The notes under the pieces were generated by a model. The model searched no databases, was not told the DNA's origin, and worked only from the letters and a program-made list of their open reading frames with translations. From positions 1 through 34,594 of the forward strand of contig JAPORH010000140.1 of the NCBI GenBank assembly GCA_026710325.1: a DNA stretch of 34,594 nt, read 5' to 3'. This document shows, one piece after another, positions 1-34,594 of the stretch; position 1 is the stretch's first letter; the number at the start of each line of letters is the position of its first letter. Made by a program: the position numbers and the translations under genes. This DNA comes from Litoreibacter sp. (GTDB lineage Bacteria; Pseudomonadota; Alphaproteobacteria; Rhodobacterales; Rhodobacteraceae).

Positions 1-126
1 GCTACGCCAAAATACCCAAACTCTGGGAGATCTGGATAAACTGAGGGGTGGTAAGGCCGCCCGGTGCAGACTGCATGATGTTTTAGACAAGCCAAGGGCT
101 TGGAAACTGTCTCGCCGTGAAGCCCG
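1..126. other. left-edge stretch with no assignable gene
   Basis: No reading frame here is long enough to assign. A plus-strand frame runs open from the window edge to a stop near position 44 and could be the tail of a gene outside the window. On the minus strand a 24-codon frame starts near 75 and ends at about position 2. Neither is recognisable. A small hairpin (AAGCC at 89-93 pairing with GGCTT at 97-101) lies just downstream of the operon that ends at 127, but it has no clear T-run. Confidence 0.3.
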
Positions 127-708
127 TTAATCGTCGCCTTTGTAGTAGCCGATCATATCCCCATCGGTCGTGCAGCCCAGCCCGTTAAGCAACCGATTTG
201 AATAGTTGAAATAGGCGCAAACCTGGTTCACTTCCAAAATCTCGCCATCGTCGCACCCCGCCAATTTTAGCGCTTCGAAGTCGGATTTGACCATCTTTCC
301 TACATCCGTTGTGAGCTTGGCCGCGTAGCGCAAAAGCGCAAGTTCCTTGCCTTCGAACTCATCCTCGGGGCGGTGCGCTTTGAGGGCGAGGAAAATTTTG
401 TCGCTGCGCGGCTGGTCCTTGATCAGGTTACGCACATTCATGAAATGGTGGGTCAGAGAATAGGTGCAATCATTTAGGATCGAGGTGTAGCTGGCGATTA
501 CCTCCAGAAACCAGAACGGCACTTTATTGTCCTCGGAATGAAGAACAGAGCGATATAGGGTGACGTGGCCGTTCATGGTCTCCGGTCGCAAAGAATGGAC
601 ACGCATAACCGTGTCGACTGTGCCATGCGGCGTGCGCGCATGATCCAATAGCTCCTTCAAGCGTGGGCTCGCATCCTCATCCGAAATCATCTCGATCCAG
701 GCTGTCAT
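127..708 (-). CDS. carboxymuconolactone decarboxylase-like / peroxidase-related protein
   Basis: A 193-residue protein of the AhpD-like alpha-helical fold, closest to the 'peroxidase-related' branch of the CMD family. The active-site helix reads Cys81-Thr-Tyr-Ser84 followed by His87-His88. The family's redox pair is CxxC, so the second cysteine is replaced by serine and classical disulfide peroxidase chemistry is doubtful. The ATG overlaps the stop of the Rieske oxygenase gene by 4 bases (ATGA), so the two are probably translationally coupled. It is the last gene of a four-gene operon with the Rieske oxygenase, a second CMD protein and a cupin. Its role, inferred from this context, is a ring-cleavage-pathway decarboxylase or hydrolase-like step, or peroxide protection. 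The family call is firm and the reaction unknown. Confidence 0.8.
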   Translation of the reverse strand: MTAWIEMISDEDASPRLKELLDHARTPHGTVDTVMRVHSLRPETMNGHVTLYRSVLHSEDNKVPFWFLEVIASYTSILNDCTYSLTHHFMNVRNLIKDQPRSDKIFLALKAHRPEDEFEGKELALLRYAAKLTTDVGKMVKSDFEALKLAGCDDGEILEVNQVCAYFNYSNRLLNGLGCTTDGDMIGYYKGDD

Positions 709-1751
709 GAGTGTTCTCCCTTGATGGCCTTGGCGACGCGCGCGCGGAAGCGCATCGCGCCCGCATCCAGCGCCAAGTTTAGGTAACCGCTTGTCCGCTC
801 CGACATTCCGACCTGTACATGCTCCAGAACCTCCTGGTCCTCCTGGAAAGCCAGTTTAGCGCCCTCAAACATACGCTCCGAAAGCGCAGCATCTTCGGCA
901 TGCATGTTGCGGTGCTGGAACCAGAAATAACGGGAGGTTTGGCTATCGACTGGTGTGATGAAATTGTAGGAAATGTTGACAAACGCGTTCTCTGACAGTG
1001 CCTTATCAACACCACCTTCGCCCGTGGGCGTATAGACCGACATATTCACCGCCACCGCTGGCAGACGGCATTCATAATGCTGCTTGCGATCGCAAGTCGG
1101 TCCAAAGGGCAGCATATCTTTGTAATAAGGCGGCGCGGGTTCATCGAGAATCCAGCGCGATACGATTACGCCTTCTGCCGTCTCTTCGATATCGAGCGGT
1201 CGGTTGTCAGTACCCGCCCCGGCAAAGGACGTCAGATGAACCCAAGTGACATGGCTTGGGTCGAGCAAATTGTCGATGACATAAAGATAGTGGCAGCCAA
1301 TCGACATCGCACCTTTGGCGGTTTTGCCCCAGTTTTCATCTTCGAAATTGGGGATATCGATCATCTGACCTTGATCAGCCGCGCCCTCCCCCATCCAGAG
1401 CCACAAAAAACCCCAACGGTCTTCTGCCGGGTAGGCACGAACCGCCGCACGTCGCGGCGGGTTGTCGAGCTGCGTCGGTGCTATCACGCATTCGCCTGAG
1501 CAATCAAAGGTGAGCCCGTGGTAGCCGCAAACCACGTGATCGCCTTCGAGCGTTCCCCGTGACAGCGGCAATTTGCGATGCGGGCAGGCATCTTCCAATG
1601 CGACCGGAGCACCCTTCGTGTCCCGGTAGATGACAATGCGGTCCTCGAGCATTGTAAGTGCAGTAAGATCGCGTCCGAAATCCTCCGACCGGCCAGCGAC
1701 GTACCAGCTATTGCGGATATATCCTTCGGACCCGGCGAGGTCCGGTCTCAT
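705..1751 (-). CDS. Rieske [2Fe-2S] aromatic ring-hydroxylating oxygenase, alpha subunit
   Basis: A 348-residue oxygenase component of the vanillate/dicamba O-demethylase (VanA/TsaM-like) group. The Rieske cluster ligands are visible as Cys56-Pro-His58 and Cys75-Gly-Tyr-His78. The mononuclear iron site is Asp164...His167-x4-His172, with Asp305 as the likely third ligand. Such enzymes hydroxylate, O-demethylate or desulfonate aromatic acids in the cytoplasm, with electrons from a separate ferredoxin reductase. No reductase gene lies in this window, so it must be encoded elsewhere. The start codon overlaps the stop of the upstream CMD gene by 4 bases and the stop overlaps the next gene by 4 bases, so all three genes are tightly coupled. 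The exact substrate cannot be read from the sequence. Confidence 0.9.
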   Translation of the reverse strand: MRPDLAGSEGYIRNSWYVAGRSEDFGRDLTALTMLEDRIVIYRDTKGAPVALEDACPHRKLPLSRGTLEGDHVVCGYHGLTFDCSGECVIAPTQLDNPPRRAAVRAYPAEDRWGFLWLWMGEGAADQGQMIDIPNFEDENWGKTAKGAMSIGCHYLYVIDNLLDPSHVTWVHLTSFAGAGTDNRPLDIEETAEGVIVSRWILDEPAPPYYKDMLPFGPTCDRKQHYECRLPAVAVNMSVYTPTGEGGVDKALSENAFVNISYNFITPVDSQTSRYFWFQHRNMHAEDAALSERMFEGAKLAFQEDQEVLEHVQVGMSERTSGYLNLALDAGAMRFRARVAKAIKGEHS

Positions 1752-2098
1752 ACATCCGCCTTTTGAGCCGTGAACTGATCAAAAGCTTTGAGGGCTTTTG
1801 CGCTAAACGCGTAGGACGGCCCCCCGCCCATGTAAGTCGCCATCGCTAATGCCTCGCAAAGCTCTGCCCGCGTCGCGCCGAGCCGAACGAGCGAGCGGGT
1901 GTGGAACCCTATGCAGCTATCGCAACGCGTGGCAATCGCGATACCAAGGGCAATGAATTCCTTTGTTTTCTCGCTGAGTGCGCCGCTTTCTTTGGCTGCT
2001 TTACCCATCATCCCGAAACCTTTGACGGTGTCCGGAACTTCCTTGCTGAGCTTTGCTATGTTGGCCTCGGTCTCGGTCATGAACTCTTGCCAGTCCAT
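1748..2098 (-). CDS. carboxymuconolactone decarboxylase / AhpD-like protein
   Basis: A 116-residue single-domain CMD protein of normal family length. It carries the intact redox motif Cys59-Asp-Ser-Cys62 followed by His66, as in AhpD-type alkylhydroperoxidases. True gamma-carboxymuconolactone decarboxylases are similar in size but usually lack the CxxC pair, so an AhpD-like thiol peroxidase or disulfide reductase role is more likely. A strong GGGGGA ribosome site precedes the ATG. It lies 27 bases after the cupin gene and overlaps the Rieske gene by 4 bases, making it the second gene of the operon. Two CMD-family proteins in one operon, one with and one without the second cysteine, is an unusual arrangement. 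Confidence 0.85.
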   Translation of the reverse strand: MDWQEFMTETEANIAKLSKEVPDTVKGFGMMGKAAKESGALSEKTKEFIALGIAIATRCDSCIGFHTRSLVRLGATRAELCEALAMATYMGGGPSYAFSAKALKAFDQFTAQKADV

Positions 2099-2125
2099 CT
2101 TTATCCCCCTGCTATGGTTTGGAGC

Positions 2126-2653
2126 CTAGCGTATGAATTGTTCGACGTAGTCTTCGCCCAACCCTACTGCAGCATAGTGTTTGCGGCACATATCGATTTT
2201 GGTGAACACATCCTCATAGCCTGTGACCTCCCCCCAAGGATCGACATAGACCATCGTCCCGTTAACCTGGAAATAGGTGATCATCTCTTCCACATCTTCT
2301 GGAACCACAAGCGTATGCGTCTCGCCCGGAGGTTCGAACACATAACTGCCCTCCCGCGCCTCCCAGTCATGCTCCAGGTAATGCCAACGGCCTTTCAGAA
2401 CAAAGCCATGTACGGGTTGCGGGTGGCGGTGGCGGGAGAGCACACCAGCTTTGCGTACGCGCAGAAGGTTCATCCAATAGCCTTGGGAGCGGTTCAAGCA
2501 GAGCGGGCGGAATGAAACCGTCGCTGTTTGCGGCACCCAGATCCGTTCGTCCTCTGGTATCGCGGACGGCACCACGATCTCTTCCTGCGCGTCCTGCGGG
2601 AATGGCAGTTGATAGGGCATACGCGGATCGGCATCGGGTTTGGTGACGGGCAT
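2126..2653 (-). CDS. cupin protein of the 2,4'-dihydroxyacetophenone dioxygenase family
   Basis: A 175-residue single-cupin protein. The first cupin motif supplies His75, His77 and His82 and the second motif supplies His113 in a PPGETHTL context, a plausible Fe(II)-binding set. Proteins of this length and pattern are assigned to the 2,4'-dihydroxyacetophenone dioxygenase family, which cleaves the C-C bond of hydroxyacetophenones. Others in the ChrR-like cupin group have unknown substrates. It is the first gene of the operon, with a strong GAGGAGG ribosome site. A TetR gene lies upstream in the same orientation after 116 bases. A ring- or side-chain-cleaving dioxygenase beside a Rieske oxygenase fits an aromatic catabolic route. 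The dioxygenase activity is inferred. Confidence 0.75.
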   Translation of the reverse strand: MPVTKPDADPRMPYQLPFPQDAQEEIVVPSAIPEDERIWVPQTATVSFRPLCLNRSQGYWMNLLRVRKAGVLSRHRHPQPVHGFVLKGRWHYLEHDWEAREGSYVFEPPGETHTLVVPEDVEEMITYFQVNGTMVYVDPWGEVTGYEDVFTKIDMCRKHYAAVGLGEDYVEQFIR

Positions 2654-2769
2654 TGTCGTTCCTCCTCTTCGGGCACGCTAGAGCAGTTTGTCATGATCCC
2701 CAAGGGCAAGGTTCGGGGCGCATTGGCGCCGCCGCTTCCCATGAAGGTTTGGCAGCCTGTTCAAACCCT

Positions 2770-3366
2770 TCAGCCCATTGCTTTGCCGACTAGCGTGAAC
2801 AACGCGTCTATGTAGGGCTGACTGTCGGCGCCTTCGGCAATCTCCAACGCAGCTCGGTCAAATGAGGCCGACAAAACATTCGTAAGCGCATCGAGCTCGG
2901 CTTCGCCCAAGTCGGGAATTGCCTGGCGCAGCCCGTCTTTCAACTCCGCACTGCCTTCGGGTTTGGTCAGTTCCAGCGCTTCCGCATGGCCCAGAATAGA
3001 CGGTGCGTCTGAAAGCAAGAGCTTAGCGCGCCCGGGTACAGCCATCGCATCAAAATAGGCAAGCGTCCCGGCAATCATAGCTTCTTCCGGGTCTTCTATG
3101 TTGCGGGTTTTTTCGTCTATCAGCGTTCCAATGGCTTGCGCCTCTTGCATTGCCAACGCGCGAAACACATCCGTCTTGTCCGTAAAGTGATGATAGAGCG
3201 CGCCCCGGGTAACCCCCGCATTCGCGACCAGTTCGGGAGTTCCGGTGTCGGCGAAGCCATTCTTTATGAACAACTCTCGTGCCGCTGACAGCAGGGCCTC
3301 TCTCGTTTCTGCGCGCCGCTCGGCTTGTGTGCGACGTTTGGGCGTTTCTGGCTCAGTGGTGCTCAT
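2770..3366 (-). CDS. TetR/AcrR family transcriptional regulator
   Basis: A TetR repressor of about 198 residues with the usual N-terminal helix-turn-helix (ELFIKNGFADTGTPELVANA, then GVTRGALYHHFTDK) and a helical ligand-binding domain. I place the start at the methionine before STTEPETPKRRTQAERR. The frame stays open to 3414 and no candidate start has a good ribosome site, so the N-terminus is uncertain. It is divergent from the VOC gene at 3473. A perfect palindrome in the shared promoter region (3432-3446) is a likely operator. It may control the VOC gene, itself and possibly the aromatic operon that follows on the same strand. The ligand is unknown. Confidence 0.88.
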   Translation of the reverse strand: MSTTEPETPKRRTQAERRAETREALLSAARELFIKNGFADTGTPELVANAGVTRGALYHHFTDKTDVFRALAMQEAQAIGTLIDEKTRNIEDPEEAMIAGTLAYFDAMAVPGRAKLLLSDAPSILGHAEALELTKPEGSAELKDGLRQAIPDLGEAELDALTNVLSASFDRAALEIAEGADSQPYIDALFTLVGKAMG

Positions 3367-3431
3367 TTCAAGTGTCATAGAGGGTCGAGCCGCAAAGATA
3401 AATACATCTTGCATGTTTTTTAGAGGTAAGT

Positions 3432-3446
3432 TACATACAGTATGTA
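3432..3446. promoter_or_regulatory. putative TetR operator palindrome
   Basis: A perfect inverted repeat, TACATAC-A-GTATGTA, sits between the divergent TetR and VOC genes, 27 bases before the VOC start codon. The sequence resembles operators of AcrR/BetI-type TetR regulators, which often contain TACAT...ATGTA halves. Binding by the adjacent regulator is inferred from position and symmetry. Confidence 0.65.
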
Positions 3447-3472
3447 TTTAACTTTTCAAAGGGACAGCACCA

Positions 3473-3898
3473 ATGAAGATATCTCAGTTTTATCCCCTCA
3501 TTCAGACCAATGACGTAGAGGGAACTGCCGCGTTCTACATGAAACACTTTGGCTTCAAGGCGATGTTCGAAAGCGATTGGTACTATCACCTGCAAAGTGA
3601 AAGCGACGAAGCCGTGAACATCACCGTCCTGAAAGCCAATCACGAAACAATTCCCAGCGGCAGCCGAGGCCTGACCCAAAATCTGATCCTCAGCTTCGAA
3701 GTCGAGGATGTGGACAAAGAGGAAAAACGCCTGCGAGAAGGAGGCATACAAGTCGTTCAACCATTGCGCGACGAACCGCACGGTCAGCGTCATGTTATCT
3801 TAAAGGATCCAAACGGCATATTGATTGACGTGATTATGCCAATTGAACCAAGTGCCGAGTTTTTGGCGGGCTATGCGGATGAAGCGCTTCCTGCCTAA
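3473..3898 (+). CDS. VOC family protein (glyoxalase/bleomycin resistance/dioxygenase fold)
   Basis: A 141-residue protein with the paired beta-alpha-beta-beta-beta modules of the vicinal oxygen chelate superfamily. An N-terminal 'FYPLIQTNDVEGTAAFYMKHFGF' type opening is followed by a second module ending in DPNGILIDVI, where such proteins keep a metal-binding or structural acidic residue. The family includes glyoxalases, extradiol dioxygenases and drug-binding resistance proteins. The sequence alone does not choose between them. An AAGGGA ribosome site supports the ATG. It is a single-gene unit divergent from a TetR regulator with an operator-like palindrome, the arrangement of a locally controlled detoxification or binding protein. 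A strong hairpin follows the gene. Confidence 0.85.
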   Translation: MKISQFYPLIQTNDVEGTAAFYMKHFGFKAMFESDWYYHLQSESDEAVNITVLKANHETIPSGSRGLTQNLILSFEVEDVDKEEKRLREGGIQVVQPLRDEPHGQRHVILKDPNGILIDVIMPIEPSAEFLAGYADEALPA

Positions 3899-3942
3899 GG
3901 GGAATGAGGACCACCTTCAAAATCCTACATGACCAGATGGAA

Positions 3943-3971
3943 GGCCGTTAACGGGCTGACCGTTAGCGGCC
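3943..3971. terminator. hairpin between convergent VOC and SDR genes
   Basis: GGCCGTTAACGG (3943-3954) pairs with CCGTTAGCGGCC (3960-3971) around a 5-base loop, giving 12 pairs with one G-U wobble. It lies between genes ending at 3898 (plus) and 3994 (minus). No long T-run follows on either side, so it may be a weak bidirectional terminator or 3' end stabiliser. Confidence 0.6.
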
Positions 3972-3993
3972 CCTCTGTCAGCTTTATCTTCCA

Positions 3994-4701
3994 CTACATT
4001 GCCGAATAGCCGCCATCGACGGGAATCACAGTACCCGTAACGTGGCTGGCGTCTTCGGATAAAAGCCAAGCCACCAACGCCCCAACCTCCGATGGCTGAC
4101 CCCAGCGTTTTTGCGGAAGACGGTCGAAGATTTTGGTCTCGCGTGCTGGGTCTTGCCGGATGGGTTCCGTCATGGGTGTTTCGATCCAACCAGGCGCGAC
4201 GGTGTTGACCCGAATGCCCTCCTCTGCGAAGCGGCCTGCAAGAGCTTTGCCGAGCTGGGCCACTGCGGCTTTGGAAGCTGTGTAGGCCGGGGCATGGGGT
4301 CCGCCAAAAAAGCTATACATAGAACCGATGTTCACAATGGATCCGCCTTCGGACATCAGACGCTGCGCCGCCATCGCGCAACGCATGGTTCCCATCAAGT
4401 TCACATCGATGACACGGGAGAAACCGTCCATCTCATATTCTGCATCTTTCAGCAGAATCCCTGCGCAATTGACGTGCCCGTCAAGCCGACGGAAGCTTGC
4501 AAAAAACGCAGCGACTGCGGCGTCATCGGTCACGTCCAGGACCGCAGCATCCAACCCTTGGGCCTTGTCGCATTCATCCTGAGTGGCGCCAGTGGCTACG
4601 ACCTGCCAGCCTCGGTCAATCAAGGCGCGCGCAACACCCGCGCCAATACCGCCTGTCCCGCCCGTGACGACCGCGCGCCGCACGCGCTCAGACCCGCTCA
4701 T
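3994..4701 (-). CDS. SDR family oxidoreductase
   Basis: A classical short-chain dehydrogenase of about 235 residues. The nucleotide-binding glycine motif TGGTGGIGAG is at the N-terminus, an NxG-type 'VNCAGIL' segment follows, then the catalytic serine in NIGSMYS, the YTASK (YxxxK) pair, and a C-terminal 'TGTVIPVDGGYSAM' tail typical of the family. It oxidises or reduces an alcohol/ketone with NAD(P). The substrate is unknown. The start chosen overlaps the end of the ABC permease gene by 14 bases, so it is probably the last gene of that transport operon and may act on the imported compound. The frame extends upstream to 4734, which would give a longer overlap. Confidence 0.87.
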   Translation of the reverse strand: MSGSERVRRAVVTGGTGGIGAGVARALIDRGWQVVATGATQDECDKAQGLDAAVLDVTDDAAVAAFFASFRRLDGHVNCAGILLKDAEYEMDGFSRVIDVNLMGTMRCAMAAQRLMSEGGSIVNIGSMYSFFGGPHAPAYTASKAAVAQLGKALAGRFAEEGIRVNTVAPGWIETPMTEPIRQDPARETKIFDRLPQKRWGQPSEVGALVAWLLSEDASHVTGTVIPVDGGYSAM

Positions 4702-5428
4702 CGGCGCCCATCCGGCGCTCAAGCCAGCGCACACCTGCGCTGATAATCAGCACGAGGATCAGGTATTCAACGATCAAAAGTGAATAGATCTCCAGTGGGC
4801 GGTATTCTGTGACGACCAACTCATTGGCGCGGCGGGTGAGCTCTTGCATGCCGATAACGGAGGCAAAGGCGCTCATCTTCACGATGTAGATAAACTGGTT
4901 CGCCAATGGCGGAAGAATGCGCCTTATCGCCTGAGGCAAGATCACGTAACGCATGGTCTGGCGGTAGTTTAGCCCGATCGTCTGTGCCGCCTCGCTTTGT
5001 CCGCGGGCAATGGATTGGATGCCGGAGCGATAGATTTCAGCAGTAAACGCGCTGTCAGAAATGGCCAGCGTGATGATCGCGCCCCAAAACGGGTCGATGG
5101 GTATGTTCAAACCCATAGATCGGAAGATAATCGGAAGCCCATAGAAGACCCAAAACAGCATCGGCAAAAGCGGGATTGAGCGAACAAACTCCACGTAGAT
5201 TCGGTTGATCAGACGCAACCAGCGGTTGCTCGACTGACCGGGCAAAGCCACGATGAGGCCGAGCACAATGGAAATAGCCGCCGCGATGACCGAGATCAGA
5301 ATGGTGGCGCCCATGCCAGAGATCAAAACTGAATGTTGGTCCAACCCGACTGCGTGCGCGGGTCGATAACGTACCAGCCCCAATTCCCACCCTGCCCGCA
5401 GCCCGAAAGCAACAAGAGAAGAGAACAT
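4688..5428 (-). CDS. polar amino-acid type ABC transporter permease (HisM/GlnP family)
   Basis: A 246-residue inner-membrane permease with about five hydrophobic segments. It carries the cytoplasmic EAA loop (SEAAQTIGLNYRQTMRYVIL, then PQAIRRILPPLANQF) that contacts the ATPase. Family members form homo- or heterodimers. Only one permease gene is present, so a homodimer is likely. It follows the ATPase gene after 30 bases and overlaps the SDR gene. The binding protein is encoded divergently at 6321. Substrates of the family are polar or acidic amino acids and related compounds. No residue in this subunit reveals the actual ligand. Confidence 0.9.
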   Translation of the reverse strand: MFSSLVAFGLRAGWELGLVRYRPAHAVGLDQHSVLISGMGATILISVIAAAISIVLGLIVALPGQSSNRWLRLINRIYVEFVRSIPLLPMLFWVFYGLPIIFRSMGLNIPIDPFWGAIITLAISDSAFTAEIYRSGIQSIARGQSEAAQTIGLNYRQTMRYVILPQAIRRILPPLANQFIYIVKMSAFASVIGMQELTRRANELVVTEYRPLEIYSLLIVEYLILVLIISAGVRWLERRMGADERV

Positions 5429-5458
5429 AGGATAAAAAATCGGGTCAAAATGATCGTC

Positions 5459-6199
5459 CTAATGCTGCAAGATCTGACTCAGGAAGGTCTGGCAGCGTTC
5501 GGTCTTGGGGTTCGCAAAGAACTCATCTGGCGGTCCATGCTCGACGATCTCGCCCTGATCCATGAAGACCATCTGGTCGGCGACCTTGCGGGCGAAGCCC
5601 ATCTCGTGGGTCACGACGATCATTGTCATCCCCTCCTGGGCGAGTTCGACCATGACGTCGAGCACTTCGGCAATCATCTCCGGGTCGAGCGCGGAGGTCG
5701 GCTCATCAAACAAAAGCACTTCTGGCTCCATACAGAGTGACCGGGCGATGGCCACCCGCTGCTGTTGCCCACCGGACAGGGCTTTTGGCATCTTGTCGGC
5801 CTGATCGGGAATTCTCACGCGTTCAAGGTAGTGCCGCGCCCTCTCTTCCGCCTCGGCGCGGGTCAGACCGCGGGCTTTCATTGGCCCAAGCATCAGGTTG
5901 TCGAGCACGCTGAGGTGCGGGAAGAGGTTGAACTGTTGAAAGACCATCCCGATCTTGCCTTGGATTGAGGCTACGGACTTGGGGTCATTGGTAAGCTCCC
6001 GTCCCTGCAGTCGGATCGTGCCTTTTTGGTGGGCTTCGAGCTTGTTGATGCAGCGCACGACTGTGGATTTACCTGATCCTGAGGGGCCGCAAATGACAAC
6101 CTTGGCTCCGGGTTCGACCGTCAAATTGATATCTTTCAGGACGTGAAAATCGCCGAACCACTTGTTCACAGCAACCATTTCTATTGCTGCTTGCGACAT
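5459..6199 (-). CDS. polar amino-acid type ABC transporter ATP-binding protein (GlnQ/HisP family)
   Basis: A 246-residue ATPase with Walker [11 protein letters not shown]-loop in [15 protein letters not shown], signature [15 protein letters not shown], Walker [16 protein letters not shown] and switch histidine in VVTHEMGFA. These are the hallmarks of the GlnQ/HisP subfamily that energises polar amino-acid import. It is the first gene of a minus-strand operon with the permease and SDR genes. The 121 bases upstream separate it from the divergent binding protein gene, so both units probably share a control region. The gene is of normal length and intact. Confidence 0.93.
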
Positions 6200-6320
6200 C
6201 GGTCCCCCAGAAAAATCATGTTCTAACCCCAGACCTCGTCCAGCTTATTTGATTTCTCCCCCATATCAAGCAAGGATGGCCCGTCAACAACAAGAACACC
6301 TAACCCTCAGGGAGTCTGAG

Positions 6321-7091
6321 ATGAAGAAACTATTCAAAGCGGCCGCAGTGGCCGCTATCGGCCTGACGCTGGCCGGCGCGGCAACGGCGCAATCCGCGTT
6401 GAACGAAATTCTTAATGGCGGCGTGCTTAAAGTCGGCACGACCGGTGATTGGAACCCGATGTCGGTGCGTGACCCGGCAACAAACTCCTACAAAGGGTTT
6501 GATATCGACATCATGACCGAGCTTGCCACGGATCTGGGCGTCGAGGTCGAATTCGTGCCAACCGACTGGAAAACCCTGGTCAATGGCGTTGTCGCTGGTC
6601 AGTACCATATCACTGGATCAGCCTCGATCTCCCCGCCACGCATGAAGGCGGCTGGTTTCTCAGAAAGCTATATCGCCGTGGAAATCTTTCCATTCACCAC
6701 TGCTGAGAAGGCAGGGAATTTCTCGGGCTACGACTCGATCAACCAAGCCGGCGTGACCGTCGCAACAACGCTCGGCACCACTTTTGAAGCACTGGTGCGT
6801 GAGTGGTTCCCGAATGCCGAGATCAAGGTCGTTGAAGCGCCTGCGCGTGGCTATCAGGAAGTGCTCGCCGGTCGAGCCGACGTGTTCATCACCTCCAACA
6901 TCGAAGGCTCCACGCTGGAGCAAAAATTCGACGTCGTGCGCGTACCAGACACTGGCCCACGCGCGCCATCACCGATTGCGATGCTGCTACCTCAGAATGA
7001 TCAGGTCTGGATCAACTACGTCAATAACTGGGTCAAATTGAAGAAAGCCAAGGGTTTCTTTGACGCCAATAAAGAAAAGTGGGGCCTCTGA
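6321..7091 (+). CDS. periplasmic amino-acid-type substrate-binding protein (SBP family 3)
   Basis: A 256-residue protein starting at the methionine after an AGGGAG ribosome site. It opens with a Sec signal peptide (KK, hydrophobic core, cleavage after AAATAQ-like AQ). The mature part follows the bacterial family 3 pattern: GGVLKVGTTGDWNPMS, YKGFDIDIMTELA, and an ADVFITSNIEG hinge strand. The sequence also resembles periplasmic cyclohexadienyl dehydratase (PheC), a related enzyme on the same fold. The adjacent divergent ABC permease and ATPase make a transport role more likely. The ligand may be an aromatic or polar amino-acid-like molecule. The creatininase gene follows after 49 bases and may be cotranscribed. 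Confidence 0.87.
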   Translation: MKKLFKAAAVAAIGLTLAGAATAQSALNEILNGGVLKVGTTGDWNPMSVRDPATNSYKGFDIDIMTELATDLGVEVEFVPTDWKTLVNGVVAGQYHITGSASISPPRMKAAGFSESYIAVEIFPFTTAEKAGNFSGYDSINQAGVTVATTLGTTFEALVREWFPNAEIKVVEAPARGYQEVLAGRADVFITSNIEGSTLEQKFDVVRVPDTGPRAPSPIAMLLPQNDQVWINYVNNWVKLKKAKGFFDANKEKWGL

Positions 7092-7140
7092 GCCCAGCCT
7101 TTTGCGGTGGCGCTTTCAGGTGCCGCCGCCTCCCGATGTA

Positions 7141-7890
7141 ATGCAACTCTCCCTCATGACATGGCCAGAAGTCGAAGCGCGTTTGAAACGCGGCGCTGGT
7201 GTCATGCTCCCAATGGGCTCGACTGAGCAACACGGCCCAATGGGGCTAATCGGGACCGATGCAATCTGCGCGGAAGCCTTCGCATTGGAGGCAGCGAAGC
7301 AATGCGATGCTATTGTCGCGCCGCCGATGACATATACCCCTGCGCCGTTTAACACCGCGTTCCCCGGCACCATTTCCCTCGATGCCACCGTTTTCGAAAC
7401 CTGCCTGAAACAGGTTTGCGCAGGCCTTTTGGATCAAGGCTTTCGCGGGGTTTTTCTGGTGAACGGGCACGGGGCCAACATAGAGCCCGCACGCGCTGTA
7501 GCCGATAGCTTTCCAAAAGGCGCTATACATCTCCAAAGCTGGTGGGACCCTCCAGAGATGGGCCAGATGCGCACTGAGATGTTTGGCGATTGGGAGGGGA
7601 TGCATGCCACCCCGTCGGAAGTGGCGGTGACCCAAACGCTTCACGGAACAAAGCCCGCAGGCAGGGCAAATCGCCCGCCAGAGAAGCTGAGCGCTGACTA
7701 TATTCGAAATCACAGCGGCGACCGGCATGGACCGCCCGACGAACATCGCAAAGCCTTTCCTGACGGGCGCGTGGGATCACATTCCGCGCTCGCAACGCCG
7801 GATTTAGGGGAACAACTCTTAAAGGCGGGCGCGAAGGCCTTGGCACGCGACTACAAAGAGTTCTGCGAAGAACGCCACGCCATCAGTTGA
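7141..7890 (+). CDS. creatininase family protein (metal-dependent amidohydrolase)
   Basis: A protein of about 249 residues with the creatininase metal-site pattern: GSTEQHG (Glu29, His31), Asp40 in GTD, NGHGAN with His110, and Glu152 in GDWEGMHA. Family members hydrolyse cyclic amides (creatinine) or formamides in cofactor pathways. The residue after HGP, usually His, is Met34, and the usual HAGxxETS is HATPSEVA, so the substrate may differ from creatinine. The start has no good ribosome site, and translation may depend on coupling with the binding protein gene upstream. Its 3' end overlaps the convergent NicX-like gene by 8 bases. It may process the compound imported by the neighbouring ABC system. 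Confidence 0.85.
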   Translation: MQLSLMTWPEVEARLKRGAGVMLPMGSTEQHGPMGLIGTDAICAEAFALEAAKQCDAIVAPPMTYTPAPFNTAFPGTISLDATVFETCLKQVCAGLLDQGFRGVFLVNGHGANIEPARAVADSFPKGAIHLQSWWDPPEMGQMRTEMFGDWEGMHATPSEVAVTQTLHGTKPAGRANRPPEKLSADYIRNHSGDRHGPPDEHRKAFPDGRVGSHSALATPDLGEQLLKAGAKALARDYKEFCEERHAIS

Positions 7891-8998
7891 CGTCCTGAAA
7901 GCCCACCTCGCGATCGGGCTGGGCAAAAGCTGCCGCCGCACATGGGTACTGCGCCAGAATTCCAGGTCCTTCGTCCAAACGATCAAGGCAGAAGGTCCCG
8001 TTTTCCCACAGCGCCATCCCATCAACCATGATAGTCGGGTCAAATAGGTTCCACGAAATCTCACCCGGCGGCTCCGCTCCACAAGTATGAAAATGCAAAA
8101 CGCGCGGATTGCCGAAAGCAGCGCCGCCCCATTTTTCATAGGCCCCACGTATGTCCAGGTGAAACCCGCAGCCGGGATGAATGCCGGCATGCCAGGAATG
8201 AACGGCATTTCGATCCAACCCAAAGGTCTTTGAAACGCGGTCGTAATGCGCATTGGCCTTCGCTACATCCCGGGCGCTGCCTTCAAATCCAGCAATGCGT
8301 CCGCGTTCGAGATAGGCAAAGACAGGCTCGCAAAATTCTACTGTATAGCTTTCGTAGTAATGCACGCCGGTCCCTGTCAGAAAATCCCCCAAGGCGACAC
8401 GACCGGAAAACTCCCGCGCAAGCACCGGGGAGAAGACCGACATTGGGAAACGTATAAGACTTGTGTCCGTTGCCTTGGCAATGTCGTCTGGCACATGACC
8501 TTTGACCTCTGTCCCTGCAGGGCAGGTGATCGTGATCTCCCGCGCTTGCATCATGCGAAGATCGACAGCACGCTTGGCCTCGCAAAATGCGTTGTAGTGC
8601 GCAGTCCCAAATGAGGAGGCGAGCATCTCGCTACTTTGGGCGAAGCAAACCAGAATTCGTGGGCCATCAGGAAGCGTTGAGAAGCGAAACTGATCGCCGA
8701 GCCGGGCCAGAAAGAGCACAATATCGGCGTGTTGCATTGATGACAGGAGCGTCTCCCCAAGACACTCAGCCATTGGCTCAAACCCTACATTGAAGGCAGA
8801 TACATGCAAACCTAGCTCGCGCGCTGCCTGACCAATGTCTGACCGTAAATTCTTATCAAAATACCCGTGATCTTCCGGCTCATAGGCTATAAGCAATCGC
8901 TCGCCAACCTGCGCCTCGGCGCAGTTTGACAAAAGATTTAGAGCCCCAACGCGTAAGTTGAGCGCCATTTGATCTGTCGCCGCGTCAAACGCCCCCAT
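7883..8998 (-). CDS. NicX / M29 aminopeptidase-T-like protein
   Basis: A 371-residue protein that I place, with moderate confidence, near 2,5-dihydroxypyridine 5,6-dioxygenase (NicX) and M29 aminopeptidases. Shared landmarks are the 'VALGDFLTGTG' strand, 'FAYLERGRIAGFEGSARDV' segment, a SWHAGIHPG stretch and a late 'NLFDPTIMVDG' region. NicX binds Fe(II) through a His near the SHIGWG motif and a later HLD pair. Here the first histidine is kept but the HLD pair is not obvious, so it may use other ligands or do another reaction. AGGGGACA precedes the ATG. It is convergent with, and overlaps, the creatininase gene, and it is divergent from the Liv transporter. Confidence 0.6.
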   Translation of the reverse strand: MGAFDAATDQMALNLRVGALNLLSNCAEAQVGERLLIAYEPEDHGYFDKNLRSDIGQAARELGLHVSAFNVGFEPMAECLGETLLSSMQHADIVLFLARLGDQFRFSTLPDGPRILVCFAQSSEMLASSFGTAHYNAFCEAKRAVDLRMMQAREITITCPAGTEVKGHVPDDIAKATDTSLIRFPMSVFSPVLAREFSGRVALGDFLTGTGVHYYESYTVEFCEPVFAYLERGRIAGFEGSARDVAKANAHYDRVSKTFGLDRNAVHSWHAGIHPGCGFHLDIRGAYEKWGGAAFGNPRVLHFHTCGAEPPGEISWNLFDPTIMVDGMALWENGTFCLDRLDEGPGILAQYPCAAAAFAQPDREVGFQDVN

Positions 8999-9289
8999 TG
9001 TCCCCTCGCTCGACCGTCAGAACCTGGTGCTTGCACGGCATGTGAGCATTAAACCTTCGCAAAAACAACAATTACGTGTTTCGGAGGGTAACTTTTGGAC
9101 ATTCGAAACAGATCACACACCGAACAACGCGGTGGCTCGCTTCGTTTGGAGCGTTTGGGGCGGTGCATGTGTTTGATACACCTTCGAAACAAGAAATAGG
9201 CACCGTCGACGCTGTACCCCGGGCCAGATCATGTTTATGCCCGATCAGTGGAACGCGTTTGGCTGGTTCGCGTGCAAGACGGGGGAGTA
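8999..9289. promoter_or_regulatory. divergent upstream region of NicX-like gene and liv operon
   Basis: These 291 bases must hold promoters for the minus-strand NicX-like gene and the plus-strand Liv transporter. The only repeated word I see is TTCGAAAC at 9102-9109 and 9183-9190 in the same orientation. I find no clear palindromic operator or convincing small gene. Confidence 0.4.
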
Positions 9290-10210
9290 ATGTCGGTAAT
9301 CCTGATCATTGAACAGGTGCTCAACGGCCTGCAATTCGGTGTGATGCTGTTTTTGATGGCCGCAGGGCTGACGCTGATCTTTGGCGTCATGGGGCTGATC
9401 AACCTTGCGCACGGATCGCTTTACATGGTCGGCGCGTTTGCGGCGGCATGGGTGGCCGGTTTGACCGGCTCGTTTGTTTTGGCGCTCGGCGCGGCGCTGG
9501 CGGCGGCGGCGGCGGCAGGCGCTTTGATTGAGATGCTTGTGATCCGAAGGCTCTACAAGGCCGCTCATTTGGATCAGGTTCTTGCAACCTTCGCGCTCAT
9601 CCTGATCTTTTCGGAGGGGACACGCTGGGTATTCGGCTCCTTCCCCCTGTTTTTAGATGTGCCCGCCTACTTATCCGGGCCGATCACTTTGCCGGGCGGG
9701 ATACAATACCCGTTCTACCGCCTTGTTCTGATCGGCATCGGCGTCGCCGTCGCCTTAGCCTTATGGTGGCTGACCGCGCGCACCCGTCTTGGCATCCAAA
9801 TTCGCGCAGGCGAAAATGATCGCGAAATGATTGCAGCCCTGGGCGTCGACATCTCAAGGCTCTACACCTTGGTGTTTGCACTTGGTGCGGCCTTGGCGGG
9901 CCTTGCAGGCGCGTTGGTGGGTGCGATCCAATCGGTACAGGTGGGGATGGGCGAGCCCGTTCTGATCCTTGCCTTCGTTGTCATCGTTATCGGCGGGATC
10001 GGCTCTATCCGAGGGGCGTTTATCGGCGCGCTTCTCGTCGGTTTGACCGACACGCTCGGCGGCATTTTCCTGCCTGAGCTGTTCAAATTGTTCATGGGAA
10101 CGGGCGCCGCCACGCAAACGGGCTCGGCGCTGGCCTCGATGGCTGTCTACATCTTGATGAGCATCGTATTGATCTGGCGGCCCGCAGGGCTGTTCGGGGG
10201 GCAATCGTGA
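9290..10210 (+). CDS. livH: branched-chain amino-acid type ABC transporter permease (LivH family)
   Basis: About 306 residues with eight or so hydrophobic segments and the LivH signatures 'AAGLTLIFGVMGLINLAHGS' near the N-terminus and 'GIQIRAGENDREMIAALGVD' in the cytoplasmic loop. I chose the methionine just after GGGGGAG rather than the upstream in-frame one at 9248. It is the first gene of a four-gene plus-strand operon (H, M, G, F) with overlapping reading frames. Members of this family import branched-chain amino acids but also amides, urea, and aromatic or other carboxylic acids. No binding protein gene precedes it. The ligand is therefore open. Confidence 0.9.
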   Translation: MSVILIIEQVLNGLQFGVMLFLMAAGLTLIFGVMGLINLAHGSLYMVGAFAAAWVAGLTGSFVLALGAALAAAAAAGALIEMLVIRRLYKAAHLDQVLATFALILIFSEGTRWVFGSFPLFLDVPAYLSGPITLPGGIQYPFYRLVLIGIGVAVALALWWLTARTRLGIQIRAGENDREMIAALGVDISRLYTLVFALGAALAGLAGALVGAIQSVQVGMGEPVLILAFVVIVIGGIGSIRGAFIGALLVGLTDTLGGIFLPELFKLFMGTGAATQTGSALASMAVYILMSIVLIWRPAGLFGGQS

Positions 10211-11190
10211 TCCCCGAACGCATTTTGAACCTGGTCGTGATTTTGGGCTTTATTGCTGTGCCAATATGGGCCGTTTTCGCGGACGAGATTTTTACGCTGA
10301 CCTTGGTCACCAAGGCCATGATCCTTGGTCTTGCTGCAGTTGGCCTCAACATCGCGCTTGGCATTGGCGGCATGGTGTCATTCGGGCATGCTGTGTTTTT
10401 CGGGATCGGTGGATATGCCATGGGGATCCTGGCGCACCATGCCCAGACCTTTACGCCGCTTTCCGTGGGGCCGATCACGATGGCGGGCACCAAATCCATG
10501 CCAGTGATTTGGATCACGGCCATGTTGGTCTCCGCCGCGGTTGCCTGGGTGATCGCACGGCTGAGCCTGCGTACAACAGGCGTCTACTTCATTATGATCA
10601 CCCTCGCCTTTGGGCAAATGTTCTACTATTTCACGATCTCCTGGGGCACCTATGGTGGGGAGGATGGACTGCCGATCTATGTGCGCAACAGCTTCCCTGG
10701 TCTCAACACGCTGGTGCCGCTTCAATATTTGATGCTCTGCGGTGCCGCATTGGGACTGGCGCTTTTACTTCAGTGGCGGTTGCGCGCCTCGCCTTTCGGG
10801 CTCGCGTTGAATGCTGCGCGCCAAAGCCCGGCGCGGGCGGAGACTGTGGGGCTCGATCCGATGCGTATCAAACTTTGGGCCTTTGTCATCTCCGGAACGA
10901 TCACCGGGTTGGCCGGCGCGCTCTTTGCCGATCTCAACCGCTTCGTCAGCCCGACCATGTTTAGCTGGCAGCTTTCCGGAGAGCTGATCATCTTGATTAT
11001 CATCGGCGGTGTGGGCCGGCTCTTTGGCCCGGTGATCGGTGCGGCTGTTTTTGTCACTCTAGAGCATTGGCTCGGCGGGCTCACGGATTTCTGGCATGTC
11101 TGGCTTGGGGTGATCCTGCTCTTCATCGTGCTCTTTGGGCGCGGCGGGATCATTGGATTTTTAACCGGGAAGGAAGGGCCGCATGTCTGA
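10207..11190 (+). CDS. livM: branched-chain amino-acid type ABC transporter permease (LivM family)
   Basis: A 327-residue multi-pass membrane protein with the LivM core motif 'LAAVGLNIALGIGGMVSFGH' and the cytoplasmic ATPase-contact loop 'SPFGLALNAARQSPARAETV'. It starts with GTG and overlaps the LivH stop by 4 bases (GTGA), so translation is coupled. It should pair with LivH as the second half of the membrane channel. Length and motifs are normal. The C-terminus overlaps the next gene by 8 bases. Confidence 0.9.
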   Translation: MIPERILNLVVILGFIAVPIWAVFADEIFTLTLVTKAMILGLAAVGLNIALGIGGMVSFGHAVFFGIGGYAMGILAHHAQTFTPLSVGPITMAGTKSMPVIWITAMLVSAAVAWVIARLSLRTTGVYFIMITLAFGQMFYYFTISWGTYGGEDGLPIYVRNSFPGLNTLVPLQYLMLCGAALGLALLLQWRLRASPFGLALNAARQSPARAETVGLDPMRIKLWAFVISGTITGLAGALFADLNRFVSPTMFSWQLSGELIILIIIGGVGRLFGPVIGAAVFVTLEHWLGGLTDFWHVWLGVILLFIVLFGRGGIIGFLTGKEGPHV

Positions 11191-11932
11191 GCCCGTTCTG
11201 GCCACCCATGAGTTGAAAAAATCTTTTGGCGCGCTGGTTGCCACTGACAACGTGTCCATCGACCTGCGCCCGGGCGAAATCCACGCCGTGATCGGGCCGA
11301 ATGGTGCGGGCAAGTCGACCCTGATTGGCCAAATTTGTGGCGCGCTCGCGCCTGATGCTGGCCGCGTTGAGATCATGGGCCGCGACGTTACGCGCTTTGA
11401 CACTGCAGCACGCGCACGGGAAGGGCTGGGACGTACCTTCCAGATCTCTGCCTTAGCGATGGAGGATACCGCGCTCGAGAACGTCCTACTTGGCGCGATC
11501 GGCCAAACGGGGCGGGCCAGGCGTTTTTGGTCGCCTGTTGCGCGGGACGCGGACCTGCAAACGTGCGCTATGGGAGCGTTGGAGCGGGTTGGCCTTGCTG
11601 AGAGCAAGGACACGCGCTGCGCGGACCTGTCTCATGGGCAGCGCCGCCAGTTGGAAGTCGCAGTCGCCCTGACGCTCTCCCCCAAGGCCTTTGTCATGGA
11701 TGAACCTATGGCCGGGCTCGGACTGGACGGGTCCAAAACCATGACGTCCTTTTTGGACGGGCTGCGGTCCGAGGCGCCGATCTTATTGGTCGAGCATGAT
11801 ATGGACGCAGTCTTCGCTCTTGCTGACAGGATCAGTGTGCTGGTCTATGGCCGTATCATCGCCAGCGGGACGGTTGACGATATCCGCGCGTCGAAAGAGG
11901 TACGAGACGCCTACCTGGGGGAAAGCGTATGA
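11183..11932 (+). CDS. livG: branched-chain amino-acid type ABC transporter ATP-binding protein (LivG family)
   Basis: A 249-residue ATPase with Walker A GPNGAGKST, signature LSHGQRRQLEVAVAL, Walker B FVMDEPMAGLG and switch His in LLVEHDMDAVF. The signature LSHGQ in place of LSGGQ is common in LivG proteins. The LivG-type insertion between Walker A and signature (GRTFQISALAMEDTALENVL) is present. It overlaps LivM by 8 bases and LivF by 4 bases. With LivF it should form the ATPase heterodimer of the transporter. Confidence 0.92.
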   Translation: MSEPVLATHELKKSFGALVATDNVSIDLRPGEIHAVIGPNGAGKSTLIGQICGALAPDAGRVEIMGRDVTRFDTAARAREGLGRTFQISALAMEDTALENVLLGAIGQTGRARRFWSPVARDADLQTCAMGALERVGLAESKDTRCADLSHGQRRQLEVAVALTLSPKAFVMDEPMAGLGLDGSKTMTSFLDGLRSEAPILLVEHDMDAVFALADRISVLVYGRIIASGTVDDIRASKEVRDAYLGESV

Positions 11933-12615
11933 GCTTGCTCGAGGTCGGCGGTCTGAAAGCCTCCTATGGCAGCGCGCAAGCACTGTTCGATGTCTCGCTC
12001 AGTATTAGTGAAGGCGAAGTTGTCGCACTGATGGGGCGCAACGGGATGGGCAAGACCACCACAGTGCGTGCGATCTGCCAGATGATTTCATCGCAAGGTG
12101 TTTTGCGCTTCGCAGGGCAAGATTTGCAACGTCTCCCCAGCCATCGGATCGCAAGGCTCGGGATCGGGTTAGTGCCAGAGGGACGGCGCTGTTTCGCTGG
12201 CTTGACTGTCCAAGAGAACCTGCTTTCTGCCGCGCGCCCGGGAGAGTGGACAACTCAGTCAGTCGGCGCGCTCTTCCCGCGCCTTGCGGAGCGTCGCGAT
12301 CAAAAGGCGGCCTCCCTTTCTGGGGGTGAGCAGCAGATGTTGGCCATTGGGCGCGCGCTGATGACGAACCCGCGGTTGCTCATTCTTGATGAGGCGACGG
12401 AAGGTCTCGCCCCGCTGGTCAGGCAAGAAATCTGGGCCGCCATCGCGCGCTTAAAGCGCGACACCGGGCTTTCGATCCTCGTCATAGACAAATCTCTCAA
12501 GGAGCTATCCGCCATTTCCGACCGGGCCGTGATCCTTGAACGGGGCTCGAGTGTTTGGGCGGGGGCAATTGAGGATTTGAGCCCCGAGGTAACCGACAGA
12601 TTTGTAGGCGTTTGA
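11929..12615 (+). CDS. livF: branched-chain amino-acid type ABC transporter ATP-binding protein (LivF family)
   Basis: A 228-residue ATPase with Walker A GRNGMGKTT, signature LSGGEQQMLAIGRAL and Walker B LLILDEATEGLAP, the last being a LivF hallmark. The switch position reads 'ILVIDKSLKELS', so the usual histidine of the H-loop is replaced by lysine (LVID-K), a variation also seen in some transporters of this type. It ends the operon. The convergent EEP-family gene ends 20 bases beyond, with no strong terminator between them. Confidence 0.91.
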   Translation: MSLLEVGGLKASYGSAQALFDVSLSISEGEVVALMGRNGMGKTTTVRAICQMISSQGVLRFAGQDLQRLPSHRIARLGIGLVPEGRRCFAGLTVQENLLSAARPGEWTTQSVGALFPRLAERRDQKAASLSGGEQQMLAIGRALMTNPRLLILDEATEGLAPLVRQEIWAAIARLKRDTGLSILVIDKSLKELSAISDRAVILERGSSVWAGAIEDLSPEVTDRFVGV

Positions 12616-12634
12616 TGAGTGAGAGCGCGCAGGC

Positions 12635-13777
12635 TTAAGCCCCGACGCCCGTGATATCGAACTCAATCACCAAGGGGCAGTGGTCACTCGCTTTAGGTCG
12701 GTCCCATCCGATCCGCGGATAGCGTTTGATCCCGTCCGAGTTTGGAACGCGGTAAGGCATGCCGGATCGGATAATCTCTGGCGCACCTGACTGCATCGCG
12801 GCCAGTGCCGGCGAGGCGATGATGTAATCAAGCTGAGATTTGGTACGCCCCGCGGAGAAGTAATGCGTCCAACGGCTGTCTGCAGGAAGCTGGTCGACCA
12901 AATTCACGCCAAACCCGTCACCCAATAGCGGGTCAAGGCCCGAGTCGCCCGTAACAGGCTCAAATGTCTCTACAAAGGAGCCGTCATCGTTCAACCGCTT
13001 ACCAACTTTGATCTGCCCGGTGTAGTCGTTCAGGTCGCCCACTATGGCCCAAAGCGGATTGGCAACGCCTTCGAACTTGCGCGTTATGATCTCCCGCACC
13101 GCAATCCCTTCAAGCTGCCGTGTGCCTATGCTGGCTGTCCGACCGCCACCCATGGATTTGAAGTGGCAATTGAAGATCGACACGGTTTGATCAATGCTCC
13201 CACGCGCGTTTTTGATATGGGTTTCAATCTCAAGGCAATCGCGCCGGAAGATACGGCCTCTTCGGTCTTTGCGCGCCTGTTCCGCCCGCGGAAAATCCTC
13301 AAGGAGCTGCTTGCCACTATCGGTCTCCCGCACGAATGCGCCAGTTACAGCACGGTGGCTTCGGGTCATGATTGGGCGAATGTCGCGGGCAATAACGGCC
13401 ACATCGATACCGCGGAAATCATTCCCTTCATGCAAAACGAATTGATCATACTGATCGACACCAATCTTTTTGACGTAGCTGTCAAAAAAGCGCTCCATCG
13501 CCCCAATGCTGTCGATTTCCTGTAGACAATAAATATCGGCATCCGCTGCAGCCATGGCTAGGGCCGTGTGCTGCCGACGGTCATCATCTTGCGAAATCGC
13601 GGCGACCTCCACCTGGCGTTTGAAATCTTCGAACTTTGTAAAGTCGCCATCTCCGAATTGCCCGTAGAACTGGACAATCTCTGGCAGATACCGCGCATCC
13701 CGATGATTGGTGAACGCCCCGAAATCATGGCGGGTGAACAGGTTTTCTACGTTGAATGTGCAAATGCGCAATCTCAT
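12635..13777 (-). CDS. endonuclease/exonuclease/phosphatase (EEP) superfamily protein
   Basis: About 380 residues. The EEP fold is marked by FNVENLF at the N-terminus (metal/active-site Asn), CLQEID (catalytic Glu), VGDLNDY (Asp and Asn), and LDYIIAS plus SDHCPLVIEF at the C-terminus (Asp-His pair). This catalytic set is complete, so it should be an active Mg-dependent phosphodiesterase or phosphatase. The substrate may be nucleic acid or a phosphoester and cannot be decided. No signal peptide is seen. The start at MRLRICTFN is favoured by a GAGGGG ribosome site seven bases upstream, although the frame is open further. It is a single-gene unit between liv and bhc operons with no evident link to either. 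Confidence 0.85.
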   Translation of the reverse strand: MRLRICTFNVENLFTRHDFGAFTNHRDARYLPEIVQFYGQFGDGDFTKFEDFKRQVEVAAISQDDDRRQHTALAMAAADADIYCLQEIDSIGAMERFFDSYVKKIGVDQYDQFVLHEGNDFRGIDVAVIARDIRPIMTRSHRAVTGAFVRETDSGKQLLEDFPRAEQARKDRRGRIFRRDCLEIETHIKNARGSIDQTVSIFNCHFKSMGGGRTASIGTRQLEGIAVREIITRKFEGVANPLWAIVGDLNDYTGQIKVGKRLNDDGSFVETFEPVTGDSGLDPLLGDGFGVNLVDQLPADSRWTHYFSAGRTKSQLDYIIASPALAAMQSGAPEIIRSGMPYRVPNSDGIKRYPRIGWDRPKASDHCPLVIEFDITGVGA

Positions 13778-13888
13778 GGCCAAGCCCCTCGTCATTAAAT
13801 GGGGCCAGCCTAGGCGAGTATCTGGTTTGCGCAAGCGATTTGACCGGGCGCGCGAAGCAGCCCGGCCTTTGGTGTTTCTTATAGTCCG

Positions 13889-14884
13889 TCAGATTGGGAC
13901 CATGCTCGCCTGGCCTGACGCCACCGCAACCTCGACAATGGAGGCGGCGACTGCGAGATCTTGAAGCCCTACACCGGTGCCATCGAACAGTGTGATCTCG
14001 TCTTCAGAGCTGCGCCCGGCGTGGGTTCCGTTGATAACGCTGCCCAGCTGCGGAATATCACCCTCGGCCAGAATACCTTCCTTAATCGCGTGCTGCGCCT
14101 CCCCGATGGAAATCGATTGCGCGACCTCGTCGGCAAAAACAGTGGCCTTAGAAATCAGATCGGTCCCAACCTCTTGTTTGCCAATCGTGTCAGTGCCCAT
14201 GCAGGCAATATGCGTGCCGGGGCTCACATGCTCACCTAGCAGCGTCGGAGCAAAAGAGGAGGTGATCGTGATGATTGCGTCAGCCTCAACCATACCAGGG
14301 AGCTCTACAGCTTCGAACTGAACGCCCATCTCTTCTGCCACAGCAGCAAGACCTGGCAACATTTCTGGATGGTAATTCCAGCCAATCACCTTCTCAAACG
14401 GATGGGTCTCAAGTGCTGCGCGCAGCTGGAACTTGGCCTGGTGGCCTGCACCAATCATGCCCAGCACTTTCGCGTCTTTTCGCGCCAGATGGCGTAAGGA
14501 CACCGAAGAGGCCGCCGCCGTGCGCAGCGCCGTCAACAGATTGCCGCCGACCATCGCCGTCACCCGCCCACTGTCGGGATCGAACAAGAAAACGGTGGAT
14601 TGATGGTTGATCAGCCCGCGCCGCGCCAGGTTATGGGGCCAGTAGCCGCCCGCTTTGAGGCCCAGCACCCCGCCCGCGCGATCGAACCCGCCTTTGAAGC
14701 CGTATAGCGCGTCCTCGTGACCGATGGCTTCCCGAACGACCGGGAAGTTGTAAGCGTCACCTGCAGCCATGGCTGCGAAGACTTTCTCGACCGCGTCAAA
14801 GGCTGCTTCGCGGGTCAGCATGTCAGCGATCATACCCTCGGGGACAATCGCAAGCTGGTGTTGTGTCATCTGCGTACCGTCCAT
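13889..14884 (-). CDS. bhcD: iminosuccinate reductase of the beta-hydroxyaspartate cycle
   Basis: A 331-residue member of the ornithine cyclodeaminase/mu-crystallin family with the Rossmann motif GMIGAGHQA at about residues 143-150. By family alone it would be called ornithine cyclodeaminase. Its position as the last gene of a complete bhcABCD operon identifies it as BhcD, which reduces iminosuccinate to L-aspartate with NADH and so regenerates the amino donor for BhcA. The start is set by TGATG: its ATG shares one base with the bhcC stop. Further in-frame codons upstream belong to bhcC territory and are not used. Confidence in the assignment rests on the order and identity of all four enzymes plus the regulator. 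Confidence 0.92.
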   Translation of the reverse strand: MDGTQMTQHQLAIVPEGMIADMLTREAAFDAVEKVFAAMAAGDAYNFPVVREAIGHEDALYGFKGGFDRAGGVLGLKAGGYWPHNLARRGLINHQSTVFLFDPDSGRVTAMVGGNLLTALRTAAASSVSLRHLARKDAKVLGMIGAGHQAKFQLRAALETHPFEKVIGWNYHPEMLPGLAAVAEEMGVQFEAVELPGMVEADAIITITSSFAPTLLGEHVSPGTHIACMGTDTIGKQEVGTDLISKATVFADEVAQSISIGEAQHAIKEGILAEGDIPQLGSVINGTHAGRSSEDEITLFDGTGVGLQDLAVAASIVEVAVASGQASMVPI

Positions 14885-16047
14885 CAGTAAGCCTTCCCGC
14901 GCGCAGAAACCGGCCAAAGCGTTTCGACCTTGCCGCCGCGCACTCCGACATACCAATCATGGACGTTGCAGGTCGGGTCGCAGTGACCAGGGACCAGCTT
15001 GAACTTGTCGTTGACCTTCAAAACGCCATCCGGGTCAGCAACCACACCATGCTCGTCAGAACATTTGACATATTCCACGTCCGTGCGGCCAAAAATCACC
15101 GGCAGCCCACTGTCAATGGATTGGGCCTTTAGCCCAGCATCCACAATAGCCTTGTCGGCTTTGGCGTGGCTCATGACGGAGGTCAGGATGAAGAGCGCGT
15201 TTTCCCACTCCCCCTGGTCAATCCGTTTGCCATCCTTGTCCAAAATACGACCGTAGTCGGCATCCATGAAGGCATAGGACCCGCATTGCAGCTCATTGTA
15301 CACGCCCGAGTTGCTCTCGAAATAGTAGGAGCCGGTACCGCCGCCGCCGACGATGTCGCAGTCCAGCCCTTCTGCTTTCAGCGTGTCAACTGCGTCTTTC
15401 ACCTGAGCCACCGCGATGGCAATCTTGGCCTTGCGATCCTCATAGCTGTCCATGTGCTGCATCGCGCCCTGATAGGCTTGGATGCCAGCGAATTTCAGGC
15501 CCGGCGCCGCGTCAATGGCTTTTGCAATCTCTACCACTGCCCGGGTTGTCGTCACGCCGCACCGCCCCGCGCCGCAGTCAATCTCGACCAAGCATTCGAT
15601 TTCGGTGCCATGCTTTGTCGCGCCTGCCGACAGATCGGCGACATTGGCAACGTCATCCACGCAACAAATAGTGCGCGCGCCCAGCTTTGGCATGCGCGCC
15701 AACCGATCTATCTTGGCCGGGTCGCGGACCTGGTTGGAGACCAGCACGTCCTTGATGCCGCCGCGTGCGAACACCTCGGCCTCGGAGACCTTTTGGCAGC
15801 ACACGCCGCAGGCGCCACCAAGCTCAACTTGCAGCAAAGCGACGTCAACGGATTTGTGCATTTTGCCATGCACCCGGTGACGCATGCCATGAGCCTTGGC
15901 ATAGTCGCCCATCTTCTTGATGTTGCGCTCCAGCGCGTCGAGATCGAGCACAAGGCATGGGGTCTGGATCTCCGCCTCATTCATGCCGGGCAATGCAGGC
16001 ACGTCGTAGCCAACTTCCAGATCGCTATATTGGGTCATATCTTTCAT
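14884..16047 (-). CDS. bhcC: beta-hydroxyaspartate aldolase
   Basis: A 387-residue fold-type III PLP enzyme of the D-threonine aldolase/3-hydroxy-D-aspartate aldolase family. The PLP lysine is Lys62 in the HGKMHKS motif (family H-x-K-x-H-K). The metal-binding His-x-Asp pair is His355-Cys-Asp357 near the C-terminus. In the cycle it joins glycine and glyoxylate to (2R,3S)-beta-hydroxyaspartate. An AAGGA ribosome site lies nine bases before the ATG and the gene is 15 bases after bhcB. Taken alone it could be a D-threonine aldolase, but the neighbours make BhcC by far the better call. Confidence 0.93.
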   Translation of the reverse strand: MKDMTQYSDLEVGYDVPALPGMNEAEIQTPCLVLDLDALERNIKKMGDYAKAHGMRHRVHGKMHKSVDVALLQVELGGACGVCCQKVSEAEVFARGGIKDVLVSNQVRDPAKIDRLARMPKLGARTICCVDDVANVADLSAGATKHGTEIECLVEIDCGAGRCGVTTTRAVVEIAKAIDAAPGLKFAGIQAYQGAMQHMDSYEDRKAKIAIAVAQVKDAVDTLKAEGLDCDIVGGGGTGSYYFESNSGVYNELQCGSYAFMDADYGRILDKDGKRIDQGEWENALFILTSVMSHAKADKAIVDAGLKAQSIDSGLPVIFGRTDVEYVKCSDEHGVVADPDGVLKVNDKFKLVPGHCDPTCNVHDWYVGVRGGKVETLWPVSARGKAY

Positions 16048-16062
16048 GTCAGAAATCCTTGC

Positions 16063-17028
16063 TCAAACTGTCCAGGGAAGGCGGTCAAGATCGACATTGC
16101 CGCCGGTGATGATGACGCCGACGCGCTTGCCGGCGAAATATTCAGGGTTCTTCAAGATGCAGGCCAAAGGCACCGCGCAGGAGGCCTCCATGACGATCCG
16201 CAGATGCTTCCAGGTGATCTTCATTGCGTCGATGATCTCCTCCTCGGACGCAGTAAAAATCTCGGTCACATGGTTGGAGACGAAATGCCAGGTCCGCTCT
16301 TTCAGGGGCACAAGCAGCCCATCTGCAATGGTCTTTGGCGCATCATCGGCGATGATGTAGCCCGCCTTGAAACTGCGATAGGCGTCATCTGCCTGCTCTG
16401 GCTCGGCTGCAATGATTTGCACTTCAGGCGCTAGGGTAGACAGGGTCAAACAAGTCCCAGAGATCATGCCACCGCCGCCGATCGGTGCAACCATCATGTC
16501 GAGCCCGTCAGTTTGCTCCATGAATTCCTTCGAGCAAGTCCCCTGCCCCGCGATCACGCGCGGGTCATTGTAAGGGTGTACGAAATCGCCACCCGTGGCC
16601 GCCTGCACATTGGCAAACGTCGCTTCGCGCGACGTCGTGGAGGGCTCGCATTCAGTGATGACACCACCGTAGCGGCGCACAGTGTCCTTCTTCGCCTGTG
16701 GTGCAGTGCGAGGCATAACGACGTTGCACGGAATACCACGGCGCATCGCAGCGTAGCTGAGGCAGGAAGCATGATTGCCTGAGGAATGCGTTGCAACGCC
16801 AAGCTTGGCTTGCTCATCATCGAGGCCAAATACCGCGTTCGTTGCACCGCGCACTTTGAACGCTCCGGGCTCTTGAAAGTTCTCGCATTTGAAAAACAGC
16901 TGCGCGCCGGTGAGTTCATTCAGGTGGGCCGAAGTGCGCACCGGTGTGCGATTGATATGCGGCTTGATGCGCTCATGCGCTTCGAGCATGTCGTCATAGG
17001 TTGGGATATCGGTGATCATGTCCTTCAT
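16063..17028 (-). CDS. bhcB: erythro-beta-hydroxyaspartate dehydratase
   Basis: A 321-residue fold-type II PLP enzyme of the serine/threonine dehydratase family. The PLP lysine is Lys58 in EPGAFKVRG, the substrate loop is SSGNH at 82-86, and the phosphate-binding glycine loop is GGGG at 184-187. BhcB removes water from beta-hydroxyaspartate to give iminosuccinate, which is passed to BhcD before it hydrolyses to oxaloacetate and ammonia. The ATG shares one base with the bhcA stop (TAATG). It was probably annotated historically as threonine ammonia-lyase. No regulatory ACT domain is present, which fits a catabolic enzyme. Confidence 0.93.
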   Translation of the reverse strand: MKDMITDIPTYDDMLEAHERIKPHINRTPVRTSAHLNELTGAQLFFKCENFQEPGAFKVRGATNAVFGLDDEQAKLGVATHSSGNHASCLSYAAMRRGIPCNVVMPRTAPQAKKDTVRRYGGVITECEPSTTSREATFANVQAATGGDFVHPYNDPRVIAGQGTCSKEFMEQTDGLDMMVAPIGGGGMISGTCLTLSTLAPEVQIIAAEPEQADDAYRSFKAGYIIADDAPKTIADGLLVPLKERTWHFVSNHVTEIFTASEEEIIDAMKITWKHLRIVMEASCAVPLACILKNPEYFAGKRVGVIITGGNVDLDRLPWTV

Positions 17029-18218
17029 TACGCGGCCTCCGACAGGGTTGTTGAGTTTCCTTGGCGATAAATTTCTTGCGCGGCCGCAACACCGGAGCCG
17101 AGTGTAATGTCGAGCCCGAGATCGGCCATAACCATCTCCGCCGTGGCGATACCGCTCAGCGTCATTACATCTGTAAGACTGCCCAGATGTCCAATGCGGA
17201 AGACCTTTCCGGCGACATCGCCGAGCCCCGCGCCGAAGGCCACTCCATAGGCGCTATCCGCGTGGGAGACGATGCGACCCGCATCAAACCCAGCCGGCGT
17301 CATGATTGCCGTCACCGTGTCAGAATAGAGCTCCGGACGGGTCGCGCAGACCTCCATCCCCCAGGCTGCGACCGCCGCGCGAACGCCCTTGGCGATGCGG
17401 GTGTGGCGGGCAAATACCTGATCAAGCCCTTCTTCCATGAGCATGTCGCAGGCCTCTTTCAAACCGTTCAACATGCCCACGGACGGCGTGTAGGGATAGC
17501 CGCCAGACGCATAGCTCGCAGCCATATCCTGAATGTTAAAATACCCGCGCGGCAAGCCGCCCTGTTCGGTCGCCTTCATCGCCTTGGGCGAGAAGGCGGC
17601 GATGCCAAGACCCGCAGGCAACATAAAGCCTTTTTGAGAGCCTGTGACCGCTACATCCACCCCCCAAAGATCAAAGTGGAAATCCATCGACCCGATTGAA
17701 CTGACGCCATCAACAAAGAGCAATGCAGGATGGTCTGCGCTTTCAAGCGCCAACCGAACGGCGCTCACGTCCGACTTCACACCTGTTGCGGTCTCGTTGT
17801 GCGTCACCAGTACGGCTTTGATCTTGTTTTCTTTGTCAGCAGCCAGCTGCTCGGCCGCCCAATCTGTCGCAAAGCCCTCGCCCCAAGTCACGTCCTTCGA
17901 GATGACGTTGAGCCCGAAGTCGCGGCACATTTTGATCCACTTCTGGCTGAACATCCCGTTGCGCACGGCCAAGACGGTGTCGCCCGGGTTAAGTGTATTG
18001 GCGATTGCCGTCTCCCAGCCGCCCGTCCCGGTTGAGGGAAAAATAAACACTTCGGCCACACGCGACTTAAGCACGGCCTGCACACCGCTGCGCGCCGCAT
18101 TGAGCAGGCCAGGAAAGCTTGCCGAACGGTGATCCATAGTTGGCAGGTCGCAGGCACGCCGCAACGCTTCTGGCATATTGGTCGGTCCCGGAATGAACAC
18201 TGGGTTTTGCAAGCTCAT
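17028..18218 (-). CDS. bhcA: L-aspartate:glyoxylate aminotransferase
   Basis: A 396-residue class V (fold type I) aminotransferase that resembles serine-glyoxylate aminotransferase. The N-terminus 'NPVFIPGPTNMPE' and the PLP lysine Lys196 in TGSQKGFMLP are typical of that group. In the beta-hydroxyaspartate cycle it makes glycine from glyoxylate with aspartate as donor, releasing oxaloacetate as the net product. The start at MSLQNP follows a GGGAGA site and the frame upstream to 18275 is not needed. It is the first gene of bhcABCD and faces bhcR across an A+T-rich control region. Confidence 0.93.
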   Translation of the reverse strand: MSLQNPVFIPGPTNMPEALRRACDLPTMDHRSASFPGLLNAARSGVQAVLKSRVAEVFIFPSTGTGGWETAIANTLNPGDTVLAVRNGMFSQKWIKMCRDFGLNVISKDVTWGEGFATDWAAEQLAADKENKIKAVLVTHNETATGVKSDVSAVRLALESADHPALLFVDGVSSIGSMDFHFDLWGVDVAVTGSQKGFMLPAGLGIAAFSPKAMKATEQGGLPRGYFNIQDMAASYASGGYPYTPSVGMLNGLKEACDMLMEEGLDQVFARHTRIAKGVRAAVAAWGMEVCATRPELYSDTVTAIMTPAGFDAGRIVSHADSAYGVAFGAGLGDVAGKVFRIGHLGSLTDVMTLSGIATAEMVMADLGLDITLGSGVAAAQEIYRQGNSTTLSEAA

Positions 18219-18390
18219 AGTCTCATCTCCCTTTTCGATGTGATGGGTATACGCAGCCTGGCCACTAGGTCGCAATTTTTTTGAAATCTTTTTTCACAAA
18301 TGGAAACTCAGGGTAAAATTATTTATTTACATAGCGTTATATTTTTTCATATTGTAAAATTGTTTTTCATTTATAAAGATGAGAGAAAAA
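18219..18390. promoter_or_regulatory. A+T-rich divergent promoter region of bhcA and bhcR
   Basis: About 170 bases separate the two start codons. From about 18275 on the sequence is strikingly A+T-rich compared with the flanking genes. TTTTTCAT occurs at 18343-18350 and again at 18363-18370, exactly 20 bases (about two helical turns) apart, and a related TTTTTTCAC is at 18289-18297. An imperfect dyad TTACA...TGTAA spans about 18327-18357. These are candidate binding sites for BhcR, which in Paracoccus controls the bhc operon in response to glyoxylate. Which element is the operator is not established. Confidence 0.6.
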
Positions 18391-19209
18391 ATGAGTGAGC
18401 TTACACCCCGTCGCAGCCGGGGGCGGCCCAAGGCCTGGGACAGCAAAACCGAGCAGAACACCATTAAATCGCTTGATCGCGCAATGGAGGTGCTGGAGCA
18501 CCTCTCGACGCTGGCTGGGGCCACTCTGTCAGAGCTTGCGGGCGACCTCGATCAATCGCCAGCAACGGTCTACCGCGTTTTGGTGACGCTCGAAGGTCGC
18601 GGCTTGGTGGAATTCGACGCAGAAACGCAGCTTTGGCATGTCGGCGCACAGGCTTTTGTCGTGGGCGCGCGCTATCTTCGGCGTACCTCGCTTGTGGACA
18701 GGGCGACGCCCATTTTGCGCGCGTTAATGGGCGAGACTGGCGAGACGGCAAATCTTGCCGTCCCCAAGGACGGCACCGTTGTCTTTGTTAGCCAAGCGGA
18801 ATGCCACCATTCGATCCGCGCGTTTTTCCCACCCGGGTCCGCCTCGCCGATGCATGCCTCTGGGATAGGCAAAGCGCTCCTGTCCGAGATGCCGACAGCG
18901 ATGCTCGAACGCGTCATCACCTCTGGTGCGCTGGAGCGCTTCACCGAATACACGATGGACGACCCCGACACTCTTGTCGCTGAGCTGGAACGCACGCGCG
19001 CACGCGGCTTTGCCATAGACGACCAAGAGAAGAATATCGGGATGCGCTGCATCGCCTCGCCCGTGTTCAACTGGACAGGTGACGCTGTCGCGGGCATTTC
19101 GATATCGGGCCCGCTCGCGCGGATCGGGGACGGCGAGATACCGGGCCTCGCCGCATCAGTTATGAAAGCCGCGCGTGAATTGTCGGAGGCGCTAGGGGCA
19201 GAGCGCTAG
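18391..19209 (+). CDS. bhcR: IclR family regulator of the beta-hydroxyaspartate cycle
   Basis: A 272-residue IclR-type regulator with an N-terminal winged helix-turn-helix (about residues 25-85, with SELAGDLDQSPATVYRVLVT) and a C-terminal effector-binding domain (about 95-265, containing 'SPMHASGIGKALLSE' and 'GFAIDDQEKNIGMRCIASPV'). These two segments are the usual IclR ligand-pocket motifs. BhcR homologues bind the bhc promoter region and sense glyoxylate. The start at MSELTP is preceded by GAGAGA; an in-frame ATG at 18379 is the alternative. It is divergent from bhcA, the arrangement described for the Paracoccus cluster. Confidence 0.9.
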   Translation: MSELTPRRSRGRPKAWDSKTEQNTIKSLDRAMEVLEHLSTLAGATLSELAGDLDQSPATVYRVLVTLEGRGLVEFDAETQLWHVGAQAFVVGARYLRRTSLVDRATPILRALMGETGETANLAVPKDGTVVFVSQAECHHSIRAFFPPGSASPMHASGIGKALLSEMPTAMLERVITSGALERFTEYTMDDPDTLVAELERTRARGFAIDDQEKNIGMRCIASPVFNWTGDAVAGISISGPLARIGDGEIPGLAASVMKAARELSEALGAER

Positions 19210-19236
19210 GCCCTGCCCCAGCTGTTTCAAGCAGCA

Positions 19237-20679
19237 CTAGTCGCCATAGGCCACGGAAGGAAGCCACGTGGTCAGCGCCGGGAACTCGAAGACGATGAAG
19301 AGCCCGACGAGCTGCAAAATCACAAACGGGATAACGCCCTTGTAGATATGTGAAAGCGACACGCCAGGCGGGCAGACCCCTTTGAGATAGAAGAGCGCAA
19401 ACCCCACGGGCGGGGTCAGGAAGGATGTCTGCAACGTCACCGCCACAAGGATCGCGAACCAAACGACAGAGGGATCGCGCACCTGGTCGAAGCCCGGAAT
19501 GGCAAGATCGAGTGCCAGAATGATCGGCAGCATCAGCGGCATAATGATGATTGTGATCTCGATCCAGTCGAGCAGGAAGCCCAACAGGAACACGATGAAC
19601 AAAATAATGGCCACGGTGAGGTAAGGGTCCTCAAAAGCCGACAACACCAGATTCTGGACGATCTCATCCCCGCCATAGCGGCGCAGCACGAGCGCGAAGA
19701 AGTTTGCCGCGAGGAAGATACCCACAATGTAGCCAGCCGTATTGAGCGTCGAACGGCTCACGTCACGCAATACGCCGAAGCTCAGCTTTCCATTGGCCAA
19801 GGCCAGCAGGGTCGCCCCCATTGCGCCAAGGCCCGAGGCCTCTGTTGGTGTCGCATAACCTGCAAAGATCGACCCCAGCACGAGAAGGATCAGAAGCATC
19901 GGCGGCACGACGGCTAGCAACACCTCTTTCACCTCCGCCCAACCGACCGCTTCTGTTCGCTCAGGTGCAGGCATGGCAGATGGGTTGATGATGCCGTAGA
20001 TCACGATGAAAATGATGTAGAGGGCACCCAGCAGCAACCCCGGGAACAGCGCCCCCATGAACAAATCACCCAGAGAGATCGCAAGCTGGTCGGACATAAT
20101 CACCAGCATGATCGAGGGTGGGATCAGGATGCCCAAGGTCCCCGCGCTGGCGATTGTGCCTGTGGCAATGGGTTTCGAATAGTCCTGCTTCATCATTGCA
20201 GGCAGCGCCATCACGCCAAGAAGTGTCACTGAGGCCCCGATCACGCCAGTGGAGGCTGCCAGGATGATCCCGATCAGCAGCACGGTCAGCGACAGCCCGC
20301 CGCGCAAGCCCCCGAAGAGCTTTTGCATTGCATGCATCATGCGCTGCGCGACGCCGGACTGATCCAGCATAAGCCCCATGAAAATGAACATTGGCAACGC
20401 CACCAGCACCGGGTTTTGGACGATATTGCCAAACAACCGGGCAGAGAGTGCCTGCAGTCGTTGATAGTTTATCCCTGTGCGATCAAATTCGATAATGTCT
20501 CGCAGCTGCCCGCGGAAAGGGTCGAGGAAAAACTCGGCGATCAACACAAAGACAAGGCTGATCCCCACCAGTGCCATCGCAACCGGGATGCCGCGAAAGA
20601 GCATCCAGATAAAGCCAAGGAACATCGCCAGCACGGCGAATTCATTCAATGTCAGAAACTGACCGATAAAGCTCAACAT
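19237..20679 (-). CDS. dctM: TRAP transporter large permease (DctM family)
   Basis: A 480-residue membrane protein with about twelve to thirteen hydrophobic segments. It belongs to the DctM/SiaM large-subunit family, shown by 'PVLVALPMFIFMGLMLDQSG', 'GTLGILIPPSIMLVIMSDQL', 'GYATPTEASGLGAMGATLLA' and 'LTPPVGFALFYLKGV'. It imports an organic acid with a sodium gradient together with the small subunit and the periplasmic binding protein. A GGGGG ribosome site precedes the ATG and the gene is 11 bases after dctQ. Its 3' end converges on bhcR with a 27-base gap. Confidence 0.92.
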   Translation of the reverse strand: MLSFIGQFLTLNEFAVLAMFLGFIWMLFRGIPVAMALVGISLVFVLIAEFFLDPFRGQLRDIIEFDRTGINYQRLQALSARLFGNIVQNPVLVALPMFIFMGLMLDQSGVAQRMMHAMQKLFGGLRGGLSLTVLLIGIILAASTGVIGASVTLLGVMALPAMMKQDYSKPIATGTIASAGTLGILIPPSIMLVIMSDQLAISLGDLFMGALFPGLLLGALYIIFIVIYGIINPSAMPAPERTEAVGWAEVKEVLLAVVPPMLLILLVLGSIFAGYATPTEASGLGAMGATLLALANGKLSFGVLRDVSRSTLNTAGYIVGIFLAANFFALVLRRYGGDEIVQNLVLSAFEDPYLTVAIILFIVFLLGFLLDWIEITIIIMPLMLPIILALDLAIPGFDQVRDPSVVWFAILVAVTLQTSFLTPPVGFALFYLKGVCPPGVSLSHIYKGVIPFVILQLVGLFIVFEFPALTTWLPSVAYGD

Positions 20680-20690
20680 GGCTCAGCCCC

Positions 20691-21503
20691 CTATGCGCTT
20701 CGGCGGCCAAGCAGCCGGGCGGCACCGATCAGCACAAAAGTTGCGACAAGCGTGATGACGATGGTGTATTTGATTTCCCAATTGCCGAGGTCGAATTCGT
20801 CGAAGATCGGATGCCGACCGATTGCTCGGGTCTGGGTATCAGGTGGGCTGGTGAGGTAAATCGCCCACCAAATCACGTAAAACACGGCGAGGTTGACCAA
20901 GAACATGGTCGTCGGGAATGCATAGAGCAGCTTTCGCCAAAGAACGGGTTCGGTGAGTTGTGACAAGGCGCGCACATAGGCCGACCAAGCGGCAACCCCG
21001 ATGAGCAGGAAGCTCACATTCATCATGACCTTCAGGATCCAAAGGTTATGCAAACCGTTGGGGCTGCTGGAGCCTTCATCTGAGACCACAGACGCAATGG
21101 CGTAATGAATGGTGACGTCCCAGCATAGAATAATGAATGGCAGAAACAGCCAACCTAAAGCGATTGCGTCATAGACGCGTTTCTTGCGTTCAGGAAAGCC
21201 GTCATAAAAGATGTCGACGCGCACATGGCTGTTGGTCGTGACCGCATAAGCAATGCCGATCAACACGGCTGATCCGTACATCCACCATTGCAAATCGTCC
21301 ATCCACGCTTGGTTCCCAGGGCCGATGCCAGAACGTCCGAGTGTCCGCAGAACAACCTGCGTACAGATGACCAGCATAAGGAGCGGAAAGACCCACGCGA
21401 AAATGTTGGAGACAAAAACTGTAAACCGGTCGCCTTTATTGTGCTGATCTTTGCCAACCTCGCCCGGGTCCGTGACCGCTGCGACCATCTCTTCAGATTG
21501 CAT
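20691..21503 (-). CDS. dctQ: TRAP transporter small permease (DctQ family)
   Basis: A 270-residue protein with about four to five hydrophobic segments and a DctQ core (WMDDLQWWMYGSAVLIGIAY, then NSHVRVDIFYDGFPERKKR). It is longer than the usual 160-200 residues. The extra length is an N-terminal hydrophilic tail of about 25 residues and a C-terminal loop plus last membrane segment. The longer form is found with the mannitol/chloroaromatic and 2-oxo-acid TRAP subgroup. GGGAGG precedes the ATG. Two hairpins lie between this gene and dctP. Confidence 0.88.
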   Translation of the reverse strand: MQSEEMVAAVTDPGEVGKDQHNKGDRFTVFVSNIFAWVFPLLMLVICTQVVLRTLGRSGIGPGNQAWMDDLQWWMYGSAVLIGIAYAVTTNSHVRVDIFYDGFPERKKRVYDAIALGWLFLPFIILCWDVTIHYAIASVVSDEGSSSPNGLHNLWILKVMMNVSFLLIGVAAWSAYVRALSQLTEPVLWRKLLYAFPTTMFLVNLAVFYVIWWAIYLTSPPDTQTRAIGRHPIFDEFDLGNWEIKYTIVITLVATFVLIGAARLLGRRSA

Positions 21504-21540
21504 CTGCGCCTCCCAAAATTTCCCAATCGCATCTGCGATG

Positions 21541-21597
21541 TCTGACGCGCCCTCAACACGTCAGATGGACCGAGGCGACAAACGGATCGCCTCGGTC
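21541..21597 (-). promoter_or_regulatory. tandem intercistronic hairpins between dctP and dctQ
   Basis: Two adjacent perfect inverted repeats lie in the 119-base gap. GACCGAGGCGA (21568-21578) pairs with TCGCCTCGGTC (21587-21597) around an 8-base loop. TCTGACG (21541-21547) pairs with CGTCAGA (21559-21565) around an 11-base loop. Neither is followed by a T-run on the minus strand, so full termination is unlikely. They more probably protect the dctP message from 3' decay or attenuate read-through, giving more binding protein than permease. Confidence 0.65.
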
Positions 21598-21622
21598 ATT
21601 CTCTATGTCTTGATCAATGTGA

Positions 21623-22672
21623 TCAGTTGCGCGGACGCGGCAGATAGATGTTCTCGTTCCAGACTTTGTAGCCAGCGCGGAACTCTTGCAGATCATCCCA
21701 GACTTCTTTGAAGTAAGCGTCTTCGGCGGCTAGTTCGGCGGCAACCTCGTTCCAGGCGGACTCAAACGTGTCGAGCATTTCAGGCGACCACTGTTTGATG
21801 GTCACACCGTTGTTCTCGACATTGTCTTGCATCGCATCGAAATTGGTGGCCTCACCCTCAGCATAGTTGTCAGTGATGTTGGCCATGCAGGCGATCTCGA
21901 TCTGATTTTGCGAGATTTCGTCCAGGTCGTCCCAACGATCTTTGTTGATCAGCAGTTCGAACATGGTGGCGGGCTGGTGCCAGCCTGGGAAGTAGTTGAA
22001 CTTCGCAATGTTGTGGAAACCAAGACGCGCATCGATACGCGGCATCGAGAATTCGGTCGCGTCGATCGCGCCGCGCTCCAGGGCCGGGAAGATGTCGCCA
22101 CCTGCGAGCAGGGAGGTCGATACACCCAGACGCTGCATAACTTCCGCGCCGAGACCGAAGAAGCGCATGTTCAGACCTTCAAGGTCAGCCACGCCGTTGA
22201 TCTCGTTCTTGAACCAGCCAGAGGTTTCAGGCGCGATGATGCCACACGGGATCACGTGCACGTTGTAGCCGTTGTCGTCATACATGCGCTGGAACAGCGC
22301 GGCGCCGTCGTCATAGAGCATCCATGCCAGGAACTCGCCAGCTTCTGGGCCAAAAGGCACGGCAGCGAAGAGCGAAGCGGCGGGGATTTTACCCTGCCAA
22401 TAACCAGCAGTCGTGTAAGCCGCGTCGACCGAGCCATTTGAGACGGCGTCAAGCGCTTCAAGCGCCGGAACCAGTTCACCCGGGTCGAAATGCTCAAACT
22501 CGACATCGTTGGAGATTGAGTTCAGTTTCTCGGTGAAGCCCACGGCGGCGGTGCCAAGGATTGGCAGGTTCTTACCGAAGGCCGAAGTCATCTCGAATGT
22601 TTCCTGAGCGTTGGCCGTTGTCGCCATACCGAGCCTGAGTGCCGCCACGGCTGTCATTGTGCGAATAGTCAT
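21623..22672 (-). CDS. dctP: TRAP transporter periplasmic solute-binding protein (DctP/TakP-like)
   Basis: A 349-residue protein with an N-terminal signal peptide ending ATTANAQ. The signal core contains an arginine (VAALRLGMA), which is unusual for a hydrophobic segment. The mature part has DctP-family features, including an 'LEGLNMRFFGLGAEVMQRLG' stretch with the arginine that usually binds the ligand carboxylate and a 'DATEFSMPRIDARLGFHNIA' region typical of the 2-oxo-acid binding TakP and mannitol/chloroaromatic subgroup. GGGAGG supports the start; the frame extends upstream to 22747. The ligand is probably a short carboxylic acid. Because the operon adjoins the bhc cluster, glycolate, glyoxylate or a 2-oxo acid is a reasonable guess. 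Confidence 0.88.
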   Translation of the reverse strand: MTIRTMTAVAALRLGMATTANAQETFEMTSAFGKNLPILGTAAVGFTEKLNSISNDVEFEHFDPGELVPALEALDAVSNGSVDAAYTTAGYWQGKIPAASLFAAVPFGPEAGEFLAWMLYDDGAALFQRMYDDNGYNVHVIPCGIIAPETSGWFKNEINGVADLEGLNMRFFGLGAEVMQRLGVSTSLLAGGDIFPALERGAIDATEFSMPRIDARLGFHNIAKFNYFPGWHQPATMFELLINKDRWDDLDEISQNQIEIACMANITDNYAEGEATNFDAMQDNVENNGVTIKQWSPEMLDTFESAWNEVAAELAAEDAYFKEVWDDLQEFRAGYKVWNENIYLPRPRN

Positions 22673-23178
22673 ATGGTTCCTCCCGAAAGTTACTAATCGT
22701 GCATGCCAGATCTGGTAAAAATTTCTTACCAATTGGTGGGATAACACTTCGCAGATTTAATTGGAATACCCAATAGTGAGGAGAATTCAGGGCCTGCCCT
22801 GCTGTCTCCGCCCATCCGGGACTGCCGATCGCACTGAGCGCCGAAAGCCCCGTCTCGTTTCTGCTAAGCCCCCCAAAACCTCCATCAGACCCTTGCGTGC
22901 CAGTAGCTAGCACACTGAGACGATTTGTCGCTAGCTATTGGAAGAAATTAGTATCACCGAATGATGGTTGGAAATGGACTGCGACATACTGATGGGGCTA
23001 AGTATCTGTTTATTCTCGTGAAATTAAATTGCCGCCGCACTGCCTTTCCGAAAAATCTCTTGGAAAAATTCTGCTAATGCACTGCTTCCAGTGACGGGCA
23101 GTGGCGAGCCGACAACAGAATAGAAGAATGGGAGCAAAGGGTTTCGGCGGGCCAAGTCCAGGCCCGCCATTCACTCGA
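22673..23178. other. intergenic region upstream of dctP and downstream of the molybdenum hydroxylase
   Basis: About 500 bases without a convincing gene. The part near 22673-22900 should contain the dctP promoter. The middle (about 22920-23090) is A+T-richer than the flanks. I see no ORF with a ribosome site and no family match. The right end holds the hairpin listed separately. Confidence 0.4.
23146..23168 (-). terminator. hairpin after the molybdenum hydroxylase operon
   Basis: GGCGGGCC (23146-23153) pairs perfectly with GGCCCGCC (23161-23168) around a 7-base loop, 11 bases beyond the stop codon at 23179. Read on the minus strand only a broken pyrimidine tract follows, so it is a weak intrinsic terminator or a 3' protector. 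Confidence 0.55.
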
Positions 23179-25341
23179 TCAGGCGAAAAGAACGCCTTCT
23201 TCGCTCATTGGAAGCGAAGCGACCATGACACCTGAAGCCGCCGCAATCGCGTTGGCAAGTGCTGGTGCGGAAGGCGGGGTGCTTGGCTCGCCCACACCGG
23301 TTGGCGCTGCTTCTGACATCACGATGTGTACGTCGATCCCGCGAATATCACTGATCCGAAGCGGCTCATAATCGGGGAAGTTGAATTGCTCCACCGCGCC
23401 GCCAGCCAAGGTGATCTGGTCGCGCATGACATGCCCAATCCCATAGCCGATCCCGCCTTCCATTTGCGCCTTGATCACATCCGGATTGATCGGGATGCCG
23501 CAATCCACGGCGCAGGTGATGTTCTCGATCACGATGCCATCTTCCGGATTGCCCGAAATCTCAGCAACCTCGGCAACGTAGGAGCCGAAAGATTTATGGA
23601 CCGCAACGCCGTGGTAACGACCCGCAGGCGCATTGCCCCAATTGGCCTTCTCTGCCGCGAGCTGTAGCACAGCCGCCTTGCGATCCGCATCCTCGCTGCC
23701 TGTCAGATAGCCAAGCCGGAACTCGACCGGGTCAGCGCCCGCTGCCTTGGCGGCCATATCCATCATTACTTCCATGACATAGGCCGTATGCGTGTGCCCG
23801 ACCGAGCGCCACCAGAGCGTGCTTGTCGCCTTTTTGGTATCCGTTAATCCGACAAAGAGCTGCGGGATTTGGTAAGGTGTGTCATTGGTGCCCTCGATCG
23901 ATGAGTGGTCGATCCCGTCGCGCACCGCAAATGCCTCAAATGGGGTGCCTTTCATGATGGATTGGCCCGCGACCTGATGCTCCCAACCGACAATCTTGCC
24001 GTCTGTCACACCGACACGCACCTTGTGGCCAAAGGCGGGGCGGTAATAACCGCTGCGCAGGTCATCTTCGCGCGACCAGACGAGCTTCACAGGACGGGTA
24101 CGATCGGTGATCGCGAAGGCAAGCGCCGCCTCCACCTGATAATCCGCATCCGGCGTTGCGCGCCGCCCGAAGGAGCCGCCTGCGAGCATCGTTTTCACAC
24201 GCACCTTATCCATCGGCAGTTCAAGGATTTGCGCCAGTGCCATATGGGGCCCTGTTGGCATTTGGGCACCATCATGCAACGTCACGCCGCCATCTGCATC
24301 CGGCTCGATCGTGCAGTTCAGCGGCTCCATTGGCGCATGCGCAAGCAATGGGAAATAGAAGGTTTCCTCGACGACACTTTGTGCGCCATCAATCGCGGCG
24401 GCCACCTCTGATTGCTCGTTTCCGGTCGCGTTGTAGGTCGGCGCGAAATCAAGCGCGGCCATAATCTCGGCCTTGATCTCGTCACTGCTGCGGGTTTCAG
24501 CGTCAGACATGTCCCACTCGACTTGCAGAGCCTCGCGCGCCTGGAATGCCGCCCATGTGTCCTCCGCATAGACAGCGACGCCTGCCAGATTTGGCAAAGT
24601 TGCGGCCCGGATGAAGCCTTTCACCTGTGCAGAACCACTGTCGTCAAAGCTGGCTACTTTACCGCCTTTCTGGGGCGAGCGCGCGATGACTGTAACCATT
24701 TGCTCGGGCAGATGCAGATCCATTCCGAACATTGCCTGCCCATTGGTCTTGGTCTTGGAGTCGAGCCGGCGGATGTCCGGGTTGCCAATGAGGCGCCACT
24801 CGGATGGCGTGGTCAGCCGGGGCTCAGAAGGTGCTTCAAGCTCCGCCGCAGCCACGACGAATTCAGCAATAGAAGCCGTTTGCCCTGCGCCGGTGACTTG
24901 ACCCTCAACTATTTTCAAACCACCTGCATCCACACCCCACGCGTCAGCCGCAGCTTGGATCAGCATCTCCCGCGCGGCGGCGCCCGCCTGACGATATTGA
25001 TTGAAAGAGTTTGCGATCGCGGTAGACCCGCCCGTGCCTTGGAAGGGGCCAAACAGCAGGTTATTGTAAACCTCCGGGTTGGATGGAGCGAATTCATAGT
25101 CGATCTGATCCATGCCTACGCCAAGCTCTTCCGCAATCAAGGTCGACAGTCCGGTCGTTGGCCCCTGTCCCATTTCGAAATGTTTGACGACGGCAATGAC
25201 TTTGCCCTCGCTTGTGATTTTGACAAATGGGTTCAGCGCCGCGTCAGTCTTGGCCGAGGCAACAGCACCAGAAGGGCTCAGACCCAAAACCAAAACGGCC
25301 GCGCCGGAGCCAGCTAAGAACGTTCTACGTGAAATCGTCAT
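23179..25341 (-). CDS. molybdenum hydroxylase large subunit (isoquinoline 1-oxidoreductase beta-type)
   Basis: A 720-residue subunit of the xanthine oxidase superfamily, IorB/aldehyde-oxidoreductase branch. A twin-arginine signal (SRRTFLAGSG plus hydrophobic core) shows export of the folded, cofactor-loaded enzyme to the periplasm. Molybdopterin contacts appear as AGGSFGRR near the middle and the GVGEPSTPP motif near the C-terminus, which contains the catalytic glutamate. Such enzymes hydroxylate N-heterocycles or oxidise aldehydes with water as oxygen donor. The electron acceptor is often a c-type cytochrome, but none is encoded here, nor is an XdhC-type maturation factor. It follows the [2Fe-2S] subunit gene after 3 bases. 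Confidence 0.9.
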   Translation of the reverse strand: MTISRRTFLAGSGAAVLVLGLSPSGAVASAKTDAALNPFVKITSEGKVIAVVKHFEMGQGPTTGLSTLIAEELGVGMDQIDYEFAPSNPEVYNNLLFGPFQGTGGSTAIANSFNQYRQAGAAAREMLIQAAADAWGVDAGGLKIVEGQVTGAGQTASIAEFVVAAAELEAPSEPRLTTPSEWRLIGNPDIRRLDSKTKTNGQAMFGMDLHLPEQMVTVIARSPQKGGKVASFDDSGSAQVKGFIRAATLPNLAGVAVYAEDTWAAFQAREALQVEWDMSDAETRSSDEIKAEIMAALDFAPTYNATGNEQSEVAAAIDGAQSVVEETFYFPLLAHAPMEPLNCTIEPDADGGVTLHDGAQMPTGPHMALAQILELPMDKVRVKTMLAGGSFGRRATPDADYQVEAALAFAITDRTRPVKLVWSREDDLRSGYYRPAFGHKVRVGVTDGKIVGWEHQVAGQSIMKGTPFEAFAVRDGIDHSSIEGTNDTPYQIPQLFVGLTDTKKATSTLWWRSVGHTHTAYVMEVMMDMAAKAAGADPVEFRLGYLTGSEDADRKAAVLQLAAEKANWGNAPAGRYHGVAVHKSFGSYVAEVAEISGNPEDGIVIENITCAVDCGIPINPDVIKAQMEGGIGYGIGHVMRDQITLAGGAVEQFNFPDYEPLRISDIRGIDVHIVMSEAAPTGVGEPSTPPSAPALANAIAAASGVMVASLPMSEEGVLFA

Positions 25342-25344
25342 CGC

Positions 25345-25809
25345 TTAAGCCTCCAGAATTTCGGATGCGCGCTCAATAGCCGCGCGGATACGTTGATAGG
25401 TGGCGCAGCGGCAGGCATTGCCGTTCATGTAGTCGTGAACGTCATCGACCGAGGGCTTTGGATTTTCCGCCAGCAACCCAACAGCAGACATGATCTGTCC
25501 GGATTGGCAGTAGCCGCATTGCACCACATCAAGCTCCACCCAAGCCTGTTGAACTGCGGCGCCCACTTTGATGTCTTCCATGGCCTCAATCGTCGTGACC
25601 TCTGCACCCTCGACGTCCTCGATGTAGGTCTGGCAGGAGCGCGACGGCACACCATCGACATGCACCGTGCACGCGCCGCAAGAGGCCACGCCGCACCCAA
25701 ATTTCGTGCCCGTTAGTTTCAATTCGTCACGGATCACCCATAAAAGGGGCGTGCCCGGTTCTGCGCTTACCGTCGTCTCTCGTCCATTTAATTTTAATGA
25801 AATAGCCAT
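25345..25809 (-). CDS. molybdenum hydroxylase [2Fe-2S] subunit (isoquinoline 1-oxidoreductase alpha-type)
   Basis: A 154-residue two-cluster ferredoxin-like subunit. The N-terminal plant-type cluster uses Cys39, Cys44 and Cys47 in FGCGVASCGAC plus a fourth Cys near residue 59. The C-terminal helical cluster uses CGYCQSGQ and ACRCATYQRIR. It passes electrons from the molybdenum site of the large subunit to an outside acceptor. It has no signal peptide, so it probably travels out with the Tat-tagged large subunit. It is the first gene of the two-gene operon, with an operator-like palindrome 31 bases upstream. Confidence 0.92.
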   Translation of the reverse strand: MAISLKLNGRETTVSAEPGTPLLWVIRDELKLTGTKFGCGVASCGACTVHVDGVPSRSCQTYIEDVEGAEVTTIEAMEDIKVGAAVQQAWVELDVVQCGYCQSGQIMSAVGLLAENPKPSVDDVHDYMNGNACRCATYQRIRAAIERASEILEA

Positions 25810-25839
25810 ATCGCTTGGATCTCCCTGGCTGAAGCTTTT

Positions 25840-25859
25840 TGTAAACTCACAAGTTTACA
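25840..25859. promoter_or_regulatory. putative TetR operator upstream of the molybdenum hydroxylase operon
   Basis: A perfect inverted repeat, TGTAAACT then 4 bases then AGTTTACA, lies between the divergent hydroxylase and TetR genes. The half-site GTAAAC recurs at 25881-25886 and at 25944-25949, the latter inside the first codons of the TetR gene. This pattern suggests that the adjacent TetR protein represses both the hydroxylase operon and itself. Binding is inferred. Confidence 0.68.
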
Positions 25860-25941
25860 CTAACGCTCGCGTTGCGGACTGTAAACCGGCCAGTATACCC
25901 TTATTTGACCAAGCTTCGCTGTTCCGCCTATAGGTTAGCAA

Positions 25942-26544
25942 ATGGTAAACTGTTCTGAATACAGCGCTGGCAAAAACGCCCGCATTATCGAGGCGGCGAA
26001 CGCAGAATTCCTCGAAAATGGCTTTGCTGAGGCCAGCATGGATCGCATCTCCGCACGCGCAGAAGTGTCAAAACGCACCGTCTACAAACATTTCGAAAGC
26101 AAGGAAAACCTGTTCAGGGAGCTTATCCAGCGACATTGGGCGAAATGTACCGCGCCCCTGATGGTGCACTATGACAAATCCCGAGGCATACGTGACCAAT
26201 TGATGGACCTGGCAAAGGCCGAGGGGCAGATCATGACCTCGGAGGAAGTGATGCTGACCACCCGGCTGATTATGAGCGAAATTCAACGTCGCCCCGACTT
26301 GGCAGAAGAAAATACCGAAAAGACCGATTTCACCGCCGCCTTTGCGGAGATGCTGAAGGACGCCGCAGAAGACGGAAAGCTCAAACTGAGCGACCCCAAA
26401 GCGGCGGCAGATGAGTTTTTGGCTTTGCTCAAGGGCCAAGCCTTCTGGCCCGTCGTCTTCGGCGCGCCGGTCGTGGGTCAGACGGAGATGGCGCGTATCA
26501 TCGAAAGCGCCGTCGATATGATGATGAGCCGTTACGCGACCTGA
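25942..26544 (+). CDS. TetR family transcriptional regulator (AefR-like)
   Basis: A 200-residue TetR regulator. The DNA-binding domain spans about residues 12-60, with 'FLENGFAEASMDRISARAEV' and SKRTVYKHFESKENLF, where YKHF is the recognition-helix signature. The C-terminal domain fits the AefR/TetR_C group. It is divergent from the molybdenum hydroxylase operon and repeated GTAAAC elements lie in between, so local repression relieved by an N-heterocycle or aldehyde is plausible. The start lacks an obvious ribosome site. A long hairpin follows the gene. Confidence 0.9.
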   Translation: MVNCSEYSAGKNARIIEAANAEFLENGFAEASMDRISARAEVSKRTVYKHFESKENLFRELIQRHWAKCTAPLMVHYDKSRGIRDQLMDLAKAEGQIMTSEEVMLTTRLIMSEIQRRPDLAEENTEKTDFTAAFAEMLKDAAEDGKLKLSDPKAAADEFLALLKGQAFWPVVFGAPVVGQTEMARIIESAVDMMMSRYAT

Positions 26545-26550
26545 AATAGA

Positions 26551-26585
26551 CGCGCCTGTATCACTGCCGGAGCGATACAGGCGCG
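26551..26585. terminator. bidirectional hairpin between convergent TetR and binding-protein genes
   Basis: CGCGCCTGTATC (26551-26562) pairs perfectly with GATACAGGCGCG (26574-26585) around an 11-base loop. It starts 7 bases after the TetR stop and ends 8 bases before the stop codon of the minus-strand binding protein. Although a T-run is weak, the 12-bp perfect stem in a convergent gap makes a shared terminator likely. Confidence 0.75.
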
Positions 26586-26592
26586 AGCTTAC

Positions 26593-27723
26593 TTACATTT
26601 TGCACTCAGCTGCGTAGGCGTCCGAGTGGTTCTCGAGCGCGACGCCGAGGATCTTGTTGGTGAAAACATCACCTTCCTGGATGACCTCACGCGCGTAGAT
26701 GGTCTGCACCGGGTGCTGGTTCGGCCCGAAGGCAAAGTCACCACGTGTGCTATCAAAATCAGCTGCGCGAAGCGCCTCGCGGAACGCATCTGCGTCGTCA
26801 GGTGACGCTTTTTCAAGCGCGGACAAGATCAGGTTGGCTGTGTCAAACCCTTGGCTCGCATACAGCGACGGCAGACGATCGTATTTGGCCGCGAAGCTCT
26901 CCACGAAAGCCTCATTGGTCGGGTTAACGATATCCTTGTTCCACTGAGAGGTATTCACCACCCCAAGCGCGGCACCACCGACGGCCTGCAAAATGCCTTG
27001 ATCGAAGCTAAAAGCCGGCCCCACGACCGGCAGGTCCACGCCGCTATCGGCATATTGCTTCAGGAAGGAAATCCCCATACCGCCGGGCAGGAAAAAGAAC
27101 ACCGAGTCTGCGCCAGACGCCCGGATTTGAGCAATCTCCGCCGCGTAGTCGGTTTGACCAAGTTGCGTATACAACTCCCCCGCCAAGTCACCATCAAAGA
27201 AGCGTTTGTAGCCGGTCAATGCATCCTTACCGGCCGGATAGTTGGGTGCGAGGATAAAGCTGTTCTTGTAACCAGCCCCATTTGCGAAAGCGCCCGCCGC
27301 CTCATGCAGGTTGTCGTTCTGCCAGGCCACGTTGAAGTAATTCTGGTGGCAGCCTTTGCCCGCCAGCGCGGATGGCCCGGCATTGGGAGAGAGGTAGAAC
27401 ACGTCCTGGTTCACGGCCGAAGGAACCACGGCCATAGCGAGGTTGGACCAGATGATGCCGGTCATGATGTCAACTTTTTCGGACTGGATCATCTTATCCG
27501 ACAGCTGCACAGCGATGTCAGGCTTGCGTTGGTCGTCTTCGATGACGACCTCAATATCGCTGCGACCAGATTGCTCAATTGCCAGCATGAACCCGTCGCG
27601 CACGTCGATCCCAAGCCCGGCTCCGCCGCCTGAAAGCGTCGTGATCATACCGATCTTGGTATCCCCTGCCGCGGCTCCAGCCATCAGCGCCAGCGCCGTA
27701 GTCAGCGAAAGCAGTTTTTTCAT
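26593..27723 (-). CDS. ABC transporter substrate-binding protein (LivK / Peripla_BP_6 family)
   Basis: A 376-residue periplasmic binding protein with a Sec signal peptide (KKLLSLTTALALMAGAAAG) and the type I fold of the LivK family: MITTLSGGGAGLGIDVRDGF at the start, the 'DVFYLSPNAGPSALAG' loop, and 'ILAPNYPAGKDAL' in lobe two. In this family such proteins bind branched-chain amino acids, aromatic acids or amides. Two adjacent ATG codons could start it. The second (27723) has better spacing to GGGAGG and shares a base with the stop of a short upstream ORF. No Liv permease is adjacent; the SBP-less LivHMGF operon at 9.3-12.6 kb is the only candidate partner in the window. Confidence 0.88.
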   Translation of the reverse strand: MKKLLSLTTALALMAGAAAGDTKIGMITTLSGGGAGLGIDVRDGFMLAIEQSGRSDIEVVIEDDQRKPDIAVQLSDKMIQSEKVDIMTGIIWSNLAMAVVPSAVNQDVFYLSPNAGPSALAGKGCHQNYFNVAWQNDNLHEAAGAFANGAGYKNSFILAPNYPAGKDALTGYKRFFDGDLAGELYTQLGQTDYAAEIAQIRASGADSVFFFLPGGMGISFLKQYADSGVDLPVVGPAFSFDQGILQAVGGAALGVVNTSQWNKDIVNPTNEAFVESFAAKYDRLPSLYASQGFDTANLILSALEKASPDDADAFREALRAADFDSTRGDFAFGPNQHPVQTIYAREVIQEGDVFTNKILGVALENHSDAYAAECKM

Positions 27724-27788
27724 CATGAACCTCCCATGTTCATCTCGGCTCCTCCGACCGTGTTCCAGCCGGTTCTTACAGAGCTCAT
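27723..27788 (-). CDS. possible 21-codon leader ORF upstream of the LivK-type binding protein
   Basis: A 21-residue frame (MSSVRTGWNTVGGAEMNMGGS) begins after a near-perfect ribosome site, AGGAGGG, six to seven bases from its ATG. It ends in TGA whose last base is the first base of the binding-protein ATG at 27723. The TGATG join is the classic form for translation by termination and re-initiation. The peptide has no run of one amino acid that would suggest classical attenuation. Length alone makes chance possible. Ribosome profiling or a start-codon mutation with a reporter would test it. Confidence 0.35.
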   Translation of the reverse strand: MSSVRTGWNTVGGAEMNMGGS

Positions 27789-27861
27789 TTCACCCTCCTA
27801 GTTCTCGCCTCCGGCGAAAAAATTGAAAAGAGGAAAAAGTACTCAGATGCCGCAACGCTCC

Positions 27862-28827
27862 TCAAAGCGCGCGCTTTTCATTGAGATTGCGTTTTACTCC
27901 GACAGCGATGCCGACTACCCAGACGAGAAATCCCCCAACAAATACAACGCCAAAGAGCTCTTCACTTTCGATGAGCGGACCCGTCTCAAACAAGACCGCA
28001 TAGCTCAAAGCGACTGAGATCAAGACAATCAGTGGGCTTCCCACGGCACCCCATCCGCCTCGATATGGATCAACATACGCGCGGCCGAGCCAAAGCAGCA
28101 AAGCCGTGAGCAGCCCGACAATGATCCAGACCCCCAGGCCGAGCAACGGCACCGGCAACCCCTGGAGCACAAGAAAAACAGCACTGGGCAGGGTGAACAA
28201 AAGCGAAACCCATCGCGGCAAAACGGCGTTCGGCCACCCAGCCAACTGCAGTATCAAGTACCCGCAAGCCATCGTTGTTGTCGTGGCAGCCGCGAATGCC
28301 ATGAAGTCAGCTGGGGCTACCGGCGAAAACGCTACGTCACCCCAGGTCCAGGTCGTCCAGAGCGCCCATGCGATCCCAACGCAGATGGCGGTTGCGCCTC
28401 CCTTCAAAACCGAACCGCGCGCAATCAGGCGTGGCATCACAAACAGACCGAAAGCCACCGTAATCGGGCCATGCCACGCCACTGCGGTCCACAAAAACGA
28501 AATCGGGAAGGCTTCATACACCGCGGGGACCATTGCCCCTTCAATGCTGTATCCGGTCAGCGCCCCCAAAAGGAGCACGCGAGCCGCCCCGCGACTTCCC
28601 GACAGCCCCATTAGGCCGATTAGAAAACTGCTCGGAACCAAGTAGAAAAGCGCAAGCTCAAAAACGTAAGCAAAGGCCGGAAGGATGCCTTGGTTCAAAG
28701 CGGCGATAAGGGCCTCTGAGGGATCTTCGTTGAAGAAAACAAACTCTGACCAGGCCGCCATAACAAGCGCTGAGCCAAAGAGAAGCGCAAGAAGTTTTGC
28801 GACAAAACTGACCCACCTTGCGGTCAA
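27862..28827 (-). CDS. multi-pass membrane protein of unknown function
   Basis: About 321 residues with roughly nine hydrophobic segments spread over the whole length, ending in a short basic cytoplasmic-type tail (VKRNLNEKRAL). I do not recognise the family. A TTG codon at 28827 is preceded by GGTGAGGGA and lies just after the stop of the broken reductase gene. Another TTG at 28848, giving a 17-base overlap, is possible but has no ribosome site. Tryptophan-rich stretches such as WALWTTWTWGDV and a conserved-looking 'YSIEGAMVPAVYEAFP' loop are notable. It is the last gene of the long minus-strand string that begins at 34.4 kb. Confidence 0.7.
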   Translation of the reverse strand: MTARWVSFVAKLLALLFGSALVMAAWSEFVFFNEDPSEALIAALNQGILPAFAYVFELALFYLVPSSFLIGLMGLSGSRGAARVLLLGALTGYSIEGAMVPAVYEAFPISFLWTAVAWHGPITVAFGLFVMPRLIARGSVLKGGATAICVGIAWALWTTWTWGDVAFSPVAPADFMAFAAATTTTMACGYLILQLAGWPNAVLPRWVSLLFTLPSAVFLVLQGLPVPLLGLGVWIIVGLLTALLLWLGRAYVDPYRGGWGAVGSPLIVLISVALSYAVLFETGPLIESEELFGVVFVGGFLVWVVGIAVGVKRNLNEKRAL

Positions 28828-28831
28828 TCCC

Positions 28832-29854
28832 TCACCTTCCGCGCGCAAGTTCGGGATGGCCGTACGCGTCTGGGTAGGTCATCGGGTAGAGCGGACCAAG
28901 AGGCACCACCCCGTTCCAAGACCTGCCAAAATAGCCCTGTCGACAATGGATAAGGGAACCCGCCTCAGCAATCCCGTCCAGCGCGTAGACGCGGCACAAC
29001 CACCGCCACAGATTTGGATAGTCAAGGATGTGCGCACCGTTCAGTTTCATCCGCACGTAGTACACCGGATCATGCCGATAGAGCGTCGGAAACAAACGCA
29101 AATCAGCTTCCGTAAACATGTCTCCGATCAGAAAAGGGCGCCCATCAGATAAGAGCGTCTCTAACTCGCCCAAAGCATCGAAATAGGCCACGAATGCATT
29201 CGCATAAACATCTTGGTCCGACGAAAACCCGGCTTTGTAAGCCCCGTTGTTGATCTTTGTGTAGATAAGCTCATTAAGCCGGGACAGCTCATCTTGAAGC
29301 GCGGCTTCTTCGGGCACGAGGCCTGCGCTGATGTCTGGCGGGCCACCAAGCGCTTTCGCATGGGCATCAAGCATCCGAATAATCTCGGCGCTTTCATTGT
29401 TGACGATCCGCCCGGCGGTCTTGTCGTAAAGAATTGGCAGGGATTGCTCGTCTGAGCCCTCGCGTTGGTAGATCTGTTTGGCCAAACGCAGGCCGGCCCC
29501 CGTCCCTGTCTCCCAAGTGCATTCCAGCAGCGGGGCGTGCGTCAGGGACGCAACCCGATCGGGAGCAAACTCCCAGAGGTTGGGCCCTAGGGGATCGTCT
29601 TCACCGGTGCGGTTTGGGAAGGCGACATCCATGGTGATACTCTCGCGCAGACCCAGCACCGCCCGGGCCAGCGTCACGCGATGGCACTAGGGACAATTAA
29701 GTGCGACAAATAGATGGTAGCGGCCGGGTTCGGCAGGAAACTGGGGGTCACCAATAGCATGGCGAAAGCCGCTGACGCCGCGCACAAATTCTCCCCGAGC
29801 GCGCCGTTCTTTGGCACCAGCTTGGTCTTCTTCTGTAGAACGATCTTTTGACAA
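28832..29854 (-). pseudogene. glutathionyl-hydroquinone reductase-like GST interrupted by an amber codon
   Basis: The frame encodes a YqjG/ECM4-type glutathione transferase of about 340 residues. An N-terminal part ends FPAEPGRYHLFVALNCP, then TAG at 29689-29687, then CHRVTLARAV and the rest without frame change. The family motif is CPWCHR or CPWAHR, so the stop replaces the Trp codon (TGG to TAG) two residues after catalytic Cys54. The C-terminal domain (NNESAEIIRM, then a helical half ending in the usual GPxYPMTYPDAYGHP-like tail) is intact. A GTG at 29677 could restart translation but would lack the thioredoxin-like active site. The likely start is TTG at 29854; the frame is open to 29956. 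A recent nonsense mutation or sequencing error are both possible. Confidence 0.8.
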
Positions 29855-29880
29855 AGGGACCCGTTTCCGTTTGAGACAGT

Positions 29881-31101
29881 CTAGACTGGTAAATCGTTCA
29901 AGACCAACACCTCGCCAAAGCCAGGTCTGACAGAAGGCTCCGCAGGAACCGCCCAAATCACGGGCGCCAACGGTACAATACGCATTGGTGCATCCAGATC
30001 TGTCAATACAACGATAAAGGAAGGATCAAGCGCGCTAGCATCACTTAAAACAGGGTCCAAGTCTGTCCCCCCGCCACGTCGAAGCTGAAGCGCCTTTATC
30101 GCGTCGGCCCGTTCAAAACGTTCCTTGAAGTGAACCTCCGTATCAAAGCCAAGCAGATAGGCCTCAGCGCCGCTGCGCTTGATGGCCGAGATCGCCTCGG
30201 CGGCAAAAAGGTTCAGGGCGCGCGCGTCAATGGAGCTCGACGTATCAAGCGCAACAACAAGGCGCGGACGCTTATCTTGCCTCACCTGCCCGGGTTCAAA
30301 CACCGGCTGCGCACCACCCCCTTGGCGCGCCAGCGCGTCGCGGGCCAACCAAGTGCGCGCAGGCCGTCGATGGCTTTGGCGCGGGTGCCGGGACAGCGCT
30401 TTATGTAACATCCGCCGCAACCGGATCTCCCATGGCACGCGGGCCCGGGGGAGGTCTCCAAACGCGTTTAGAGCTGCTCCGATACCGCTGCCAGCGTTGC
30501 GTCCCGCGCTCAAGGCCTGGTCGACGCGGCCCGCCCAAACTTCAGGCTCTGCCGTCTCCGGATCGGAGCCTTGCAGGTCCGGCTCAAACCCCTGGGTTGC
30601 GGCGTAACGCTCGATCTCTCCCTCTTCCGATGTGCCGCGACCCGGAGATTGTGCTGCAATAGCGGCATAGAGGCGATCACAATCCCACTCCGAAAGCACA
30701 TTCTCAGGCCGCTGGTTAGGCGGGAGCAAGGCCACAATGTCCCCTGCCCGGACCGCAGGCCGCGGCAATGCATGCCCCCCTTTCAAAAGAGCCTCGTTTA
30801 CCAAAGCGTCGCAGGCCAGATCGTAGCTCTCGGCGCGAAAGCCGGCCCCATATCTTTGCTGGGCCTCGCTGCGTCTGGCGGAGTGGCGCAACGCCACGTG
30901 CAAGATGTGATGTGCTATTAGACCGGTCTGCTCCGAGATGGGAAGCCTTGGAAATTCCGGACCGACCCGGATCACCTCCCCCTCCGTTGCTGTTCGCTCA
31001 GGGCTATCGCGAAACGAACACCACAACCCCAACATCGCAATTGCAGGGTCAATTTCAGGCAGAAGCGCCAAAGCTCTTTGCGCGCGCGCGGAATGCGTCA
31101 T
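29881..31101 (-). CDS. VWA-like / DUF2201 putative metallopeptidase-type protein
   Basis: About 406 residues. The N-terminal DUF2201 domain contains AHHILHVALRH at residues 63-73. Its zinc motif would normally read HExxH, but here the Glu position is His65 (HHILH), so peptidase activity is doubtful. The C-terminal VWA domain keeps a full metal-ion site: DTSSS at 286-290, GGGTDLD near 345, and LTDLDAP near 366. VWA proteins encoded next to MoxR ATPases act as adaptors in chaperone-like assembly or metal insertion (compare CbbQ-CbbO, NorQ-NorD). The start at MTHSARA follows GAGGGTGAC, 7 bases after moxR. The frame is open upstream to 31224. Confidence 0.85.
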   Translation of the reverse strand: MTHSARAQRALALLPEIDPAIAMLGLWCSFRDSPERTATEGEVIRVGPEFPRLPISEQTGLIAHHILHVALRHSARRSEAQQRYGAGFRAESYDLACDALVNEALLKGGHALPRPAVRAGDIVALLPPNQRPENVLSEWDCDRLYAAIAAQSPGRGTSEEGEIERYAATQGFEPDLQGSDPETAEPEVWAGRVDQALSAGRNAGSGIGAALNAFGDLPRARVPWEIRLRRMLHKALSRHPRQSHRRPARTWLARDALARQGGGAQPVFEPGQVRQDKRPRLVVALDTSSSIDARALNLFAAEAISAIKRSGAEAYLLGFDTEVHFKERFERADAIKALQLRRGGGTDLDPVLSDASALDPSFIVVLTDLDAPMRIVPLAPVIWAVPAEPSVRPGFGEVLVLNDLPV

Positions 31102-31108
31102 GTCACCC

Positions 31109-32206
31109 TCAAAGGGCAGCGTCCTGCGCCCTTTCGGCGGCATAGGCCTGATAGGCGCTGGAATGACGGAAAGCCTCCGCGAGGCCCTTTGACATCGCTT
31201 TGCGGATGAGTATTTCAAAGCCAAAACTCGTCATCTCGGCCAAAGGCAATGCTGGCGCATCGATGTTTTTAATATCCGCCATGATATCAATCGTGTCATC
31301 AATCGAACCTTTGTCCGCATTGGCCACCAGGGCGTAAATCATCCCTATCAGGCCGTTGACCGTGTCAGGATAAAGCCCGCGTCGCTTGGCTTTGGGCGCA
31401 TCCAAGATTTCCTGCAAAGAGACTTGAGCCTCCAGCTCCGCGGCAACCTGTGCGAACTCTGCCGCAGCGGCGCGCCCGACCGTTCCAGCAATCATTGTGT
31501 GGCGCATTTGTTTGTCCGTAACGGCGTGCACAATATCGCTGACCCGCTCCCAGGACCGTGGCGTGCAGGCGATCATGTCGCCGCGCCTGATTGCTTCTTC
31601 CGTAGTATCAAGCAGATCCGGGCGCGCGCGCAGGAATGCGGTAACAAGCGGGGAGAGAGCGCGATCAACAGCGTAACTTTCCAACCAATCCTTGGCCTCC
31701 GCCGTGACCTGCAAATGGATCAGCCTGTCAGACAGCGCCGTTCCCATCTCATAGGCAACGGCCCCGTCATCAACCGTGTTTCCCGCGGCGATGATCATCA
31801 CGTTGTCGGGCAACGCATGCCGACCGACCCGCCGTTCCTGCAACAACCCGTAGACCGTGGGCTGCAGATTGGGCGAGGCAGCGGTCAGCTCATCCAGAAA
31901 CAAGATTGACGGCGCATCGGGATCGTCAGGCAAATCCTCCGGCCGGTACCAGATGGTCTTCTGCGTCTCGTGGTCGTAGTAAGGCAACCCACGCAAATCT
32001 TGCGGCTCGATCGTGGTCAAGCGGATATCAAAGAGCTTTGCGCCAATTTGCCGGGCGAGCTCCGTGACCACTTGCGTTTTGCCAACACCCGGACGGCCAT
32101 GCAGCATCCAGGAGGCGGTGAACCTGCCCTCGGCTTGTGCCGTCCAGCCCGACAGCAGGACCTCCAAAGCGGCACCCGCGCTTATAGTCTGCGCATTCAC
32201 GCTCAT
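31109..32206 (-). CDS. MoxR family AAA+ ATPase
   Basis: A 365-residue ATPase with Walker A GRPGVGKT (37-44), Walker B ILFLDE (101-106), a sensor-1 region IIAAGNTVDDGA and a downstream 'TPRSWERVSDIVHAV' segment typical of MoxR proteins. MoxR ATPases work with a VWA partner to activate or assemble other enzymes; the partner here is the next gene. Its ATG overlaps the stop of the upstream membrane-protein gene by 4 bases. Length and motifs are normal. The client is unknown. Neighbouring candidates are the membrane hydrolase or a cofactor enzyme elsewhere. Confidence 0.9.
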   Translation of the reverse strand: MSVNAQTISAGAALEVLLSGWTAQAEGRFTASWMLHGRPGVGKTQVVTELARQIGAKLFDIRLTTIEPQDLRGLPYYDHETQKTIWYRPEDLPDDPDAPSILFLDELTAASPNLQPTVYGLLQERRVGRHALPDNVMIIAAGNTVDDGAVAYEMGTALSDRLIHLQVTAEAKDWLESYAVDRALSPLVTAFLRARPDLLDTTEEAIRRGDMIACTPRSWERVSDIVHAVTDKQMRHTMIAGTVGRAAAAEFAQVAAELEAQVSLQEILDAPKAKRRGLYPDTVNGLIGMIYALVANADKGSIDDTIDIMADIKNIDAPALPLAEMTSFGFEILIRKAMSKGLAEAFRHSSAYQAYAAERAQDAAL

Positions 32207-32901
32207 GAAACGGTTTCCGGCTGATTGAGATATGCGGCGAGCCGCGCATGAGCGGATACCGCTCGCGCCTCATACATGACCGATCTGAGAAACAGATCGT
32301 CGCGCAAGTTGGCCAACAACAGCTGCGCCTCGGTGAATTCTTCATCAAACAAACCTTCGCGGATGAGAGCCCGCTCCTCAGCCGATAAAGGCGACAGCCG
32401 CGATTTACCCTCATCAAGCTGTAAGCTCACAATCGTGAGCGGCGGAATGCGGGCCATATCTGATTGTTCAACAACCAGGTAAAGAACGCCATTTTCGATA
32501 CCGCGCCTCGCGGCCAGCTCTGCCAGGATGCGGCGCCCGCGAAATTGAAGCGTGTCGAGCGCACGAGCGGCTTCGGCCTCCGATACCAGTCCCTCTCGCT
32601 TGTGCCGCGCGGTGCGCAGCAGGCGCATCTCTACAAAGCCGATCGCAATCAACATGAAAATGGGCGCAGACCCTAGGGGCAAAGCCAATTGCGGCCAAAT
32701 GAAACCGGCAGCCAGAAACGGCAGTAATATGATGGAAAAGCGCAGGAGTTGGTTCTCGAAAATCGTGCGCGCCAGAAACCCCCAGCTGACATCGCGACGC
32801 GGTAGCACTGTACCGCGCTGCAAAATCTTACGCGGCGCGGTGGAAAACTTCAGCAGGCTCGGGTTCCAAACCGTATCCGGCGACAACACAAAAAGGCTCA
32901 T
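32203..32901 (-). CDS. small membrane-anchored protein of unknown function in a MoxR operon
   Basis: A 232-residue protein. A short N-terminal segment of about 50 residues is followed by two close hydrophobic stretches (about residues 50-90: 'LLRFSIILLPFLAAGFIWPQ' and 'APIFMLIAIGFVEMRLL') and a long, charged, helical cytoplasmic-type C-terminus rich in Arg, Glu and Leu. I do not recognise the family. The ATG shares one base with the upstream hydrolase stop (TGATG) and lacks its own ribosome site, so it depends on coupling. Its stop overlaps the MoxR start. Placement suggests that it anchors the MoxR-VWA pair at the membrane. Confidence 0.75.
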   Translation of the reverse strand: MSLFVLSPDTVWNPSLLKFSTAPRKILQRGTVLPRRDVSWGFLARTIFENQLLRFSIILLPFLAAGFIWPQLALPLGSAPIFMLIAIGFVEMRLLRTARHKREGLVSEAEAARALDTLQFRGRRILAELAARRGIENGVLYLVVEQSDMARIPPLTIVSLQLDEGKSRLSPLSAEERALIREGLFDEEFTEAQLLLANLRDDLFLRSVMYEARAVSAHARLAAYLNQPETVS

Positions 32902-34424
32902 CAGGGGGAAGCCGTCAGGAACATCGGAGTCGAGGCCGCGATGGCCCAGGCCAGCACAACGGCTTTTCCTAAGGCGACCCCTCCCGGCCCGCGGCGCGCG
33001 GCGATCCACATTGCCATTGTTCCGTAGACAAGGAAAAAAAGCACCATCACTGGGATCACGGTAAAGGCCAGCCCCAGCTCGGTCGGCTTCACCGCCATTG
33101 CGGATGCCAACCCGACAAAAAGCGCGAACCGGGTCAGCAAGCGGCGCCATATTGAAGCGCCGTTTACAAGCATCGTATCAGCCAGCATGACGGGCACAGT
33201 GCCAAGCAAAAGCGTTAAAGCAACCAACCCGCGTTCGCCTGAGGGCATAAACGCAGCGCCATAGCGATCAAGCGCGAGTGCGAAGGTAAATGCACATCCC
33301 AGATAGAAGAGCGCACCAGACCATTCCGGCGTCTGGAAAGCGATCCCCGCCTTCCTCAATAACGCGAGTTGAATGCCGCCCCAGGCCGCAAGAATCAGCG
33401 CCAAACTCCCAAAGGCGGCTTTGCCGTAGAGACCTACAACTGGCAGGGCAGCGATCAGAAGCACGACAGGGATTGGGGCTAGCAGACACATAAGAAACGT
33501 GCGGCGGGGGATATAGACAGCAGCTGCGTCTCGCGCAGGAACGAGCTTTGAAAGCGGCCAAATTAAAAGCACCAACGCGACAAAAAGTGCTCCGGCAATC
33601 CAACCTGTTTGATCAAGTCGCGCCTGCCCACCTGAATTCGTAGCGTTGCGCAACCAGTCCGTAATTTCGTTCAACGAATGTGGGGCGTAAAGAACACCTA
33701 CATGCCCTACAAAGGGCGCGGCCGAGGTTCTGCGAATAACCCCGTCACTCGTCACGGTCATGCCTTCTTGCGCCTCCGGGTCGATCTGTCGAGCCGCTTC
33801 AAGACCAACACCGCGCAAACGCCCCTCAGTCGCACCGCTCAGGACTAAAAGCGCCTCCGGCGAGGTTTCGGTCACAGCGGTCGAATACATGGAAATGGCG
33901 ACCACCCCACCCACATCATCACGCCGCTGCGACGCGCGGATCACGATATCAGTCGCCATTGAATGCCCGACGAAGGAGACCGGACCCGCAGAGTCGGGAC
34001 GCCCAACAACCGCATCTGCAACCTGCTCGACCGCATCAACCAACTGCTCCGTTGTCCCGTCAATATTGGTGATATCGGGCAACATCGGGGCTTGGTTTCG
34101 CCCATGCCCCGGCAAATCGACGGATGCGACCAAAAACCCCTGCCGCGCCAATGACACCGCGATTTGATCCATCATCTGCCGAGACCCGGCAAATCCATGC
34201 GCAATGATGACCGGCGGCTTTGGATCGTCCGAGGGAAGGTTGTAAACAGTCACCGGAGTGTCGCCCACGCTCGTGTTTTCGACATCGAGCCCGACGAAAC
34301 GCAACTCCAGAACTACGATGCAGGCCAGCGCCACAATGGAAAGCAATATTGCGCTCAGGCGTCTGAGTGCCCAAGCCTTTGGCTGAACCAGCGCAAATCG
34401 TCGCCCTGCCGAAAAATCTGTCAT
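32901..34424 (-). CDS. alpha/beta hydrolase with a multi-pass membrane C-terminus
   Basis: About 507 residues. One N-terminal membrane segment (about 22-42) precedes an alpha/beta hydrolase domain (about 65-290) with the oxyanion loop IIAHGFAGS, a VDLPGHGRN turn, and the nucleophile elbow GHSMA containing Ser155. A late His in 'YAPHSLNEITDWL' may complete the triad. The second half has about seven to eight membrane segments. The hydrolase domain is probably periplasmic. A lipase-like fold fused to a permease-like tail is uncommon. It is the first gene of the MoxR-VWA string and has no clear ribosome site at the ATG. Substrate unknown. Confidence 0.82.
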   Translation of the reverse strand: MTDFSAGRRFALVQPKAWALRRLSAILLSIVALACIVVLELRFVGLDVENTSVGDTPVTVYNLPSDDPKPPVIIAHGFAGSRQMMDQIAVSLARQGFLVASVDLPGHGRNQAPMLPDITNIDGTTEQLVDAVEQVADAVVGRPDSAGPVSFVGHSMATDIVIRASQRRDDVGGVVAISMYSTAVTETSPEALLVLSGATEGRLRGVGLEAARQIDPEAQEGMTVTSDGVIRRTSAAPFVGHVGVLYAPHSLNEITDWLRNATNSGGQARLDQTGWIAGALFVALVLLIWPLSKLVPARDAAAVYIPRRTFLMCLLAPIPVVLLIAALPVVGLYGKAAFGSLALILAAWGGIQLALLRKAGIAFQTPEWSGALFYLGCAFTFALALDRYGAAFMPSGERGLVALTLLLGTVPVMLADTMLVNGASIWRRLLTRFALFVGLASAMAVKPTELGLAFTVIPVMVLFFLVYGTMAMWIAARRGPGGVALGKAVVLAWAIAASTPMFLTASP

Positions 34425-34554
34425 GGCTGGTGAAATAGTGTTCCTTCGCGCGCTTGCCAGCACGGCGCAAATTTTAGCTGAAGCCACACACAACAAGCAG
34501 TTTTTTCATATGCTTCGGCGCCTCTGTAAAATCCAAAGCAAGGAGGGGGTATGA
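34425..34554. promoter_or_regulatory. divergent promoter region with a strong ribosome site at the right edge
   Basis: About 130 bases between the minus-strand hydrolase start and the putative plus-strand start at 34555. AGGAGGGGG at 34541-34549 is an unusually strong ribosome site. An ATG at 34551 starts a 4-codon frame that stops at once, while the overlapping ATG at 34555 stays open. No palindromic operator is evident. Confidence 0.45.
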
Positions 34555-34594
34555 ATGATTTGTGATCGGCCAAACGCCCTGAATTTGTTAGTGG
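34555..34594 (+). CDS. partial gene running off the window, possibly bestrophin-like
   Basis: An ATG eight bases after AGGAGG opens a frame (MICDRPNALNLLV) that continues past the window edge. Bacterial bestrophin-type chloride-channel proteins often begin with a similar MIVRDRPN..LLF sequence, so that family is a guess. Only 13 codons are visible, so the identity is weak. Confidence 0.3.
   Translation, partial: MICDRPNALNLLV

Follow-up and report, generated by a model that had tools for sequence, protein, structure and literature searches.

The window analysed here, a stretch of 34,594 nucleotides of Litoreibacter sp. DNA, almost certainly holds, as judged from its sequence, a full beta-hydroxyaspartate cycle (BHAC) operon controlled by a regulator of its own. 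This pathway has been described before, and the cluster is its standard gene set, here in a marine Roseobacter-type bacterium. Its five genes are arranged as follows:

13889-14884, minus strand: bhcD, iminosuccinate reductase, 331 aa with the ATG across the stop of bhcC taken as start
14884-16047, minus strand: bhcC, 3-hydroxy-D-aspartate aldolase, 387 aa
16063-17028, minus strand: bhcB, beta-hydroxyaspartate dehydratase, 321 aa
17028-18218, minus strand: bhcA, L-aspartate--glyoxylate aminotransferase, 396 aa with the start placed at the 18218 ATG
18379-19209, plus strand: bhcR, IclR-type regulator, divergent from bhcA

Gene arrangement and protein identity

The bhcA stop and bhcB start have one base in common (TAATG), as do the bhcC stop and bhcD start (TGATG), and 15 nt separate bhcB from bhcC; the ATG starts of bhcA and bhcD are our choice, the list of open reading frames having longer frames that begin with TTG. 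The domains found were class V aminotransferase (BhcA), the PALP fold (BhcB), Ala_racemase_N with D-ser_dehydrat (BhcC), OCD/mu-crystallin (BhcD) and IclR (BhcR). Both frames and domain families thus agree with the initial annotation, which had described four overlapping or closely spaced genes for enzymes of the aminotransferase, threonine dehydratase-like, D-threonine aldolase-like and ornithine cyclodeaminase-like types, with an IclR gene divergent from the first of them.

Comparison with BhcA-D and BhcR, which that annotation had proposed as a check, placed all five proteins above the curated cut-offs of the NCBIfam equivalogs: BhcA (NF045640, 675 bits against a cut-off of 650), BhcB (NF045641, 578 against 550), BhcC (NF045642, 765 against 690), BhcD (NF045643, 561 against 500) and BhcR (NF045644, 385 against 350), with the Bhc equivalog being the best family in each case. 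The E-values of these matches (1e-115 to 1e-230), together with the same gene order in relatives, exclude chance. Among PDB entries, the best match of BhcC was 6qkb, a D-3-hydroxyaspartate aldolase entry (E=4e-213, residues 4-387), and that of BhcD was 6rqa, an iminosuccinate reductase entry (E=6e-128), followed by an alanine dehydrogenase at 1e-39; no BHAC-named entry was present among the 35 of 35 matches listed for BhcA or among the best 60 of 110 matches for BhcB.

An accidental grouping of four ordinary enzymes of amino-acid metabolism (serine-glyoxylate aminotransferase, threonine/hydroxyaspartate deaminase, D-threonine aldolase and ornithine cyclodeaminase) is extremely improbable: each protein's superfamily does have such members, and BhcA, BhcB and BhcD also match rival models with significant E-values, but every listed rival model (for BhcB, the best 25 of 36 models) fell far below its own cut-off while all of the Bhc models were above theirs, and the fixed gene order with a divergent BhcR is repeated in relatives. 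For BhcD, the cyclodeaminase model reached 163 bits against a cut-off of 408 and alanine dehydrogenase 178 against 409; for BhcB, threo-3-hydroxy-L-aspartate ammonia-lyase reached 336 against 452, and threonine ammonia-lyases scored lower. D-threonine aldolase, like ornithine cyclodeaminase and threonine deaminase, was rejected at the level of family assignment. Best matches to true ornithine cyclodeaminase and threonine deaminase, which the initial annotation had named as evidence against its reading, were therefore not what was obtained. Its warning that automatic names would mislead is largely outdated, since NCBIfam and most of the listed records use Bhc names, although a few records still carry 'threonine dehydratase' or similar. 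A second BHAC in the genome was also rejected: BhcC has a single match in the whole genome, and the second-best BhcA-like protein scored 449 bits against the cut-off of 650.

Occurrence in relatives

In Paracoccus denitrificans strain HAMBI_2443, a strain other than that used in the published work, the five genes, their order and their divergence are all the same as in the window, with identities of 68% for BhcA (385 residues), 86% for BhcB, 80% for BhcC, 65% for BhcD (322 residues) and 52% for BhcR (241 residues), so that the match in set and order to P. denitrificans claimed earlier holds in this strain at 52-86% identity. Eighty loci, the closest of 592 by BhcC and hence a sample in which close relatives are over-represented, were compared; all five genes were present in 63 of the 80, and bhcR and bhcA were divergent in 65, with 150-233 nt between the matched ends. 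The nearest locus for the five proteins taken together was that of Tateyamaria omphalii (BhcA 83%, BhcB 90%, BhcC 91%, BhcD 85% and BhcR 81% identity). Since BhcC scored above its cut-off in 84 of 198 sampled genomes of the family, and NCBI models already name the genes correctly, the cluster must be regarded as ordinary. It adds one more Rhodobacterales-type genome with a carbon-saving glycolate route, which helps annotation and is no surprise.

BhcR and its candidate operator

BhcR agrees with P. denitrificans BhcR at eight of the nine ligand-site residues given in Table 1 of PMC11323563, the exception being position 143, which is Ser and not Thr (numbered by us on the alignment). Three elements were located between bhcA and bhcR:

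18247-18275, minus strand: promoter-like TTGCGA-17-GTATAC for bhcA, putative and read by eye
18282-18296, no strand: candidate BhcR operator, exact palindrome TGAAA-N5-TTTCA, directly before the promoter-like stretch of bhcA and about 60 nt upstream of bhcA
18355-18369, no strand: weaker second site near bhcR, with one mismatch

The palindrome at 18282-18296 is probably the BhcR operator, judging by its conservation. Across 66 bhcR-bhcA intergenic regions it was found at the matching place in exact form in 34 and with at most one mismatch in 53, its distance to bhcA being fixed across relatives, whereas no exact copy arose in 1,320 mononucleotide shuffles. At least two exact sites were seen in 15 of these 66 regions, and 22 had no exact palindrome. 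The count of bhcR-proximal palindromes was left unused, as it may overlap the bhcA-proximal count where the intergenic region is short, and in the operator column frequencies, for which sites were picked by their arms, independent information comes only from conserved positions beyond the arms. In the whole genome the exact palindrome occurs at four places, about as many as ten specified bases would give by chance in a 4.2-Mb sequence, and for this reason only the bhc site was used; an extended pattern allowing up to three mismatches found, besides the bhc site, a single match with three mismatches, and its reversed control found one match.

The bhc cluster of P. denitrificans lacks a site at the same spacing within two mismatches of the palindrome, but has TTTCAGAAAAATTGC at the equivalent place. 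PMC11323563 mentions a potential palindromic BhcR site upstream of the bhcA -35 region and shows a BhcR operator in its Fig. 1b, and the conserved location of the palindrome fits the former remark; no operator sequence for BhcR was found in the sections of the literature covered (mostly open-access papers). BhcR, sensing glyoxylate, would most likely activate bhcA from the palindrome at 18282-18296. Kept as it is in many relatives, this candidate operator would allow the BhcR regulon to be traced in genomes.

Proposed pathway and the supply of glyoxylate

The reactions of BhcA-D are predicted from orthology to characterised enzymes. BhcA would transaminate glyoxylate with aspartate as the donor, yielding glycine and oxaloacetate; BhcC would combine the glycine with a second glyoxylate to give beta-hydroxyaspartate, from which BhcB would remove water to form iminosuccinate, and BhcD would reduce the latter to aspartate, which returns to BhcA. 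On balance, two molecules of glyoxylate would give one of oxaloacetate, without loss of CO2 or ammonia. The earlier statement that carbon is assimilated 'without losing CO2' is accordingly good as far as oxaloacetate but no further, because the formation of PEP or pyruvate from oxaloacetate would release CO2.

Glycolate is a major product released by algae, and growth of this organism on it may be predicted from the genes. Glyoxylate would most likely be formed from glycolate by the genome's predicted GlcDEF oxidase, which is encoded by three adjacent frames in the order glcD-glcE-glcF (477, 370 and 438 aa). GlcE (292 bits against a cut-off of 284) and GlcF (468 against 333) both pass, whereas GlcD, for which the best families are GlcD, reached 531 bits against a cut-off of 897 and 458 against 568 and thus lies below both. 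The genome encodes malate synthase G, and no glyoxylate carboligase (Gcl) above cut-off was found in it. In the 410 nt upstream of glcD there is no TGAAA-N5-TTTCA palindrome with two or fewer mismatches, so glcDEF is probably outside the control of the same operator.

This missing palindrome and the low score of GlcD, along with the fact that the cycle takes glyoxylate of any origin, would suit an operon that mainly handles glyoxylate from purine or sarcosine breakdown or from ethylene glycol rather than algal glycolate. We consider this unlikely, given the glcD-glcE-glcF order with GlcE and GlcF above cut-off, and given what is known of Ruegeria pomeroyi, a marine member of the Rhodobacterales that has a megaplasmid with a bhcB annotation in database records. 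Glycolate suffices as sole carbon source for that species (PMC10041152), and for its glcDEF genes in a diatom co-culture, diel expression ratios of 18.6-21.6 are given (PMC9038784).

The adjoining TRAP transporter

Beside bhcR lies a TRAP transporter (19237-22747), which is possibly, but not certainly, part of the BHAC system:

19237-20679, minus strand: dctM, TRAP transporter gene
20691-21503, minus strand: dctQ, TRAP transporter gene
21623-22747, minus strand: dctP, TRAP binding protein, TakP-like

Neither of the two reference loci resembles the window in this respect: no TRAP gene was matched within 12,957 bases around the HAMBI_2443 cluster, and none was detected in 21 kb at Tateyamaria omphalii (E<=1e-10). 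The best PDB match of DctP was TakP (2hzk/2hzl), a 2-oxo acid binding protein (E=4e-61). The cation/2-oxo acid (pyruvate) site of TakP consists of Tyr100, Gln156, Glu214 and Glu240 according to PMC1839085; the window's DctP keeps Tyr100 and Glu214 but has Glu for Gln156 and Gln for Glu240, as well as Phe for Trp215 (numbered by us on the alignment). Given these exchanges, DctP does not necessarily bind pyruvate, and the Glu/Gln swap in particular would fit a changed ligand.

We lean slightly towards a transporter unrelated to the cycle, which would serve other needs by importing lactate, pyruvate or a different 2-oxo or 2-hydroxy acid. Most close relatives of DctP (at a 70% identity limit that was set after the list had been inspected) lie apart from bhc, adjacency being found in two of the 22 other genomes having the transporter and thus in 3/23 with the window genome, although several of the 22 stretches end at contig ends and adjacency may have been missed there. 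Five of the 23 genomes have no BhcC above cut-off, and the TRAP genes have no exact or one-mismatch operator nearby, the best site upstream of dctP having two mismatches. Against this stand the two further genomes with bhc adjacency, in one of which dctP follows bhcD in the same orientation, and the greater frequency of BhcC in genomes with this DctP (18/23 compared with 66/175 in those without; Fisher P=2e-4, uncorrected for shared ancestry).

The alternative, that the TakP-like transporter is a glycolate or glyoxylate importer that has come to lie beside the BHAC operon in several lineages, is possible but somewhat doubtful; if true, C2-acid uptake and carbon-saving assimilation would form one module. 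A paralogous clade, with a member in the same genome, has a binding protein 58-59% identical to the window's and belongs to apparent lactate operons: genes for a membrane D-lactate dehydrogenase and a GntR regulator adjoin it in all seven stretches (one in the window genome), and one for an FMN L-lactate-type dehydrogenase in four of the seven. This setting by itself would suit lactate uptake unconnected with the cycle, but none of these lactate genes is recurrent beside the window's own DctP clade. Lactate has glycolate as its two-carbon analogue, and we took the sister clade to raise the C2-acid importer reading slightly and to lower the unrelated one. In the literature covered, seen in part and mostly open-access, no experiment on a glycolate TRAP transporter tied to the BHAC was found, and the candidate C2-acid transporter beside the operon offers a fresh, testable lead.

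Among the recurrent neighbours of the TRAP genes in 29 stretches, four clusters (present in 24-29 of the 29) correspond in position to the TRAP genes themselves or to frames that overlap them. A further five clusters occur in 5-8 stretches; three of these look like overlapping frames, and the two real ones are the GntR regulator and the D-lactate dehydrogenase, confined to the seven stretches of the paralogous clade.

The bhc cluster

NCBIfam profile searches of the open frames bore out the initial annotation, which had claimed bhcABCD with a divergent bhcR: all five proteins scored above the curated equivalog cut-offs of their Bhc families, and the gene order matched that of a Paracoccus denitrificans strain. 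The beta-hydroxyaspartate cycle (BHAC) cluster is as first described and its content is already known; overall interest is low to moderate, and a test would be most worthwhile for the candidate operator and for the transporter.

Features of the bhc region (scores with cut-offs in brackets)
13889-14884, minus strand: bhcD, open frame and NCBIfam BhcD, 561 (500)
14884-16047, minus strand: bhcC, open frame and NCBIfam BhcC, 765 (690)
16063-17028, minus strand: bhcB, open frame and NCBIfam BhcB, 578 (550)
17028-18218, minus strand: bhcA, open frame and NCBIfam BhcA, 675 (650)
18282-18296: candidate BhcR operator TGAAA-N5-TTTCA, exact match
18355-18369: second candidate site, bhcR side, one mismatch
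18379-19209, plus strand, divergent: bhcR, open frame and NCBIfam BhcR, 385 (350)
19237-22747, convergent with bhcR: TRAP transporter (dctM, dctQ, dctP), domain search

Because the gene junctions are tight (TAATG at bhcA/bhcB, a spacing of 15 nt at bhcB/bhcC and TGATG at bhcC/bhcD), the natural reading is that bhcABCD would form a single transcript with coupled translation. Rival NCBIfam families each fell below their own cut-offs among the models listed (for BhcB, the best 25 of 36). In the PDB, the leading match was the D-3-hydroxyaspartate aldolase 6qkb for BhcC (E=4e-213) and the iminosuccinate reductase 6rqa for BhcD (E=6e-128); both, which we take to be P. denitrificans structures, stood well clear of the runners-up. 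The best match of BhcA was a serine-glyoxylate aminotransferase, with no BHAC-named entry among all 35 matches, and serine racemases led for BhcB, with none among the best 60 of 110. P. denitrificans HAMBI_2443, a strain other than that of the published work, has the same gene order and bhcR divergence, with identities of 68% (A), 86% (B), 80% (C), 65% (D) and 52% (R). Directly downstream of bhcD lies an endonuclease/exonuclease/phosphatase-like protein (12635-13834) that gave only weak family matches.

BhcR and a candidate operator

In P. denitrificans, BhcR is described as activating bhc in response to glyoxylate, in work that also points to a possible palindrome ahead of the -35 region of bhcA (PMC11323563). 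Numbered on the alignment, the window's BhcR agrees at 8 of the 9 ligand-site residues in Table 1 of that paper, the difference being Ser for Thr at position 143.

The bhcR-bhcA intergenic regions of the window and 65 of 80 related loci (n=66) were compared. The exact palindrome TGAAA-N5-TTTCA occurred at least once in 44 regions, twice or more in 15 and not at all in 22; in the interval from 40 to 130 nt upstream of the first bhcA codon in the match, the best site had 0, 1, 2, 3 and 4 mismatches in 34, 19, 7, 5 and 1 regions, respectively. Among 1,320 mononucleotide shuffles none held an exact palindrome and 10 held one with one mismatch, a control that overstates the case because the regions are related by ancestry. 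Immediately after the palindrome AAAAAATTG is conserved, although it was not a selection criterion, while surrounding bases vary. Across the whole window, two matches at the looseness of its two sites arise in 38 of 100 shuffles and so are not rare; the weight of these sites rests on their place. One candidate site on each side would fit the dual role proposed in PMC11323563. No site with up to two mismatches at this spacing was found in P. denitrificans.

The TRAP transporter adjoining bhcR

The nearest structure match of the window's DctP was TakP. Of the residues with which TakP binds pyruvate and its cation (PMC1839085), Tyr100 and Glu214 are retained, whereas Gln156 is replaced by Glu, Glu240 by Gln and Trp215 by Phe. 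DctP occurred at 70% identity or more in 23 of 198 family genomes, and BhcC exceeded its cut-off in 18 of these against 66 of the 175 others (Fisher P=2e-4, shared ancestry ignored). The transporter lay within about 10 kb of bhc in the window's genome, G063 (locus L143) and G095 (locus L152, dctP after bhcD on the same strand); at least two such adjacencies in 17 others have a chance of 0.005 under uniform placement. In the other 20 DctP genomes it was not seen near bhc in the stretch fetched, some stretches ending at contig ends. A BHAC role for the transporter is disfavoured by the five genomes carrying it without BhcC above the cut-off, by adjacency not being shown in 15 of the 18 genomes with both, and by the operator-like sites ahead of dctP, the best of which has two mismatches in the window and three in L143 and L152. 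Import of a C2 acid is a possible function, though a doubtful one.

A paralogous DctP clade at 58-59% identity has a GntR regulator and a membrane D-lactate dehydrogenase in 7/7 stretches and an FMN 2-hydroxyacid dehydrogenase in 4/7; judged by these neighbours, its members look like parts of lactate operons. One stretch is from the window's own genome (contig C99, 59%, with all three genes) and is likely such an operon. In a Rhodobiaceae MAG locus (L079), a TRAP transporter at 60% lies downstream of bhcD together with a gene for an FMN dehydrogenase.

Genes for molybdenum hydroxylase large and small subunits (23179-25809) share the strand of the TRAP genes and lie upstream of them, scoring below the cut-offs of the NCBIfam models listed. 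Urea/branched-chain-type ABC transporter genes (9248-12615) and a separate binding protein (26593-27726) were below the urea and branched-chain cut-offs among those listed. A DUF2201 metallopeptidase/VWA-like gene adjoins a MoxR-like AAA ATPase gene (29881-32206).

Distribution among relatives

BhcC exceeded its cut-off in 84 of the 198 family genomes sampled (any match at E<=0.001 in 132), and the sole other genome of the same genus in the sample gave only a trace match (E=4e-5). By megablast, 41 plasmid records matched the region, including 16 from Leisingera and 9 from Paracoccus, none covering 80% of it at one place. In this group the system occurs commonly, with a patchy distribution; the window's cluster is one further member.

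The 80 loci compared came from named genomes and were those closest in BhcC out of 592; 63 of them held the complete five-gene set, and Tateyamaria omphalii was nearest by the five proteins jointly. Seven loci (L008, L010, L011, L025, L027 (Marivita), L043 and L044) had bhcABCD preceded by 2.4-7.8 kb in which tblastn (E<=1e-10) gave no match to BhcR, and may use another regulator; in seven more without BhcR, the contig ended near or inside bhcA or bhcB. Rhodovulum adriaticum (L072, 7955-12300) has bhcB, bhcC, bhcD and a BhcR match, with BhcA undetected by tblastn at E<=1e-10; its bhcA may have been lost, moved or diverged.

Likely glyoxylate supply and fate

The genome searched comprised 240 contigs (99.75% complete). 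Contig C176 carries three adjacent frames that read as glcD, glcE and glcF; GlcE (292 bits, cut-off 284) and GlcF (468, cut-off 333) pass, and the best families of GlcD are GlcD models scoring below cut-off (531 of 897; 458 of 568). The genome also encodes malate synthase G (1045 bits against a cut-off of 989). Because glyoxylate carboligase had no match above its cut-off in the genome (best 323 of 711 bits), the CO2-releasing glycerate route is probably absent.

The BHAC converts two glyoxylate to oxaloacetate with no CO2 lost, and going on from there to PEP would release some; the proposed assimilation without CO2 loss holds for the cycle as far as oxaloacetate. Carbon-neutral assimilation is the wording for the cycle in PMC11323563.

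A second BhcA-like aminotransferase lies on contig C35 (locus L096, 2378-6412), with BhcA its best family at about 448 bits, below the cut-off. Its gene is divergent from one for a 931-aa fused FAD oxidase/Fe-S protein, and the two perhaps serve a separate glyoxylate or hydroxyacid route; the frames flanking the pair read, from the frames alone, as membrane proteins.
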